Assembly (NCBI GenBank): GCA_025655595.1
Contig: JAHXIO010000001.1
Coordinates: forward strand, 620,001 to 684,000
Length of the DNA: 64,000 nucleotides
Reading direction: 5' to 3'
Source of the DNA: Candidatus Thiodiazotropha sp. (ex Monitilora ramsayi)
GTDB lineage: Bacteria > Pseudomonadota > Gammaproteobacteria > Chromatiales > Chromatiaceae
This document shows positions 1 through 64,000 of this stretch, one piece after another; position 1 is the first letter of the stretch, and every line of letters begins with the position of its first letter. The translations under genes were made by a program, and so were the position numbers. The notes below the pieces were generated by a model. It did no database searches. It saw only the letters and a list, made by a program, of their open reading frames with translations, and had not been told where the DNA came from.

Positions 1-1
1 C

Positions 2-664
2 GGTATACTGGATGCGCTGCTCGACTTCGCCACCAGACATCCCAATGTGATTCTCGAGCTGAAGACCAAGTCGAAGAACATCAACCACCTGCTCAAACAT
101 GAAGTGCCGCCCAATGTGCTCTGCACCTGGTCCCTCAACACGCCGACCCTGATCGCCAATGAGGAACACCTGACCGCTTCACTCGACGAGCGCCTCAAGG
201 CGGCGCGGCGGCTGGCGGACAAAGGGGTGGTGGTCGGTTTCCATTTCCATCCGATGATCCGTTATGATCGTTGGCGGGAGGAGTACGGCGACCTTTTTCA
301 ACGGCTCACCGACGAGTTTGATGCGCAGGAGGTGGCGCTGGTCTCCCTGGGGACGCTGACCTATATCAAACCGGTGATCAAACAGCTGCGCGCGCGACCC
401 GAGTTCCAGAGCAAGGTGTTGCAGATGCCGATGGTGGAGGCGGACGGCAAGCTCTCCTATCCGGACGAAATCAAGCGGGAGATGTTCTCTTTCGCCTATC
501 GCACCCTGGCGCCCTGGCACGATCGGGTCTTCTTCTATCTCTGTATGGAGAACCAAAGGTTGTGGGAGCCGGTATTCGGTTTCGACTATCCCAGTAATGA
601 GGCCTTCGAAGCAGCGATGAAGGCCAGCTATCTGGAAAAAATAGAACAAAAACGCCGTAACTGA
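2..664 (+). CDS. Spore photoproduct lyase-like radical SAM protein, C-terminal part
   Basis: This reading frame is already open at the left window edge, so the gene is truncated and only about the last 220 residues are visible. The segment with LCTWSLN, the stretch ending in ASLDERLKAARRLADKG, and GFHFHPM matches the C-terminal half of spore-photoproduct-lyase-type (SplB-like) radical SAM proteins. The CxxxCxxC iron-sulfur motif would lie upstream, outside the window. Family members in non-sporulating bacteria are presumed DNA photoproduct repair enzymes, but that role is inferred here. The putP-like gene starts 20 bp downstream on the same strand, so the two may be co-transcribed. A GTG at 47 could be mistaken for a start, but similarity continues before it. 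Confidence 0.72.
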   Translation, partial: GILDALLDFATRHPNVILELKTKSKNINHLLKHEVPPNVLCTWSLNTPTLIANEEHLTASLDERLKAARRLADKGVVVGFHFHPMIRYDRWREEYGDLFQRLTDEFDAQEVALVSLGTLTYIKPVIKQLRARPEFQSKVLQMPMVEADGKLSYPDEIKREMFSFAYRTLAPWHDRVFFYLCMENQRLWEPVFGFDYPSNEAFEAAMKASYLEKIEQKRRN

Positions 665-684
665 TCGGTGATGAGAGGAGAGGC

Positions 685-2136
685 ATGGATCAGAGAGAGC
701 TCCTGATATCGCTCACATTCGCCGGCTATCTGCTGGTCATATTGGTCATCGGCGTCATCGCCTGGCACCGCACCCGCAACCTCTCCGATTTTGTCTTGGG
801 CGGACGCCGCCTCGGCAGTTGGGTCACTGCACTCAGCGCCAGCGCCTCCGACATGAGTGGCTGGCTACTGCTGGGTCTACCGGGATATGCCTATGTGGCG
901 GGGCTGGAGTCCTTCTGGCTCGCCTTCGGTCTGCTGGTGGGTACCTGGCTCAACTGGCGCCTGGTCGCTGGTCGCCTGCGTATCGCCTCGGAAGAGGCTG
1001 GCAACGCGTTGACCCTGCCGCAATATCTGTCGAACCGGTTTCACGACGACAGCGGTCTGATACGGGTGGTCTCCTCACTCTTCGTGCTGCTCTTCTTTCT
1101 CTTCTACACCAGCTCCGGACTGGTCGCCGGCGGCAAGCTGTTCGAGGCGGTCTTCGGCTTGCCCTATCTGTGGGCCGTCAGCCTGGGGACGCTGACCATT
1201 ATTCTCTATACCGCCTTCGGCGGTTTTCTCGCGGTCTCCTGGACCGATCTATTTCAGGGCCTGCTGATGGCAGCGGCGCTGGTGGCAGTGCCGCTCTTTG
1301 CAATGGATCTGACAGACGGCGGCGCTGGCGCCATCGCCACCATCCACGAACAGAACCCCGAACTGCTCGATCCCTTTACCAATAGCGACGGTGAGGCGTT
1401 GGGGATAATCGCCATCCTCTCCCTGCTCGCCTGGGGGTTGGGTTACTTCGGCCAGCCCCATATCCTGGCCCGCTTCAAGGCGGTGCGGGATGCCTCTCTG
1501 GTGCCACAGGCGAGGCGTATCGCGGTCAGTTGGGTCTTCCTCACGCTGACCGCCGCCTGCCTGGTCGGGCTGATGGGGATTCCGGTGTTCGAGACCCCGC
1601 TGGAGGATGCGGAGAAGGTCTTCATCCATCTGGTGGATCTGCTCTTCCACCCGTTGATCGCCGGTATCTGCCTGGCCGCTATCCTGGCGGCGGTGATGAG
1701 TACCGCCGACTCGCAGTTATTGGTCTCTTCGAGTGCCTTTACCGGCGATATCTACCGTGTCCTCTTTCGCAAAGGGGCAAACGAACGGGAACTGGTGCTG
1801 GTGGGACGCCTGGCGGTATTGACCATCGCCCTGGCCGCCTTTCTCCTGGCCATGAATCCGGAGAACAAGGTGCTCGACCTGGTGGCCTACGCCTGGGCAG
1901 GGTTCGGCGCCGCCTTCGGTCCCGCGGTGCTGCTCTCCCTCTACTGGCGTGGAATGAATCGTTGGGGCGCCCTGGCCGGGATTCTGGTCGGGGGTATCAC
2001 CGTGGTGGTGTGGAAACCCTTGGAAGGCGGTCTGTTCGATCTCTATGAGATTGTGCCGGGGTTTGTCGCATCGATGCTGGCGATCGTTCTGGTGAGTAGG
2101 TTGAGCCAGCCGAATTCATCGTCACCAGGGCGGTAG
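685..2136 (+). CDS. putP: Sodium/proline symporter family transporter (PutP-like)
   Basis: This 483-residue inner-membrane protein has about 12-13 hydrophobic segments and belongs to the sodium:solute symporter (SSS) family. Residues 53-60 (SASDMSGW) correspond to the PutP sodium/proline-site motif, with D56 and S58 at the positions of E. coli D55 and S57. A second conserved motif, MSTADSQLLVSSSAFTGD, lies near residues 338-355. Length is close to the 502 residues of E. coli PutP. The start at 685 is supported by a purine-rich GAGAGGAGAGG just upstream. It most likely imports L-proline with Na+, as nutrient or osmoprotectant. No putA is adjacent, so another small solute remains possible. It follows the photolyase-like gene closely. 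Confidence 0.88.
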   Translation: MDQRELLISLTFAGYLLVILVIGVIAWHRTRNLSDFVLGGRRLGSWVTALSASASDMSGWLLLGLPGYAYVAGLESFWLAFGLLVGTWLNWRLVAGRLRIASEEAGNALTLPQYLSNRFHDDSGLIRVVSSLFVLLFFLFYTSSGLVAGGKLFEAVFGLPYLWAVSLGTLTIILYTAFGGFLAVSWTDLFQGLLMAAALVAVPLFAMDLTDGGAGAIATIHEQNPELLDPFTNSDGEALGIIAILSLLAWGLGYFGQPHILARFKAVRDASLVPQARRIAVSWVFLTLTAACLVGLMGIPVFETPLEDAEKVFIHLVDLLFHPLIAGICLAAILAAVMSTADSQLLVSSSAFTGDIYRVLFRKGANERELVLVGRLAVLTIALAAFLLAMNPENKVLDLVAYAWAGFGAAFGPAVLLSLYWRGMNRWGALAGILVGGITVVVWKPLEGGLFDLYEIVPGFVASMLAIVLVSRLSQPNSSSPGR

Positions 2137-2320
2137 ATGGCACTAGGTTTAATCGTCGGTAACAGAGCTGACAAGTAGTGTGAGATTTAGCTTAAAACGG
2201 ACGTTCGTAGACGGCTATGGCGGATGTCTCTGATGCGACCTAAGCAGACTTTTCTGATGATGAAAATCACCGCCAGGGCGAAACCATAGCGGTGTTCTTC
2301 GGCTAATCTAACTGAGGGTC

Positions 2321-3097
2321 TTATGTCTTCTTTAACTGTTTACGGCTAGCAAAGCCAATACCGACTAGGCCTGTTGTCATGAGCAGGAGGGTAGTGGGTT
2401 CAGGAACTGAAGTTGTCGCAACCCATGCCCCGATTGGTCCAGGAAATCCAGGTCGATCAGTAGCGTCATCTGAAAGATAATGTAGGTCTGAGTTAAACAA
2501 CATAGTGGCATAATTATACGGATTATCCGGATTCATAAGATCGTGAGCCACCCAGTGATCATCCGCATTATCCATGGAAGGCACGACAGGCCCGCCGAAT
2601 CCACCTGGGCCCATGTTAGTGAATCCAAGCCCAGCGGTACGACCATTAAACACAAGGGCTGGTGTGAAGCCGCTCCAAAATGCCCCATCATTTAAATATA
2701 GTGTAGGCGTGAAGAAATCGGTGGTAAAAACATCATAGGCTATAAACGGCGTACTATAAGTCAAAGGATCAGTAGATGGATTGCCTAAATTGGCAAAATT
2801 AGTTTGAAATTTATCTACTGTTGCCATATCAGCCAAAGAATGTTTCAGGGTTGTTGTTTGCATTCCACTTGCCATGAACCAATCACTTGATCCTGCATAA
2901 TTTAGGTTATCAATAGCAGTAAGCTGATCTTCCCTGGTCATGCCAGTAAATTGATTTATTGATGGATACCAATAAAGATTGTTGTAAGTATCATAAACTA
3001 CCCTATCGCCCTCATATGTCTGATTGATCAATGCGGCTGAAGCATTACCGCCAATCAAGATGGCGCCTAAAGCCAATAAAGAGTGTACTCTTTTCAT
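2321..3097 (-). CDS. PEP-CTERM sorting domain protein
   Basis: The 258-residue product has an N-terminal Sec signal peptide (about residues 1-22, ending ASA) and a C-terminal PEP-CTERM signal: VPEP, then a hydrophobic segment (TTLLLMTTGLVGIGF) and a basic tail. The middle, with NLYWYPSINQF and NYAGSSDWFMAS, resembles the Lcl/DUF1566-like extracellular domain often found in PEP-CTERM proteins. Such proteins are exported and processed by an exosortase, often in extracellular-matrix-forming bacteria; no exosortase gene is in this window. A strong ribosome site (AAGGGGAGC) precedes the start. The gene is visibly richer in A+T than its neighbours and sits alone in sparse DNA, which suggests lateral acquisition. 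Its molecular role is unknown. Confidence 0.85.
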   Translation of the reverse strand: MKRVHSLLALGAILIGGNASAALINQTYEGDRVVYDTYNNLYWYPSINQFTGMTREDQLTAIDNLNYAGSSDWFMASGMQTTTLKHSLADMATVDKFQTNFANLGNPSTDPLTYSTPFIAYDVFTTDFFTPTLYLNDGAFWSGFTPALVFNGRTAGLGFTNMGPGGFGGPVVPSMDNADDHWVAHDLMNPDNPYNYATMLFNSDLHYLSDDATDRPGFPGPIGAWVATTSVPEPTTLLLMTTGLVGIGFASRKQLKKT

Positions 3098-3978
3098 GAT
3101 CTGCTCCCCTTAAACAGCGATTCCAACTCATTTAGTTCCCTGCAAAAAATACTCCATAAAATAAAACCATAAGATTTATAAGGATTTATTGATTTTTTTG
3201 TGAAGTCATAGTTACCGATATGTAAAAATTATCGACGTATTATTGTTCAACAAGCATGAATGGGCGCGCATGTCACACGCTGTCCGGATTTTAATTCTGA
3301 TTATCTGCACTGAAGGCCACACTTAGCCCAGGTCAATCATCAATTGACACTGAATCTGATACGAAATGTAAAATATTTCGACATTGGTTACATATTAGTT
3401 AGGTGTCTGCTTCAGGCGCTGACCATTCGTTGTTGTACAATTACATGACCGTCCGCTTCTGGCCGAAAGTAACCGTTTGGTTCTTCAGATCTGCCTGGTG
3501 TGTCTCTTAAGCGACCATAGCGAACATACTGCTCCTGCCGTTGGATCGTAGCTTTTATTCGCTCTATAGCATGGCCAAGTCAAATAGCGTCGAAATGAGA
3601 TACTGCATTCATTACGCAATTCTTCGGACAAAGGGCACTGTAATCAGGGCACGTTAACAATTTGAGGTGGAGTGGTTCCTACGCCATGTGTCGAAGGAGG
3701 CATCACTGAAGCCATTCTGGTTGCACAAGCCGCTTAGGGAACTCCCGCTTCAGCCTCCTACATGAAGCCAATGTTCTGTTCTTCTGATAATCGCTTTCAT
3801 GTCAGTCTCCCGCTCTGAAAAAGGACGCTACGAAGTTCAGGTTGGTGCGGTGATTGGGGACAGTTCAGAGGCCATCGGCCTGCCCGAAGCCACCACAGAA
3901 AACCTGTAAGTCATTTATCAAGTAACTCACCGGGGAAATCTGCCATTCAAGCAATCAACCGATAACCATGCTGAAAGG
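3098..3978. other. AT-rich intergenic region with no assignable gene
   Basis: About 0.9 kb between the PEP-CTERM gene and the mqo leader. No reading frame of convincing length or family similarity is seen. A 36-codon frame at 3799-3909 (start MSVSRSEKGR, end ATTENL) is open but has no recognised relatives and no good ribosome site. The left third is very AT-rich and should carry the PEP-CTERM promoter on the minus strand. The rest looks like decayed sequence. Confidence 0.5.
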
Positions 3979-4025
3979 ATGGTAAAAATCGGTAGAAAAA
4001 CTGCTTCTATCGTTGGAATTGGCGG

Positions 4026-4100
4026 ATATTGTCGACAATATTCCCTTATATCGCTGTGGATATCGATCCCAATAGCTAAATTTAACGTGAAATGTCGACA
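4026..4100. promoter_or_regulatory. Two TGTCGACA palindromes upstream of mqo (putative operators)
   Basis: A perfect 16-bp palindrome, ATATTGTCGACAATAT, occupies 4026-4041. A second TGTCGACA core is at 4093-4100, with centres 63 bp apart, about six helical turns. Both lie 75-150 bp before the chosen mqo start. The spacing suits a dimeric repressor or activator binding on one face of the helix, possibly of GntR type. The regulator is not identifiable from the window. Confidence 0.45.
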
Positions 4101-4173
4101 AATTTCATTTATATTGCAGTGCAGCATCAATACCCTACCCAAGTTACCGCTTGATGAATCTGGAGGCAGCCGT

Positions 4174-5700
4174 ATGACGATGCATAAGACAGATGTGCTT
4201 TTGATTGGTGGGGGGATTATGAGCAAGACACTGGCAATGCTGGTGACACAGCTCGATTCCTCCCGCCATATCACCTTGGTTGAGCAAGCGGCAACATTAG
4301 CCACTGAAAGTACACATGCCTGGAATAATGCAGGCACAGGGCACGCGGGTTACTGCGAACTCAATTACACTCCACAGCAAAGTAATGGTGATATCGCTAT
4401 TGAAAGAGCGCTGGGTATAAACGCCCGGTTCGAGGAGTCCCTGCAGTTTTGGAGCGGATTGGTTCGCAAAGGCGCTCTGTCGAAACCTTCGGCCTTTATC
4501 AATCCTGTGCCTCACGTGAGCTGGGTGGAGGGAAAAGAGAACGTCAGTTACCTAAAGAATCGTCAGAAAGCACTGGTCAGCCATCCTTTATTCGAAGAGA
4601 TGGAATATGCGGATGATCCAGCCACCCTAAAGGAGTGGTTACCACTGATGATGGCTGAGCGTGATATGGGGCAGCCCATGGCCGCTACACGTGTGGCACA
4701 CGGAACAGACATCAACTTCGGGGAGTTGACCCGCTCGATGGGTGAGCATTTGTCGCATGAGGAATCCGTCGACTATTGGCTCTCAACAACGGTCTCGGGA
4801 TTGAAGAAGGTTGGAGATCGCTGGCATGTGACGACCAAGCACGCGCTTGCAGGAACACGAACCATCGACGCACGTTTCGTATTTGTTGGCGCGGGTGGGT
4901 GTGCTTTGTCTCTGATGCAAAAGGCAGGCGTGGATGAGGTTCGAGGTTATGGCGGTTTCCCCGTTGCCGGAATCTGGCTCGCCAGTGAAAACATAAAAGC
5001 CGCGGCGACCCATAACGCCAAGGTCTATGGCATGCCACCTATTGGTGCGCCTCCCATGTCGGTACCGCATCTCGATACCCGCGTGATCGATGGACGCCCC
5101 GCATTACTCTTCGGGCCCTTTGCCGGTTTCACTACACGCTTTTTGAAAAAGAGTAGTTTCTTTGATTTGATCAATTCGGTTCGATCCCACAATCTCAAAC
5201 CCATGATGGAGGTAGCAAGAGAACATTGGGCGTTAACGCGTTATCTCATCAAAGAGGCCATGAGTTCTGGTGACCAACGCCTCGAACAGCTACGCACGTT
5301 TATGCCTTCGGTGCAGCCAGGAGAATGGCATCTTCGCCCCGCGGGTCAGCGAGTGCAGATTATCAAACTGGATGAGAAGGGACGTGGCAAATTGCAGTTT
5401 GGTACCGAGGTTATCAAAACAGCTGATCGCTCCTTGGCAGCCTTGTTGGGCGCGTCCCCTGGCGCCTCTGTCAGCGTGTCTGCCATGATGGATGTTATCG
5501 AGATCTGCCTACCTGAATTGATTCAGGGTGAAGCAAGACACCGCCTGGAAGAATTGATTCCATCCTATGGTCACTCTTTGGATGATGATCTCGACTTGGT
5601 TCATGCCGTGCGACGTTACACCTTAGAGACGCTGGCTCTAGATGACAGAAATCCTGCAGAAATTCCCGAACAAGATGCGTTTTTGCAAACTGGTAGTTGA
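4174..5700 (+). CDS. mqo: Malate:quinone oxidoreductase
   Basis: This FAD-dependent membrane-associated enzyme oxidises L-malate to oxaloacetate and passes electrons to quinone, replacing or complementing NAD-dependent malate dehydrogenase in the TCA cycle. The 508-residue product starts with an FAD-binding beta-alpha-beta motif (LLIGGGIMS, about residues 9-17). It carries Mqo signatures such as HAWNNAGTGHAGYCELNYTP, FVGAGGCAL, LLFGPFAGF and ASPGASVS. I chose the ATG at 4174 because TGGAGGC precedes it at 4161-4167 and the protein then begins directly before the FAD motif. The frame is open back to 3979, but that extension has no family similarity and contains the palindromic leader. Flanked by degenerate DNA on both sides and apparently monocistronic. 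Confidence 0.93.
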   Translation: MTMHKTDVLLIGGGIMSKTLAMLVTQLDSSRHITLVEQAATLATESTHAWNNAGTGHAGYCELNYTPQQSNGDIAIERALGINARFEESLQFWSGLVRKGALSKPSAFINPVPHVSWVEGKENVSYLKNRQKALVSHPLFEEMEYADDPATLKEWLPLMMAERDMGQPMAATRVAHGTDINFGELTRSMGEHLSHEESVDYWLSTTVSGLKKVGDRWHVTTKHALAGTRTIDARFVFVGAGGCALSLMQKAGVDEVRGYGGFPVAGIWLASENIKAAATHNAKVYGMPPIGAPPMSVPHLDTRVIDGRPALLFGPFAGFTTRFLKKSSFFDLINSVRSHNLKPMMEVAREHWALTRYLIKEAMSSGDQRLEQLRTFMPSVQPGEWHLRPAGQRVQIIKLDEKGRGKLQFGTEVIKTADRSLAALLGASPGASVSVSAMMDVIEICLPELIQGEARHRLEELIPSYGHSLDDDLDLVHAVRRYTLETLALDDRNPAEIPEQDAFLQTGS

Positions 5701-6122
5701 TTGGTCTAAGAGCGTAACGAAGCAGGTTTGGCTCGATGAGACATAGTCGTATTCGTTTCTGCGAGATCGATCCAGATCTGATCTGACACCGCACTTGAAA
5801 ATGAGAGTTACCCGTTTGATGGAGGTGCGAACTGACCATCAAAACCGAAAAGGGAACCCGCAGTTACCTCACCCAGTTCTCCATGCTGGATTTGCTCACG
5901 CCTCTCGACTCGCAAGCCGCTTTGATCGTGAAACCCCGGTCGACAACCAATTAGGTTGTTTCCAGTCGAGATTCCGGACTGAACGTCATTAGGGCCTTTG
6001 TTATTTTGTCACCTGCCTTGTTACGAGTGAGAACATCAGCCGGATTCAGGTGGTCTAATCGACGATGCCAATACAGACAGGAGTGGTTAGTGCTCATGTG
6101 AAAGCTTGTGGCCTCCCTGATA
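5701..6122. other. Non-coding or decayed region downstream of mqo
   Basis: No intact gene is supported here. Short frames exist on both strands, for example a plus-strand stretch ending near 5955 that reads KGTRSYLTQFSMLDLL and a minus-strand 62-codon frame at 5951-6139. Neither has a ribosome site or recognised family. With the two pseudogenes to its right, the region looks like an insertion/deletion graveyard. Confidence 0.45.
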
Positions 6123-6395
6123 TCACTCGACCGTTGCATTTACCTCACCGATGGATATGGTGATAAATTCAGAAATCGTATTGGCTGTATGCGGTATCTT
6201 TAACGATTCGATACGTTGCCTGATATTATCCAGTCAGTTATTGGATTCATCTCTATCCAATTCATAAAAGACTAAGGCAAATTCTTCGCCGCCAATTCTG
6301 AAGGCATAGTCACCAGGCCACCTCATTTTCGATAGAATCGTATGGCTAATGTCTGAGACCAGACGCGCATTTGCTGATAGTTCGAATTTATTTCG
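6123..6395 (-). pseudogene. GGDEF (diguanylate cyclase) domain remnant with internal stop
   Basis: Reading the minus strand gives a clear C-terminal GGDEF domain: ARLVSDISHTILSKM, then RWPGDYAFRIGGEEFALVF, with the GGEEF codons at 6279-6293. After an in-frame TGA at 6234-6236 the similarity continues in the same frame as LDNIRQRIESLKIPH and FITISIGEV, then a stop at 6123-6125. The N-terminal part of the domain and any sensor region are missing. This is a broken cyclase gene, distinct from the intact one near 55-56.5 kb. Confidence 0.75.
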
Positions 6396-6440
6396 TGGCG
6401 GCTTTCGAATCAGCGACGGTTTGCCGATAGTTTACGTGTA

Positions 6441-6584
6441 GTGGGTTGCGCCGAACATGCGGAAATAGATGCCGGATACTACCTGATGGACCACTACAAC
6501 CAATAGCAACCGTATCAGTTCAATGACGGTTTACCGCCGGTAAAGGCGGGAGAAAAACATCAACTACTGTCCAGGATTAGTTGA
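6441..6584 (+). pseudogene. IS3-family transposase (OrfB) C-terminal remnant
   Basis: The plus-strand frame reads AGYYLMDHYNQ, a TAG stop at 6504-6506, then QPYQFNDGLPPVKAGEK and LLSRIS before a terminal TGA at 6582-6584. This is the typical last 45-50 residues of IS3-family OrfB integrase-type transposases (YYxxMDHYNxxRPxQFNxGLPP). The DDE catalytic core, OrfA and the inverted repeats are not present, so the element is dead. It marks an old insertion next to the broken GGDEF gene. Confidence 0.72.
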
Positions 6585-6899
6585 ACACTACATACGTTCT
6601 ACCGTGAAAATAGGGTGTTTACCTACTAATCATCGCCCTTCATGCAGTCTAATTATCCCATTGTATAACTCTTATAACGGACATCAGGCCGCGGTTTGGC
6701 CAGGCGATGTTGCCGGCGAGGGGCGGTCCGTCAGGGGAACTAAAGTGAGCACTCGATGGGGGGTGGCGGCGGGTTTTTAATTCGCTCGCGGTGTGGAGAA
6801 TAATCCCTGCAGGGGTCCGGCCAACGGCCGCTCGAAAGGTACCCGACTAGCGGGTCACTGTTACGAGCGCAATATTGAAGACGGCTGCAGCTTTCTTAC
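6585..6899. other. Leader region of the sigma54 activator gene
   Basis: 315 bp between the IS remnant and the regulator gene. It is GC-rich with several short inverted repeats, for example GGCCAACGGCC near 6820. I see no open reading frame of interest and no convincing -35/-10 or -24/-12 promoter. It presumably carries the regulator's promoter. Confidence 0.35.
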
Positions 6900-8528
6900 A
6901 TGCCGGTTAAGGGAAAAACCAAAATGAAGCGAAAAGATGCTTTATCCGCCGGCGGACATCTGCCATCACAGCCCGTGGAATCCGCCAATGATTCACTGCT
7001 GAGTCAGGTCGCGGCCAGCTTCATTGTCGCGGAGAACGGGCGAACGACACCACCGTCAATGCCCAAGAACCATATCGAGCGCGTAGCTACCAAGACGGGT
7101 GAGTTGATGGAGGTTATTCACCGGTCGCGCCTGGGCCTGACAAGTCAACTCGACCGTACCGGTTACGCCCGTCTGATCACGGATATGTTGCAAGACGCGG
7201 GTTGCGCCGCCTGTGAGTACATCGTGAACCGCGAGTCTGTGCACTTCACCACCAGAAGTTGTGAATTCAGCCACTGCTCCATGGAATCGGGAGCCTGCCA
7301 TCTGGTCATCGGCGTCGTAGGATCCGTGGCCGCGCGAAATTTCGGCTACGCCAAGGTGGATCTGCAGCGCTTTTGTACCGGTGAAGAGTCTATTTGTGAG
7401 TGTCGTGTGGACCTGGACCCCAACGCGGCCGCGCATCGTCCGGGAACCGAATTTTCGGACGCGCCGGGGGCACTTGAGAATATCGCGGATAGTTTTGGCT
7501 GCAATTCGATAGCACAACCGCAGGCTGCTACAGGCAATGATCACCGACCCGATATCGTTGCCCGCTCGCCTCAGATGCAGCATATCCTGGACCTTGTGGA
7601 AAAGGTGGCGCCGACGCCCGCCACGATTCTGATCACCGGGGAAACGGGAGTCGGCAAGGAGTGTTTTACCCGTATACTGCATGCCCTGAGTGGTCGCCCC
7701 CATGATCGCTTCGTTGGTGTGAACTGCGGAGCGATCCCCGAAAACCTGATAGAGAGCGCCCTGTTCGGCCATGAGCGCGGCGCATTCACCGGAGCACATG
7801 CCAGGTACAACGGCTATTTCGAGCGCGCCAGCGGCGGAACCCTGTTTCTGGACGAGGTCGATTCCCTCTCACCGGCGGTACAGGTCCGCCTGTTGCGAGT
7901 CTTGCAGGAGGGAGAATACGAGCGGGTCGGCGGCCGCCAGACCCTGCGTAGCGGTGCACGCATCGTCGCCGCCACCAACGCACTGCTATCGGACATCGTT
8001 GACGCCGGCAGGTTTCGCCGTGATCTCTATTACCGTTTGAACGTGGTCAATATTCATGTCCCGCCGTTGCGCGAACGCCCCGACGACATTCCCGCATTGT
8101 CCCGGCACATTCTTGGAAAATTGAACCAGCGTTATGGGGGGCAAGTCACTGGATTGGCGCCCCTCGCCGAGCGCAGCCTGATGGCATACCATTGGCCCGG
8201 CAACGTGCGCGAGCTGGAGAACGTACTGGAGCGTAGTTATCTGTTTGCCTCCGGGTCCCGGCTGGATAATGTGTTGATCGACCTGCCGGCGACAACGAAT
8301 GTCGGCTCGGATACGCTGCCCTCACTGGCGCCAGTGAAGGAACCCCCCGGCTGGAAGGGGCGGAAGAAGACGACGATGCAGGACCTGGAGCGACAGGCGA
8401 TCGTCTCTGCGCTAAAACGGCATCGAGGCAATGTGGCGCGCGCAGCCGAATCCATGGGTTTCTCGCGTCGTGCGGTCTATCTGAAGGTGCACTCCTACGG
8501 CCTGGAACTACAGGCCTTCCGCGCCTGA
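6900..8528 (+). CDS. Sigma54-dependent transcriptional activator with Cys-rich V4R-like sensor domain
   Basis: This 542-residue enhancer-binding protein has three parts. Residues about 85-173 form a small-molecule-sensor-like domain resembling V4R (XylR/DmpR type) with many cysteines (C102, C105, C121, C126, C133, C159, C166, C168). Residues about 220-450 are the AAA+ domain with Walker A GETGVGKE (247-254), the sigma54-contact loop GAFTGA (294-299) and Walker B LFLDEVDS. The C-terminus (about 498-536) is a Fis-type helix-turn-helix. There is no receiver domain, so it probably senses a ligand or metal directly. It converges on the type II molybdoenzyme operon, whose alpha gene has a -24/-12 promoter, so it is the likely activator. 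The start is uncertain: AAGGGA precedes the ATG at 6924 (residue 9), which may be the true start. Confidence 0.88.
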   Translation: MPVKGKTKMKRKDALSAGGHLPSQPVESANDSLLSQVAASFIVAENGRTTPPSMPKNHIERVATKTGELMEVIHRSRLGLTSQLDRTGYARLITDMLQDAGCAACEYIVNRESVHFTTRSCEFSHCSMESGACHLVIGVVGSVAARNFGYAKVDLQRFCTGEESICECRVDLDPNAAAHRPGTEFSDAPGALENIADSFGCNSIAQPQAATGNDHRPDIVARSPQMQHILDLVEKVAPTPATILITGETGVGKECFTRILHALSGRPHDRFVGVNCGAIPENLIESALFGHERGAFTGAHARYNGYFERASGGTLFLDEVDSLSPAVQVRLLRVLQEGEYERVGGRQTLRSGARIVAATNALLSDIVDAGRFRRDLYYRLNVVNIHVPPLRERPDDIPALSRHILGKLNQRYGGQVTGLAPLAERSLMAYHWPGNVRELENVLERSYLFASGSRLDNVLIDLPATTNVGSDTLPSLAPVKEPPGWKGRKKTTMQDLERQAIVSALKRHRGNVARAAESMGFSRRAVYLKVHSYGLELQAFRA

Positions 8529-8618
8529 CCTGCTTTCTGCCCGTTCTATTGGCTAAGCCAGTCCTGCACTCGTGCGCCTGTCACCTGACCGTCTTCTGGG
8601 GCTGGCTGCATCCAAATA

Positions 8619-9374
8619 TTACCTTGAGGGTGTGCTAGAAGACACTGCACTAGTTTCAGTATGCTCCACCGTCGTGTTGACGACGATGCCAGCCTGGATT
8701 GATTTGACGTGCTCCAGTTCAGACAGGATGACGTCGTGTATCAAGTGGCCCAGGGCAACATAGAAAGGTATCCGGCAGCCCGTCTGCAACCGTTTGACGA
8801 ATCCTGGCAGCCACTGGGACAGCTGCTGTTGCAGGAAGTCCTTTTGCGCCCGCAGATAACCTTGCAGCAGTTCCTCCGTTCCCTCCTCATTCGCCTGATT
8901 TTCCTTGAAGGTCAGAAAATGCATAAACTCCAGTTCGGCGCTGAGATGATCCGGTACCTCCCGGCGGCCGTCCCCTTGACTCATGACCAAGCCAAAATGT
9001 TTGTAGTAACTACTGACACGTAGCATGTATTGGGTACGTTCACCGCCACGATAAATCCCCTCATAGAGTGGGCAGGGCGGCTCCGGGTATCCCACCTCAA
9101 AGCTTGCGGTGTAAAGGCTTTCGAATTCCTCGAACGGCATCTCCCGGAGCATCGGCAACGGCCCCAAACCGGACTCTGCGGTTACGGCCGGTAGGGTGGA
9201 GATATGGGGCAGGCACTCGATGCACTCTCCTATCTCGGCCTGATAGATTCCGTTTTTCAAGGCGGCGAAAATCTCTCGTGACGGATAGCGAAACCCCACC
9301 GCCAGCAACAAATACAACCGACTTCGGATGGCTGGCTCCGAGCGTAGTGTCTCGGCAGTGGTTGGTTCTGACAT
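8619..9374 (-). CDS. Type II DMSO-reductase delta subunit: TorD/NarJ-like assembly chaperone
   Basis: This 251-residue cytoplasmic, mostly helical protein resembles the dedicated chaperones of the TorD/DmsD/NarJ superfamily (DdhD, EbdD, SerD type). The segment with FEEFESLYTASFEVG and PPCPLYEGIY, and the later LSAELEFMHFLTF, are typical of the family. It would help insert the bis-MGD cofactor into the alpha subunit and hold it until Tat export. A perfect AAGGAGG lies before the start. It is the last gene of the four-gene operon, 99 bp after gamma. The placement after gamma follows the ebdABCD order rather than the ddhABDC, serABDC or clrABDC order as I recall them. Its end converges with the sigma54 activator 90 bp away. 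Confidence 0.85.
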   Translation of the reverse strand: MSEPTTAETLRSEPAIRSRLYLLLAVGFRYPSREIFAALKNGIYQAEIGECIECLPHISTLPAVTAESGLGPLPMLREMPFEEFESLYTASFEVGYPEPPCPLYEGIYRGGERTQYMLRVSSYYKHFGLVMSQGDGRREVPDHLSAELEFMHFLTFKENQANEEGTEELLQGYLRAQKDFLQQQLSQWLPGFVKRLQTGCRIPFYVALGHLIHDVILSELEHVKSIQAGIVVNTTVEHTETSAVSSSTPSR

Positions 9375-9473
9375 GGATGCCTCCTTCTGAAGCGTTGTTC
9401 GGGGTTTGCCTAATGGTGGCGGGAGGTAGTCGTTGGTTCGCCACCTGTCGCCATTCCGGGCATGCGGCCCCAG

Positions 9474-10232
9474 TTACTCGATCACGAGCCTGTCCCAGCT
9501 ACCGCGCACGTACTTGTTGCCGTTGCGCTCCTCTACATGGCCGTCCCACAGGGCATAAGCAATGGAATACTCCTGGCCGCGCACATAGCTCATCTGCTCA
9601 TTGGCATTCTCCGAGAGCATCTTGCGTCCCACGACCACGTCCCACACGCCTTGTGCGTGTTGGCCGCCCTGTACCAGGGTGAGCGCCGATGAACCGGGTG
9701 TGATCTGGACGCTTCCCTCGCCCACACCCGTGATGTTCTGCGGCCGCACCAGATCGGCGCGCCAGAAGATGATATTCACCGGGATCTGGAGGCTGCCCAT
9801 TTCGATACCCTGTTCCCCGGGGACCATACCCGTGAACGGGGATTCAATGGCCACGGCATCGGCGAAAAGCGTGGGATCGCCCACAGATGCGTCGGCGGTG
9901 CTGTCCGCCCACTTGAAGTTGAAGTAGATGAACTCCCCGTTATTGAGGGATCCCACCCACAGGGTCTTCTCGTTCGGCAGCCCCGGAGGTACCGGTACGT
10001 TTGTCAGCTCGTACTCCTGCTCCATCTCCACCGCCTCGTACCGGGCACTGTTCCAGACCGGATCGTTGGGGTCTTCGGAGATCGGCTGATTAACATGGAC
10101 GGAGACTACCACGCTGCCGTTGCCGTTATTCTGGGCAAGACTCGGATTGATCGGGCCGGTCAGGACGCCAGCCAGGGCAAGGAGCGGGACCCCCTTGGTC
10201 ATGGATCTAATTAGCTGCTTAATCTTAATCAT
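9474..10232 (-). CDS. Type II DMSO-reductase gamma subunit: heme b-binding, ethylbenzene-dehydrogenase type
   Basis: The 252-residue product has a Sec signal peptide (about residues 1-34, ending SLAQ). It matches the EB_dh heme-binding domain of EbdC/DdhC/SerC-type subunits: DPVWNSARYEAVEM at the front, FIYFNFKWAD in the core, and IPVNIIFWRADL and WDVVVGRKM further on. Known members ligate heme b through a methionine and a lysine; M145 (GIEMGS) and K204 (VGRKM) are plausible ligands here, by inference. It would sit in the periplasm with alpha and beta and pass electrons to or from a soluble cytochrome. A GGGAGA ribosome site precedes the start, 19 bp after the beta gene. Confidence 0.88.
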   Translation of the reverse strand: MIKIKQLIRSMTKGVPLLALAGVLTGPINPSLAQNNGNGSVVVSVHVNQPISEDPNDPVWNSARYEAVEMEQEYELTNVPVPPGLPNEKTLWVGSLNNGEFIYFNFKWADSTADASVGDPTLFADAVAIESPFTGMVPGEQGIEMGSLQIPVNIIFWRADLVRPQNITGVGEGSVQITPGSSALTLVQGGQHAQGVWDVVVGRKMLSENANEQMSYVRGQEYSIAYALWDGHVEERNGNKYVRGSWDRLVIE

Positions 10233-10251
10233 GGTCGTTGTCTCCCTACCG

Positions 10252-11304
10252 CTACGTCAGCTGAACTTGCTCGGTATCGGTTGTCGCCACCAGAATGCGC
10301 ACCAACTCGGAGTCCATGCCCTTGGCACGCTCGGTCTCCAGGATGTCAAAGATCTCCTCGATACGTGCTTCGCGCTGAGCCAGCGTTTGATTGCAATTGT
10401 CTCCAAACATCCTGGCGAGCACGCTCACCGGAATGCGGCCCTTGCTGTCGAGGTCGCCGTTGGCCAGATAGCCCGGCGGACTCATGGGCGGGATGTAGAA
10501 AGTGTTGGGCTCGGTGCCGAACTCCGGATGTAGACGCAGTGCCACACGCCAGTTGTTTACCAGCTTGTAGAGGTTGGACGCCTTGTTATCCCGGTAGGAA
10601 ACCCAACGGATACGGCCGACGCACTGGGTGACGCAGAAGTTTCCCTCACCCTGCTCGATACGCGGGTAACAGAATATGCACTTTTCCGACTTCCCGGTCA
10701 CCGGATTGAAGTAGATCTTCTTGTACGGGCAGCCTTGGACGCAGAAACGATAGCCGCGACACCGATCCTGGTCGATGAGCACGACACCGTCCTCCTCACG
10801 CTTGTAGACGGACCGGCGGGGACAGGCCGACACGCAGGGCGGATCCGAGCAGTGATTGCAGATCCGTGGTAGGTAGAAGTAGTAGTTATTGGGAAAGGCG
10901 CCCACGCCCACATCCTCGTCCCAGTTGGAGGCGTAGGCGTCGGGGCCATCGGGTGACGGAAAGGGGACGACGACCGATCTAGACGCGTTACCGCCTTCGG
11001 TTTTCAACACCTCCCCGTAGTTGTACTCCCACGGGGCGCCGTAGTCCCCTTCGATATCCGGCAGGGGCGTCAAAGCCGCCTCGTCGTCATTTTTCGGCTG
11101 GCAGGTACCGATGGTGGCGCCCGACTCCTCCCAGTTGCGGGGATAACCAAGACCCGGCATGGTCTCCACATTGTTCCAGTACTGGTACATCTGACCCTCG
11201 TTACGATCGGTCCACATGGTTTTGCAGGCCATGGTGCACGTGTGACAGCCGATGCACTTGTTCAGGTCGAAAAGCATCTGAACCTGTCTTTGTATCTTTG
11301 CCAT
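10252..11304 (-). CDS. Type II DMSO-reductase beta subunit: iron-sulfur protein
   Basis: This 350-residue ferredoxin-like subunit is of the NarH/DdhB/EbdB type. It binds iron-sulfur clusters that link the molybdenum subunit to the gamma heme. The first cluster motif is CIGCHTCTMAC (C17, C20, C23, C27). Later groups are CNHCSDPPCVSACP, CRGYRFCVQGCP, and CIFCYPRI with a distal CVTQC. The tyrosine in CRGYRFC replaces a cysteine, as the tryptophan does in NarH, which predicts three [4Fe-4S] clusters and one [3Fe-4S] cluster. It has no signal peptide and should be carried out by the alpha subunit's Tat signal. GAGGAGAGG precedes the start, 63 bp after alpha. Confidence 0.92.
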   Translation of the reverse strand: MAKIQRQVQMLFDLNKCIGCHTCTMACKTMWTDRNEGQMYQYWNNVETMPGLGYPRNWEESGATIGTCQPKNDDEAALTPLPDIEGDYGAPWEYNYGEVLKTEGGNASRSVVVPFPSPDGPDAYASNWDEDVGVGAFPNNYYFYLPRICNHCSDPPCVSACPRRSVYKREEDGVVLIDQDRCRGYRFCVQGCPYKKIYFNPVTGKSEKCIFCYPRIEQGEGNFCVTQCVGRIRWVSYRDNKASNLYKLVNNWRVALRLHPEFGTEPNTFYIPPMSPPGYLANGDLDSKGRIPVSVLARMFGDNCNQTLAQREARIEEIFDILETERAKGMDSELVRILVATTDTEQVQLT

Positions 11305-11367
11305 ATTCCTCTCCTCCTAACTCAAGACTGACTGCGCGATCTGCGATGGAATCCCTGCGGTTCGGGC

Positions 11368-14193
11368 CTAGGCATTGCCGCCCGCTCTGCGGATCTCGAC
11401 CCGCGTGTCGCGCTGGTTCCCCGTTGGTCCCCAATAGTTCAGGCGGAACTTCAGCTGACCATAGCCACCGACGATCTCGGTGGGCTTGATGCGGATGGTG
11501 ACCGGGGTCTGCCAGCCATTGTTGAGGAAATAGTGCTCCCAGCCGTGGTACATCATGGCCACGTTGTCCGGCAGGCGCGGCGCGATATTGAGGTGGGCCT
11601 CAAAGCTGCCGTGGCCGTTGAACACCTCGACCAGTTCGTTGTCCGCGAGACCGCGCTGTGCGGCCTCCGGCGGGCTGAGGTAGACAACCGGCCTGCCGCG
11701 CTGCAGGCGCAGCTGGAACTTCGCATCCCGCCAGGTGGAGTGGATGCTCCAGCGACCGTGCGGTGTCAGCCAGCGCAAGGGGTAGTCATCCACGTTGATG
11801 GGTCCCTTGGCGACCGGCAACTGCTCACCGAAATCCAGGAACCAGTCCTGATCGATATAGAACTGCTGGCGTCCCACCAGGGTGGTCAGCGGACGCAGGT
11901 TCTCGGTCATGCGCCGGAAGGTGGAATAGGCTTCGCCGTCCACGATGTCGCTGGTCCAGTCACGACTGGCCTGCAGGAAGCGTTGCGGGTGCTTGATGAT
12001 CGAGTTGGCCGAGCGCCTTTTCCTGATCGTGAGGCCGTTGGTCTCGGGTGATAGATCGAGCAGGTGCTGGCAGGCGGCCCGGTCTCCCCGAATATTCTCT
12101 CCGTGGGCGCCCGTGGTCAGATCGTCGAACAGGGTGGTGAGATCACGGGTGATGGTGTCGCCGTTGGGTACCGTATCGTTGTATATCAGCCCACGGCGCC
12201 CCAGTACCCTGGCCAGCCCCTTCCATATCCGCCAGTCTGTGCGGCTGTCGAATTGCTGGGGGATCACGGGTGTGAACGGATGTACAAAGGTGTGCAGGTC
12301 GGTAGTGGATAGGTTCCACTGTTCGTACCAGCTGGCCGCCGGCAACACGATGTCGGCGTACAGGGCCGTGGTATCCATGCGTGAATTGATATCCACGATC
12401 AGTTTCAGTTTGGGGTAGAGGTTGGCGAGCACATCCATGTTGCCCTTGGCCTGGTTGAGGTAGTTTGCACCCCAGACGAACAGCACTTCGGGACTGCGGT
12501 CATTGTTCACCGTCCTGGATAAAGGGTCGTAGGTGATGTTGCCCTTCGGCCAGACTGGCATCCAACCATTGTTGACACTCTCGACGATGTACTCACCCAC
12601 GTCCTTGGGCCAGAGGTCGTCCACATCCGATGCCACGTCACCATGGATGTAGGTCCAAAGGGTCGTATTCTGGAACCGCTGCCGTGCTCGGCTCAGGGGG
12701 AAAGCGAACTCGAAAAAACCCTCCTCAGCCCACAGCTTCTCCTGACCCACGTAGTGATCGAAGCCACCACCCGGATGTCCGACACAACCGCACAATGCCG
12801 GCAGCAGCATCTGGGCCCGGTTAATGAGATCGTTGTGGTAGTAGTGGTTAGTACCTGCGCCCTCTATCACGCGTGCCCGTGGCGCGGCGACGGCAAATTC
12901 CCGGGCCACCTGGGCGATGATGTCTGCCTGCACGCCGGTGACACTCTGCATCGCGACAGGCGAATAATCGGCCAGGCTGTCGCGGAGCCGTTCAAACACC
13001 GGCAGGACCATCACGTTTCCGCTGAGCGTGGCAACCGTGTAGTTGCCCTCCAGGGCCGGGTCGACGTTGCCCAGGTCCAGGGTCCAGCTCCCCTGGCCGC
13101 TGGTGGGCTGAGGACCCGCCGGCTTTTCACCCAGGGTGCCGGGGGCGAGCACTGCCTGCTGGGTCATGTTGTCCCAGAAGTAGAACTTCTGGTCGCTGCC
13201 GCCGGCAACCACATCGCTTTCGCGCAGCAGCTTGTTGTTGTCGTTACGCACCAGCATGGGCATATCGGTGAACTGCCGCAGGTAGGCGGCGTCGTAGAGC
13301 GCCTCCAGGACGATGACATGCGACATGGCCAGGGCCAGATGCCCGTCGGTGCCGGGTGTCACATGTACGTGCAGGTCGGCATGAATCGTGGACGGATTGT
13401 ACTCCGGGTGGATGGAGACGATCTTGGTGCCCTTCATGCGGGCCTCGGTATAGAAGTGGGCGTCCGGTATCCGCGTCTCGACCACATTCGAGCCCCACAT
13501 GATGAGGTAGTCGGAGTTGAACCAATCGGCGGATTCACAGGAGTCGGTCTGTACGCCCCAGGTCATGGGTTCCCCCGGGGGCAGGTCGCAATACCAGTCG
13601 TAGAAACTGCACACCACGCCGCCGATCAGGTTGGCGAAACGGAAACCGCCGGCCAGCGTCAGGTGGTGCTTGGCGGGAATGGCGGAGAAGAAGGTGATGG
13701 CATCGGGCCCGGAGTGCGTGATCGTCTCCACCATTTGATCCGCGATGGCATTGAATACCTCGCCCCAAGTCGCACGGCGCCACTTGCCCTCACCCCGCGC
13801 CCCGACGCGCATCAGGGGATACTTCACCCGCTGCGGACCGTAGATATACTCCTTGTAGTTGGCGCCCTTCTGACAGCCCCGTGGATTGTAGGACGGGAGC
13901 TGATCGCTGATGGCAGGAAAGTCGGCGTATTGCTCCTCCTTGAACAGGATCCCGTTTTTGACATAGCCCTTCCAGGAGCAGGATCCGGTGCAGTTGATGC
14001 CGTGGGTGGTACGACCGGTCGAATCCCAGGTGAACTGATCCCGGTAGAAATCCTCCCAGCCGCGGTAGGGATAAGCGCCTAAAGGATCATCGACCGGCTC
14101 CAGGAAGAACAGGCCGAAGGCATTGCTCGTCGCAGTCGATCCTAAAGCCGCGACGGTTGCTTTCAGAAAATTGCGTCTAGTCCAGTCGCTCAT
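11368..14193 (-). CDS. Type II DMSO-reductase alpha subunit: periplasmic molybdopterin oxidoreductase, substrate unknown
   Basis: The 941-residue catalytic subunit begins with a Tat signal (RRNFLKA, residues 6-12), so the folded complex is periplasmic. The FS0 cluster ligands are H64, C68, C72 and C107, with His first as in NarG and the type II group. The segment SFYDWYCDLPPGEP (about 196-209) holds the expected aspartate molybdenum ligand (probably D199). The segment TDSCESADWF is also typical of the group. Length fits EbdA, DdhA, SerA and ClrA (about 910-980 residues), not the 1,200-residue NarG. Gene order and the gamma subunit favour the ethylbenzene/steroid-dehydrogenase branch, but selenate, chlorate, nitrate or dimethylsulfide activity cannot be excluded. 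A GGAGG site precedes the ATG, and a sigma54 promoter lies about 80 bp upstream. Confidence 0.9.
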   Translation of the reverse strand: MSDWTRRNFLKATVAALGSTATSNAFGLFFLEPVDDPLGAYPYRGWEDFYRDQFTWDSTGRTTHGINCTGSCSWKGYVKNGILFKEEQYADFPAISDQLPSYNPRGCQKGANYKEYIYGPQRVKYPLMRVGARGEGKWRRATWGEVFNAIADQMVETITHSGPDAITFFSAIPAKHHLTLAGGFRFANLIGGVVCSFYDWYCDLPPGEPMTWGVQTDSCESADWFNSDYLIMWGSNVVETRIPDAHFYTEARMKGTKIVSIHPEYNPSTIHADLHVHVTPGTDGHLALAMSHVIVLEALYDAAYLRQFTDMPMLVRNDNNKLLRESDVVAGGSDQKFYFWDNMTQQAVLAPGTLGEKPAGPQPTSGQGSWTLDLGNVDPALEGNYTVATLSGNVMVLPVFERLRDSLADYSPVAMQSVTGVQADIIAQVAREFAVAAPRARVIEGAGTNHYYHNDLINRAQMLLPALCGCVGHPGGGFDHYVGQEKLWAEEGFFEFAFPLSRARQRFQNTTLWTYIHGDVASDVDDLWPKDVGEYIVESVNNGWMPVWPKGNITYDPLSRTVNNDRSPEVLFVWGANYLNQAKGNMDVLANLYPKLKLIVDINSRMDTTALYADIVLPAASWYEQWNLSTTDLHTFVHPFTPVIPQQFDSRTDWRIWKGLARVLGRRGLIYNDTVPNGDTITRDLTTLFDDLTTGAHGENIRGDRAACQHLLDLSPETNGLTIRKRRSANSIIKHPQRFLQASRDWTSDIVDGEAYSTFRRMTENLRPLTTLVGRQQFYIDQDWFLDFGEQLPVAKGPINVDDYPLRWLTPHGRWSIHSTWRDAKFQLRLQRGRPVVYLSPPEAAQRGLADNELVEVFNGHGSFEAHLNIAPRLPDNVAMMYHGWEHYFLNNGWQTPVTIRIKPTEIVGGYGQLKFRLNYWGPTGNQRDTRVEIRRAGGNA

Positions 14194-14273
14194 TGTTATG
14201 CCTCCAGACGATGGTGATTGCTCCAGGGCGTGTCGTTACTGAAGCTCTGTATGATTTCCCTGGCAAAAGAGAG

Positions 14274-14288
14274 GCAAACACCGCGCCA
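14274..14288 (-). promoter_or_regulatory. Sigma54 (-24/-12) promoter of the molybdoenzyme operon
   Basis: On the minus strand this reads TGGCGCGGTGTTTGC, matching the consensus TGGCACG-N4-TTGC at all but one position, with correct GG-N10-GC spacing. The -12 element is about 81 bp before the alpha start codon, leaving a leader of about 70 nt. It agrees with the sigma54 activator gene at the other end of the locus. Confidence 0.75.
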
Positions 14289-14306
14289 AGAGAAATTACT
14301 CTTAAC

Positions 14307-14319
14307 TATCAGTAGGTTA
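14307..14319 (+). promoter_or_regulatory. IHF-like site between sigma54 promoter and upstream dyads
   Basis: TATCAGTAGGTTA matches the IHF consensus WATCAANNNNTTR at all but one specified position. It lies about 20 bp upstream of the -24 box and before the dyad cluster, where IHF normally bends DNA to bring an enhancer-bound activator to sigma54 polymerase. The consensus is loose, so chance matches occur. Confidence 0.4.
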
Positions 14320-14409
14320 CAAAATACCATCAGTGTGTGGGAGCAACGCCTGGGCGCTGAACACAATGGGCAACTCAGATATTATCCTTAACAAACAATA
14401 CCTTAGCGC

Positions 14410-14448
14410 TGTGAAAAAAATTTCACAGATGTGAAGTTATTTGCACAG
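14410..14448. promoter_or_regulatory. Clustered TGTGAAA dyads (putative enhancer for the sigma54 activator)
   Basis: Three alternating half-sites form two overlapping dyads: TGTGAAA-N4-TTTCACA at 14410-14427, then TTCACA-GA-TGTGAA sharing the middle arm. They lie about 120-160 bp upstream of the -24 box, the usual distance for an upstream activating sequence. The 8-bp spacer of the first dyad does not fit a standard CRP site (6 bp). Binding by the 6.9-8.5 kb regulator is inferred. Confidence 0.5.
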
Positions 14449-14607
14449 ATGGAAGAGGGTGGCGGCATCGACAAATTAACTGGCCGCAATTGGCCGCTTT
14501 GAGCCATTCGCGAGATGGGTTTCTTGTGGCTTCAAGCGTCCGCTTTGCAATGTAGGTTCGACCTGGCCTGGTACTGCCAGTCAGTTCAAGTCTGATCTGT
14601 CACACAC
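14449..14607. other. Rest of the intergenic region upstream of the molybdoenzyme operon
   Basis: No gene is seen between the dyad cluster and the end of the next minus-strand gene. A short direct repeat, TGGCCGC, occurs twice around 14480-14500. Otherwise nothing is recognised. Confidence 0.4.
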
Positions 14608-15426
14608 CTAGGGCAACACTTCGACCTTTACCCATACTGCCTCTCTCTGTTCGAGGCGTGTGGTTCCCCGCATGGTGATGTCCGATTCGCGCTGTTGCCG
14701 TTGACTGCTTAGGTTGACCAGGGGTATCCACTCGCCAATCTTTCCCGATACGCTGTTGCGGCTCTGCCGGCGGTCGATTGTCCGCCGGTCCGGCAGCGGG
14801 GTTTCGCGCTGGGTGGTGATCTCGATCCTGACCCGGTCACCGATCAGATGGGCGGTGGCGTAGAATCCCGAATCGATGTTGCGGTATTGGTAGTCGGCCC
14901 GGTAGCCGGGATAGGGGCCGGGTGCGTATCCGCCACCGGTGAAGAATGGTTGACTGGTACCGCTGACGATCAGTGTGGGCGATCCCTCCAGGGTCTGCAG
15001 CGTACGCACGCTGTCGTCCGTCTGCCGGGTCTCATACTGCTTGAGCCTGATGCCCGACTCGCCGGGACGGCCGATCTGCACCCTGCCGCGATCGGTATGG
15101 AGTTCGAAGCGGTCGTTGCTGCCGCTCATCGGTTGGGTGTCCCGTACATGGATCAGCAGACGCTGGGGCGGCCGGTCGAACTCGTGGAGAATTCTTCGAA
15201 CCTCCGCCATGCGTTCCGCCGATGTTCGAACGATCAATTGATTGTGCATGCCGGTGACGGTGCCGTTAGGACCGACAAAGGGTTGGATCAGGGGGATGAT
15301 CTCCTGGGGTGTCCTGCCTTTGAGTTCGAAAATCTCCATCTCCTCTGCCGCCGGCAGGGAGAGGCTGATGAGAGAGAGGCAGAGGAGCGTGAGTGCCGAC
15401 GCAACGGTTTTTATAAAGCAGCTCAT
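14608..15426 (-). CDS. Exported secretin N-domain-like (NolW-like) protein
   Basis: The 272-residue product has a signal peptide (about residues 1-26, ending LPAA). It is followed by a domain resembling the N-domains of secretins: EIFELKGRTPQEIIPLIQ, then GMHNQLIVRTS and RRILHEFDRPPQRLLI. That is the usual NolW/secretin_N fold, which packs into rings in type II, III and IV machines. The C-terminal half is not a secretin pore; it has basic, Gln/Arg-rich stretches and no amphipathic barrel. No other secretion genes are nearby, so it is an orphan periplasmic protein of unknown role. A downstream 97-125-residue membrane protein is not on the same transcript side. Confidence 0.65.
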   Translation of the reverse strand: MSCFIKTVASALTLLCLSLISLSLPAAEEMEIFELKGRTPQEIIPLIQPFVGPNGTVTGMHNQLIVRTSAERMAEVRRILHEFDRPPQRLLIHVRDTQPMSGSNDRFELHTDRGRVQIGRPGESGIRLKQYETRQTDDSVRTLQTLEGSPTLIVSGTSQPFFTGGGYAPGPYPGYRADYQYRNIDSGFYATAHLIGDRVRIEITTQRETPLPDRRTIDRRQSRNSVSGKIGEWIPLVNLSSQRQQRESDITMRGTTRLEQREAVWVKVEVLP

Positions 15427-15524
15427 CCTGATGGTTCGACTCCCGGATTCGGATTGAGATTCATAGGCTCACTATGCAGTGTAGAGCCTGATCGGGAAAT
15501 AGGGGAGGTGTTGAGGTCGGCGGA

Positions 15525-15818
15525 CTAAAGCCGGGAGAGAATATAGGCCCCTGTGAGCAGTACCAGCAGGAAGGGTACGAACCCCATCACCTGATGTTTG
15601 CCAGAGAGATCCCGGCGCGAGACCAGAGAGAGCGTGAAGAGAGTGAAGGCGAGGGAGAAAGAGAGAAAGTAGAGTGCGATGAAGGTCAGTGCCGCAGCGG
15701 TGGCACCCGCCATCCCAGGCGACCACTCGATGAGTCGCGGCAACCCCAGCGCCATCGCCAGTGTGGCCAGGCTGGCGATGAAGAGCGAGGTATGACGTCG
15801 CACTAGGGATTCATTCAT
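15525..15818 (-). CDS. Small membrane protein, unknown function
   Basis: About 97 residues starting MNESLVRRHTS, with three predicted membrane segments (about residues 10-28, 36-62 and 77-95) and a short basic loop. I prefer the ATG at 15818 to the one at 15890 because the upstream 24 residues are polar, lack family character and would delay the first helix. No ribosome site is strong at either start. No family is recognised. It sits between the secretin-N-like gene and the 21-bp repeat array, all without clear functional links. Confidence 0.55.
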   Translation of the reverse strand: MNESLVRRHTSLFIASLATLAMALGLPRLIEWSPGMAGATAAALTFIALYFLSFSLAFTLFTLSLVSRRDLSGKHQVMGFVPFLLVLLTGAYILSRL

Positions 15819-15968
15819 AGAGTTCGGCGTTCGGTGTCGAGTCAACGCGACAGTTTTCCCGGTCGATTGTGGATGGCATTGGTTGTGCAATCAATCCTTT
15901 CCGGCCAGTGAGGTTGCGGATGAGCCGGATGACACGTTCGAGCGCTCAGGCAACGTAGCCATAATATT

Positions 15969-16388
15969 GGGCGTTGAAGTAAAAAACATCGCAGGCGAAG
16001 CGATTGGCACCGTCAACGAAGCGATGAGAGTAAACAAGGCAGTGAATGACGTCGTCAACAGCGCCATAAGCTTCGTGAACGAAGATAAAAGTTGCACAAA
16101 CGAAGCAAAAAACCTCGTGAACGAAGTGATCAGCAGCCCAAACGAAGGTCATGTTTTCATGAGTGGAGCTATTAACACCACAGAAGAAGCAATAAGCATC
16201 GTGAATGAAGCTAGTGGCTCCAACAACGAAGGTTAAAGCATCGCTAGTGAAGCTAATAGCTACAACAACGAAGCAAAAAGCATCGTTAACGATGCTATTA
16301 GCTCAGACAGTGAGGGAAAAGGGATCGTTGATGCAGTCAATGGCATCGATAGCCGGGTTAAAAGCTTCGTCAGAACCGTTCTTGGCGT
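15969..16388. repeat. 21-bp tandem repeat array, about 20 degenerate copies
   Basis: From about 15969 to 16388 the sequence repeats every 21 bp, with unit CGTGAACGAAGCAAAAAGCAT as an approximate consensus written here only in part: CGTGAACGAAG then A/T-rich then GCAT. Units at 16074, 16095, 16116, 16200, 16242, 16263 and 16284 are the clearest. Because 21 is a multiple of three, one plus-strand frame (15883-16236, TTG start) reads as heptads like VNEAISI. That frame hits a TAA at 16234-16236, but the heptads continue in the same frame beyond it. No ribosome site supports translation. It may be a decaying repeat gene or a non-coding satellite. Confidence 0.8.
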
Positions 16389-16473
16389 CTGCTTCGACAA
16401 TCAGTCATCAGGCATTGAAATGAAACCAGCCAGGTACGGGCCTGACCGATTGTCCGTCACGATGATTGCCGTC

Positions 16474-17274
16474 TCAGAGCACCAGATAGAGCAGCGCACC
16501 GCCCAGCAACAGACGGTAGATGACAAAAGGGGTCATGCCGATGCGTTCGATGAACTGCAGGAAGAAGTGAATGCAGAGATAGGCGGCGATGAAGGCGAGA
16601 CTCGCGCCAATCCCCAGGGAGAGCCAGTCCACGGCGGTCTCGCTACCGATCAGGTCGAGGGTGAGTAACCCGCCGGACATGATGATGGTGGGAATGGAGA
16701 GCAGAAAGGAGAAGCGGGAGGCGGCCTTTCGGGTCAGTCCCAGAAAGAGACCGGCGGTCATGGTCGAGCCGGAGCGTGAGGTGCCGGGGATGATGGCGAT
16801 GGCCTGAAACAGCCCTACGATCAGTGCGTCGCTCCAGCGGATGCTGTACTCGTCCCGGTTGCGCTTGCCCATTTTGTCGGCGGCCCAGAGCAGCAGGCCG
16901 AAGCCGATGGTGGTGATGGCGATCACCAGGGGGGAGCGCAGATCGGTCTCCACCAGGGATTTCATGAGCAGGCCGAATAGGCCCACGGGGATGGTGGCGA
17001 TGACGATCATCCAGCCCAGTCCCGATTCCCGGGAGCGGGCAGCGGGATCGACCCAGGAGCGGAAAAAGTCGCCGCCGATGGCGATCACCTCATGGCGGAA
17101 ATAGCCCACGACCGCGGCCAGGGTGCCGACATGTACGGCCACGTCAAAGGCCAGCCCCTGATCCGCATAACCCAGGAGATGAGGCGCGAGGATCAGGTGG
17201 GCCGAGCTGGAGATAGGCAGGAATTCAGTCAGACCCTGCAGTGCAGCCAGGATGAAGATCTGCAGCAATTCCAT
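16474..17274 (-). CDS. uppP: Undecaprenyl-diphosphatase
   Basis: The 266-residue inner-membrane enzyme (UppP/BacA family) removes a phosphate from undecaprenyl diphosphate to recycle the lipid carrier for peptidoglycan and other envelope polymers; overproduction gives bacitracin resistance. Family motifs are visible: [18 protein letters not shown] near residues 14-31 holding the catalytic glutamate and the ISSS motif, and [11 protein letters not shown] near 160-170. Eight hydrophobic segments are expected. Length equals the family norm. galE lies 72 bp upstream on the same strand, so the two envelope-precursor genes could be co-transcribed. The start codon has only a weak ribosome site. Confidence 0.94.
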
Positions 17275-17346
17275 ATCGATTATCTATTCGCTGTGGATGA
17301 GAACAGATTCGATCGGCGAATCTGCACTGTGTCTGCCTGGTTTAGT

Positions 17347-18348
17347 TCAGTCGTTTGACCACGGGTTCTCGAACTGACTTCTTTCCCAGGCAAGGGCGGA
17401 GCTGGCAATGGTGCCCAGGTCGTCATATTGGGGTATCCAGCCAAGCACTTCGCGGACTTTGGTGGCGCCTGCGATCAATTCCGGCGGATCACCCGCGCGG
17501 CGATCGGCCTCGATGATGTTGAGCGGTGCCCCGTTGGCTGTCTCCACTGCCTGCAGCAGCTCCCTGACGGAATAGCCGTGACCGTAGCCGCAGTTGAGGA
17601 CGGCTGATTCCCCCCCGTTTCGCAGATAGGTGAGTGCCTTCACGTGAGCGTCGGCCAGGTCCTCCACGTGGATGTAGTCGCGAACGCCGGTGCCATCGGG
17701 AGTGGGGTAGTCGGTACCGAAGATATAGACCGCCTCCCGTTTGCCGACAGCAGCCTCGCAGGCCACCTTGGTGATCAGTGTGGCCTTGGGTGTGGACTGG
17801 CCGATCTTCCCATCCAGGTCGCAACCGGCGACATTGAAATAGCGCAGGGCGACATAGTTCATATCACTGGCGAGAGAGAGATCCCTCAGCATCATCTCCG
17901 ACATCAGTTTGGAGGTGCCGTAGGGATTGATCGGCTGGGTCGGTGCGTCTTCGAAGGCGACGCCTTTTTCCGGAATGCCGTAAACCGCGGCGGTGGAGGA
18001 GAAGACGAAGTTCTTCACTCCCGCCTCGGCGCAGCAGGCCAGCAGGTTGCGAGTGTTGCAGGTGTTGTTGCTGTAGTACTTGAGGGGGTTTTCCACCGAC
18101 TCCGGCACGATGGTGTGGGCGGCAAAGTGCATCACCGTGTCGATATCGTGCTCTTTAAGGATACGGCTGACCAGCTCGCGATCGCCGGTATCGCCAATCA
18201 CGAGTTCGCCATAGAGTACCGCTTGTTTGAAACCGGTACAGAGATTGTCGAGGGTGACGATACGCTCACCGGCGATGCCCAACTGCCTGGCAGTGTGGCT
18301 GCCGATGTAGCCTGCCCCACCGGTAACGAGTATCCCCTTCTGAGCCAT
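17347..18348 (-). CDS. galE: UDP-glucose 4-epimerase
   Basis: The 333-residue cytoplasmic short-chain dehydrogenase-type enzyme interconverts UDP-glucose and UDP-galactose for LPS, capsule or exopolysaccharide. It has the NAD-binding GGAGYIGS motif at residues 10-17, the catalytic YGTSK motif (YxxxK) near 143-147, and typical GalE segments RYFNVAGCD and PTPDGTGVRDYIHVEDLADAH. Length is standard for bacterial GalE. GGGGGA a few bases before the ATG supports the start. It precedes uppP, suggesting an envelope-polysaccharide pairing. Related epimerases with N-acetylated substrates exist, so exact substrate range is not certain. Confidence 0.93.
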   Translation of the reverse strand: MAQKGILVTGGAGYIGSHTARQLGIAGERIVTLDNLCTGFKQAVLYGELVIGDTGDRELVSRILKEHDIDTVMHFAAHTIVPESVENPLKYYSNNTCNTRNLLACCAEAGVKNFVFSSTAAVYGIPEKGVAFEDAPTQPINPYGTSKLMSEMMLRDLSLASDMNYVALRYFNVAGCDLDGKIGQSTPKATLITKVACEAAVGKREAVYIFGTDYPTPDGTGVRDYIHVEDLADAHVKALTYLRNGGESAVLNCGYGHGYSVRELLQAVETANGAPLNIIEADRRAGDPPELIAGATKVREVLGWIPQYDDLGTIASSALAWERSQFENPWSND

Positions 18349-18494
18349 TATGCTATCCCCCTGGTTGTTCTTCGTAGCAGCACGACATGATAACGGCCAT
18401 GTCTATTGGAGTCATGCCTGATTGTGTAAAAAAGGAATGAGTGCGTGTGCAGGCATGCGCCGATATAGGGATAGCGTCCGGGAGAACGTAGAGT

Positions 18495-19271
18495 TTAATC
18501 GAGGTGAAAGAGCCTTCGGGTATTGATGGAGGTCTGTTCAGCGATCTCTGCGGGATCCTGGTCCCGCAAACGGCTGACCGCCTTGAGGACCTCCGGCAGG
18601 TAGGCCGGTTCGTTGCGCTCCCCCCGGTGGGCGCTGCCGGGCTGGTCCGGTGCGTCGGTCTCCAACAGGATCGAGCTGAGGGGCAGATTTTGCACCAGCT
18701 TGTGCAGGCGTTTGGAGCGTTCGTAAGTGACCGGTCCGCCGAAACTGACGCAGAAGCCCATGTCGATCAGTTGCCGGGCCTGTTGTTCGCTGCCTGCGTA
18801 GCTGTGCAGTACGCCGGTCATACCGGGATAGTTTCGCAGGGTGTTGATGACGGCTTCCACCGAACGGCGGGCGTGAATGATGACCGGCAGATTACTCTGC
18901 CTGGCCAGATCGAGTTGCCGTTCGAAGTAGAACTGCTGGGTTTCCGGTTGCGGGTCGTCGATATAGAAGTCGAGACCGCATTCGCCGATGGCCACCGGCT
19001 GTTCACGCTCCACCCATTCATGCAGTTGGTCGAGATGCTCCGTACGGTGATCCTCAAGGTACATGGGGTGCAGGCCGTAGGTGGCGTGAAGCCCGGTGTA
19101 GGTTTGGCTGAGTTGTCGGATTCTCGGCCACCACGCTGCTTTCACGGCGGGGATGATCTGTGCTTCGACGCCGACATGTTCCGCCCGCGCCAACGCCTCT
19201 GCCCGGTCGCTGTCGAAACTGGCATCGTCGAAATGGGCGTGGGAGTCGATCAGCCGCGGACGAAGACCCAT
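18495..19271 (-). CDS. TatD-family metal-dependent hydrolase (putative DNase)
   Basis: The 258-residue TIM-barrel protein has the TatD metal-binding motifs: DSHAHFD at about residues 9-15, AIGECGLDFY near 95-104, PVIIHARRS with the conserved histidine, LHSYAGS, and LLETDAPD near 205-212. TatD/YcfH/YjjV proteins are two-metal-ion phosphoesterases linked to 3'-exonuclease or DNA-repair roles; the precise substrate is not settled. It overlaps the end of yaaA by 22 bp, so translation is probably coupled. Both partners have links to oxidative DNA damage, and xthA lies just beyond on the other strand. Confidence 0.88.
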   Translation of the reverse strand: MGLRPRLIDSHAHFDDASFDSDRAEALARAEHVGVEAQIIPAVKAAWWPRIRQLSQTYTGLHATYGLHPMYLEDHRTEHLDQLHEWVEREQPVAIGECGLDFYIDDPQPETQQFYFERQLDLARQSNLPVIIHARRSVEAVINTLRNYPGMTGVLHSYAGSEQQARQLIDMGFCVSFGGPVTYERSKRLHKLVQNLPLSSILLETDAPDQPGSAHRGERNEPAYLPEVLKAVSRLRDQDPAEIAEQTSINTRRLFHLD

Positions 19272-20017
19272 TGATCGTCCTTCGACTGCTGTTTGCTGAA
19301 GCGGTAGCCGTCGGTTTTGAAGCCTTTGATCGCCTCCGGGTCCGTGAGGCGGTTCTCGATGATATAGCGGCTCATGAGGCCGCGGGCCCGTTTGGCGAAG
19401 ACGCCGATCATGCGATAGCTGCCGTTCTTCTTCTCTTTGAACTGGGGTGTGATGATGCGGCCATTCACCAGTTTCGGTTTGATCGACTTGTAGTATTCGT
19501 TGGAGGCGAGATTGACGAGGATGTCGTCACCCTGCGCCTTGAGCGCCTTGTTGACGGCCTGGGTGATCGACTCGCCCCAGAAGGCATAGAGATCCTTGCC
19601 GTGCTCGTTAGGCAGTTTGGTGCCCATCTCCAGCCGGTAGGGCTGCATCAGGTCGAGGGGTTTGAGTACGCCGTAGAGGCCGGAGAGTATGCGCAGGTGC
19701 TGCTGGGCGAATTTGAAATCCTCCTCCTCAAGACTCTCCGCATCGAGACCGGTGTAGACATCCCCCTTCATCGCAAGGGCCGCCTGTTTGGCGTTCTTGG
19801 TGTTAAAGGGGGTTTTCCAGTCGTGGTAGCGGCCGAAGTTGAGCTCCGCCAGTTTCACGCTCAGTTTCATCAGCTCCGCCAGATCGAGGGCGGAGTAGTT
19901 GCGCAGGTTGTCGATCAGCTGCTGGGACTGTTTCAGCATGGCCGGTTTGGTGTGGCTTTTGGTGGCCGGCGGGGTTTCATAGTCCAGGGTCTTGGCGGGG
20001 GAGATGACGATCAGCAT
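19250..20017 (-). CDS. yaaA: Peroxide stress protein YaaA (DUF328)
   Basis: The 255-residue protein matches YaaA from its first residues (MLIVISPAKTLDYETP) through NEHGKDLYAFWG, LVNLASNEYYKSI and the C-terminal KGFKTDGYRF. In E. coli YaaA lowers free intracellular iron under peroxide stress and so limits Fenton DNA damage; the fold also binds DNA. Length is standard (258 in E. coli). It is the first gene of a two-gene unit with the TatD-like hydrolase and faces away from xthA, with a shared 193-bp divergent region that also holds a REP-like palindrome. Confidence 0.93.
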   Translation of the reverse strand: MLIVISPAKTLDYETPPATKSHTKPAMLKQSQQLIDNLRNYSALDLAELMKLSVKLAELNFGRYHDWKTPFNTKNAKQAALAMKGDVYTGLDAESLEEEDFKFAQQHLRILSGLYGVLKPLDLMQPYRLEMGTKLPNEHGKDLYAFWGESITQAVNKALKAQGDDILVNLASNEYYKSIKPKLVNGRIITPQFKEKKNGSYRMIGVFAKRARGLMSRYIIENRLTDPEAIKGFKTDGYRFSKQQSKDDQWVFVRG

Positions 20018-20152
20018 GGTTGGGATCTTCCGGGTGAAACTACTACGGGATCAATCATCGCCAGAGTCGAGGATAAAAACAACCGTCGGCAGCTTGGGGG
20101 TACTGACCTAGAGCGGGCCTTTGGCTCATGATAGGCTGCATTGAACAATCAT

Positions 20153-20171
20153 GGTGCGGCCCTGCCGCACC
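20153..20171. repeat. REP-like palindrome, copy 1
   Basis: GGTGCGGCCCTGCCGCACC is a 19-bp imperfect palindrome between the divergent yaaA and xthA genes. It shares its core with copies at 27843, 27957 and 40975, so this is a dispersed REP-type element. Confidence 0.7.
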
Positions 20172-20210
20172 GTTACTACCGATTGCTAGACAAGAACAGG
20201 TTTAATTGTT

Positions 20211-21026
20211 ATGAAAGTCGTCTCCTTCAACACCAACGGGATTCGCGCCCGTGAGCATCAGCTCAATCAGCTCAAGGCGAGCTATGAGCCTCATATCATA
20301 GGTATCCAGGAGACCAAGGTGCAGGACGCCGATTTTCCCGTGGATATGATCGGGTCGCTGGGCTATACCGCCCGTTATCACGGCCAGAAGACGCACTATG
20401 GGGTGGCGCTGCTTTCGACGCTGGAGCCGGAACAGGTGCGGATGGGTTTTCCTCATGACGGAGAGGGGGCGCAACGCCGTTTGATCAGCGCCCGATACAC
20501 CTCCCCCAAGGGCGCGCCGCTGACTGTGATCAACGGCTATTTTCCCCAGGGGGAGAGCCGTGATCACGAGGTGAAGTTTCCCGCCAAACGTAAGTTCTAT
20601 ACCGATCTGCTCAATCTGCTGCAAAGCGAATACGATCCTTCGGAGCCTCTGTTGATCATAGGGGATATGAACGTAGCCCCCCTCGATAACGACATCGGCA
20701 TCGGCGAGGACAACGCCAAGCGATGGCTGAGAACCGGTAAGTGCAGTTTCCTGCCGGAAGAGCGTGAGTGGCTGCAGGCGCTGCAGGATTGGGGACTGCA
20801 GGACTGCTATCGGGTGTTGAATCCCGATGTGGACGACCGCTTCAGCTGGTTCGACTATCGCAGTCGCGGCTTTGATCGGGAACCCAAGCGCGGACTGCGT
20901 ATCGATCTGATGCTGGCGACAGCGCCAATGGTGGCCTGCTGTCGTGACGTGGGTATCGCCTACGATATCCGGGCTATGCAGAAACCCTCCGACCACTGTC
21001 CGATCTGGGCGGAGTTCGATTACTGA
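20211..21026 (+). CDS. xthA: Exodeoxyribonuclease III
   Basis: The 271-residue Mg-dependent AP endonuclease / 3'-exonuclease repairs abasic sites and blocked 3' ends in base-excision repair. Family motifs are in order: FNTNGIRAR near the start, GIQETKVQD near residues 31-39 with the metal-binding glutamate, YFPQGE, GDMNVAP with catalytic Asp/Asn, [22 protein letters not shown] and the final [10 protein letters not shown] with the catalytic Asp-His pair. Length matches E. coli ExoIII (268). The Mut7-C-domain gene follows after 5 bp, so they form one transcript. Confidence 0.94.
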
Positions 21027-21031
21027 GAGCC

Positions 21032-21784
21032 ATGGAGCTTGTCACCCTTCGTTTCTACGAAGAGCTGAATGACTTCCTGCGTGCTGAGTGTCGCAAGCGA
21101 CCGTTCGAGCATCCTTTTCAACCCACGCAAAGTATCAAACACCTGATCGAAGGGTTGGGTGTTCCCCACACCGAGGTGGAGATCATTCTGGCCAACGGGG
21201 TGTCTGTGGGCTTTGACTACCTACCCAGGAACGGGGATCGCATCAGCATCTACCCGATGTTCGAACGGGTCGATATCACACCCTTGTTGCGACTACGCGA
21301 CAAGCCGTTACGGCAACCCTGCTTTTTGGCCGATGCCCACCTTGGAAAGCTGGCCAGATATCTACGTCTCATGGGGTTCGACACTCTCTTCTTCAACGAC
21401 GCAGGAGACCGCCGTCTGGTGGAGATCTCCGTGGATGAGCGGCGGATCCTGTTGACTCGAGACCGGGACCTGTTGATGCATCGGGCGATCACGCATGGTT
21501 GTTTTATCCATACCCTGGATACCAAAGCGCAGGTCTCAGAGCTGTTCAATCGACTGGACCTCTATGCATTGGTGGCACCGTTTACCCGCTGCATGATGTG
21601 CAACAGTACGCTGGATCAGGCGGCAAAGGAGGAGATAGCCACAGAACTGCCCAAACGGGTGGCTGAACTCTATACTGAATTCTGGCGCTGCGGTAATTGT
21701 GCAAAGATCTACTGGAAGGGCAGCCACTACAAGCAGCTGGCCGGTTTCGTCCGGACCCTCGTGGCTGCTGACGATAATGAATAG
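21032..21784 (+). CDS. Mut7-C RNase domain protein with N-terminal ubiquitin-like domain
   Basis: The 250-residue protein has two parts. Residues about 1-85 resemble a ThiS/MoaD-like ubiquitin fold (LRFYEELNDFL, IEGLGVPHTEVEIILANG, VGFDYLPRNGDRISIYP). Residues about 95-245 are a Mut7-C domain: FLADAHLGKLARYLRLMGFDT, then ILLTRDRDLL, and two CxxC pairs (CMMCN, CGNC) likely to bind zinc. Mut7-C is a PIN-like putative RNase fold named after the nematode MUT-7 protein. The exact substrate is unknown. It starts 5 bp after xthA, so it is probably co-transcribed with this DNA-repair gene. Confidence 0.85.
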   Translation: MELVTLRFYEELNDFLRAECRKRPFEHPFQPTQSIKHLIEGLGVPHTEVEIILANGVSVGFDYLPRNGDRISIYPMFERVDITPLLRLRDKPLRQPCFLADAHLGKLARYLRLMGFDTLFFNDAGDRRLVEISVDERRILLTRDRDLLMHRAITHGCFIHTLDTKAQVSELFNRLDLYALVAPFTRCMMCNSTLDQAAKEEIATELPKRVAELYTEFWRCGNCAKIYWKGSHYKQLAGFVRTLVAADDNE

Positions 21785-21798
21785 AGAATCAGGAGACG

Positions 21799-22347
21799 AT
21801 GATGCCTAGACGCGGTGCGACCTTGCTTATGGCGGCAAGCCTTGTTGGGCTGTCCTGGGAAATCCATGCGGATGCCGACTGTCTGAAGCGGGTCTTCGGT
21901 ATCTACTGTCTCGGCGGCAGTATTCAACAGCTACGGCAGCAGTACCCGGCGGGTATGCCTTCACAGCAGCAGGGTGATCGTTCCGCGATCGTCTATCGGC
22001 AAGGCCGTGAGCGAACCTATGTAATGGCTTTTAAGGGGAAGATCTACAAGGTATTGCATACTTATGATCCGGCGAGTCAGATCACCCTCAAGAATCTGCG
22101 CGAAAAACTGGAGGCGAAATACGGACCCTATCGCGATCGGAGTCACTATCCCGCCTATGCCCGCACCAAGGCATCCAAGATCGGTGCTATTCGCAGGGGT
22201 GAAGGGGAGCTAAAACACGTCTGGCCAAGCAGTGATAAATCCTGGCGGATTGAGTTGGAGTGGACACGCAAACTGGGTATCTCTCTTTCCTATATTTCCA
22301 CTGTGCAAGATACGGAACAGCAAGAGGCACGGGATCGGGAATTATAA
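21799..22347 (+). CDS. Exported hypothetical protein
   Basis: The 182-residue product starts with a basic N-terminus and a hydrophobic stretch consistent with a signal peptide (cleavage near residue 25, after EIHADA). The mature part has two cysteines close together (DCLKRVFGIYCLGG) that could form a disulfide, then a mixed alpha/beta region with YVMAFKGKIYKVLHTYDP and LEAKYGPYRDRS. This resembles small periplasmic proteins of unknown function, and I recognise no family. AGGAGA precedes the start; a second ATG at 21802 is equally possible. It lies 14 bp after the Mut7-C gene and may be the third gene of that transcript. Confidence 0.7.
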   Translation: MMPRRGATLLMAASLVGLSWEIHADADCLKRVFGIYCLGGSIQQLRQQYPAGMPSQQQGDRSAIVYRQGRERTYVMAFKGKIYKVLHTYDPASQITLKNLREKLEAKYGPYRDRSHYPAYARTKASKIGAIRRGEGELKHVWPSSDKSWRIELEWTRKLGISLSYISTVQDTEQQEARDREL

Positions 22348-22447
22348 GTGACCAGTTAGCTGAAGTGTGGCCTGTTCCCATCTTTTTTTGTGGATAAGAC
22401 GGTATCTTTCCCCTGTTTATAGAGATTAGGTCAGAGGGGACAGTTCG

Positions 22448-23332
22448 ATGAAAAGGCCACTTCTTTTTTCAATCTCGGTTTTTTGCACAATTCTTCTGCT
22501 CCAGGCCTGCGGTGGTGGAGGCGGTGGAGGAGATACGACACTCAACAATGCGCCGGTATATTCTGGTGTGACAACCCAGGCAAGGGTAGAAACGACCAAC
22601 TCCGAAGATCTCTCGACAGCCGCTGCATCCGGTGCTCTGCAGGTACTGGCATCCGATGCAGCTTCGGTTTTTTCGCTGCGTTCGGCCCCCAGTCTTGAGC
22701 ATAAATTGTTGGAAATCGCTCCCCTAATTTCACAATGGCTCAAGTCGGATGACACGGCCTACGCCGCCAAGCTTACCGATGTCAGTGCTGATTTATGTAA
22801 TGCAGGCGGTAGTGCCATAGCCGATACCAATGATGCAGAGACAGTGGGAACGATCACTCTGACCAATTGTGCAAGGCATGATGGGACTGGAGGTATCATT
22901 CTCCTCAATGGAGTCGTGGATTACACGGCAGCTGCGGACTTAAGTTCACTGACGATGGTGTTCAGAGTGACCGTTACTTATGCCGGTGAGTCTGAGAGCA
23001 TCAATATGACAATTGCTTGCATTGGTTCAAGCTGTACGGTGACTTCCGACTTCCTCGGCGTTGATGACAGGGTTTATCGGATAACCGGGATCAGTCTGTC
23101 CGGCAGCGAGACCTCGGGTTTCTACATAAGCGCCACAATCTACGATCCGGATCACGGCTATGTTGCCATGACGACTTCATCGCCAGTCACCTTCGGTTGT
23201 CCCACTGGTGTGCCAGGTTCCGGTGTCGTTACGCTCAGTGGTGCTGCCGGTACATTTGCCACTGTCAGTTTCGATAGTTGCAGTGCATATACAGTGACCA
23301 TTGAAGGTGTTGGCTATCTGTTTAACTGGTAA
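22448..23332 (+). CDS. Lipoprotein, unknown function
   Basis: The 294-residue product has a lipoprotein signal peptide with lipobox LLQAC (lipidated C21), followed by a poly-glycine linker. Glycine-rich linkers after the lipid cysteine also occur in the peroxidase-like lipoprotein at 26.7 kb. The mature part is rich in Thr, Ser, Ala and Val with several cysteines (for example NLADLCNAGG-like and ACIGSSCTVTS segments), consistent with an all-beta extracellular or periplasmic fold. No family is recognised. A GAGGGGA site supports the start. A strong terminator hairpin follows the stop codon. Confidence 0.7.
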   Translation: MKRPLLFSISVFCTILLLQACGGGGGGGDTTLNNAPVYSGVTTQARVETTNSEDLSTAAASGALQVLASDAASVFSLRSAPSLEHKLLEIAPLISQWLKSDDTAYAAKLTDVSADLCNAGGSAIADTNDAETVGTITLTNCARHDGTGGIILLNGVVDYTAAADLSSLTMVFRVTVTYAGESESINMTIACIGSSCTVTSDFLGVDDRVYRITGISLSGSETSGFYISATIYDPDHGYVAMTTSSPVTFGCPTGVPGSGVVTLSGAAGTFATVSFDSCSAYTVTIEGVGYLFNW

Positions 23333-23352
23333 ACCATTGATATAAACTGTGG

Positions 23353-23378
23353 AAAGCGCGCCTTTGGGCGCGTTTTTT
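23353..23378 (+). terminator. Rho-independent terminator after the 22.4-kb lipoprotein gene
   Basis: A CGCGCC-TTTG-GGCGCG stem-loop (23357-23372), extended by A/T pairs, is followed by a run of six T. It lies 20-45 bp after the stop codon and just before the convergent mtaB gene end, so it ends plus-strand transcription. Confidence 0.85.
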
Positions 23379-24663
23379 ATTTTGTGTGATCGAAAATGTT
23401 TCCCGTTAACAGCTGCCTGTCTGTTGAAAAGTCGTTGATGTGTACTTGAAGGATTCGATTTTCCAGTGAGGAGCCTTCTGTGCCCGGTACCGATATACGG
23501 AGATAGTTGGGCGAGTAACCATTCCAGCCCTGATTGCTTCTTCCTTCAATTAATACGGGTAGTGTCCGTCCGATATACTCTTTCAATACCGCTTCTTTCG
23601 CTTTCTGACCTATTTGGTGCAGTGCTTCACTGCGTTGCCGCTTGACCTCCCGGCTGACCGGGTCAGGCAGGCCTGCCGCCTTGGTGCCCTGGCGGGGGGA
23701 GTAGGCGAAGATATGCAGATGGCCAAAGCCGATCTCCTCCACAAAGTCGAGAGTCTGTTGCCACTCGGATTCCGTCTCGCCTGGGAACCCGACGATGATG
23801 TCGGTGGTGACATTGAAATCTTTCACTTGGCTTCTGGCCTGTTGGATCAGCTCCCGGTACTCGTCTGTTCGACAGCGGCGGGCCATGCGCCTCAATACGC
23901 TGTCGGATCCGCTTTGCAGAGGCAGGTGAAGGTGGGGCATGAAGCGGGGGTTGTCGAACAGGGACCAGAACTGCTCCGGCAGGTCCCAGGGTTCGATGGA
24001 GCCGATTCGCAGGCGGGGGATGTCGGTCTCTGCCAGCACCTGCCTGATCAGGTTGGAGATATCAGTGCCGATATCGCTGCCGTAGCCGCCGATATGGACG
24101 CCGGTCAGGACCACTTCCTGGATCCCCTCCTGGTGCAGCCGATTGATCTCGTCGATGATCTCGGCAGCAGGTCGGCTACGCTCCTCGCCCCGGGCAAGGG
24201 TGACGATACAGAAAGTACATCGGTAACGGCAGCCGTCCTGTACCTTGATGAATGCGCGCTGGCGTCCCCGTTCGAGCAGGCCGGTGGTGCCGGGTTCCGT
24301 GGCTGACTGGGGCATGATCTCCCAGTCAAGCTCCCGGCTGACGATCTCCACCAGTCGGTCCTTGTCTTTGTTGTCTATGACCAGGTCGACACCCTCGGCT
24401 TCTGCGGTGGCGGTAGGATCGAGGGAGGCATAGCAACCGCTTACCACCAGGCGGGCGTTGGGATTCTGACGACCGGCGCGTCCCAGCAGCTTGCGGGATT
24501 TTCTCACCGCCTCCTCGGTGACGGCACAGGTGTTGACCACCAGCAGGTCGGCATCCTCCGGATTGTCGGTCATGCTGTGGCCCTGGGCCTGAAAATCACG
24601 GCTCCAGGTCTCGAGTTCCGCTTCATTCAGTCGGCAGCCGAGGGTTTTCAGGTGTATCTGCAT
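23377..24663 (-). CDS. mtaB: tRNA (N6-threonylcarbamoyladenosine(37)-C2)-methylthiotransferase
   Basis: The 428-residue radical SAM enzyme adds a methylthio group to t6A37 in tRNAs reading ANN codons, giving ms2t6A. The N-terminal UPF0004 domain carries the auxiliary cluster cysteines in TLGCRLNEAE, VNTCAVT and VSGCYAS. The radical SAM motif is CRYRCTFC. Later segments, LTGVHIGGYG, LHLPLQSGSD and VGFPGETESEW, are those of the MtaB/MiaB family, and a C-terminal TRAM-like region follows. The LGCRLN start and overall length favour MtaB over MiaB or RimO. Its end converges with the lipoprotein gene. Confidence 0.9.
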   Translation of the reverse strand: MQIHLKTLGCRLNEAELETWSRDFQAQGHSMTDNPEDADLLVVNTCAVTEEAVRKSRKLLGRAGRQNPNARLVVSGCYASLDPTATAEAEGVDLVIDNKDKDRLVEIVSRELDWEIMPQSATEPGTTGLLERGRQRAFIKVQDGCRYRCTFCIVTLARGEERSRPAAEIIDEINRLHQEGIQEVVLTGVHIGGYGSDIGTDISNLIRQVLAETDIPRLRIGSIEPWDLPEQFWSLFDNPRFMPHLHLPLQSGSDSVLRRMARRCRTDEYRELIQQARSQVKDFNVTTDIIVGFPGETESEWQQTLDFVEEIGFGHLHIFAYSPRQGTKAAGLPDPVSREVKRQRSEALHQIGQKAKEAVLKEYIGRTLPVLIEGRSNQGWNGYSPNYLRISVPGTEGSSLENRILQVHINDFSTDRQLLTGNIFDHTK

Positions 24664-24842
24664 CTTGGGCGTTTCGGGTATCGCGTCAGTGTCGAATCAG
24701 AGCGGCAAAGGTAAGGATTGTCTTGTCGGGATGCAAGGGCGAGCAGTCGATATACCATTATCCCCATTTGACGATCTGTGTCACACCGACGCTTCTCGCA
24801 CAGGCTCAGGTTTTGAGCCTATGGTTGAGGTATAGTTCGGCT

Positions 24843-26414
24843 ATGGAATGGTTCACTCAACTGACACTTGCGGAGCAGCTGACCCTGATTCTCGCCAGCG
24901 GCGCAGTGCTGTTGCTGGGTTGGGCGCTCTTCTGGCTCTCACGCCTGCTGGAAGCCCAACACCACGCGCACGAGATCCAGACCTCGGGTCAGCAGTCATT
25001 GGAAGGGCTGCTGTATGAGCAGGAGAGGCGCTTCTCAAAGGAGCAGCACGAACTGCGGGATCTTCTCACTGAGCGGATCGCCCGCGGTGCCCTGGCTCAG
25101 CAACGCCTGCTGCACGGTATGCAACAGGCGCTGCTTGAACGTTCGGATAAGCTCTATCAGGGATTGGAACGGCGCTTCGGCGAGATGCAGAAGCATCTCA
25201 CCGACGATGCGGGACAACTTCGTATCGACCTCCTCGAGCAGTTTGAATCGCTGAAAAAGGGCGTCACCGAAACCCTGGGTGAGGGCAGGCTTGCCCAGCA
25301 GGAGAAGCTGGGCGAACTGCGCGAATCCCTCAGCCACTCACTGGTTCGTCATCGTGAGGCCTTCGACGAGCGGCAACTGGAAGCGATGCGTCAGCAGCAT
25401 GAGACGCTGCAGAATGGTATGGCGGAAGTGCGCAAACAGGTGGCCGAGGCTTTGACCCAACACGCAGACGATCTGGGCAAGCGGGTGCAGGGTCTGACCG
25501 AAAGTACCGACCAGCGGCTGAAGGAGATCAGCGGCCAGGTGGAGAAACGCCTCAATGAGGGCTTTGAAAAGACCACGGAGACCTTCACGCAGGTACTCAC
25601 TCACCTGACCCGAATCGATGAGGCGCAGAAGAAGATCACCGAGCTCTCCACCAATGTGGTGAGCCTGCAGGAGGTGTTGTCGGACAAGCGTTCGAGGGGC
25701 GCCTTCGGCGAGGTGCAGCTCTCCGCCTTGGTGCGAAACGTGATGCCGGAGTCGGGTTTCGCCCTGCAGCACACTCTGAGCAACGGCAGGCGTGCCGACT
25801 GTGTCCTGTTTCTGCCGGACCCCACCGGCAATGTGGTGATCGACGCCAAGTTTCCTTTGGAGTCCTATCAGCGGATGCTGGACGACCAACTGGCGGAGTC
25901 GGATCGGCAGCAGGCGCAACGACAGTTTCGCAGCGACATCAAGAAGCATATGGACGATATCGCCGGCCGCTACATTATTCCCGGTGAGACCTCCGACGGT
26001 GCGGTCATGTTTATCCCGGCGGAGGCGGTCTTTGCCGAGATCCATGCACACTTCCCCGAGCTGGTGGAGGAGGCGTTTCGCAAGCGGGTCTGGCTGGTCT
26101 CTCCCACCACCATGATGGCGATCCTGACAACGGCGCGGGCAGTACTCAAGGATGCGGCGACCCGTGAGCAGGTCCATATCATTCAGGATCATCTGCGTGC
26201 GCTTTCGAAGGATTTCGGACGCTTCAAGAACCGCATGGACAATCTGGCCAAACACATCGGTCAGGCCCATCAGGATGTCAGCGACGTCAATATCTCCGCA
26301 CGAAAGATCAGCAGCCGCTTCGAGAAGATCGAGAAGGTCGAACTGGAGGAGGAAGAAGGCCCCGATCTGCCCGTTTTTCGCAAAGCCTCGCTGCCTGAGG
26401 GGGCAGATGAGTAG
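24843..26414 (+). CDS. rmuC: DNA recombination protein RmuC
   Basis: The product (about 523 residues) has an N-terminal membrane segment (about residues 12-32), a long coiled coil (about 40-270), then the RmuC nuclease-like core: RGAFGEVQLSALVRNVMP, GRRADCVLFLPDPTGNVVIDAKFPLESYQRM, then FIPAEAVFAEI and VWLVSPTTMMAIL. RmuC proteins limit inversions at short inverted repeats; the core belongs to the restriction-endonuclease-like superfamily. I start at the ATG at 24843 because the 40 residues upstream (open from 24723) resemble no relatives and the membrane segment then sits at the N-terminus. It appears to stand alone, divergent from mtaB. Confidence 0.9.
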   Translation: MEWFTQLTLAEQLTLILASGAVLLLGWALFWLSRLLEAQHHAHEIQTSGQQSLEGLLYEQERRFSKEQHELRDLLTERIARGALAQQRLLHGMQQALLERSDKLYQGLERRFGEMQKHLTDDAGQLRIDLLEQFESLKKGVTETLGEGRLAQQEKLGELRESLSHSLVRHREAFDERQLEAMRQQHETLQNGMAEVRKQVAEALTQHADDLGKRVQGLTESTDQRLKEISGQVEKRLNEGFEKTTETFTQVLTHLTRIDEAQKKITELSTNVVSLQEVLSDKRSRGAFGEVQLSALVRNVMPESGFALQHTLSNGRRADCVLFLPDPTGNVVIDAKFPLESYQRMLDDQLAESDRQQAQRQFRSDIKKHMDDIAGRYIIPGETSDGAVMFIPAEAVFAEIHAHFPELVEEAFRKRVWLVSPTTMMAILTTARAVLKDAATREQVHIIQDHLRALSKDFGRFKNRMDNLAKHIGQAHQDVSDVNISARKISSRFEKIEKVELEEEEGPDLPVFRKASLPEGADE

Positions 26415-26676
26415 AAGCGCTTTCCGTCTCCCCGTTTCATCCACTTATCCAATATAAATTTTTTCGCGCCTGTTGATGGAGTGATGGCTTGGATATCCGT
26501 TCAGGCAGGCGGGGAATAATAATTAAACGCCTCAGGATGTGTGATGAATCACTCAGTATTTGTAAGGAATTTCCTGCTGCTCTCCATCTCTGTGATCCAA
26601 ATCAACCCAGAATTTTCTGCAGGCAATTAGAAATGTTGACCAAATTCAGGGATTAATCGTCTTTCGAGGTGGATCA

Positions 26677-27828
26677 ATGACGAAATGGCATAGTTTGAGT
26701 CTGATTTTTTTGGCATCACTGATGACCGCATCCTGCGGCGGTGGTGGCGGCGACACCGGCACCACTTCGGGTGGCTCGACGGTCACCATGGTCGAACTCG
26801 GCAGAAAACTCTTTTTCGATACCGATCTGTCGAGCGGCAGTAATCAGTCCTGTGCCAGCTGTCACGACCCGGCTAATGGTTTTGCCGACCCTAGGGTGAC
26901 GGTCAATGCGCCCGTATCGGAAGGATCGGTGGGTGGCGCATTCGGTGATCGCAATGCGCCGACTGCGGCTTATGCCTCCTTTGCTCCGTCGTTCGGTACC
27001 GTTGCCGCAGGGGATCAGACACCGGAGACCAACTCGAAATATCAGGGGGGGCAGTTCCTTGACGGCCGTGCGCTCGATCTGGTGGAACAGGCCAAGGGGC
27101 CTTTCCTGAATCCGGTAGAGATGAACCTTGCCAACGCAGCCGAGGCAGTGGCCATAGTACAGAATGCAGCCTACTCCTCCGACTTCATCGCCATTTTCGG
27201 TGCCAATGCCTTCACCGATACGGATACGGCCTATCACAATATCGCCACTGCCATTGCCGCCTTCGAGGCATCCGACGAAGTCAATCCGTTCAGTTCAAAA
27301 TTCGATGCCTTTCTGCAAGGAAGCTACACCTTTACCGCATCGGAGCAACGTGGTTTCGTTCTGTTTCAGGATGCGACTAAAGCCAAATGCGCTAATTGCC
27401 ATACGTTGGGCAGTACACCAGAGGAGTCGCTCTTTACCAATTTCCGCTACTACAACATCGGCACGCCGAGTAATCCGCAGAATCCCGCCAATATCGCGAA
27501 CAGCAGCTTTGTGGATGAGGGACTGGGCGCGAGTGCGGCGATCGATGCTGCGGATCAGGCGGCGGAGCGGGGCAAGTTCAAGGTGCCCACCTTGCGCAAT
27601 GTGGAGTTGACGGCCCCCTACATGCATAACGGTGTCTATGCGACATTGGAAGAGGTCGTGCTGCACTACGATATCCAGGTCGCCAATCTGTTTATCACGC
27701 CGGAAGTGGACGATCCCAATATCGCGGCTGAAATGAATGCCGGTACCTTCGTGGGTTTGAATCTAACTGATCAGGAACGAGCGGATCTGGTCAATTTCAT
27801 GTTAACCCTTACCGACGGTTACCTTTAA
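26677..27828 (+). CDS. Di-heme cytochrome c peroxidase-family lipoprotein
   Basis: The 383-residue protein has a lipobox (TASC, C20) and a glycine-rich linker. It then shows the two heme c motifs of the CcpA/MauG family: CASCH (C59, C62, H63) and CANCH (C238, C241, H242). The family segments RALDLVEQAKGPFLNPVEM, FKVPTLRNVELTAPYMHNG and LVNFMLTLTDGYL are present. CcpA proteins reduce H2O2 with electrons from cytochrome c in the periplasm; MauG-type relatives oxidise protein side chains. Which applies is open. It is probably anchored in a membrane by lipid. GAGGTGG precedes the start. A REP-like pair follows the gene. Confidence 0.86.
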   Translation: MTKWHSLSLIFLASLMTASCGGGGGDTGTTSGGSTVTMVELGRKLFFDTDLSSGSNQSCASCHDPANGFADPRVTVNAPVSEGSVGGAFGDRNAPTAAYASFAPSFGTVAAGDQTPETNSKYQGGQFLDGRALDLVEQAKGPFLNPVEMNLANAAEAVAIVQNAAYSSDFIAIFGANAFTDTDTAYHNIATAIAAFEASDEVNPFSSKFDAFLQGSYTFTASEQRGFVLFQDATKAKCANCHTLGSTPEESLFTNFRYYNIGTPSNPQNPANIANSSFVDEGLGASAAIDAADQAAERGKFKVPTLRNVELTAPYMHNGVYATLEEVVLHYDIQVANLFITPEVDDPNIAAEMNAGTFVGLNLTDQERADLVNFMLTLTDGYL

Positions 27829-27842
27829 TTCATGTTGGAACT

Positions 27843-27865
27843 GTAGGGTGCGGCCCTGCCGCACC
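27843..27865. repeat. REP-like palindrome, copy 2
   Basis: GTAGGGTGCGGCCCTGCCGCA and two further bases. It lies just after the peroxidase-like gene and is inverted relative to copy 3, 91 bp away. The two could pair into a long stem-loop. Confidence 0.75.
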
Positions 27866-27956
27866 TATACCCGCAGTTCCTGACATCACGGTATCCGGTC
27901 CTGGACGGAACAAGGCCTGGGCGGATAATGGGGATTCTCGCGGGAGTGGCAGATAA

Positions 27957-27980
27957 GGTACGGCAGGGTCGCACCCTACG
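27957..27980. repeat. REP-like palindrome, copy 3
   Basis: GGTACGGCAGGGTCGCACCC followed by TACG. It is the near reverse complement of copy 2. The pair resembles a BIME-like arrangement between two convergent genes and may protect transcript ends. Confidence 0.75.
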
Positions 27981-28032
27981 AGATTGATCATAATATCTTC
28001 GGGATCGCCTTGCCCGGACGATTCTGATTCAC

Positions 28033-28383
28033 CTAAATCGGCTCTTTCCTTCCCTCTTCATCCAGGCAGACATAGGTGATGCTGGTGGTGAAGATGCTCT
28101 CTTCCTGACCGGTCTCCGGGTCTTCCGAAAAGACATTGGCCTCATACTGCACCGAGGTTCTTCCCTTTCTCCCCTGGTGAATATCGAAACGCAGTATGGC
28201 GCCTTCCCGGACACTGCGATGGAACTCCACCCGGTTCATACCGATGGTGACGAACCGGCGTCCGGGATAGTCTCTGACTGCGGCTATCCAGGCGTACTCG
28301 TCCACCCACTTGAGTAGATTGCCGCCGAAGAGATAGCCGTAGTGGTTGAGGTGTTGCGGCAAGACCAGCTTGTGGTTTTCCAT
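28033..28383 (-). CDS. Acyl-CoA thioesterase (hotdog fold, YciA-like)
   Basis: About 116 residues from the ATG at 28383. The sequence starts MENHKLVLPQHLNHYGYLFGGNLLKWVDEYAW, the usual hotdog-thioesterase entry with the conserved Asn and Gly-Gly. It continues with RFVTIGMNRVEFHRSV and ILRFDIHQGRKGRTS before ITYVCLD. Family members hydrolyse medium- or long-chain acyl-CoA in the cytoplasm. An upstream extension to 28635 is open but overlaps the preceding gene and looks non-coding. The start is 2 bp after the stop of the NTF2-like gene, so translation is coupled. A C-terminal EPI tail is short compared with YciA. Confidence 0.82.
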   Translation of the reverse strand: MENHKLVLPQHLNHYGYLFGGNLLKWVDEYAWIAAVRDYPGRRFVTIGMNRVEFHRSVREGAILRFDIHQGRKGRTSVQYEANVFSEDPETGQEESIFTTSITYVCLDEEGRKEPI

Positions 28384-28385
28384 GC

Positions 28386-28799
28386 TTAGCCCATCTCCGG
28401 CATCTGCAGCCCGGGTGGCGGCGGTGTGGGAGAGTTTTGGTGCATCAGCAGTCGCCACCCTTCTGATCCCTTGCGGAAGATGTTGCTGGCGTAGACCGAT
28501 TGCGGCTCCCCCTGTCCCGGTACCTTGACCCGCTCCTCCACCAGATGGATCGCGATCTCTCCCGACTCTATCCAACTGAGATGTTTGATCTCGATATCGA
28601 ACTTCATGTCGCCCTGCAGGAAGGGTTCCCAACACTGTCTGATGGCGCCAGTGCCCCTTTGTGCTGGCATCATGGGTAGGAGACAGAGTGTCTCGTCACT
28701 CTCCTCCCAGACCGACATCATGGCCTCAAGGTCTTGATCGTCGATGGCGTCATAGTAGGCGTCTTCAGCGTCCTGTGGGGATGGGTGACTGGTGCTCAT
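28386..28799 (-). CDS. NTF2-like (SnoaL/YybH-type) protein
   Basis: About 137 residues from the ATG at 28799. The segment DAEDAYYDAIDDQDLEAMMSVW followed by ETLCLLP, GTGAIRQCWEPFL and GWRLLMHQNSP is typical of the NTF2-like superfamily (SnoaL / DUF4440 / YybH), small cone-shaped proteins with a ligand pocket. Many are uncharacterised, others are isomerases or accessory domains. Its exact role is unknown. I prefer 28799 to the upstream ATG at 28883, whose extra 28 residues precede the family start. It is immediately upstream of the thioesterase gene, spaced 2 bp. Confidence 0.72.
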   Translation of the reverse strand: MSTSHPSPQDAEDAYYDAIDDQDLEAMMSVWEESDETLCLLPMMPAQRGTGAIRQCWEPFLQGDMKFDIEIKHLSWIESGEIAIHLVEERVKVPGQGEPQSVYASNIFRKGSEGWRLLMHQNSPTPPPPGLQMPEMG

Positions 28800-28946
28800 A
28801 AGATGTTCCGGTAATGTCTTTTGTTGAGTGTGGCAGGTGATTCTAAAGGAATATGCAGCCGGTTCGAAATCGGAAGGCGCCATTGATGGAAATCATGGCA
28901 GCATCATCGACGGGGCAGGAGAATCCGTGAGAAATTCGTTGGCACC

Positions 28947-29588
28947 ATGGTTATGTGTATCACCATCCCCTCGTCGGCTAATGTAAAAAAAGCCCGCCAA
29001 TGGCTTTTCTGGCAGTGGCTGTCCGCGACGCCGCTCAGGTTGTTTACCGCAGGCGGCGTGCTCTGTCTTGCAGGCACTGTTTTGCAGGCGATAACCTTAG
29101 GCCTCTCCCCGAGGGGCTGGACAGTATACAATCTGCTTTTTTCCGTACTGCCCATTTTATTGCTGGGCCCCCTGCTGACATATCTACCATATACGTTGAG
29201 AGTGTCAGCGGTCAGCTATGTGCGTTACGTCCTGCTGTTCTCACTGTTGCTGGCCTCTCAGGTCGTTTTTTATCTTGTCACACCATCGGCCACTCTTGCT
29301 GTCATTCTCTACCTGTCTCTTTTACTACCGGCATGGATTGCGATCATTCTCTCCATCAAAGGAATGCAGACGGTCAGTTACAGTAGTGATATCGGTTTGG
29401 CACGAACACTGTTCTATACAATGGTACTTGCCGGTGTTGTGGGATTGACCGCCGGCGTTGGTTTATTGTTGGAGTGGCCGTATTGGATGTCGACTGCAAT
29501 GTGGAGTGTAGTCCCTCTTTATATTATCGCTGCGGTCTGCCTGGCGGCATTGGTCATCAGGCGCCGATCTCTACAGACCCGTCGATAA
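28947..29588 (+). CDS. Multi-pass membrane protein, unknown function
   Basis: The 213-residue product has about six hydrophobic segments separated by short loops, with a basic N-terminal region (VKKARQWLFWQW) and a basic C-terminus (IRRRSLQTRR). It resembles the N-terminal half of NnrS-like heme-copper membrane proteins only vaguely, with LFTAGGVLCLAGTV early; I do not assign it. The start could be the ATG at 28947 or 28953; no strong ribosome site is visible. It lies upstream of parC on the same strand, about 105 bp apart, but functional linkage is not evident. Confidence 0.62.
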   Translation: MVMCITIPSSANVKKARQWLFWQWLSATPLRLFTAGGVLCLAGTVLQAITLGLSPRGWTVYNLLFSVLPILLLGPLLTYLPYTLRVSAVSYVRYVLLFSLLLASQVVFYLVTPSATLAVILYLSLLLPAWIAIILSIKGMQTVSYSSDIGLARTLFYTMVLAGVVGLTAGVGLLLEWPYWMSTAMWSVVPLYIIAAVCLAALVIRRRSLQTRR

Positions 29589-29693
29589 TATCTATCGGTT
29601 ATCGGTCACTTTGTGGTGAATCGGTGATTCCCTCGGCGGTTCTCATTCCGTATCATCTCCCATCATTTTTTGTCACAGCCGCCAGCGGAAACC

Positions 29694-31943
29694 ATGAGCG
29701 ACGATTTCGACCAGAGTCTAGAGGGTATCGAACAGGTACCCCTCAGCCAGTTCACAGAGAAGGCCTACCTGGACTACTCCATGTACGTGATTCTCGACCG
29801 GGCACTGCCACACATCGGCGATGGCCTGAAGCCCGTGCAGCGGCGGATTGTCTACGCCATGTCGGAGTTGGGACTGAGCGCCAGCGCCAAATATAAGAAA
29901 TCGGCCAGAACCGTGGGTGATGTCCTCGGTAAGTTTCATCCCCATGGCGACAGCGCCTGCTATGAGGCCATGGTGCTGATGGCGCAGAACTTCTCCTATC
30001 GGTACCCGTTGGTGGATGGGCAGGGTAACTGGGGTTCACCGGACGATCCCAAATCCTTTGCGGCGATGCGCTACACCGAGTCGAAATTGACCCCCTATTC
30101 GCAGATTCTGTTGTCGGAACTGGGGCAGGGGACGGTGGATTGGGTGCCCAACTTCGACGGGACCCTGCGCGAGCCTTCGATCCTGCCGGCACGACTGCCC
30201 AATGTGTTGCTGAACGGCACTTCGGGTATTGCGGTGGGGATGGCGACCGATATCCCCCCACACAACCTGCGTGAGGTGGCGGCGGCCTGTGTGCATCTTT
30301 TGGAGTCGCCCAAAGCGACGACCGCCGAGCTGATGATGCATATTCACGGTCCCGACTATCCGACAGAGGCGGAGATCATCACGCCGACCCAGGATCTGCT
30401 CAAGCTCTATGAGTCGGGCAATGGGTCTATCCGAATGCGGGCGGTCTATGAGCGGGAGAACGGCGATATCATCGTCACTGCCCTGCCGCATCAGGTCTCG
30501 GGTGCCAAGATCCTAGAGCAGATTGCCGCACAGATGCAGGCCAAAAAGCTCCCCATGGTGGAGGATCTGCGGGACGAGTCGGATCATGAGAACCCCACCC
30601 GCCTGGTGATCGTGCCCCGTTCCAATCGGGTAGACGTGGAACGTCTGATGTCGCATCTCTTCGCTTCCACCGACCTGGAACGGACCTATCGGGTCAATCT
30701 CAATCTGATCGGTACGGATGGTCGGCCTGCGGTCAAGGATCTGCGTACCCTGTTGAAGGAGTGGCTGCAGTTCCGGACCGAAACGGTGCGCAGACGGTTG
30801 CAGTATCGTCTGGACCAGGTGAATGAGCGGCTGCATATTTTAGAAGGCCTGATGATCGCCTACCTCAATATCGATGAGGTGATCGCCATCATCCGCTATG
30901 AGGACGATCCGAAATCGGAGCTGATGAAGCGCTTCTCTCTCTCCGAGATCCAGGCCGAGGCGATCCTCAATCTTCGCCTCAGGCACCTGGCCAAGCTGGA
31001 GGAGATGAAGATCCGCGGTGAGCAGGCGGAGTTGGAGAAGGAACGGGATTCGCTGGAGAAGATCCTGGGTTCCAAGCAGCGATTACGCACACTGATTCGC
31101 AAAGAGATTGAAGCCGACGCAGAGGAGTTCGGCGATGAACGGCGTTCTCCCATCGCCGAAAGGCCTGCTGCCGAAGCCATCTCCGAGACCGACTTGACAC
31201 CCAGTGAACCGGTGACAGTAGTCTTGTCGGAAAAGGGTTGGGCGCGTGCCGCCAAAGGTCACGAAATTGACCCTGAGGGGCTGAATTACAAGGCAGGTGA
31301 CGGCTTTTTGGCGGCTGCGCGCCTGAGAAGCAACCAGCAGGCGGTCTTTATCGATTCCAACGGACGCAGCTACTCCCTTCAGGCCGGTTCCCTGCCATCG
31401 GCGCGGAGCCAGGGCGAACCGTTGACGGGCCGTCTGTCACCGGCCAATGGGGCGGTTTTCCACGCGGTGTTGGGAGGCGAGCCCAAATCAGAGTACCTGC
31501 TGGCCTCGGATGCGGGGTATGGATTCAGGACTCGTCTCAATGCCATGTTCGCCAAGAACAAGTCGGGTAAGGCTCTCCTCTCACTGCCCAAGGGGGGTAA
31601 GGTGCTGTCTCCCGTGCCGGTGATTGATGCGGCTACCGATCGGGTGGCTGCGATCACAAACGAGGGGCGGATGCTTGTCTTCCCTGTGAAAGATCTGCCT
31701 GAGCTGGCTAGGGGTAAAGGAAATAAGATTATCGGTATCCCCCCCAAGCGGGTTGCGGCGAGGGAAGAGTTTGTGGTCGCTCTGGCGGTTATTCCCCAGG
31801 GGCAGAATCTGACCGCGCATGCCGGTAAGCGCTATATCGTGCTGAAGCCGTCGGATCTTGACAATTATCAGGGTGAACGGGGAAGGCGGGGCAATAAGCT
31901 GCCCAGGGGCTTTCAGCGGGTCGACCGGGTCGAGGTCGGCTAA
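29694..31943 (+). CDS. parC: DNA topoisomerase IV subunit A
   Basis: The 749-residue subunit (E. coli ParC: 752) cuts and rejoins DNA to decatenate daughter chromosomes with ParE. The breakage-reunion domain starts near residue 26 ([20 protein letters not shown]). The catalytic tyrosine is Y127 (AAMRYTES). In the quinolone-resistance region, [10 protein letters not shown] shows S87 and E91, equal to wild-type E. coli S80 and E84. The C-terminal beta-propeller repeats follow from about 500. I choose the ATG at 29694, preceded by AGCGGA, over a TTG at 29670. parE is not in the window. A tRNA-Leu gene follows. Confidence 0.95.
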
Positions 31944-32002
31944 ACGTTTCAATCTAGCCGGGAATCGCTGTAATTGGCGTGGAGCCGGGGGGGATTCGCA
32001 GT

Positions 32003-32008
32003 TATAAT
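32003..32008 (+). promoter_or_regulatory. -10 box and GC-rich discriminator for tRNA-Leu
   Basis: A perfect TATAAT is followed by GCCCGG, a GC-rich discriminator typical of stable-RNA promoters under stringent control. It lies about 47 bp before the mature tRNA-Leu. The -35 region does not match TTGACA well. Confidence 0.6.
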
Positions 32009-32053
32009 GCCCGGTTTACGGTCAGGCAATAGTCTCAGCCTGGAGTGTATATT

Positions 32054-32139
<86 letters not shown>

Positions 32140-32235
32140 TTTTACTACTACCGGTGTAAACCGGTGATCGTCGGATTAATTTCCTGTTTTTCATACAAAT
32201 AGTCAGTGACAGAACAGGCTGTCAGGAGAAGATAC

Positions 32236-33522
32236 ATGCAAGTTTCGGTGGAATCGGGTGAAGGGCTTGAACGACGTTTGACGGTCGATTTGCCTGCTGA
32301 GCAGGTGGAGGCGGAAGTCAATAAACGCCTGCAACAGATTGGCCGGACCGCCAAACTGGATGGTTTCAGGCCGGGTAAGGTGCCGATGAATATTCTGCGT
32401 CGCACCTACGGCGGCCAGGTCCTGCAGGAGGTCTACGGCCATATGATCGAGACCAGCTATCAGGAGGCGATCCAGCAGGAGAAGATTTCACCTGCAGGCA
32501 TGCCCAAGATCGAGCCGAAAGCGGCCAATGAAGAGGGACTGTTCGGCTATGTGGCCACGGTTGAAGTGATGCCTGAGATCGTGCCCGCCAAAATGGAGGG
32601 GAAGATTGACCGTCCGGTTGCAGAGGTTGTCGACCAGGACATCGAAGACATGATCGAAAAGCTGCGCAAACAGCGTGCAAGCTGGAATCCTGTGGATCGT
32701 TCCGCTGCGGAGGGCGACCAGGTTAAGATCAGCTTCAAGGGTACCGTCGACGGTGAGGAGTTCGAAGGAGGCAGCGCTGAAGATGTGCCGCTGGTGCTGG
32801 GCTCCAAGCGTATGATCGAGGGCTTCGAGGATGCCCTGGTCGGCATGATTAAAGAAGACAAGCGTACTATCGAGCTGAAATTCCCTGAGGATTACCGGGT
32901 GGAAGAGCTGGCCGGCAAACCGGTAACGTTTGAGGTGAGCGTCAGCGAGGTGGCTGAAGAAACGCTGCCGGAGGTCGATGAAGACTTTGCCAAGGAGTTC
33001 GGCTCGGAAGAGGGCATGGATAAACTGAAAACCGATATCCGTGAAAACATGGAGCGTGAGTTGGCACAGCGTGTGCAAGCCAAAATCAAGAGTCAGGCGA
33101 TGGACCTGATCTATGAGCTGAACAAGATCGAGGTTCCCAAGGCGCTGGTAGAGGAGGAGATCGATGCCTTGCGCAAGCAGACCAAGGAGCGTCTGGGACA
33201 GGGTGCTGGTTCCCTGGAGTTGCCCCGTGATATGTTTGAGGAGCAGGCGAAGCGCCGGGTGACCCTCGGATTGGTGATCGGTGAGATCATCAAGCAGAAC
33301 AGCATACAGATCGACGAGGATCGCGTACGCAAGACAATCGAGGAATTCGCCAGCAGTTATGAGCAGCCGGAAGAAGTAGTCAAATACTACTACGGCAACC
33401 AGGAGCAGCTGGCCGCAGTACAGAATGTGGTGCTTGAGGATCAGGTCGTCGACTGGGTGCTCGAGCAGACTGAAGTTATTGATGAGCCGACAACCTTCGC
33501 GGCACTGACGTCCGAAGGCTGA
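32236..33522 (+). CDS. tig: Trigger factor
   Basis: The 428-residue ribosome-bound chaperone and peptidyl-prolyl isomerase greets nascent chains at the exit tunnel. The N-terminal ribosome-binding domain carries the signature [17 protein letters not shown] (about residues 43-59). The FKBP-type PPIase domain is at about 150-240 ([38 protein letters not shown]), and the helical C-terminal arms follow. The start at 32236 is fixed by AGGAGA ten bases upstream; an earlier in-frame start at 32206 adds ten unlikely residues. Length equals E. coli TF (432). It leads the conserved tig-clpP-clpX-lon cluster. Confidence 0.96.
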
Positions 33523-33545
33523 ACGCATCGAGGAAAAGAGCAGTT

Positions 33546-34187
33546 ATGAGTCAACAATTCGCGTCAGGCGCGCAGGATGCGCAAAATCTGGGTCTGGTCC
33601 CTATTGTTATCGAGCAGACCGCTCGTGGAGAACGATCTTTCGATATCTACTCGAGGCTGCTCAAGGAGCGGGTGATCTTCCTGGTAGGCCCGGTCGAGGA
33701 CCATATGGCCAATCTGGTGGTGGCCCAGCTGCTGTTTCTCGAGTCGGAGAATCCGGATAAGGACATCCACGTCTATATCAACTCGCCGGGCGGTTCGGTG
33801 ACGGCGGGGCTGTCGATCTACGACACCATGCAGTTCATCCGTCCCGATGTCAGCACCATGTGCGTCGGACAGGCTGCGAGTATGGGTGCGTTGCTGCTGG
33901 CGGGTGGTGCCAAGGGTAAGCGTTACTGCCTGCCCAACTCCCGCATGATGATTCACCAGCCTTTGGGTGGATTTCAGGGGCAGGCTACCGATATCGAAAT
34001 TCATGCGAAGGAGATTCTCCTCCTGCGCGAGCGTCTGAACACTATCCTCTCCTATCATACGGGGCAGCCGTTGGAGAAGATCGCGGTGGATACGGAGCGT
34101 GACAACTTTATGGGTGGCGAAGCTGCCGCAGAATATGGTCTGATTGACAGTGTATTAACCGACAGATCGGCCGATAAAGAGGAATAA
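33546..34187 (+). CDS. clpP: ATP-dependent Clp protease proteolytic subunit
   Basis: The 213-residue serine protease forms the 14-mer barrel that degrades substrates unfolded by ClpX or ClpA. The catalytic triad is S112 ([11 protein letters not shown]), H137 (MMIHQP) and D186 (TERDNFM), at family positions. The propeptide is short and would be removed autocatalytically. A GAGGAAAAGAG site precedes the ATG, 23 bp after tig. clpX follows after 141 bp, a gap that may hold its own promoter. Confidence 0.97.
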
Positions 34188-34328
34188 CCAGTTTTGGCAA
34201 GCGGTTGAAGCGTCCGGTTTCGGACCTGATACTTTGATCAGGCTTTCGGGAAACCGTCCTTGCCATCAGCGCGCAGTTGGATATGATTGAGTAAGAGTGG
34301 CCGATTTTTCGGCGGGAAGGAGTGAGAT

Positions 34329-35603
34329 ATGGGCAGTGACAAAAACGGTAAAGGCGATGACGGCAAGCTGCTGTATTGCTCCTTTTGCGGCAAGAGTCAG
34401 CACGAAGTCCGTAAACTGATTGCCGGTCCCTCCGTTTTCATCTGCGATGAGTGTGTCGAGCTCTGCAACGATATCATCCGCGAGGAGATGCAGGATACCG
34501 GTGAAGAGAGCATCAGCCGGTTACCGAAGCCGCAGGAGATCAAGAAAACACTCGATCAATACGTCATCGGTCAGCAACGTGCTAAAAAAGTCCTTTCTGT
34601 AGCGGTCTACAACCACTACAAGCGGCTGGACAGCATCGGTAAGGACAACGATATCGAGCTTGCCAAGTCGAATATCCTGCTGATCGGCCCCACAGGCTCG
34701 GGTAAGACATTGCTGGCGGAGACCCTCGCCAGGCTGCTGAATGTGCCGTTTACCATTGCCGACGCGACAACGCTGACGGAAGCCGGTTATGTGGGCGAGG
34801 ATGTGGAAAACATCATCCAGAAGCTGTTGCAGAAGTGTGATTACGATGTAGAGAAGGCGCAGACCGGTATCGTCTATATCGACGAAATCGATAAGATCTC
34901 CCGTAAGTCGGATAATCCTTCCATCACCCGGGATGTTTCAGGTGAAGGTGTGCAGCAGGCCCTGTTGAAACTGATCGAAGGCACGGTAGCCTCCGTCCCG
35001 CCTCAGGGTGGCCGGAAGCATCCTCAGCAGGAGTTTCTGCAAGTCAACACATCCAACATCCTGTTTATCGTGGGCGGTGCCTTTGCTGGACTTGAGAAAG
35101 TCATTAAAGACCGCTCAGAGAAGGGCGGTATCGGCTTCTCCGCCGAGGTGAAGAGTAAAGACGAGAGCCGCTCCGTGGGCGAAATCATCGTCGATGTGGA
35201 ACCGGAAGATCTGATCAAATACGGACTCATACCTGAATTCGTCGGTCGTTTGCCAGTGGTTGCCACCCTGCAGGAGCTGGATGAGGACTCCCTGGTGCAG
35301 ATTCTCACCGAACCCAAGAATGCCCTGACCAAGCAGTATGGACGCCTCTTCGAGATGGAGGGGTGTGAGTTGGAGATACGCGAAGACGCCCTGCGAGCCA
35401 TTGCCCGCAAGGCCATGCAACGCAAGACCGGCGCCCGTGGTCTAAGGACCATCCTTGAGCAGGTGTTGCTGGATACGATGTATGATCTTCCCTCAATGGA
35501 TGAGGTGGCCAAGGTGGTGGTGGATGAGGCGGTGATTGCCGGTGAGAGCGACCCACTGATGATCTACGAGCATAGCGATAAGCAGCTTGCTGCTTCTGAC
35601 TGA
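34329..35603 (+). CDS. clpX: ATP-dependent Clp protease ATP-binding subunit ClpX
   Basis: The 424-residue AAA+ unfoldase feeds tagged proteins into ClpP. The N-terminal zinc-binding domain has C17, C20, C39 and C42. Walker A GPTGSGKT is at residues 120-127. Walker [10 protein letters not shown] is near 182-190, followed by the GYVGEDVEN pore region and the sensor-2 motif TGARGLR near the end. Length matches E. coli ClpX (424). GGAAGGAG precedes the start. A hairpin lies about 80 bp after the stop codon, before lon. Confidence 0.97.
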
Positions 35604-35680
35604 AACCGGAAATTCCGTCCTTGAACGGAGTTATCGCTACAGCTATTGAATCTCTAACCCTCAATCCCCATATATGAAAA

Positions 35681-35702
35681 AACCCGGCTTAGCGGCCGGG
35701 TT
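35681..35702. terminator. Hairpin between clpX and lon
   Basis: Perfect 8-bp arms AACCCGGC and GCCGGGTT surround a TTAGCG loop. On the plus strand the following bases are only TAACTATTA, a weak tail; on the minus strand the hairpin is followed by six T. It probably attenuates read-through from clpX into lon. Confidence 0.6.
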
Positions 35703-35801
35703 AACTATTACTAGCCTACCCAACTCTTTGGATTGACGCTGTGTCATCCCTGCGGTTGTAAGAGTCGAGCAGCAAGTCTGCGAATGCGAGGACATTTTTT
35801 T

Positions 35802-38249
35802 ATGGGCCAAGAACACGAGAAATCCGGCAACATGGTGGATCCAATGAATACGGTGCCGGTTTTGCCGCTGCGAGATGTGGTGGTCTACCCGCATATGGTG
35901 ATACCGCTGTTCGTGGGCAGGGATAAATCGATCCAGGCACTCGATGCCGCGATGCAGAGCAATAAACAGATTCTGCTGGCGGCGCAGAAGAGTGCCGATG
36001 TGGACGATCCCGATGTCAGCGATATGTATGCCATCGGCACCCTGGCCAATATCCTGCAACTGCTCAAGCTTCCCGATGGTACCGTCAAAGTCCTGGTGGA
36101 AGGTGGTGAACGGGCCAGAATCACGGAATTTCTTGAAATCGACGAATATTTCACCGCCAGACTGGAGAGTCTGAACGACACGCTCGATCTTGACGGTCGT
36201 GAGACCGAGGTGCTGATGCGTTCGGCGACCAACCTGTTCGACCAGTATGTCAAGCTGAACAAAAAGGTTCCGCCTGAGGTGCTGACCTCCCTCTCCAGTA
36301 TTGATGATCCCAGCCGATTGGCGGATACCATTGCCGCGCACATGTCTCTGAAGCTGGATGAGAAACAGCATGTACTGGAGATGCCCAATGTGCGCGAACG
36401 CCTGGAGCATCTGATGGGTTTGATGGAGGGTGAAAACGACATACTCCAGATGGAGAAGCGGATTCGCGGCCGGGTTAAGCGGCAGATGGAGAAGAATCAA
36501 CGCGAGTACTACCTCAACGAGCAGATGAAGGCGATTCAGAAAGAGTTGGGGGATATGGATGATGCACCCAATGAGATCGAAGAGCTGACCAAGAAGATCG
36601 AGACCGCCGGTATGACCAAGGAGGCCAAGGGCAAGGCCTCGAATGAATTGAACAAGCTGAAGCTGATGTCTCCCATGTCCGCCGAAGCGACCGTGGTCCG
36701 CAACTACATCGATACCCTGGTCGGGCTGCCGTGGAAGAAACGTACAAAAATCCGCAACGATATTGCCGCCGCCGAAGCGGTGTTGGATGAAGATCACTAT
36801 GGTCTGGTGAAGGTGAAAGAGCGGATCCTGGAGTACCTTGCGGTACAGCAGCGGGTCCGTAAGCTCAAAGGCCCCATTCTCTGCCTGGTCGGTCCGCCCG
36901 GTGTGGGTAAGACCTCTCTGGGGCAGTCGATCGCGCGTGCCACCAATCGTAAATTTACCCGCATGGCGTTGGGTGGTGTTCGTGACGAGGCGGAGATCCG
37001 CGGACACAGGCGCACCTATATCGGCGCCCTGCCAGGAAAGATCATCAATAATTTGAGCAAGGTGAAGACACGCAATCCGCTTTACCTGCTCGACGAGATC
37101 GACAAGATGGCCATGGACTTCCGTGGCGATCCCGCCTCAGCGTTGTTGGAAGTGCTGGATCCCGAACAGAATCACACCTTCAACGACCACTATCTGGAAG
37201 TGGATTTCGATCTCTCAGAAGTGATGTTCGTGGCAACCGCCAATACTTTGAATATACCGCCACCGCTGCTGGATCGTATGGAAGTCATACGGCTGTCCGG
37301 TTATACGGAGGATGAAAAGGTCAATATCGCAGAGCGTTATCTGGTACCGAAGCAGATGGAGAATAACGGTCTCAAGCCGGATGAGTTGAATATTCGCGAA
37401 TCCGCTATTCGCGATATTGTCCGTTATTACACCCGTGAGGCCGGTGTGCGTAATCTGGAACGTGAGATCGCAAAGGTCTGCCGCAAGGTGGTCAAAGAGA
37501 TATTGCTGAAAAAGCCAAAGGGTACAATTACCGTGACACCCAAACGCCTTGAAGAGTATCTGGGCGTGAAACGTTTTCGATACGGGCGTGCTGATGAACA
37601 CGATCAGGTGGGCCAGGTCACAGGTCTGGCCTGGACCGAAGTGGGTGGAGAGTTGTTGCGTATCGAAGCCGCATTGATGCCGGGTAAAGGGCGTCTCAGC
37701 CACACAGGTCAGCTGGGTGAGGTGATGCAGGAATCGATTCAGGCGGCGATGACCGTGGTCAGAAGCCGTGCCGACTCACTGGGCCTTGAGGAGGATTTCC
37801 ATCAGAAGTGTGATGTTCACATTCACGTACCGGAAGGAGCCACACCGAAAGATGGTCCCAGTGCGGGTGTTGGAATGTGCACATCACTGGTCTCTGCCTT
37901 GACGAGAATTCCTGTCCGGGCCGATGTGGCAATGACAGGTGAGATCACTCTGCGCGGTGAGGTTTTGCCTATCGGCGGACTTAAAGAGAAACTGCTTGCC
38001 GCACATCGTGGCGGCATTTCGACAGTCATTATTCCGGAGGAAAATGAAAGGGATCTGGTTGATATTCCAAAGAATATTAAACAGCACCTGGATATCCAGC
38101 CGGTTCGTTGGATCGATGAAGTACTACAGATTGCACTGCAAGAATCGCCGGCCCCGAAGGGGGAAAAACCTACTGAAAACCTGGGTCGCGACAGTAATAA
38201 AAACGAGACGGAAAAATCGAAGAAACGAGGTGCGCCAACAAAGCATTAG
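35802..38249 (+). CDS. lon: ATP-dependent protease La
   Basis: The 815-residue AAA+ protease degrades misfolded and regulatory proteins. The N-terminal LON domain starts with [23 protein letters not shown]. Walker A is GPPGVGKTS near residue 364, and Walker B LLDEIDKM follows. The catalytic dyad is S687 (KDGPSAGVG) and K728 (IGGLKEKL). I choose the ATG at 35802, preceded by GCGAGGA, because the 23 residues open upstream (from 35733) do not resemble Lon. The C-terminal extension after VLQIAL is Lys/Glu-rich and somewhat longer than E. coli Lon (784). It follows clpX, as in many proteobacteria. Confidence 0.96.
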
Positions 38250-38296
38250 CTGCGTCACAACACAGGCCATTACTGGGTTTGCGTGAAGAACGTTGC

Positions 38297-38325
38297 TTGA
38301 CAGGGTTTCGGGGAGCCGGTATAAA
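38297..38325 (+). promoter_or_regulatory. Sigma70 promoter of hupB
   Basis: A consensus TTGACA (38297-38302), a 17-bp spacer and TATAAA (38320-38325) lie 100 bp before the hupB start. It should give strong housekeeping transcription of HU and possibly the tRNAs that follow. Confidence 0.8.
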
Positions 38326-38424
38326 TTCTGGCGTTTCGTGCCCTGTTCAGGGGGTGCACATAGACACCACATCTTATGGCGGTAAATGAAATCCGCCAAG
38401 ACCATCACAAGGGGAAAATGATTA

Positions 38425-38697
38425 ATGAATAAAGCCGAATTGATTGAGGCAATGGCAGACTCCGCAGATATTTCGAAAGCGGCAGCCGGACGCGCACTGG
38501 ACGGAATGGTAGAGGCGATAACAGACGCTATGAAGAAAGGCGATACGCTCTCCCTGGTTGGCTTTGGTACTTTCTCTGTAAAAGAGCGTGCAGCCCGTGA
38601 CGGCCGCAATCCGCAGACCGGCGAAACTATCAAAATCAAGGCTTCAAAAATCCCGTCATTCAAAGCTGGTAAAGCATTGAAGGATGCCGTAAACTAG
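38425..38697 (+). CDS. hupB: DNA-binding protein HU-beta
   Basis: The 90-residue histone-like protein binds and bends DNA as a dimer and organises the nucleoid. It starts [27 protein letters not shown] and carries the HU arm signature around [21 protein letters not shown] (about residues 46-66), with the proline in the DNA-intercalating loop. Length equals E. coli HupB (90). It follows lon, the usual proteobacterial arrangement, and has its own strong sigma70 promoter. tRNA-Val starts 13 bp after its stop codon, so the three may share a transcript. Confidence 0.97.
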
Positions 38698-38710
38698 CGC
38701 GCCTTCTGTG

Positions 38711-38786
38711 GGGTGCTTAGCTCAGCTGGGAGAGCATCGCCCTTACAAGGCGAGGGTCGCAGGTTCGATCCCTGCAGCACCCACCA
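38711..38786 (+). tRNA. tRNA-Val (anticodon UAC)
   Basis: A 76-nt tRNA with encoded CCA: acceptor GGGTGCT/AGCACCC, D-arm GCTCAGCTGGGAGAGC, anticodon loop CTTACAA with anticodon TAC, T-arm GGTTCGATCC. It lies just after hupB and 4 bp before tRNA-Asp. Confidence 0.97.
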
Positions 38787-38790
38787 ATCC

Positions 38791-38867
38791 GGAGCGGTAG
38801 TTCAGTTGGTTAGAATACCGGCCTGTCACGCCGGGGGTCGCGGGTTCGAGTCCCGTCCGCTCCGCCA
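38791..38867 (+). tRNA. tRNA-Asp (anticodon GUC)
   Basis: A 77-nt tRNA with encoded CCA: acceptor GGAGCGG/CCGCTCC, D-arm GTTCAGTTGGTTAGAAT, anticodon GTC in CTGTCAC, T-arm GGTTCGAGTCC. It is co-transcribed with tRNA-Val and is followed by a strong terminator. Confidence 0.97.
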
Positions 38868-38880
38868 ATTTGAAATCAGA

Positions 38881-38911
38881 AACGGGGTATCTCTACAGAT
38901 ACCCCGTTTTT
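38881..38911 (+). terminator. Rho-independent terminator after the tRNA pair
   Basis: Perfect 12-bp arms AACGGGGTATCT and AGATACCCCGTT with a CTAC loop, followed by TTT, end the hupB-tRNA-Val-tRNA-Asp unit. It lies 13 bp after tRNA-Asp. Confidence 0.9.
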
Positions 38912-38951
38912 GTTTATAAGATCCATTGAGAATAATTACGAGTCGATCATC

Positions 38952-40853
38952 ATGCTTCAGAACATCAGAGACAAGGCCCAGGGCTGGATCGCTTACGGTA
39001 TCGTTATCCTGATCAGTGTGCCTTTTGCCCTCTGGGGAATTCAGGAATATATGGGCGTCGGATCTGAACCGGTAGCGGCCAGTGTAAATGGTAACGAGAT
39101 CACTGAGCGTGCACTGGACAACCAGTTTCAACGCTTCCGTCAGCAGCTGCGCGAACAGTTGGGTGCGGCATACCGGCCGGAACTCTTTGATGATAGCCGC
39201 ATGCGCAAGGAAGTACTGGATCGCATGGTGCGTGATGAACTGATTCAACAGGTATCCCACGACATGGGACTGCGGGTGAGTGATGCAAGTGTTCAAGCTG
39301 CACTGCTGGGTATGGAGATCTTTCATAAAGAGGGCCGTTTTGACCAGCAGACATTTGAACGTGCGGTACGTCTGCAGGGACTGACGCCGGCGGGTTTCAT
39401 GGAACGCGTACGACAGCTTCTACTATCGCAGCAACTCACCCAAGCGGTTGATGCGGGCACATTCGTCACTGAATATGAGAAGGCGGCAGCCACTCGATTG
39501 ATGAATCAACAGCGGGAGATCTCCTATTTTATCGTTCCGGCTACCGACTATCTGGTAGATGGCGGTGTGTCGGATGAACAGATCGATAACTACTATCAAG
39601 CCAATCAGAATGCCTTCGTCATTCCTGAGCGGGTAAAACTTGAATATCTGCTTCTCGATGCGGAAAGTGCCGGGAGCACAGTCCAGGTGGATGATGAAAC
39701 ACTGCGCGGTTTCTATGACAGTAGTCAGGAGAAGTTCGGACTGCCGGAGCAGCGCAGGGCCAACCATATCCTGATTCTTGCCCAGCAAGGCGGGGATGAA
39801 TCCGCTGTCGCCGAGGCAAAGCAAAAGATCGATGAGCTTGCCGAACGTATTGCGCAGGGTGAGGATTTTGCCGAACTGGCAATGACACATTCACAGGATC
39901 CGGGATCCGCCGCAAAAGGGGGAGATCTGGGTTTCTTTGGCAGGGGGGTTATGGATCCCGCTTTCGAGACAGCGGCATTCTCGCTGCAGAAAGATGAGGT
40001 GAGCGAACCGGTACGGAGTAATTTCGGGTTTCATCTTATCAAAGTCGCTGAGATCAAGGCTGGCGATGTCAAACCCTTCGATGAGGCGAAAGCCGAAGTG
40101 GAAAGCGAGTACCGTAAGTCGGAAGGCGAGCGCCTCTATTTCGAGATGGCTGAGCGGTTGGCGGATCTGAGCTATGAGGATCCCACCAGTCTGGAACCGG
40201 CTTCCGATACATTGGGTTTGTCGCCTCAACAGAGCGGCTGGGTCTCCAGGGATAAGGCAGATGGTGTATTGGCTACACCCAAGGTGTTGGCCGCTGCATT
40301 CAGTGAAGATGTTTTACAGGACGGTAACAATAGTGAACTGATCGAGATCGATGGTGAGAGTGCTTTGGTGCTAAGGGTCGTTGAGCATGAAGAGGCCTCA
40401 ATAGAGCCGCTGTCGAACGTCAGGGATCGTATCGTCGAGATACTGCGTCAGCAGAATGCAGAATCCCAGGCGAAGGCCGAGGCGGAGAAGCGCAAAGGTG
40501 AAATGGACTCAGGTAGTGCTTTGTCTCAGGTGGCGAGTACCTATGAAGTAACCGGACCGGTGACAGTCGGACGCAATGACCGCACTGTTCCTTTTGAGTT
40601 GAACGGAGCTGTTTTCAGTAGCGAAAAGCCTCAGGCTGGAGAGATCAGCCCGGGTATAGTCAGGTTGGCCAATGGTGACCATGCTGTCTATGCCCTGCAA
40701 GCCGTTATCGAGGGGAAAAGTGATGAAAACGCCGCGGATATGCAGGTGCAGAACCTTCGCAGAGAGTTGCAGCGTGGCCACTACAATGAGCTTGTAGCCG
40801 ATCTTGAATCACAGGCAGACATAGAAATTCTTCTGAAGCCCGCGAGTGAATAA
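38952..40853 (+). CDS. ppiD: Membrane-anchored periplasmic peptidyl-prolyl isomerase/chaperone PpiD
   Basis: The 633-residue protein starts [17 protein letters not shown] and has one N-terminal membrane anchor (about residues 13-34, [17 protein letters not shown]), then a large periplasmic SurA_N-like region. A parvulin-type PPIase domain is at about 270-360: [41 protein letters not shown]. PpiD works with SecYEG and periplasmic chaperones on emerging envelope proteins. I choose the ATG at 38952, though its ribosome site is weak, because 38910 would add 14 residues inside the terminator. The hupB-ppiD order is the usual one. Confidence 0.93.
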
Positions 40854-40974
40854 CTTTTGGTGAAGAGGGCTTAGACCGGGTTGTCTGTCGTCGAGGTGTA
40901 ATTAAATCGAACTGCATGGTAATGGATGGGCCGGCTCCCATCACCTAGTTTAAAGACTTGATGCTTTGGATCCA

Positions 40975-40997
40975 GGTGCGGCACAGTCTCACCCTAT
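40975..40997. repeat. REP-like palindrome, degenerate copy 4
   Basis: GGTGCGGCACAGTCTCACCC followed by TAT. It is a degenerate member of the family at 20153, 27843 and 27957, here after ppiD. The left arm is intact and the right arm has changed. Confidence 0.5.
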
Positions 40998-41017
40998 TAT
41001 GGTTTCAGCGTATTGGA

Positions 41018-41041
41018 TCAGGGCCTGTTGACAGGCCCTGA
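41018..41041. terminator. Hairpin between convergent ppiD and fabI
   Basis: Ten-bp arms TCAGGGCCTG and CAGGCCCTGA with a TTGA loop lie 17 bp from the fabI stop codon. There is no T-run on either side, so it may slow rather than fully terminate both transcripts. Confidence 0.5.
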
Positions 41042-41057
41042 ACTGAATAATAATAAG

Positions 41058-41834
41058 CTATACCATGCCTACAATGTGGTACCCGGAATCGACATAAATA
41101 ATGTCTCCGGTGATACCCGAGGCAAGATCGGAACAGAGAAAGGCGGCTGTATTACCGACCTCCTGTATCGTCACATTGCGCCGCATCGGGTTCTTCTGCT
41201 CTGCCTCATCCAGCATACTCTTGAAGTCCTTGATTCCGGATGCGGCAAGGGTGCGAATGGGTCCGGCAGAGATGCCGTTCACACGAATGCCTTCCGGGCC
41301 CAGAGAATCGGCAATATAACGCACATTGGCCTCCAGGCTTGCCTTGGCAACCCCCATGACGTTGTAGTTGGGCACGGTCCGTTCAGCACCCAGATAGCTC
41401 ATGGTGATAAGCGCTGCGTCACGTCCCTGCATCAGAGGACGTCCCGCCTTGGCCAGAGCGGCGAAGCTGTAGGCGCTGATGTCGTGGGCGAGAGCAAAAC
41501 CGTCGCGGGTCAGATTGTCGAGATAGGTGCCGTCGAGGTGATCCCGCGGTGCGAAACCGACCGAATGGACGATGCCGTCGAGGTGTCCCCACTCTTTCTC
41601 CAGTGTGGCGAACAATTCTGCAATTTGCTCATCGTTGGTCACATCCAGTGGCAGAACGATCTTGGCGCCGAACTTCTCGGCGGCATCGTCCACCCGCTTT
41701 TTGAGCTTTTCGGTCTGGTAGGTGAGTGCCAGCTCAGCACCTTCTCGATGCATGGCTTCGGCGACGCCCCAGGCGATGGAGCGGTTGCTGGCAATACCAA
41801 CAATGAGTATACGTTTGTCTTGTAGAAAACCCAT
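41058..41834 (-). CDS. fabI: Enoyl-[acyl-carrier-protein] reductase (NADH)
   Basis: The 258-residue short-chain dehydrogenase-type enzyme performs the last step of each fatty-acid elongation cycle and is the triclosan target. It starts [23 protein letters not shown], the FabI nucleotide-binding motif. It has [12 protein letters not shown], then [23 protein letters not shown] with the catalytic Tyr-x6-Lys pair, and [22 protein letters not shown] precedes the ATG at 41834. An upstream extension to 41987 is open but does not resemble FabI. Length matches E. coli (262). Confidence 0.95.
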
Positions 41835-42068
41835 GGAACGGTTCCTTAGTGGCGTGATCGAATGGAGTGCGGATATCGCAACCGCTTTGCCTAAACAGGC
41901 GTGAAAATCGTAACGCACAAAGGTACCGGAAATTCTCATCCGCGAAAAGTGCGGAGTTGTCTGTAAATCCCATTTGGGATACATCATGATGAGGCTTTAT
42001 CGTGCTACGGGTTAGTAATAGACTCTGTAGGCCAAACCAATAACAACCCTGAGGCAAGGGAGATACTC

Positions 42069-43934
42069 ATGCAGCGTCGACTCAATGGTCGGGATATCCT
42101 CTATTTTGGCGGTCTATTCGTAGTCCTCATCACTGTGATACTGACCATGTACATGATCGATCGCCAGTGGGAGAAGATGGCCCGCATGGAGCAGTTGATG
42201 CGTGAGCAGGCCGGTGATCTGCGCGATATCGGGACACAGGTGAGGAATCTGGATGCGAGGATCGGCAAAGGTGTGACGCTTTCGGCTGAAGGCGTCGATG
42301 CATCCGAGTCAGGTGTGCCGGCAGCCTTTCAGCGGTCCTATGAGGCAACCTTAAAACCGGACTACGCTGAAGGTGACTGGCTTGTGCGTGCCTTTGGCGT
42401 CAATCTCAAATCTCTTACGCCTTTCATATCGACCGATGCTTACTCAGCCAGAGTCCATGCCCTTATCCAGGAGAGCCTGCTGGATAGGAATCCTGAAACG
42501 TTGGAATGGAAGGGACTGCTGGCAGAATCCTGGACCGTTAACGAAGACGGCCTGACCTTCGTCTTCAAGCTGCGTGATGGCCTCACATTCTCAGATGGCC
42601 AACCGTTAACTGCCGAAGATGTGGCCTTCTCCTTCAACTTCATCATGAATGAGGCGATTCAAGCGCCCCGGGAGCGCTCTTACTACAAGAAAATCGAATC
42701 GGTGGAGGCGCTCGACCGGCTTACCGTGCAGTTCCAATTTAAGGAGCCCTATTTTCAAGCGCTTGAACTGGCCGGCGGGCTTGCTGTCATGCCAAAGCAT
42801 TTTTATGGGCCCTATCTTGATAAACCCAACGACTACAACCAATCCAAGGGGTTGTTGTTGGGATCTGGGCCCTATCGTCTCGAGGATCCGAAAGGCTGGT
42901 CTCCCGACAAAGGGATAGTGGAGCTGCGGCGCAATCCCCGCTACTGGGGACCGGTTCAACCAGCTTTCGATCGCATTATCTGGCAATCGATCGAAAACGA
43001 CAGCGCTCGTCTTACCACTTTTCGTAACGGTGACATCGATAGCTATGGTTCCAGGCCCATCGAGTATCGGAAACTGGTGGAGGACAAGGAGCTTGCCAAG
43101 AAGGCTGAACATTGGGAATTCATGAGTCCGACGGCGGGGTATGCCTATATCGGCTGGAACCAGCAACGGGAAGGAAAACCGACCCGTTTTGCTGACAAAC
43201 GGGTGCGACAGGCGATGACATATCTGATCGACCGCGAACGTATCATCAAAGAGATCTACCTCGGTTATGCCAACGTCGCCATGAGCCCCTTCAGACCCAA
43301 CAGCAAGCAGCACGATCCGGATTTGCTGCCGCGGGCTTATGATCCGGAAAAAGGAATAGCGCTGTTGCGCGAAGTGGGATATGAAGACCGGGATGGTGAT
43401 GGTGTACTGGAAGATCAGGCTGGTGACCCCTTCGAATTTGAGTTGGTCTACTTTCAAGCCAATGAAGACACCAGTCGCCTGGTGCTCTTTCTCAAAGATT
43501 TCCTGGCTCGTGCCGGTATTCTGTTGAAGCCCAAACCCACTGAATGGTCGGTGATGATCGACCTGATGAACAAACGGAAGTTTGAGGCCATTACCCTGGG
43601 CTGGACCAGCGGCTTGGAGACCGATCTCTATCAGATATTCCACAGCAGTCAGATCGAGGGTACAGGCCATAATTACATCAACTACCGCAATCCTGAGCTG
43701 GACCGCCTCATCGAGGAGGCCCGGGCCACCGTTGATGAGAAGAAGCGTATGCCCCTGTGGCAGGCAGCAGAGCAAGAGCTTTTCGAGGATCAGCCCTACG
43801 CCTTCCTGATTCGTCGAAAGAGTCTTATGTTCATCGACAGACGGATCAAGAACGTTGTGAACACCAACCTGGGACTCAATTTCGGTAGTTTGCCGATGGA
43901 GAACTATGTTCCATCCCTGGAGCAGCGCTATTAA
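42069..43934 (+). CDS. Membrane-anchored family 5 solute-binding protein of a peptide ABC transporter
   Basis: The 621-residue protein has an uncleavable-looking N-terminal membrane segment (about residues 11-30, LYFGGLFVVLITVILTMYMI), followed by a predicted coiled coil (about 32-65), and then the SBP_bac_5 domain: LLAESWTVNEDGLTFVFKLRDGLTFSDGQPLTAEDV, then GSGPYRLE and ELRRNPRYWG, later YNPRNP-like NYRNPELDRLIEEA. Family members deliver oligopeptides or nickel to OppBC-type permeases. The usual cleaved signal peptide is missing, so the binding domain is tethered on the periplasmic side. AGGGAGA precedes the start. It leads an operon with two permeases and two double ATPases. Confidence 0.85.
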   Translation: MQRRLNGRDILYFGGLFVVLITVILTMYMIDRQWEKMARMEQLMREQAGDLRDIGTQVRNLDARIGKGVTLSAEGVDASESGVPAAFQRSYEATLKPDYAEGDWLVRAFGVNLKSLTPFISTDAYSARVHALIQESLLDRNPETLEWKGLLAESWTVNEDGLTFVFKLRDGLTFSDGQPLTAEDVAFSFNFIMNEAIQAPRERSYYKKIESVEALDRLTVQFQFKEPYFQALELAGGLAVMPKHFYGPYLDKPNDYNQSKGLLLGSGPYRLEDPKGWSPDKGIVELRRNPRYWGPVQPAFDRIIWQSIENDSARLTTFRNGDIDSYGSRPIEYRKLVEDKELAKKAEHWEFMSPTAGYAYIGWNQQREGKPTRFADKRVRQAMTYLIDRERIIKEIYLGYANVAMSPFRPNSKQHDPDLLPRAYDPEKGIALLREVGYEDRDGDGVLEDQAGDPFEFELVYFQANEDTSRLVLFLKDFLARAGILLKPKPTEWSVMIDLMNKRKFEAITLGWTSGLETDLYQIFHSSQIEGTGHNYINYRNPELDRLIEEARATVDEKKRMPLWQAAEQELFEDQPYAFLIRRKSLMFIDRRIKNVVNTNLGLNFGSLPMENYVPSLEQRY

Positions 43935-43946
43935 TAGGAACCAGCC

Positions 43947-45329
43947 ATGCTGACCTACCTGCTCCGCCGTCTCATGCTCATGTTCCCCACCCTGTTGGGA
44001 ATCACACTAGTGGTGTTTGTGGTCATGGCTGCGTCACCAGGAGGAATAAGCGCGGAGAGTCTTGTGGAGGGACAGAACCTCGACCCGGAGGCGAAGCAGG
44101 AGATTATTGCCTATTACAACCGGCGATACGGTCTCGACGACCCGGCTTGGCTGCAGTACCTGCGTTGGCTGAATAATGTCTCGCCGGTGGGTTTTACCTT
44201 TGATGATGAGAATGAACTGAGCGGCTTCTCCTTTTTCAAGGGCTCCAATCTGGGTAAGAGCTTCTACTATGGTCGCCCCGTGACCGATCTTCTGTCTGAA
44301 CGGGTACCGATCACCGTCTTGCTCAATGTGCTGAGTATACCCATCGTCTACCTGTTTGCGCTGTTGGTGGGGGTACGCGCAGCGGTGGAACGGGGCCGAT
44401 CCTTCGATGTCAGCAGTGGCATGGTCATGCTGGGGCTTTGGTCGGTGCCGACCATGTTGGCGGGTGTGCTGCTGATCGGCTTCTTCGCCAACAAACAGTA
44501 TTGGCATTGGTTCCCCACCGCCGGTCTGAGTGACCGTGTTGCGTTGGACCAGGTGTTCCTGCCCCACTGGTCGAACCTGTGGGACGTAGGGCTGATGTTT
44601 TTGCTGGTGACTCTGGGTGCGGGCGTTTTTCTTGCTATGGCGAACGCCGATCGTCGCCTACGTATGGGTTTCATCGGTATTTGCTGGACAGTGCTCGGCG
44701 TAGCCATGGTCTGGCAGCTTCCTGAGACTGGACGTTCGCTGATTCACTGGCTTCTGATACCCGGCACTTTAGCACTGCTCTCTACATGGCTCGCCAGCAG
44801 TGATTACCGGCTACTGCGACAGTTCGGTTTCCTCACAACCGGTCTGTTGGTCGGCCTGCTGCTGACGGTGTACTGGATGCAAGGGGAGTGGCTGCGCGGT
44901 TTTATTCTCGACCGGATCTGGCATCTGGTGCTACCTGTGCTCTGTCTCTCATACGGCGGCCTTGCGGCTTTGGCCAAACTGACGCGCACATCAGTGTTGG
45001 AGAACCTACTTTCCGACTACGCCCGAACCGCCCGGGCCAAGGGGCTGGCTGAGTCCGCGGTGCTCTGGCGCCACGTCTTTCGCAACAGTCTGCTTCCGCT
45101 AATTACTGTGGCGGCCAGTCTACTACCGAGCCTCTTGGCGGGTTCGATAATTGTCGAGAGCATCTTCAGTATCGAAGGTATGGGAAAGTTGGCGGTGGAG
45201 GCGGTGAAGGGACGTGATAGAGAGTTGGTACTCTCCATCACTTTGATCAGCGGCTTGCTGACCCTGCTCGGTTATCTGTTGGCTGATTTTCTCTATGCCC
45301 TGGCAGATCCGCGGGTGAGCTATGACTGA
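43947..45329 (+). CDS. Peptide-type ABC transporter permease (OppB/DppB-like)
   Basis: The 460-residue inner-membrane protein starts MLTYLLRRLMLMFPTLLGITLVVFVVM, the typical DppB/OppB entry. The EAA loop region, with LTRTSVLENLLSDYARTARAKGL and the later LPSLLAGSIIVESIFSIEGMG, is that of the family. It is longer than usual because of a large insert (about residues 70-320) that includes extra hydrophobic segments. It pairs with the next gene's permease to form the channel. AGGAACC precedes the start, 12 bp after the binding-protein gene. The next gene overlaps its end by 8 bp. Confidence 0.88.
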   Translation: MLTYLLRRLMLMFPTLLGITLVVFVVMAASPGGISAESLVEGQNLDPEAKQEIIAYYNRRYGLDDPAWLQYLRWLNNVSPVGFTFDDENELSGFSFFKGSNLGKSFYYGRPVTDLLSERVPITVLLNVLSIPIVYLFALLVGVRAAVERGRSFDVSSGMVMLGLWSVPTMLAGVLLIGFFANKQYWHWFPTAGLSDRVALDQVFLPHWSNLWDVGLMFLLVTLGAGVFLAMANADRRLRMGFIGICWTVLGVAMVWQLPETGRSLIHWLLIPGTLALLSTWLASSDYRLLRQFGFLTTGLLVGLLLTVYWMQGEWLRGFILDRIWHLVLPVLCLSYGGLAALAKLTRTSVLENLLSDYARTARAKGLAESAVLWRHVFRNSLLPLITVAASLLPSLLAGSIIVESIFSIEGMGKLAVEAVKGRDRELVLSITLISGLLTLLGYLLADFLYALADPRVSYD

Positions 45330-46494
45330 TCGTACCGTAAGACGACAGAGCTATTGGCGTCGCATTATCGGCCAGACTGTTGTCCGGTGGGGGGCTCGGC
45401 TGGGGTTGTTTTGGGTGGGAATTCTGGCTGTGGTCGGTGTCTTTGCGCCCTTTCTCGCCAGCAGTTTCCCCCTGCTACTGAGTGAGGGCGGTAAGCTGTC
45501 CAGCCCGGTGCTTGACTATCTTCAGCCCGTGGACCTGATCTTGCTGGGTGGCTTTTTCACGCTACTGTTGATGATTCCACTAGGGCTCGCCCTATCCCGG
45601 GCACTACTGGTGCTGGCTGGTGTACTTGTTGCCACTACCATCATTGCCTATAGCGCCATCTCCCCCCCAAAGCTTGTGATCTACGAGCAGTATCGAGTGG
45701 CGGAAGCTGAGGGACGTTACGACTGGGTGATTTATGCACCGATTCCCTATTCACCCAAGGACTACCAGCGCGACAGGGGGGAAACCGGGTTGGAGGCACC
45801 GTTATCAAAAAGTGAACGCAATCACTGGTTCGGCACAGAACAAAACGGTGCGGATGTACTGAGCCGGATGATTCACGCCTCCCGCATTGCCCTCGGTATT
45901 GGTTTTGTCGCCACCGGTATCGCCATGATTCTCGGCATCATTATCGGTGGACTGATGGGCTACTTCTCGGGGGTAGTGGATATTCTTGGCATGCGGCTGG
46001 TAGAGATCTTCGAAGCGGTACCGACCCTCTTCCTGCTGCTCACCTTCGTCGCCTTTTTCGGTCGAAGTCTCTACATCATGATGGTGATCATCGGCATCAC
46101 AAGCTGGCCTGGCTACGCACGCTATGTGCGGGCGGAATTTCTGCGCCTGCGCAAACAGGATTTCGTGCAGGCAGCGGAGGCGGCGGGGCTGCCGCTGCCA
46201 TCGATCCTTTTCCGCCACATGCTGCCCAATGGCATGGGGCCGGTGTTGGTGGCGGCGAGCTTCGGTGTCGCCTCGGCGATCCTCGCTGAAGCGACCCTCA
46301 GCTTTCTCGGTCTCGGTCTGGTGGACGACCCCTCCTGGGGCGAGATGTTGAATCAGGCGGTACAGTCCTCCAGCTTCAACTGGTGGATGGCGACCTTTCC
46401 CGGCGGCGCTATCTTTCTCACCGTGTTTGCCTACAACCTCATCGGTGAATCCCTGCGGGATGCCATCGACCCCTATCTGAGCAAGTCGAACTGA
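45322..46494 (+). CDS. Peptide-type ABC transporter permease (OppC/DppC-like)
   Basis: The 390-residue second permease has an N-terminal membrane segment and a long periplasmic loop. Its transport core runs from about residue 165: HWFGTEQNGADVLSRMIHASRIALGIGF, RLVEIFEAVPTLFLLLTFVAFFG, AEFLRLRKQDFVQAAEAAGL (the EAA loop), and FLGLGLVDDPSWGEMLNQA. These are OppC/DppC signatures. It overlaps the preceding gene by 8 bp and the following ATPase gene by 1 bp, so all three are translationally coupled. Confidence 0.9.
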   Translation: MTDRTVRRQSYWRRIIGQTVVRWGARLGLFWVGILAVVGVFAPFLASSFPLLLSEGGKLSSPVLDYLQPVDLILLGGFFTLLLMIPLGLALSRALLVLAGVLVATTIIAYSAISPPKLVIYEQYRVAEAEGRYDWVIYAPIPYSPKDYQRDRGETGLEAPLSKSERNHWFGTEQNGADVLSRMIHASRIALGIGFVATGIAMILGIIIGGLMGYFSGVVDILGMRLVEIFEAVPTLFLLLTFVAFFGRSLYIMMVIIGITSWPGYARYVRAEFLRLRKQDFVQAAEAAGLPLPSILFRHMLPNGMGPVLVAASFGVASAILAEATLSFLGLGLVDDPSWGEMLNQAVQSSSFNWWMATFPGGAIFLTVFAYNLIGESLRDAIDPYLSKSN

Positions 46495-48122
46495 TGCTGC
46501 TGCGGGTGAAAAATCTCCATACCTGGTTCCGTCATCAGGCGAAAACCATTAAAGCGGTGGACGACGTCAGCTTCGAGATCGATCGTGGCGAGACCTTCTG
46601 CCTGGTGGGGGAGTCGGGTAGCGGCAAGTCGATCACAGCGCTCTCCATCATGCGGCTGTTGCCCCAGTCGAACCTGGAACGGCACGAAGGGGAGGTCAAC
46701 TTCCAGGTTGACGGTCAGCCATCAGTCGATCTGACCGGGCTGCCGGAGAGTGAGATGCAGCAGGTGCGTGGTAGCCGCATTGCCATGATTTTTCAGGAAC
46801 CGATGAGCTCTCTGAACCCGGTATTCACCATTGGTGAGCAGATTCTGGAGGCGGTCCAGCTCCATTTCCCCGAGCTGACATCGGAGCAGGCGTGGGCGCG
46901 TGTGATGCAGTCGCTGCATGAGGTGCAGCTGCCCGATCCGGAGACCCGGGTGTACAGCTATCCCCATCAGTTGTCAGGCGGTCAGCGCCAGCGGGTGATG
47001 ATCGCCATGGCGATGGCATGCGAACCGGACCTGCTGATCGCCGATGAGCCCACCACTGCGCTGGACGTGACAGTACAACGAGAGATTCTGCGGCTGATGA
47101 AGGCGCTACAACAGCGAACCGGGATGGCGATTCTCTTTATCACCCACGACTTCGGTGTCGTTGCCGAGATCGCCGATCGTGTGGGCGTGATGCAGCAGGG
47201 GAAACTGGTGGAGACCGGTGAGACCGATCAGATCATCCACCGTCCCGGCCATGAATATACCCAGGTGCTGATTGCTGCGCTGCCGGAAAATCTGGCGCGT
47301 CATGAGAAGCACGAGACAATAGTCGATGAGACCCCGCTGATACGCCTAAGTCAGTTGCAGATCCACTTCCCGGTGCGTAAGGGGCTTTTTCACCGGGTGG
47401 CGGACCATGTCCGTGCGGTTGACGGGGTCGACCTGGAGATCACCCGGGGAGAGATATTGGCGCTGGTGGGGGAGTCCGGTAGCGGCAAGACGACCCTGGG
47501 ACGCGGTATCCTGCGCTTGACGGAGCCCACCGGCGGCCAGATCGATTTCGACGGCACCGATATTACCGGCCTGAAGCGATCCCAGCTGCGACAGTTTCGC
47601 CGCAACATGCAGATCATATTCCAGGACCCGATCTCCTCTCTCAATCCGCGTTTGAGTATCGCGGGTATTATTACCGAGCCCATGAAGGTTCACGGTATCG
47701 GTGAGAATCAGGAGGAACGAATCGAGATCGCGCGTGATCTTTTGCAACAGGTACAGATGGAAGAGGATGCGCTGTGGCGCTATCCCCACGAGTTTTCAGG
47801 CGGGCAGCGTCAGAGAATCGGGATTGCACGCGCCCTCTCTCTCGATCCTTCATTTATCGTCTGTGATGAGATCACCAGCGCTCTCGATGTCTCGGTACAG
47901 GCGGAGATCCTGCGCATGCTGTTGGAACTGCGCAGACAACGTGAACTTACCCTGCTCTTTATTACCCACAATATTGGCGTCGTAGAGTATGTCAGCGACC
48001 AGACCGCGGTGATGTATCAGGGGCAGATTATCGAACAGGGCAATACCGCAGATATCGTGAACCGGCCGCAACATGAATACACCAAACAGCTGATTGCCGC
48101 AGTTCCCCGAGTGCCTGTCTGA
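46494..48122 (+). CDS. Peptide-type ABC transporter double ATPase (YejF-like), first
   Basis: The 542-residue protein contains two ABC ATPase domains in tandem (about residues 1-265 and 280-540). Each has a Walker A ([16 protein letters not shown]), a [16 protein letters not shown] signature and a Walker B ending in DE. It lacks the cysteine-rich oligo_HPY tail after each domain that the next ATPase has. YejF and GsiA are single-chain ATPases of this kind that drive peptide or glutathione importers. One such protein should suffice for the two permeases; the second gene is therefore a puzzle. It overlaps the permease stop by one base. Confidence 0.9.
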
Positions 48123-48155
48123 TCTGTTGGGGAACATGGCGGAAATACTGAGATT

Positions 48156-50159
48156 TTGAACGAAAGGCTACTCAGGATTAGGGGACTGAAAATCGGGCTT
48201 GAACGAGCCGGTCAAGAATTCACCCTGGTCGACGGTGTTGATCTGAATATCGCTCAGGGTGAGACGGTTGCGCTTGTGGGTGAATCGGGATGCGGCAAAT
48301 CGATGACCGCCCTTGCCTTGATGGGGTTGCTGCCACCAGGCTGTCGTCTGGCTCAAGGTAGAGTCGAGTTTGAAGGGCAGGACCTCAGCCGGATGGTGCC
48401 AAGCGAGATGCGCCGAATTCGCGGCGGTAATATGGCCATGATTTTTCAAGAGCCGATGACTTCGCTCAATCCGGTCATGCGGGTCGGAGATCAGATCGCC
48501 GAGGCGGTGCGTTTGCATGACAAGCCTCGGCAGGGTGTGGAGAAAAGGGTTGTCGAGCTGCTTTCGTCTGTGGGCATTCCGGAACCTGTAAAACGTGCGA
48601 AAGCCTATCCGCATCAGCTCTCCGGCGGCATGAAGCAACGGATTATGATCGCCATGGCGCTTGCGGGACGCCCCAGGCTACTGATCGCAGATGAACCCAC
48701 CACGGCCCTGGATGTGACGATCCAGGCACAGGTGCTCGAGCTGCTGAAAGATCTGCAGCGAAAGACGGGCATGTCAATTCTGCTCATTACCCACGATTTG
48801 GGCGTGGTGACAGAGACAGCGGACCGACTTGCAGTGATGTATGCGGGCCAAATTGTAGAGACTGCAACTGTCAGTGACTTTTTTCATGGGCCAAAGCATC
48901 CCTATAGCCGGATGCTCCTGGAGGCACTACCCGACAGCCAGCGGCGTGATGAGAAACTGGCTGTCATCAAGGGCTCTGTGCCCCCTCTGAATACCCTCTT
49001 TACCGGTTGTCGATTTGTAGATCGATGCTATGTGGATGACAGTCGTTGCAGCCAGGTGATCCCACAATGGCACAGCCTGGATGTTGAATCTGGTGTGCGG
49101 TGTCTTCTCTATGGGGATAATCCGGTTACATCTTCCAGGCAGAACCAACGCGAGGTGGGACGACATGCCTCTCAATCTTCGGGCAATGAGGTGCTGCTAG
49201 ATGTCAAAGGCCTGAAGGTTCACTTCCCGATGCATAAGGGGCTTCTACATCGAGTGAACGGTCATGTTCGTGCAGTCGACGGGATAGACTTAACTTTGGC
49301 AAAAGGACATACACTGGCGCTTGTAGGAGAGTCGGGTTGCGGCAAGACCACGGCCGGTAAAGCCATACTGCAATTGATTCGTCCGGCTGAAGGACAAGTG
49401 CTGTTCGAGTCTAACGAGCTAACCCGGTTAAAGGAAAAAGGTCTGCGCCAACGGCGTTCGAAGATGCAGTTCATTTTCCAGGATCCGATGGCCGCCATGA
49501 ATCCCAGGCTGCGGGTAGGCAGCATAGTGGATGAGGGCATGCGTGCGTCGCGGATTTATTCCAAGGCGCAGCGTGAGAGGCGGGTGACCGAACTGTTAGT
49601 GAAAGTGGGACTCCCGCCTGAAGCGGTAAACCGCTATCCGCATGAGTTTTCCGGTGGACAACGGCAACGTATCTGTATTGCCAGGGCGCTGGCAGTGCAG
49701 CCGAAACTGATCGTCTGCGATGAACCGACCAGCGCATTGGATGTCTCGGTACAGGCACAGATTCTCAACCTGCTGAAAGAGCTGCAGCATTCGCTCAATC
49801 TCTCATATCTGTTTATTACTCATGATATTTCAGTGGTGGCCTACCTGGCCGATGAGGTGGCTGTGATGTATCTTGGCCGTATTGTCGAACGGGGTAGGGT
49901 CGATGAGATACTGGAGAATCCGGCGCATCCGTACACGCGCGCGTTGATGTCGGCTGTACCAGTGGCTGATCCTGATCGAAAGCGCTTTGTTATTCAATTG
50001 GAAGGTGATATGCCGTCGCCTTTAGAACCACCTTGTGGATGTCACTTCCACCCCAGGTGTTTTGAAGCAACAGAGGAATGCCGGAAAGACTACCCGACAG
50101 AAAAGCCACTAAGTCAATCGCATCGTGTCTGTTGCTACAACGCGAAATCAGTGACGTGA
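48156..50159 (+). CDS. Peptide-type ABC transporter double ATPase, second
   Basis: The 667-residue protein also has two ABC ATPase domains (about residues 1-265 and 345-610) with [16 protein letters not shown] Walker A motifs, LSGGMKQR and FSGGQRQR signatures. Each domain is followed by a cysteine-rich oligo_HPY-like tail ([30 protein letters not shown]), as in OppD/DppF. It starts at a TTG; no ATG in frame gives a better start. A seven-codon frame MAEILRF at 48136-48159 has its own ribosome site and its TGA overlaps the TTG, so the start may depend on that leader. It ends the operon. Confidence 0.86.
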
Positions 50160-50256
50160 CTTTGCGGATTTCCTGAAGGATATATCGCGATAAATCTCCA
50201 CCCTCTTACAAATCAGCCATAATTATTATTGAGAGAAGAGGAAACTTGAGGGCTTT

Positions 50257-50526
50257 ATGACCTACGTAAAACGTTTAATCTTGGATGTCCTTAAACCACA
50301 CACACCCAACGTGCTTGAGTTCACCCGTCAGTTGGCCGAACAAGGCAATCTAAATGTCAAACTCTCAGTGTTAGAGATGGATGATAAGACTGAGACCCTT
50401 CAGATTGTAATCGAAGGCGAGAATATCGATTTCGAACGTATCCAGCAGGCAATTACCGATAACGGCGCTTCACTCCACAGTATCGATGAGGTGGAGATAT
50501 TGGGTGAGCTGACAGAGGCAGAATAA
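50257..50526 (+). CDS. DUF211 domain protein
   Basis: The 89-residue protein matches DUF211, a small ferredoxin-like-fold family known mostly from archaea: MTYVKRLILDVLKPHTPNVLEFT, then VLEMDDKTETLQIVIEGENIDFERI and ASLHSIDEVEI. Its function is unknown; members may be metal-linked. The gene sits 43 bp before a VIT1/CCC1-like transporter, an arrangement known from archaea, so a shared job in metal handling is inferred. GAGGG precedes the start. The transfer history is open. Confidence 0.82.
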   Translation: MTYVKRLILDVLKPHTPNVLEFTRQLAEQGNLNVKLSVLEMDDKTETLQIVIEGENIDFERIQQAITDNGASLHSIDEVEILGELTEAE

Positions 50527-50569
50527 GCTGAGTCATTACTGTTTCCTTTGAAATGCACAGAGGTATTGC

Positions 50570-51145
50570 ATGGGGATTTTTGAACGGCTGAGATATTTGT
50601 CTCATCTCGGAGGCTCGGATGATATCGCTCGCCGCTATTTTGTCGTGAATGGCTTTGATGGCGCTTTGACCATGTTAGGCTTGATTGCTGGCTTTCAATT
50701 CTCCGGTACTGGAGATCTCAAATTAATGATCAGTGGCTGTACCGGCGCGGCAATCGCCCTGGGTATCAGTGGTGTGACCAGTGCATACTTGAGTGAATCG
50801 GCAGAGCAGCGACGATCCCTGTCCGAGCTGGAGGAGGCAATGATCAGTGATCTCTCCAACAGCGAGCATGCAAGCGCCGCTAAAATTTTACCGGTGATGG
50901 TGGCGATGACCAATGGCCTGTCGCCACTGCTGCTATCGATAATCATCATTTCTCCGCTTTGGTTGGCTCATGCAGGTGTGGCATTGCCGCTTGCGCCTTT
51001 GACTCTTGCCATCATTTTGGCACTGACATGTATCTTTTTGCTGGGTGTTTTTCTTGGCAATATCGGTGGTACGTCATGGCTTGTCAGTGGTGTGAAGACG
51101 CTGCTGATCGCTGTGGTAACGATGATTATAATCATGCTGCTCTAG
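50570..51145 (+). CDS. VIT1/CCC1-family membrane protein (TIGR00267-like)
   Basis: The 191-residue protein resembles the VIT1/CCC1 family of Fe2+/Mn2+ transporters: RRYFVVNGFDGALTMLGLIAGF near the start is the characteristic first helix motif, and AIALGISGVTSAYLSE matches the second. It has about five membrane segments with a short acidic loop (SELEEAMISDLSNSE) that may bind metal. Members move iron or manganese out of the cytosol; the exact ion is not known here. It directly follows the DUF211 gene and probably shares its transcript. Confidence 0.82.
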   Translation: MGIFERLRYLSHLGGSDDIARRYFVVNGFDGALTMLGLIAGFQFSGTGDLKLMISGCTGAAIALGISGVTSAYLSESAEQRRSLSELEEAMISDLSNSEHASAAKILPVMVAMTNGLSPLLLSIIIISPLWLAHAGVALPLAPLTLAIILALTCIFLLGVFLGNIGGTSWLVSGVKTLLIAVVTMIIIMLL

Positions 51146-51489
51146 TGTGCCACGGCTAATTGAGTCTGATTGAATCTGTGGATTTAAGCGGGAAGATCAA
51201 ATGCAGTTGGTGAAAGTGAGCCGGTACAAGAGGATTTGCCATCCGCTATCAGTCCACTTAAGGATTGTTTTTTTCCATAGATGCCAAGGAGTGCTGTGAT
51301 ATATCTCACACCAAGATAGCCCAGTCCGTTATTTGAGTTATGAATATACGAAATAACCATCAAATTTATAGTATTTATATATTGGTTTAGAAGGTCAGTA
51401 GTTTATTTCTAATCAAGTTTGCGCCCCGTTTTGACGATAAATTCTAAGGAGATGTTCCATATCCTAATCGAGTTTCAAGGGGCAAAGTC
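51146..51489. other. Intergenic region upstream of the PilJ-N protein
   Basis: 344 bp without a gene. The right half is AT-rich and likely holds the promoter of the 51.5-kb gene. The only recognisable element is the CRP-type palindrome listed separately at 51295-51310. Confidence 0.5.
51295..51310. promoter_or_regulatory. CRP/Vfr-type binding site
   Basis: TGTGATATATCTCACA contains both half-sites of the CRP consensus TGTGA-N6-TCACA without mismatch. It lies about 180 bp before the PilJ-N gene. A CRP/Vfr-family regulator may control that gene and the chemoreceptor that follows. Confidence 0.7.
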
Positions 51490-52353
51490 ATGAAAAAAGT
51501 CAGCATCCCGCTGTCCGTTCTTATTCTCATGTTTGTTGTTATAGGCGACGTTATGGCTGTAACGGCAAGCGAATATGCCATTGTAATTAATCTCTCCGGA
51601 CGGCAAAGGATGCTGACTCAAAAGATGTCCAAAGAGATGTTGCTGATCGCAAATAAAGTGGATGCTGAAGGCAACAGGGCGAGTCTTGCAAAGACCGCGA
51701 AGCTGTTCGATACCACATTGAAGGGGTTGCGTGATGGCAATGCCGATATGGGGTTGCCTGCAACGGAAGGAAGAGTGATCCTGAAACAGTTGGCCAAGAT
51801 AGAAAAGCTGTGGAAAGAATTTCACAGTTTGGTTTCAGATGTGGTGTCCGGTGGAGATGTCGACATCGGAAAGATTGCTGAACTCAATCTGCCACTACTG
51901 AAGAATATGAATACAGCCGTACGTCTGTACGAGAAGGAGGCCAAGAAGGCAACAGGAAAGAGTGCGGGTATCGTTATTAACCTTGCAGGTAAACAACGGA
52001 TGTTGACACAAAAGATGTCGAAAGAGATGTCGCTCGTCGCCTTAGGTCATCAAGTGGATCACAACAAATCAAATCTTCGCAGTACCGCTTCACTGTTTGA
52101 TAGGACCCTGAAGGGACTACTGGATGGTGATTCGGATTTAGAGCTTCCAGGTACGAAGGATGAGGCTATACGCACTCAACTGGGTGTTGTTGAAAGGCTA
52201 TGGAAGAATTTCCAACCTGTCGTTGAGAGGGCGTCGAGCGTGGATGTTGAAGGCGTTGCAAAAGATGATCTCGTGCAAATGTCGAAACTCAATCTGCCTC
52301 TGCTCAAAGAGATGAATAAGGCAGTCAAAATGTACGAGCAACTGGAACAGTAG
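51490..52353 (+). CDS. Exported protein with two tandem PilJ-N (NarX-like sensor) repeats
   Basis: The 287-residue product has a signal peptide (about residues 1-26, ending VTA) and then two copies of a PilJ N-terminal/type IV pili methyl-accepting chemotaxis transducer domain. Each starts IVINLxGxQRMLTQKMSKEM (residues 31-50 and 161-180), exactly 130 residues apart, and each ends with a KLNLPLLKxMNxAVxxYE-like helix. These helical-bundle domains normally form the periplasmic sensor of PilJ or NarX-type proteins. Here there is no membrane anchor or signalling domain. It is followed after 32 bp by a chemoreceptor, so it may be a soluble sensor partner. A CRP-type site lies upstream. Confidence 0.82.
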   Translation: MKKVSIPLSVLILMFVVIGDVMAVTASEYAIVINLSGRQRMLTQKMSKEMLLIANKVDAEGNRASLAKTAKLFDTTLKGLRDGNADMGLPATEGRVILKQLAKIEKLWKEFHSLVSDVVSGGDVDIGKIAELNLPLLKNMNTAVRLYEKEAKKATGKSAGIVINLAGKQRMLTQKMSKEMSLVALGHQVDHNKSNLRSTASLFDRTLKGLLDGDSDLELPGTKDEAIRTQLGVVERLWKNFQPVVERASSVDVEGVAKDDLVQMSKLNLPLLKEMNKAVKMYEQLEQ

Positions 52354-52385
52354 TTGTAACATCTTTAAGAAAGAGGTGACTTAAT

Positions 52386-54080
52386 ATGTCAGTCTCATCC
52401 TGGTATGTCCGAATCGTCAGTATTTTTTTCGAGCGATTCAAAATTCGCACTTTGGTATTCATGGGGATGGCATTTTTCATCTCCCTGATGCTATTCGCCA
52501 CACTATTTGCGCTTTATCAATTGGGGCGTACCACGGATGACCTTTCAAAAGCGGCAGGACAGGCGGCAGATATTCGTACTGTGGTGAAAGAGGTTGAGCA
52601 GGATTCCAAGCTTGCGTCGTCTTCAGCCTCCAAGCTCAGTGAGGATATGAACAATACGCTCATCAAAATGCTCAAAACCAATGTCTCTGATATGGGAATG
52701 ATCCAGTCGGCATTTGAGAAGATGGTGAAAAATCTCAATACGTTGATTGAAAGTGGGGAGGAAGACCCCACTATGTTGATGTTGGAAATTGAAGATATCT
52801 ATGAGCAGTTGAGAAAAGAGTCCCTGCCTCGTGTGCGCAGTATTGTCGGTGAATTTGAAAAAGCGGCAGTGGAAGGACAACGTCAAGCAAAGGTGGCGAT
52901 AGAGTTACAGTCGTTTGCTGAGACGTTCAAGGAAAAATCTGTCAAAGCAGCGGAAGCGTCAGAGGTTATTGAGCAAGACTCTGCGCTATCTGTCGGGAGA
53001 GCAGAAGACAATATGCGGCTGTTACTGATCATTATTGTTGTCTCGGTTATTTTCGTCTTCATTACCTCATTCAATACCTACCTTGTCATCAACCGGCCTA
53101 TCTCACTGATGCGTGAGCGGATTAAAGATATAGCAGAGGGTGAGGGAGATTTGACCAAGCGGCTCAATGAAGATGCAAACAATGAGCTGGGTGAGCTTTC
53201 CCATTGGTTTAATGTCTTTATGGATAAATTGCAGGGACTGGTGGGGAATGTCAAAGACTCGACGGCGAAGATGGGTGATGCAACTTCTCAGATGCTTGAG
53301 ATGACAAAGGAGTCGAGTTCCGGTGTCCTTCATCAAAAAACCAAAACGGAAGACATCGTGCATGCCATACAAAATCTCTCGGTCACTGTCGACAGTGTTG
53401 CCGAGAGTGCCGCTGAGGCAGAGCAGGCAACGGAGTCGGCTGAAAAAGAGTCTGTTAAGGGGGGTAAGGATCTGCGAATGACTATCAGCAGCATCACTTC
53501 CCTGGCTGAAGAGATTGATACTGCCGCCAGCATCATCAACGGCTTTCAGAAGGACAGTGAGGACATTGGTGGTGTACTTGATGTTATCAAGGGTATTGCG
53601 GAGCAGACAAATCTACTGGCGCTCAATGCGGCCATTGAGGCTGCGAGGGCTGGGGAGCAGGGTCGTGGATTTGCTGTGGTTGCCGACGAAGTGAGAACGC
53701 TGGCAACGCGTACTCAGGAATCGACACAAGAGATACAAGCCATTATCACAAGACTGCAATCCGGTGCCGAGCAGGCGGTTGATGCCATGAATTCAGGCAG
53801 GACCCGTGGTCACGAGACTGCAGAGCAGGCGAAGCAGGCAGGTGTATCTTTGGAATCCATAACACGTGCCGTCGACCTTATATCAGAGATCAACTCGAAA
53901 ATTGCAGGTGCTACGGATGATCAGCGACAGGTGGCCTCTGATGTGAATGAGGGAATAACCACCATTAGCCAGGTGTCGGAGCAGACGGCGACCCGGGCTG
54001 AGCAAACTGAGCAGCAGGGGCTTGTCGTATCCCAGCTTGCACAAGAGCTGCAAGCTTCGGTTAAGCAGTTTAAAGTGTAA
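52386..54080 (+). CDS. Methyl-accepting chemotaxis protein
   Basis: The 564-residue chemoreceptor has a first membrane segment at about residues 22-44, a periplasmic helical region (about 45-210), a second membrane segment (about 211-234) and a HAMP domain. The cytoplasmic signalling region follows, with the hairpin tip [19 protein letters not shown] and [15 protein letters not shown]. It would send CheA-CheW signals in chemotaxis or a related pathway. No CheR-binding pentapeptide is at the C-terminus. AGAGGTG precedes the start. It follows the tandem PilJ-N protein, suggesting that the two work together; the ligand is unknown. Confidence 0.92.
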
Positions 54081-54106
54081 AAACAGCTCACACGAACGGC
54101 AGTTGA

Positions 54107-54134
54107 GCGGGTTGGTTGTCGGATACCAACCCGC
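54107..54134. terminator. Hairpin between the convergent chemoreceptor and phaB genes
   Basis: Perfect 10-bp arms GCGGGTTGGT and ACCAACCCGC surround an 8-base loop, 26 bp after the chemoreceptor stop and 7 bp from the phaB stop. There is no T-run, so it may act as a barrier for both transcripts. Confidence 0.55.
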
Positions 54135-54140
54135 ACTGCA

Positions 54141-54890
54141 TCAGGACATGTGTTGCCCACCATTAATTGAGAAATCCGAGCCTGTCACATAGCCACAGTT
54201 CTCGCTACACAGATAGGCAACTGCCTTGCCGATCTCCTCAGGGGCGCCTAAACGGCCTACCGGTATCTGTTTAATAATCTTGTCCAGAACTTCCTGCGGT
54301 ATTTTAGCGACCATGGGAGTCAGCACATATCCTGGGGAGACCGTATTTACCGTGACGCCCTTGGCGGCCACTTCCTGTGCGAGGGCCTTGGTGAAGCCGT
54401 GGATGCCTGCTTTGGCAGCTGAATAGTTGCTCTGACCAAATTGGCCTTTCTGAGCATTTACAGAAGAGATATTGACGATGCGACCGAAGCCATTATCGAG
54501 CATCGGATTGATCACCAGGCGAGTCATATGGAACATACTGTCCAGATTGGCGCTCAGTACCTGATCCCACTGATCCCAGGTCATTTTCCGAAATGTTCCA
54601 TCGCGTGTGATACCGGCATTGTTGACCAATATGTCGACTGTACCCTCTGCAATCTCCTCTACATGCTTGACACACGCTTCGCATGAATCGGCGTCCGTGA
54701 CGTCACCATACGCAGCCAGCATTTTGTAGCCATCCGCCTCTTGCTCTGCCAGCCAGGCCTTGGCTTTGTCATGGTTGCCACCGGCATTGTAACCGGCAAC
54801 GACTTTAATGCCGTCATCGGTCAGGGCGCGGCAAATGGCGGTACCGATACCGCCGGTGCCACCAGTCACCAGAGCGATTTTCTGGGTCAT
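54141..54890 (-). CDS. phaB: Acetoacetyl-CoA reductase
   Basis: The 249-residue NADPH-dependent short-chain dehydrogenase reduces acetoacetyl-CoA to (R)-3-hydroxybutyryl-CoA, the second step of polyhydroxybutyrate synthesis. It has ALVTGGTGGIGTAIC (cofactor site), VNNAGITRDGTFRKM, and the catalytic Ser/Tyr/Lys segment ISSVNAQKGQFGQSNYSAAKAG. PhaB-specific features are VVAGYN near residue 31 and the C-terminal DFSINGGQHMS. I start at the ATG at 54890, preceded by AGGAG seven bases upstream. phaA and phaC are not adjacent, so the polymer pathway is assumed to be completed elsewhere. Confidence 0.93.
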   Translation of the reverse strand: MTQKIALVTGGTGGIGTAICRALTDDGIKVVAGYNAGGNHDKAKAWLAEQEADGYKMLAAYGDVTDADSCEACVKHVEEIAEGTVDILVNNAGITRDGTFRKMTWDQWDQVLSANLDSMFHMTRLVINPMLDNGFGRIVNISSVNAQKGQFGQSNYSAAKAGIHGFTKALAQEVAAKGVTVNTVSPGYVLTPMVAKIPQEVLDKIIKQIPVGRLGAPEEIGKAVAYLCSENCGYVTGSDFSINGGQHMS

Positions 54891-55109
54891 ATCCACACTC
54901 CTCATCTTCTATTGTTATTTATGAAAATATAGGGTGGTCATAGGGTAAGCCAACAAGCGACATTCGGATGATGGACTTTGAGACCAGTGTGGCAAAGGGT
55001 GGAATAGCCCAATCACACTGCCCGATGACAGCTCTCCATGTCAGTAAGAATAGTCATGAAACGGTTAAAAATCCCCCTTTAAAATTTTGGATATCAATCG
55101 AATTTCGCT

Positions 55110-56552
55110 ATGCTCTCCGACGTCATGCGCATCACGATCCAGACAAAACTGTTTTTTAGCCATTTCGCAGCGATCATTCTGGTATCAGGCAGTGTCGGCA
55201 CCTATTTCTATCAAAGTGCGATCGACAATCTGACTCAGGCGCTCAGATCCCGTCTCCAGAACAGTGCGGCACTGGTCAGCCAGGGACTGGGAGGCATTAA
55301 CCTCGATTCAATCAGTCAGCCGGAACACAGGGCTTTGGCGGTCTATCAGAAGGGCGTGGCGCTTTTACGGGAATTTGTTAAGGCCAATCCGGATATCGCA
55401 TTTATCTATGTCATGCGCAAAACCCCGCAGGGGGTAGCCTTTGTGCTCGATTCGGATACCGACGACCCTGCGCTCCCGGGTGAGCTGTATCCCCATCATG
55501 TCCCGGCACTGTTGGAGGGGTTCATTCGCGCCTCTGTTGATGAAGAGATCACACAGGATCGCTGGGGTAGTTTTCTTTCTGGCTATTCACCCCTGGATGC
55601 TGGCAAGCGTGACTATTTGGTGGGTATCGATATGTATGCCGATGAGGTGGAGTCAAAGCTCAAGGAGATCCGGATCGCCGGTATGCTCTCTTTGGCGCTT
55701 TCCCTGATACTTGCCATGATTTTCAGTCGATACCTCAGTGCGAACTTCACTCAACGTATCGTGGTTTTGAAAAACCGGTTCGCCACTATCGTGCCGGGTG
55801 AAGCAGCAGAACCTATGGCCGACCGAGGGGATGAGTTGAATCTGCTCGCCCAATCCTTCGACCAGATGGCGACTCGACTGGAGAACAATCGCCAGGAGAT
55901 CGAACTCAACCAGAGAGAACTGCGTAAGGCACACGATGAACTTGAGCAACGGGTAAAGGGAAGAACTTCCGAGCTGCTGCTGGCCAATGAGAAGCTTCAT
56001 GAAGAGATTGCCGAACGCAAACGGATTGAGGAGAAGCTGGAAGAGATATCCAGGATCGACTATCTGACCGGTATCCTTAACCGGAGAGCCATGACACAGC
56101 TACTGGAAGAGATGTCGAAAGAAATCTCCAATGGCGCCGAGAGTTTCTGTATCATCCTGGTTGATCTTGACCATTTCAAACAGATCAACGACAGTTTTGG
56201 GCACGATGTGGGTGATCAGACACTCAAACATGCAGTCGAACGGTTGCGGCATGGCATCCGAGAGACTGATCTGCTGGGCCGTTGGGGCGGTGAGGAGTTT
56301 CTGATCATGTCGCCATGCACCAGCCTTGAAGAAGCGCAAAGCCTGGCTGAGAGGCTCTGCAGTAGCCTCGCCGGCAGTCGAGTTGAAGCGGGCAGCGACT
56401 CAGTTGCCGTGACTGGCAGTTTTGGCGTCTCAAGGTTCAATCCCGGCAGAGATAATCTCGACGACTGCCTCAAAAGGGCGGATGATGCGCTCTATCAGGC
56501 TAAATCCCAGGGACGTAATCGTATTGTCGTTGATGGCATCGAGACTGCCTGA
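55110..56552 (+). CDS. Diguanylate cyclase with HAMP domain
   Basis: The 480-residue membrane protein makes c-di-GMP from GTP. Two membrane segments (about residues 10-32 and 192-212) flank a periplasmic sensor domain with PDIAFIYVMRK and WGSFLSGYSPL, a probable Cache-like region. A HAMP domain, a coiled coil and the GGDEF domain follow. The active-site motif is GGEEF at residues 393-397. RETD (384-387) lies five residues before it as the inhibitory I-site, so product feedback is expected. The start is uncertain between 55110 and 55125, neither with a strong ribosome site. It is monocistronic and divergent from phaB. Confidence 0.9.
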   Translation: MLSDVMRITIQTKLFFSHFAAIILVSGSVGTYFYQSAIDNLTQALRSRLQNSAALVSQGLGGINLDSISQPEHRALAVYQKGVALLREFVKANPDIAFIYVMRKTPQGVAFVLDSDTDDPALPGELYPHHVPALLEGFIRASVDEEITQDRWGSFLSGYSPLDAGKRDYLVGIDMYADEVESKLKEIRIAGMLSLALSLILAMIFSRYLSANFTQRIVVLKNRFATIVPGEAAEPMADRGDELNLLAQSFDQMATRLENNRQEIELNQRELRKAHDELEQRVKGRTSELLLANEKLHEEIAERKRIEEKLEEISRIDYLTGILNRRAMTQLLEEMSKEISNGAESFCIILVDLDHFKQINDSFGHDVGDQTLKHAVERLRHGIRETDLLGRWGGEEFLIMSPCTSLEEAQSLAERLCSSLAGSRVEAGSDSVAVTGSFGVSRFNPGRDNLDDCLKRADDALYQAKSQGRNRIVVDGIETA

Positions 56553-56819
56553 TCCACTTTGCTGTCGATTATCTCTGCCTCTGCTTGTATTCAATGACAT
56601 TCGGTACTGTGCTCCGTTTGATGAGGGAACACATGCGGGATGGTTTGCTGAATATCTATAACCATATCGGTATGATTACCTCGTCAGGCTGATCACTTAG
56701 TACAGTATTCTCAGCATCGAGCCTGCCAATCAGATCCAGTGGCAGTGCAGTACAATGTTGGAAGTGGGTCAAGATGGGTTGACCCAACCAGTTTCTACAG
56801 ACAACTGTGAGGAGAGGTC

Positions 56820-57581
56820 GTGTCTATCGACTGGCAGAAGACACACGCCGCCATCTGGCGACCGCGTAAGGGATATCTGAGGCCCATCGTCCATATCGAT
56901 ACCATCGGGTTTGATCAATTGGTGGGTATCGAGGAGCAGAAGGCGGCTCTGGTTCGTAATACTGAACGTTTTCTCAATGGTGTAGGTGCCAACAACGCCT
57001 TATTGTGGGGGAGTCGAGGTAGCGGTAAGTCTTCCCTGGTCAGGGCTATTCTGAATCGATACAAGGACAAGGGACTGCGTATGATCCAGGTGGACCGGAA
57101 CGACCTGATCGAACTGCCGGAGATCGTGGACGACATCCGGGAGCTGCCTCTCCATTACATCGTCTTCTGTGATGATCTCACCTTTGAGACCGGCGAGGCC
57201 TCTTACCGGGCTCTGAAGAGTGTGTTGGATGGCTCCATCGAGGCACCTCCACCCAATGTACTAATCTACGCAACATCGAACCGTCGCCATCTATTGCCGG
57301 AGACCATGGCGGAAAACCAAGAGGTAAGGCTGGTGGATGGTGACCTGCATCTTGGGGATACCATTGAAGAGAAGCTGGCGCTGTCTGACCGGTTCGGTCT
57401 CTGGCTGGCGTTCTACCCGGTCAACTGGGAGGGGTACCTGGCGATCGTTGACAACTATTTCAACGATTACAAAGGCGACCGCCAGGCCCTGCATGAGGCT
57501 GCCAAGCACTTTGCCATGGTGCGTGGGGGTGGCAAAAGCGGCCGCGCGGCGATGCAGTTCTACAAGATGTATTCTGACTGA
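56820..57581 (+). CDS. DUF815 family AAA ATPase
   Basis: The 253-residue cytoplasmic protein starts at GTG with GAGGAGAGG upstream. It has Walker A GSRGSGKS (residues 64-71) after NNALLWG, Walker B-like IVFCDDLTFE near 118-127, and the DUF815 segments SYRALKSVLDGSIEAPPPNV and IYATSNRRHLLPE. DUF815 proteins are AAA+ ATPases widespread in proteobacteria, and their cellular job is not established. Length is typical. No neighbour gives a clue; a lipoprotein gene follows after 157 bp. Confidence 0.9.
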   Translation: MSIDWQKTHAAIWRPRKGYLRPIVHIDTIGFDQLVGIEEQKAALVRNTERFLNGVGANNALLWGSRGSGKSSLVRAILNRYKDKGLRMIQVDRNDLIELPEIVDDIRELPLHYIVFCDDLTFETGEASYRALKSVLDGSIEAPPPNVLIYATSNRRHLLPETMAENQEVRLVDGDLHLGDTIEEKLALSDRFGLWLAFYPVNWEGYLAIVDNYFNDYKGDRQALHEAAKHFAMVRGGGKSGRAAMQFYKMYSD

Positions 57582-57738
57582 AGGTACTGCCTTTTTTATA
57601 CCCTGGGATTGGCCGTTATGCTCTACCGTTTTCCTATGTCTTGACGGTGCACTTCACGCTTTCCGGTCCGGTCTTGATTGGCGGCTATGAATATGTGCTA
57701 ACATCCGGGCCGCGATTTAACTACATGGAGCAGGAATT

Positions 57739-58815
57739 ATGCACGGAAAAGGCGTATCGGTAATAGCAATCCTTGGTCTATGCGGTTGTGCTGCACAGCC
57801 CGTTGACAACTCTCCCACCCACGCTACTTCAAAAATCAACGCCAAGTATGTACTGACGGGGGCGTATGTTCCCGATTTCAACGGCGTTCAAACCGTCTAT
57901 ACACGGCCGGAGATGCGCCGTATTCACAACAAGACGGAGTTTGACAATTTTTTCATGCGCTGGGCCAATTCCGATCAATCGAATCTCTTTCGGATAGATC
58001 AGAAAAAGCTTTACCAGCTCGATCACAAGAATGAGACATATATGGAGTGCCCCATCTCCGGTTGCATTCAACAGTCCCTCTTGGAGCGGATAAAAGACGC
58101 CGGAAAGCGTTCAGAGGACGAGGAGGAGTACCAGTCATATGAAGAGCGCGGTTGTAAAACGACGTTGGCAAGTAATACATTCGAGGTCAAGGATACCGGC
58201 CAGACCCGAATCCTGAGTGGCCTCGATGCTAACGAATACACGGTGGACTGGAAGGTGGAGTTCAAGGATCAGACCGGGAAGGTGGACATGAATCACCTGC
58301 GTTTTGTGTTCTGGACTACCACCCCCACTGCCGACATGCAGCAGGCATGGAAGGTACATCGAGAAGCCACCGATAACTATCTTGCCGCCAAGGGCGATGA
58401 TCCTTGGCTTCGTCTATTAGGCAAAGAGGGCTTCCAGGCCCTGAGCGCTTTTACCGGCGACATCGAAAAAGCTGACGAGCAGCACTACAGCAAAGTGGGC
58501 AAGCAACTGGCGACTATCAAGGGCTATCCGCTCTCCATTAAGGCGGAGTGGTTTCAGAAACTGGGTGGAACCTGCGATCAGGGCAAATCCGAGAGTAGTG
58601 CGAAACCTAAACTATCGGCTTCCACCGATTTGGCTGGAATGGCGAAGAGCATGGTCGGCAGCTTCCTGGATAAAAAAAGGGATGCCATGCTTGCGGAGTG
58701 GAATAAGGAACCGCGTATCCGCTATATCTATGAGATAACAGGCGTCCAGCAGGTTGCGGTCAAAGACAGTGTTTTCGAACTGCCACAGGGTTACAAGATG
58801 GAGGACCGGCAGTAA
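57739..58815 (+). CDS. Lipoprotein, unknown function
   Basis: The 358-residue product has a lipoprotein signal with lipobox LCGC (lipidated C17). The mature protein is largely polar with several motifs suggesting a beta-rich N-terminal part (YVLTGAYVPDFNGVQTVYTRPEMRR) and a helical C-terminal part. Cysteines in ECPISGC and RGCKTTL may form disulfides. I recognise no family, though the general plan resembles DUF4412-type substrate-binding lipoproteins only loosely. CAGGAA precedes the ATG. Nothing nearby suggests its role. Confidence 0.72.
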   Translation: MHGKGVSVIAILGLCGCAAQPVDNSPTHATSKINAKYVLTGAYVPDFNGVQTVYTRPEMRRIHNKTEFDNFFMRWANSDQSNLFRIDQKKLYQLDHKNETYMECPISGCIQQSLLERIKDAGKRSEDEEEYQSYEERGCKTTLASNTFEVKDTGQTRILSGLDANEYTVDWKVEFKDQTGKVDMNHLRFVFWTTTPTADMQQAWKVHREATDNYLAAKGDDPWLRLLGKEGFQALSAFTGDIEKADEQHYSKVGKQLATIKGYPLSIKAEWFQKLGGTCDQGKSESSAKPKLSASTDLAGMAKSMVGSFLDKKRDAMLAEWNKEPRIRYIYEITGVQQVAVKDSVFELPQGYKMEDRQ

Positions 58816-59080
58816 TTCATCGTATAGCAGCGAGTAACCTTTTTTCCAAGGGACGCAGGGCATACTGTCGGGAGCTTTGATCCCGGCTTCATGCTTGGCG
58901 TCCTTTGGGGTAATGCGGCCCCCGGTTTGACTTGAATATGGCTTTGGATGGTTGCCTTTGATACAGGGCTGCTCCGGATTGGCTCCTCTTAACACTTGCT
59001 GGAGTGTCACTGCCAAGACGGTTTTCCGTCCGGCAAGGCAGAAGATGCGATGACAGCAATCCAATCCGCGTTAACAAACC

Positions 59081-59617
59081 TTAGAACTCCACCCCCTGTT
59101 CGGCATTGATTCCGCTGTCGAAGGCGTGTTTTATCTTTCTCATTTCACTCACCGTGTCTGCGATTTCGATGATTTCAGCCGGGGCCTCCCTGCCGGTGAG
59201 GATCAAGTGCATCCAGGGGGGCTTTTCGCGACGGATGAACTCGGCAATCTCTTTCCCGCTGATCCAGCCGTAGCCGCAGCAGTAGTTGATTTCGTCCAGC
59301 ATTACCAGATCGTATCGATGTGTTCGGATCCTCTCCTGACAGAAAGTCCAGATCTCGCGGCTAGAGGCCCGGTCCTGCTCCGGGTTGTGTGTGTCCCAGG
59401 TAAAGCCATCTCCCAGGGCGTGCCACTCGATATTCTTGAAGCGGGTGGCGGCTTGCTGCTCACCCGTCTTCCACTTGCCTTTGATGAACTGCACCACCAG
59501 AACATTCATGCCCCAGCCTGCGGCGCGGAAAACGACACCGAATCCGCTGGAGGATTTCCCTTTGCCTTCACCGGTATGTACCAGGGTCAATCCGTGTCTC
59601 TTGTTGCGGTTTTTCAT
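59081..59617 (-). CDS. cobO: Corrinoid adenosyltransferase
   Basis: The 178-residue enzyme (CobO/BtuR/CobA family) transfers the 5'-deoxyadenosyl group of ATP to cob(I)alamin, giving coenzyme B12 during synthesis or salvage. The P-loop-like ATP site GEGKGKSS is at residues 16-23, followed by VVQFIKGKWKTGE, the ALGDGFTW segment and the DEINYCCGYGW region. I choose the ATG at 59617, where the family start MKNRNKRHGLTLVHTG begins; the open extension to 59770 lacks similarity and would cross the Fur-box region. It is divergent from the ferric-iron transporter and is the only cobalamin gene in the window. Confidence 0.92.
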   Translation of the reverse strand: MKNRNKRHGLTLVHTGEGKGKSSSGFGVVFRAAGWGMNVLVVQFIKGKWKTGEQQAATRFKNIEWHALGDGFTWDTHNPEQDRASSREIWTFCQERIRTHRYDLVMLDEINYCCGYGWISGKEIAEFIRREKPPWMHLILTGREAPAEIIEIADTVSEMRKIKHAFDSGINAEQGVEF

Positions 59618-59682
59618 GTTGGGGTACCGAGGGAGTGCCGGAGAATAAATCAGGTTCTGGTTTAGCTGTTGAAAATAAAAAT

Positions 59683-59701
59683 GCGAATCGTTATCATTAT
59701 G
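59683..59701. promoter_or_regulatory. Fur-box-like site
   Basis: GCGAATCGTTATCATTATG matches the Fur consensus GATAATGATAATCATTATC at 13 of 19 positions, especially its right half. It lies 53 bp before the iron-binding-protein start and about 66 bp before cobO on the other strand. Iron-dependent repression of the transporter is a reasonable inference. Confidence 0.65.
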
Positions 59702-59753
59702 AAATAATATTTTGGGAATTCCGCTAAAGCAATTTCGATTCTGGAGATTCACT

Positions 59754-60779
59754 GTGTCAATTTCTACCAAACTTGTCTATTTGTTACTCGCACTCTCTTT
59801 CATGGCGCCCTCCTTGGCTATGGGCGACGGCGAGGTCAATCTCTACTCCGCCCGTAAGGAGAAGCTGATCAAGCCGCTGTTAGATCGGTTTACCCAGAAA
59901 ACGGGTATCACCGTGAACCTGGTGACCGGCAAGGCTGATGCCTTGCTCCAGCGGCTGCAGAGTGAGGGCAGAAACTCCCCGGCGGACCTGCTGATCACCA
60001 CGGATGCCGGCAGGTTGCATCGGGCGAAACTGGCGGGTGTGACGCAGGCTGTTGACTCCTCTGTCATGAATGACGCAGTACCTGCCAGCTTCCGCGATCC
60101 GCAGGGGCACTGGTACGGGCTATCTCTGCGTGCGCGTCCGATCCTCTATGTGAAGGATAAGGTAGACCCATCCCGCCTCTCATCTTATGAAGCCCTGGCT
60201 GACCCCGCATGGAAAGGCAATATCTGCATTCGATCATCGAATAATATCTACAATCAGTCCCTGGTGGCCTCTATGATTGCGGCGAACGGCGTGGATGCCA
60301 CGCAAAAGTGGGCCGAGGGATTGGTGAAGAACTTTGCCCGTCCCCCCAAGGGCGGCGATCGGGACCAGATCAAAGCTGCTGCGGCAGGCCTCTGTGATGT
60401 CGCGATTGCGAATACCTACTATCTCGCGGGTATGTTGACCTCAAAAGATGCGGCGCAGCGACAGGCAGCAGAAAAGATGGTTGTCTTCTGGCCGAACCAG
60501 GCAGGACGCGGTGCCCATTTCAATATCAGCGGCGCAGCGGTGACTGTGGCGGCTAAAAACCGCGAGAACGCGATTCAACTGCTTGAGTTCCTGGTCAGTG
60601 AGTCATCACAAGCCTGGTATGCTGAAGCCAACGGCGAATACCCGGTGCGCCAGGACGTGGCGCCTGGTGCACTGCTCAGGTCCTGGGGGGAATTCAAGAT
60701 GGATACACTCAATCTGGGTCAACTGGGAGAGCTCAATCCCGAAGCGGTTCGCCTCATGGATCGTGCTGGCTGGAAGTGA
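59754..60779 (+). CDS. fbpA: Ferric-iron ABC transporter, periplasmic binding protein
   Basis: The 341-residue protein has a signal peptide (about residues 1-23, ending LAMG) and an Fbp/Fut-type extracellular fold: VNLYSARKEKLIKPLLDRF, then VNLVTGKADALLQRLQSEG, LLITTDAGRLHRA, NIYNQSLVASMI, ANTYYLAGMLTS and EFLVSESSQAWYAEANGEYPV. These are signatures of Fe3+-binding FbpA/FutA/AfuA proteins. Tyrosines in ANTYY are candidate iron ligands. The start is a GTG at 59754 with GGAG seven bases upstream; a TTG at 59712 is less likely. A Fur-box-like site lies upstream, and the permease gene follows after 208 bp. Confidence 0.9.
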   Translation: MSISTKLVYLLLALSFMAPSLAMGDGEVNLYSARKEKLIKPLLDRFTQKTGITVNLVTGKADALLQRLQSEGRNSPADLLITTDAGRLHRAKLAGVTQAVDSSVMNDAVPASFRDPQGHWYGLSLRARPILYVKDKVDPSRLSSYEALADPAWKGNICIRSSNNIYNQSLVASMIAANGVDATQKWAEGLVKNFARPPKGGDRDQIKAAAAGLCDVAIANTYYLAGMLTSKDAAQRQAAEKMVVFWPNQAGRGAHFNISGAAVTVAAKNRENAIQLLEFLVSESSQAWYAEANGEYPVRQDVAPGALLRSWGEFKMDTLNLGQLGELNPEAVRLMDRAGWK

Positions 60780-60987
60780 TGGCTGGCGTTATCTCCAGCT
60801 CAGACAACCTCACAGTGTGATGATTGCTGTCAGGTTGATCTGAGGGAGGTGGATGGCAGAGCGATAGTTGAATCGTTCTGTGCTGGATAGCAAGATTTTA
60901 AGGCATGTCTGTGACGCGGCGGGTTTTGGGCAAGTCAATAACAACAAAAGGCTAAGGCCTGCTAACAGATCTTAGACTGAGAAGCTA

Positions 60988-62664
60988 ATGCAGACCAGAG
61001 TTGCGCAAATGAGAGGAATGCTCAAGCTCACCGGGCTAAATGCCTGGGGCATCGGCGTACTCTCCATAGCACTGCTGTTGGCAATCCCGGTGCTGCTGGT
61101 TCTCTCTTTTCTATTCGAACCTGCCGGGGAGGTCTGGCAGCATCTGGTCGATACGGTATTGCAGGACTATGTGACCAACTCTCTGTTGTTGATGCTGGGT
61201 GTGGCGATCGGTGTGCTGGTACTGGGTGTAAGTACCGCCTGGCTCACCAGTATGTGCGATTTTCCCGGGCGCGCAGTTTTCGAATGGGCCCTGCTGCTGC
61301 CCATGGCGATTCCTGCCTATATCATCGCCTATACCTATACCGGTCTTTTCGATTTTGCCGGGCCGGTACAGAGCCTGCTACGGGAATGGACCGGTTGGTC
61401 ATACGGTGACTACTGGTTTCCGGAAATCCGGTCTCTGGAAGGGGCTGCACTGATGTTGTCCCTGGTGCTCTATCCTTACGTCTATCTGTTGACGCGTGCC
61501 GCATTTCTCGGTCAGTCGATCTGCGTGTTGGATGTGAGTCGAACCCTGGGTAACGGGCCCTGGCGCACCTTCTTTTCTGTCGCGCTGCCGTTGGCGAGGC
61601 CCGCCATTGTGGCGGGTCTTTCCCTGGCGTTGATGGAGACACTGGCTGATTATGGGACAGTGCAATATTTCGGAGTCTCCACATTTACCACCGGTATCTT
61701 CCGTACCTGGTTCGGACTGAACAATGCGGCTGCGGCGGCTCAGTTGTCAGCGTTATTACTGTTGTTCGTTTTTGCCCTGATCATTATAGAGAAGGGGTCA
61801 CGGCGTCACGCCCGTTACCACCATACCTCACAACGACACCAGGCGTTGACCCGTTTCCAGCTAAACTGGCGGCAGGCCACGATGGCCTTTCTGATCTGTG
61901 CCGGTGCGCTTTTTTTCGGTTTTCTCCTGCCTGCGGGACAACTCTTCTGGTGGGCGCTGACAACTGCAGAGGAGAGTTTCGACGGACGCTTTCTCAGTCT
62001 GATCAGCCACAGTCTGCTGTTGGCGGGTGGGGCATCGTTACTGGCGCTATTACTGGCACTCTTTCTCAGCTATGGCAAACGCCTGCATGGAAACTGGCTG
62101 GTAAAGCTTGCGGTCAGAGTCGCCGGGATGGGTTACGCGATTCCGGGTACTGTGATTGCGGTGGGCGTTGTGATTCCCTTTGCCGCTTTCGATAACGCAC
62201 TCGATGCATGGATGAGAGAGCAGTTCGGCTGGTCTACCGGGCTCTTGCTCAGTGGTACTTTAGTGGCACTGCTCTTTGCCTATCTGGTCCGGTTCCTGGC
62301 GGTCTCACTGCAGACAGTGGAAGCCGGTCTGGGCAAGATACGTCCGACCATGGACGAGGTGGCGCGTTCACTAGGCGGCCGTTCAGGCGAGATTGTGCGG
62401 CGTGTACACATACCAATGCTAAAGGGGAGTCTCATGACAGCACTGCTCTTAGTATTCGTGGATGTCTTGAAAGAGTTGCCCGCAACCCTGATACTGCGCC
62501 CCTTTAACTACAATACCCTGGCGGTACGAGCCTATGAGTTGGCGTCGGATGAGAGACTGGCCGACGCCTCCTATGCGGCACTGACCATTGTGCTGGTCGG
62601 GATATTGCCGGTTATGTTATTGAGCCGATCCATCACCCGGTCACGTCATGCAGAAACAGCTTGA
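60988..62664 (+). CDS. fbpB: Ferric-iron ABC transporter permease (fused two-domain)
   Basis: The 558-residue inner-membrane protein has about 12 membrane segments in two homologous halves, each with an EAA loop (DVSRTLGNGPWRTFFSVALPLARPA; EVARSLGGRSGEIVRRVHIPMLKG). Fusing both permease domains in one chain is typical of FbpB/AfuB/SfuB iron importers. WLTSMCDFPGR and AIPAYIIAYTYTGLFD near the first half are family-like. The start at 60988 has GAGAAG upstream. The ATPase gene begins 17 bp before its end, so the two are coupled. Confidence 0.9.
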   Translation: MQTRVAQMRGMLKLTGLNAWGIGVLSIALLLAIPVLLVLSFLFEPAGEVWQHLVDTVLQDYVTNSLLLMLGVAIGVLVLGVSTAWLTSMCDFPGRAVFEWALLLPMAIPAYIIAYTYTGLFDFAGPVQSLLREWTGWSYGDYWFPEIRSLEGAALMLSLVLYPYVYLLTRAAFLGQSICVLDVSRTLGNGPWRTFFSVALPLARPAIVAGLSLALMETLADYGTVQYFGVSTFTTGIFRTWFGLNNAAAAAQLSALLLLFVFALIIIEKGSRRHARYHHTSQRHQALTRFQLNWRQATMAFLICAGALFFGFLLPAGQLFWWALTTAEESFDGRFLSLISHSLLLAGGASLLALLLALFLSYGKRLHGNWLVKLAVRVAGMGYAIPGTVIAVGVVIPFAAFDNALDAWMREQFGWSTGLLLSGTLVALLFAYLVRFLAVSLQTVEAGLGKIRPTMDEVARSLGGRSGEIVRRVHIPMLKGSLMTALLLVFVDVLKELPATLILRPFNYNTLAVRAYELASDERLADASYAALTIVLVGILPVMLLSRSITRSRHAETA

Positions 62665-63709
62665 AGTCAATCACGCCAGTGTCAGCTATGGCAGCCAGCG
62701 AGTGGTGCATGATGTCAGTTTTGATCTGGACAAGGGAGAGATCGGCTGTCTGTTGGGTCCAAGCGGTTGCGGCAAGACCAGCCTGTTACGTGCCATTGCG
62801 GGATTCGAGCCCCTCACAGATGGCGAAATTCTACTGCATGGCAGATCTGTCTCTCGTGCCGGTTCCACCCTCTCGCCTGAGAAAAGACGGGTCGGCATGG
62901 TGTTCCAGGATTTCGCCCTCTATCCCCATCTCACCGTGGAACAGAATGTGGCCTTTGGCCTGAGGGGGGAGTCGGGCGGTGAAAGGCGTGAGAGGGTCAA
63001 GGTGTTGCTCTCGCTGGTGGGGCTTTCGGGTATGGAGAAGAAGTATCCGCACCAGCTTTCCGGCGGCCAGCAGCAGCGGGTTGCCTTGATACGGGCGATG
63101 GCCCCAAGACCCGATATCCTGCTGTTGGATGAGCCCTTCTCCGGCCTCGACGTTGAACTCAGGGAGCAGCTGGCGAGGGAGGTGAGGGGGATTCTCAAAC
63201 GTGAATCCGTGACTGCCATTCTGGTGACCCACGATCAACTGGAGGCCTTTGCCCTCGCTGATGCCATCGGTGTATTGAGCGATGGCCGTTTGCGCCAGTG
63301 GGATTCAGGATACGATCTCTACCACAAACCCAAAGATCGCTTCGTAGCTGATTTTATCGGCCAGGGGGCGATGATACCGGGTTGTGTCAGCAAACGGGGA
63401 GATGTGGAGTCGGCACTGGGTGTACTCAAGGGGATGTTCGTCAAAGACGTCACACCGGGGGAGAGGGTCGAGCTGTTAGTGCGTCCCGATGATGTGGTTC
63501 ACGACGATGAGAGTGAGTTTCAGCTGGAGATCGTGGACAAGGTTTTTCAGGGGGCGGAGTATCTCTACACTCTCCTGCTTGGAGACGGTAGTGAAATTCT
63601 CTGCCTGGTTCAGAGTCATCACGACCATGCCATTGGGGAAAAGATCGGTATCAGACTGCATATCGACCATCTGGTAGCCTTTCCCTCTGGCGAAGGCGGG
63701 CCCGGATGA
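62648..63709 (+). CDS. fbpC: Ferric-iron ABC transporter ATPase
   Basis: The 353-residue ATPase has Walker A GPSGCGKT (about residues 37-44), the Q-loop in VFQDFALYPHLTVEQNVAFGL, the signature LSGGQQQRVALIRAM, Walker B ILLLDEPFSGLD and the switch histidine in VTHDQ. The C-terminal region (about 240-350) is the TOBE-like regulatory domain of the iron/spermidine importer class. It overlaps the permease gene by 17 bp. It completes the FbpABC set; no further transport gene is linked. Confidence 0.92.
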   Translation: MQKQLEVNHASVSYGSQRVVHDVSFDLDKGEIGCLLGPSGCGKTSLLRAIAGFEPLTDGEILLHGRSVSRAGSTLSPEKRRVGMVFQDFALYPHLTVEQNVAFGLRGESGGERRERVKVLLSLVGLSGMEKKYPHQLSGGQQQRVALIRAMAPRPDILLLDEPFSGLDVELREQLAREVRGILKRESVTAILVTHDQLEAFALADAIGVLSDGRLRQWDSGYDLYHKPKDRFVADFIGQGAMIPGCVSKRGDVESALGVLKGMFVKDVTPGERVELLVRPDDVVHDDESEFQLEIVDKVFQGAEYLYTLLLGDGSEILCLVQSHHDHAIGEKIGIRLHIDHLVAFPSGEGGPG

Positions 63710-63752
63710 AGGGAACAGCGTCCATGCCGTTCTTCGATAGTGTTAACTGGCC

Positions 63753-64000
63753 CTAACTCGATCTGTTTTTTTGCTTGACGGTTTTCGCCACTTTGCTGCG
63801 ATTGAATTGGGCTGCGCATGCCTGAACCCGCTTTGCCTGCCGCTCCATGGTTTCAAAATAGAAACCGGTCCCGAGGGTTGCCGGCTCATCGGGCCGCTGT
63901 GCGCATGAACTCACCGCTTCAGATGAGACCTTTATCGTACCGCCTTCATGCAGTGGTGTGATCATTGCCGCTGGGATGAACCTGTTTGTGAAGTACTGTT
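63753..64000 (-). CDS. C-terminal part of an unidentified protein, continues beyond the window
   Basis: The minus-strand frame from the right edge stays open to a stop at 63753-63755 (about 82 residues), ending FNRSKVAKTVKQKNRSS. It contains a plausible folded segment, RFIPAAMITPLHEGGTIKV and TGFYFETMERQAKRV, but no recognised family. An ATG at 63965 exists, yet the frame continues upstream without a stop, so the gene probably starts outside the window. The gap to fbpC is about 43 bp, convergent. It could also be a chance frame. Confidence 0.4.
   Translation of the reverse strand, partial: QYFTNRFIPAAMITPLHEGGTIKVSSEAVSSCAQRPDEPATLGTGFYFETMERQAKRVQACAAQFNRSKVAKTVKQKNRSS

What the first reader, a model, noticed from the sequence alone, without database searches (positions are those of the whole stretch)
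8619..14193. Complete type II DMSO-reductase-family operon of unknown substrate in ethylbenzene-dehydrogenase gene order
Seen: alpha (Tat RR signal, H64/C68/C72/C107, NarG-like Asp segment), beta (four cluster motifs with CRGYRFC), gamma (signal peptide, EB_dh fold, M145/K204) and a TorD-like chaperone in the order alpha-beta-gamma-delta. Established: this group oxidises or reduces ethylbenzene, steroids, p-cymene, dimethylsulfide, selenate or chlorate in the periplasm, and the order matches ebdABCD as I recall it, not ddh, ser or clr (ABDC). Inferred: a hydrocarbon- or sterol-hydroxylating, or novel oxyanion-reducing, enzyme in a bacterium whose other genes look like an ordinary aquatic gammaproteobacterium.
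Basis: partly seen in the sequence, partly recalled or inferred. Interest (0 to 1): 0.75.

Follow-up and report, generated by a model that had tools for sequence, protein, structure and literature searches.

The report
Periplasmic nitrate-reductase operon, archaeal type
This four-gene set most likely makes a nitrate-reducing enzyme that works outside the inner membrane of a denitrifying bacterium; it resembles the nitrate reductases of salt-loving archaea and is probably not the hydrocarbon-attacking enzyme that its gene order suggested.

Summary
The operon is real: alpha (Tat motif, FS0 and Mo ligands), beta (four cluster motifs), gamma (EB_dh haem b) and a TorD-like chaperone, all intact. 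The hydrocarbon/sterol reading is not supported. Alpha is nearest to uncharacterised acidobacterial and other bacterial proteins (48-53%), then haloarchaeal NarG and PcrA (about 47%); EbdA is 32%, ClrA 36%. A well-supported branch separates it from EbdA/ClrA, though the constrained-tree test is marginal (p 0.044). At seven active-site and gate positions it carries W-F-Y-D-Q-T-E, as do 64 of 88 aligned rows, including haloarchaeal NarG and the host's own NarG. The PcrA Trp gate and the EbdA pocket residues are absent. The order alpha-beta-gamma-chaperone is also that of haloarchaeal nar, so it does not diagnose ebd. The host has Nar, Nap and a cd1 protein, but no chlorite dismutase was found. 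The operon lies in a 12.4-kb segment missing from two sister genomes, with a sigma-54-type site, paired palindromes (the exact one unique in the genome) and an adjacent sigma-54 activator gene. Best reading: anchorless periplasmic NarGH-type nitrate reductase with a haem b subunit. Nitrite oxidation is not excluded. New member of a known kind.

The parts
11368..14193 (-). alpha (NarG/PcrA-type catalytic subunit, 941 aa), Tat motif TRRNFLK, FS0 ligands H64/C68/C72/C107, Mo ligand D203, gate F197-Y198-E485
10252..11304 (-). beta (iron-sulfur subunit, 350 aa), four cluster motifs, CRGYRFC in place of the NarH CRGWRMC
9474..10232 (-). gamma (EB_dh haem b subunit, 252 aa), probable haem ligands M145 and K240, N-terminal signal peptide by inspection
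8619..9374 (-). TorD/NarJ-like assembly chaperone (251 aa)
14274..14289 (-). sigma-54-type -24/-12 site TTGGCGCGGTGTTTGC, 94 bases upstream of the alpha ATG
   Evidence: pattern written after the site had been read
14410..14447 (.). two adjacent palindromes (14410-14427 exact TGTGAA-N6-TTCACA, 14430-14447 with one mismatch), candidate activator sites 217-254 bases upstream of alpha
6900..8528 (+). sigma-54-dependent activator (542 aa) with a Cys-rich N-terminal region akin to MetOD1-bearing regulators; probable regulator of the operon
2121..14590 (.). segment of about 12.4 kb, holding the operon, the activator, a malate:quinone oxidoreductase and a PEP-CTERM protein, absent at the same site in G402 and G415
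   Evidence: ends approximate

Best explanation
A periplasmic, anchorless nitrate reductase of the haloarchaeal/bacterial periplasmic NarGH kind. Alpha folds in the cytoplasm with its chaperone, takes up Mo-bisMGD and FS0 and is exported by Tat, probably with beta as passenger; gamma is exported separately (inferred). In the periplasm electrons enter at the gamma haem b (M145/K240), pass through the beta clusters and FS0 to the Mo centre (D203), and nitrate is reduced to nitrite behind a Phe-Tyr-Glu gate. The donor is probably a soluble c-type cytochrome or a NapC/bc1-type quinol oxidase encoded elsewhere, because no Rieske/cytochrome b module lies in the operon (inferred). Transcription is probably switched on by the neighbouring sigma-54 activator acting from the paired palindromes on the -24/-12 site (inferred). 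Shown: genes, family, residues, neighbourhood, sites. Inferred: substrate, direction, donor, regulation.
For: Seven-position nitrate-reductase signature WFYDQTE, shared with 35 haloarchaeal rows, 25 acidobacterial-like rows, 2 partial rows and the host's own NarG (64 of 88 with the window). Gate Glu and FS0-side Trp as described for NarG against Trp and His in PcrA (PMC8301774 section 12). His450 in the column of NarG His546. Asn67 at the proposed substrate residue, Ile in EbdA (PMC8387239 passages). Motif Y-4x-D-11x-QT, not the QM or QN given for Nitrotoga and Nitrospira NXR. Trees. Same gene order and EB_dh gamma in haloarchaeal nar loci. Host has NarG and NapA and a cd1 protein; no chlorite dismutase.
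Against: No assay. The nearest relatives (48-53%) are uncharacterised. Nitrate reduction would be redundant with Nar and Nap. Related enzymes accept several oxyanions: PMC8301774 reports nitrate, chlorate and perchlorate activity for haloarchaeal Nar and nitrate activity for PcrAB, so residues do not fix the substrate. The AU test against grouping with EbdA/ClrA is only marginal (p 0.0444). The window's branch is long and its partner L054 is a single bin.
Confidence: 0.72

Rival explanations
1. A periplasmic nitrite oxidoreductase of the Candidatus Nitrotoga type, oxidising nitrite to nitrate and passing electrons through gamma to a high-potential cytochrome c.
For: Nitrotoga NXR is described as a soluble periplasmic complex: loci coding for NxrA (Tat), NxrB, a putative NxrC with a haem site, a Sec signal and no membrane helix, and a chaperone, in a clade with periplasmic NARs (PMC6050957 section 9). 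Anammox NXR-C has the same Met/Lys haem as EbDH (PMC8387239 passages). NXRs are reversible.
Against: The motif ends QT, not QM or QN. FS0 has the His-x3-Cys-x3-Cys pattern of NAR, whereas anammox NXR uses three Cys and an Asp. The host looks like a denitrifier. No Nitrotoga sequence could be placed in the tree.
Confidence: 0.12
2. A reductase for another oxyanion (perchlorate, chlorate, selenate, bromate).
For: PcrA is the closest solved structure (845.7 and 841.3 bits against about 520 for NarG). Within the family, strains are reported to respire selenate andchlorate (PMC5052931 passages), and family members encode Trp-gate PcrA-type proteins (L023/L102 and L024). Haloarchaeal Nar also reduces chlorate.
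Against: Glu instead of the PcrA Trp gate; the better-matching chain 5e7o carries Glu at that position where 4ydd has Trp. No chlorite dismutase family match in the genome. Gamma is EB_dh, not the multihaem PcrC-like protein found beside the Trp-gate enzymes. Clr/Ser-type rows lie on the other side of the tree.
Confidence: 0.11
3. A hydrocarbon or sterol hydroxylase of the ethylbenzene dehydrogenase kind.
For: Gene order as recalled for ebdABCD; gamma aligns with EbdC (61.3 bits); beta aligns with EbdB nearly as well as with PcrB (328.8 against 341.3 bits); an adjacent sigma-54 activator.
Against: EbdA equivalog 389.5 against 2000 bits; 32% identity; EbdA Trp87 has no counterpart, His192 is Ile172, Lys450 is His450, Trp481 is Tyr481 (that these residues act in EbdA catalysis is recalled); Asn67 where EbdA has Ile; trees.
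Confidence: 0.02

Closest known systems
Haloarchaeal respiratory nitrate reductase NarGH and its EB_dh-like Orf7 (Haloferax, Haloarcula)
   Same: About 47% identity in alpha (Haloferax denitrificans L077), identical seven-position signature, same order alpha-beta-gamma-chaperone, Met and Lys in gamma
   Different: Haloarchaeal loci begin with Rieske and cytochrome b genes, absent here; His450 here against Asp in all 35 haloarchaeal rows
Acidobacterial and similar NarG-like operons with a six-haem cytochrome c (uncharacterised)
   Same: Closest alpha sequences (up to 53%), same signature, same core gene order
   Different: They carry Rieske, cytochrome b and a six-haem cytochrome c upstream
Candidatus Nitrotoga nitrite oxidoreductase
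   Same: Soluble periplasmic complex with haem-binding NxrC and chaperone, in a clade with periplasmic NARs (from the paper)
   Different: Q-T instead of Q-M in the Mo motif; sequence itself not compared here
Perchlorate reductase PcrAB (Azospira)
   Same: 46.6% identity in alpha; best solved structure
   Different: Glu instead of Trp gate, Trp instead of His by FS0, Thr instead of Gly after the Gln; EB_dh gamma
Ethylbenzene dehydrogenase EbdABC
   Same: Fold family, cluster pattern, haem b gamma with Met and Lys, gene order as recalled
   Different: 32% identity in alpha; EbdA pocket residues not kept

Membership tests
Type II DMSO reductase family (TIGR03479) | alpha above the curated cut-off | tested here: met
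   1054.8 against 984.75 bits
Type II DMSO reductase family (TIGR03479) | Asp Mo ligand and His-x3-Cys-x3-Cys FS0 pattern | tested here: met
   D203, H64/C68/C72/C107
Haloarchaeal-type periplasmic NarGH | gate Phe-Tyr-Glu, Trp by FS0, Mo motif ending QT | tested here: met
   WFYDQTE
Haloarchaeal-type periplasmic NarGH | alpha grouping with haloarchaeal NarG | tested here: inconclusive
   same side of the supported branch as haloarchaeal NarG, but pairs with L054 and sits nearer PcrA-type, acidobacterial-like and NarG rows (94 SH-aLRT; 99/96)
Haloarchaeal-type periplasmic NarGH | Rieske/cytochrome b module in the operon | tested here: not met
   no such gene in window 1-20000; so it is not filed as that complete system
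Haloarchaeal-type periplasmic NarGH | nitrate reductase activity | not testable with these tools
   needs assay
Ethylbenzene dehydrogenase (NF042978 equivalog) | score above the equivalog cut-off | tested here: not met
   389.5 against 2000
Ethylbenzene dehydrogenase (NF042978 equivalog) | EbdA pocket residues Trp87, His192, Lys450, Trp481 (roles recalled) | tested here: not met
   gap, Ile172, His450, Tyr481
Perchlorate reductase PcrAB | Trp gate | tested here: not met
   Glu485
Perchlorate reductase PcrAB | chlorite dismutase in the genome | tested here: not met
   PF06778: 0 matches at E 0.001
Nitrotoga-type NXR | Mo motif ending QM | tested here: not met
   QT
Nitrotoga-type NXR | clade with Nitrotoga NxrA | not tested
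   no Nitrotoga sequence could be identified in the collections reached

The most novel reading that the evidence does not exclude
The complex works as a reversible nitrate/nitrite enzyme coupled only to soluble high-potential cytochromes. It would let a denitrifying bacterium of the Sedimenticolaceae oxidise nitrite in the periplasm when a good electron sink is present and reduce nitrate otherwise, under a dedicated Cys-rich sigma-54 sensor.
Probability: 0.1. Interest if true: 0.6.

Novelty: new member of a known kind. Interest (0 to 1): 0.33.

Why it matters
It corrects a tempting annotation: an EB_dh gamma subunit and the order alpha-beta-gamma-chaperone do not mean hydrocarbon oxidation. 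It adds an anchorless, probably sigma-54-controlled gammaproteobacterial member to the thinly assayed periplasmic Nar/Nxr group, in a host that already has Nar and Nap, and makes the direction of catalysis in that group testable.

Tried and rejected
Hydrocarbon hydroxylase,chlorate or selenate reductase and Nitrotoga-type NXR were each tested on residues and context and placed behind nitrate reduction (see rivals). Gene order as evidence for ebd was rejected because haloarchaeal nar loci share it. K204 as haem ligand was rejected in favour of K240.

Island: I looked for a mobile-element signature. Three two-copy direct-repeat families were found in window 2050-14800, none pairing the two ends. 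Overall GC equals the rest (0.547 both) and the tetranucleotide distance (0.146) lies within that of 19 other segments (0.085-0.197); within the segment GC is 0.44-0.51 in most of 2-7 kb and about 0.55-0.62 after that. 'Inserted here' and 'lost in both sisters' are both open.

Regulatory sites: the palindrome pattern with up to three mismatches is not in excess in the window (18 matches against 22.5 expected), and one unrelated one-mismatch match lies at 51809. The sigma-54 pattern was written after reading the site; with one mismatch it gives 2 matches against 0.88 expected, one of them exact.

Print: papers holding an earlier description of an anchorless bacterial NarGH with EB_dh gamma were looked for. 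The listings returned the Nitrotoga and Nitrospina NXR papers and haloarchaeal reviews; I saw no assayed gammaproteobacterial enzyme of this kind in them. One search was a poor query. PMC8387239 names a Beggiatoa nitrate reductase related to this group (passage). No claim of absence is made beyond these searches.

Host: the species was not identified. The family rests on G427, stated to be of the same family, sharing contig number and length (C109, 70620 bases) with Sedimenticola sp. BM503 PKUO01000109.1, which the tree tool labels Sedimenticolaceae. It is not likely to be S. selenatireducens AK4OH1, which is reported to have Clr-, Ser- and Pcr-like enzymes, whereas this genome has one match over the TIGR03479 cut-off.
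Full report
OBSERVATION. The window is bases 620001-684000 of contig C2 of a 4.68-Mb, 46-contig genome. The four ORFs exist as described, on one strand, with gaps of 63, 19 and 99 bases. Alpha is the only match in the genome above the TIGR03479 cut-off. Alpha passes its curated cut-off; for beta, gamma and the chaperone the type II family is the best NCBIfam match but stays below its cut-off. The N-terminus of alpha, MSDWTRRNFLKATVAALG, is a Tat motif by inspection.

WHAT ALPHA IS. Against solved structures alpha matches PcrA best (845.7 and 841.3 bits), then NarG (514-520), then EbdA (367). In the plasmid collection the best three records are haloarchaeal (44-46%); ClrA is 34% by tblastn and 36% in my alignment. 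A scan of the species-genome collection with alignment A1 gave 273 relatives, the best 80 kept. Nearest are a Gammaproteobacteria MAG, many Acidobacteria/Terriglobia, Omnitrophota, Eisenbacteria and a Clostridiales bin (48-53%), then haloarchaeal and PcrA-type proteins (42-47%), then Clr/Ser-type proteins (36-37%; that label is mine, from position and gene order). In the tree of 85 rows (quick method, SH-aLRT only) and in a careful tree of 28 rows the window joins Clostridiales L054 (97 and 97/95). Both lie inside a group of haloarchaeal Nar, acidobacterial-like, PcrA-type and NarG rows (100 and 100/99), with EbdA, ClrA and Clr/Ser-type rows on the other side. Holding the window with the latter five rows costs 23 log-likelihood units, p-AU 0.0444, which is marginal. 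Branches to EbdA, NarG and ClrA are long, EbdA was entered as two pieces, and no named SerA, DdhA, S25dA, CmdA or NxrA was available. PMC10100899 (passages) groups SerA, ClrA, DdhA, EbdA, S25dA and CmdA in one lineage.

ACTIVE SITE. At W74, F197, Y198, D203, Q215, T216 and E485 the window has WFYDQTE, as do 64 of 88 rows. Thirteen rows have HFFDQGW, one HFFDQSW and the crystallised PcrA HFYDQGW. The other nine (seven Clr/Ser-type rows, EbdA and a broken one) have neither. PMC8301774 (section 12 read in full) gives Phe/Tyr/Glu as the gate of haloarchaeal NarG, with Glu also in E. coli NarG, against Phe/Tyr/Trp in PcrA; Trp against His by FS0; and His546 of E. coli NarG replaced by Asp in haloarchaea. 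The window has His450 there, as do 24 of 25 acidobacterial-like rows, all 15 PcrA-type rows and the host's NarG; all 35 haloarchaeal rows have Asp. PMC8387239 (passages) names an Asn as proposed substrate residue, Ile in EbdA; the window has Asn67. At EbdA positions W87, H192, K450 and W481 the window has a gap, I172, H450 and Y481 (the catalytic roles of these EbdA residues are recalled).

OPERON ARCHITECTURE. Haloarchaeal loci read Rieske, cytochrome b, (small gene), alpha, beta, EB_dh gamma, TorD-like chaperone, so the order alpha-beta-gamma-chaperone is not peculiar to ebd. Ideonella clr is alpha-beta-chaperone-gamma. At least 15 of 94 sources mapped (window and 93 loci), and L034, have a six-CxxCH protein just before alpha, generally with Rieske and/or cytochrome b matches before it. 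One search picks ORFs by length and misses genes under long antisense ORFs; (six-frame profile search of the window's first 20 kb and ten loci) is firmer. There the window, L033 and L151 have the four genes without Rieske or cytochrome b matches. L033 also shows one stop-to-stop frame with two CxxCH motifs on the other strand, 7 kb downstream. L055 is a 5.7-kb contig and cannot tell. PMC6050957 (section 9 read) describes a soluble NXR with NxrC and chaperone in Nitrotoga. Met/Lys haem ligation is given for EbDH (PMC8840923, passages) and anammox NXR-C; the window has M145 and K240 in those columns.

REGULATION. An exact GG-N10-GC site starts 94 bases upstream of the alpha ATG. Two palindromes lie 217-254 bases upstream; the exact form of the first occurs once in the whole genome, with none for the reversed control. 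The neighbouring gene 6900-8528 encodes a sigma-54 activator. Its first 207 residues, with nine Cys, match no Pfam family. An own paralogue (L116) and homologues in G415 and G402 align with that region at 28%; L116 and the G415 protein carry Pfam MetOD1 (the G402 one was not scanned). No other genome among the 56 searched matched at E 1e-10. That this protein acts on this operon is inferred.

ISLAND AND DISTRIBUTION. In same-genus G415 the genes flanking window 2121-14585 adjoin directly; in G402 they are about 280 bases apart with other sequence between; flank identity is 79-83%. The G415 stretch stops matching beyond window 15883. Alpha was not found in any of 21 other same-genus genomes at E 1e-60. 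In the order, 11 of 210 genomes including the own one match at 1e-150: five family members have a 45-46% match and the rest 36-38%. Of the former, L023/L102 (G427) and L024 (G421) were read and have the Trp gate; G523, G524 and G528 were not read. In the class sample 4 of 369 including the own match at 1e-150, and in the phylum sample 1 of 398, the own, at 1e-100; only two candidates per genome were scored in those two. G721 is 52% identical with the same QT and Glu.

HOST CONTEXT. The genome has NarG (1934.6 bits, cut-off 1084.15) and NapA (1460.4 and 1416.1 bits, cut-offs 904 and 930.55), a cytochrome cd1 protein, and no chlorite dismutase match. This favours nitrogen over chlorine oxyanions; it also means nitrate reduction is no new capability for the host, so why the operon is kept is open.

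CONCLUSION. Shown: intact operon, family, neighbourhood in the tree, nitrate-type residues, regulatory sites as sequences, absence at the site in two sisters. Inferred: nitrate as substrate, direction, donor, control by the adjacent activator. Nitrate reduction is rated 0.72. It is a new member of a known kind; the most novel reading left open is reversible or oxidative work on nitrite.

Noticed in passing
L029 6961-12605 (G000 contig C3): Two MauG/CCP-type dihaem proteins followed by an arsenite-oxidase-type Rieske small subunit (TIGR02694, over cut-off) and large subunit (TIGR02693, 392.2 against 359.05): looks like an iodate reductase idrP1-P2-B-A arrangement (label recalled).
   Followed up: partly
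L028 3741-8323 (G000 contig C25): A 929-aa NapC/NirT tetrahaem protein fused to two EB_dh haem-b domains, next to a cytochrome cd1 protein and near a NosD-like gene (by eye): a possible quinol-to-periplasm electron conduit.
   Followed up: partly
L029 3551-5962 (G000 contig C3): An 803-aa protein with several cytochrome c domains and one EB_dh domain, close to a bd-oxidase subunit I-like protein.
   Followed up: no
window 2321-5700: The segment missing from the sisters also holds a PEP-CTERM protein and a malate:quinone oxidoreductase in lower-GC DNA; why they sit beside this operon is unexplained.
   Followed up: no
L034-L049, L052, L103, L108 and similar loci: Acidobacterial and other genomes carry Rieske, cytochrome b, six-haem cytochrome c plus NarG-like operons; I saw no assay of them in the few listings looked at.
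   Followed up: partly
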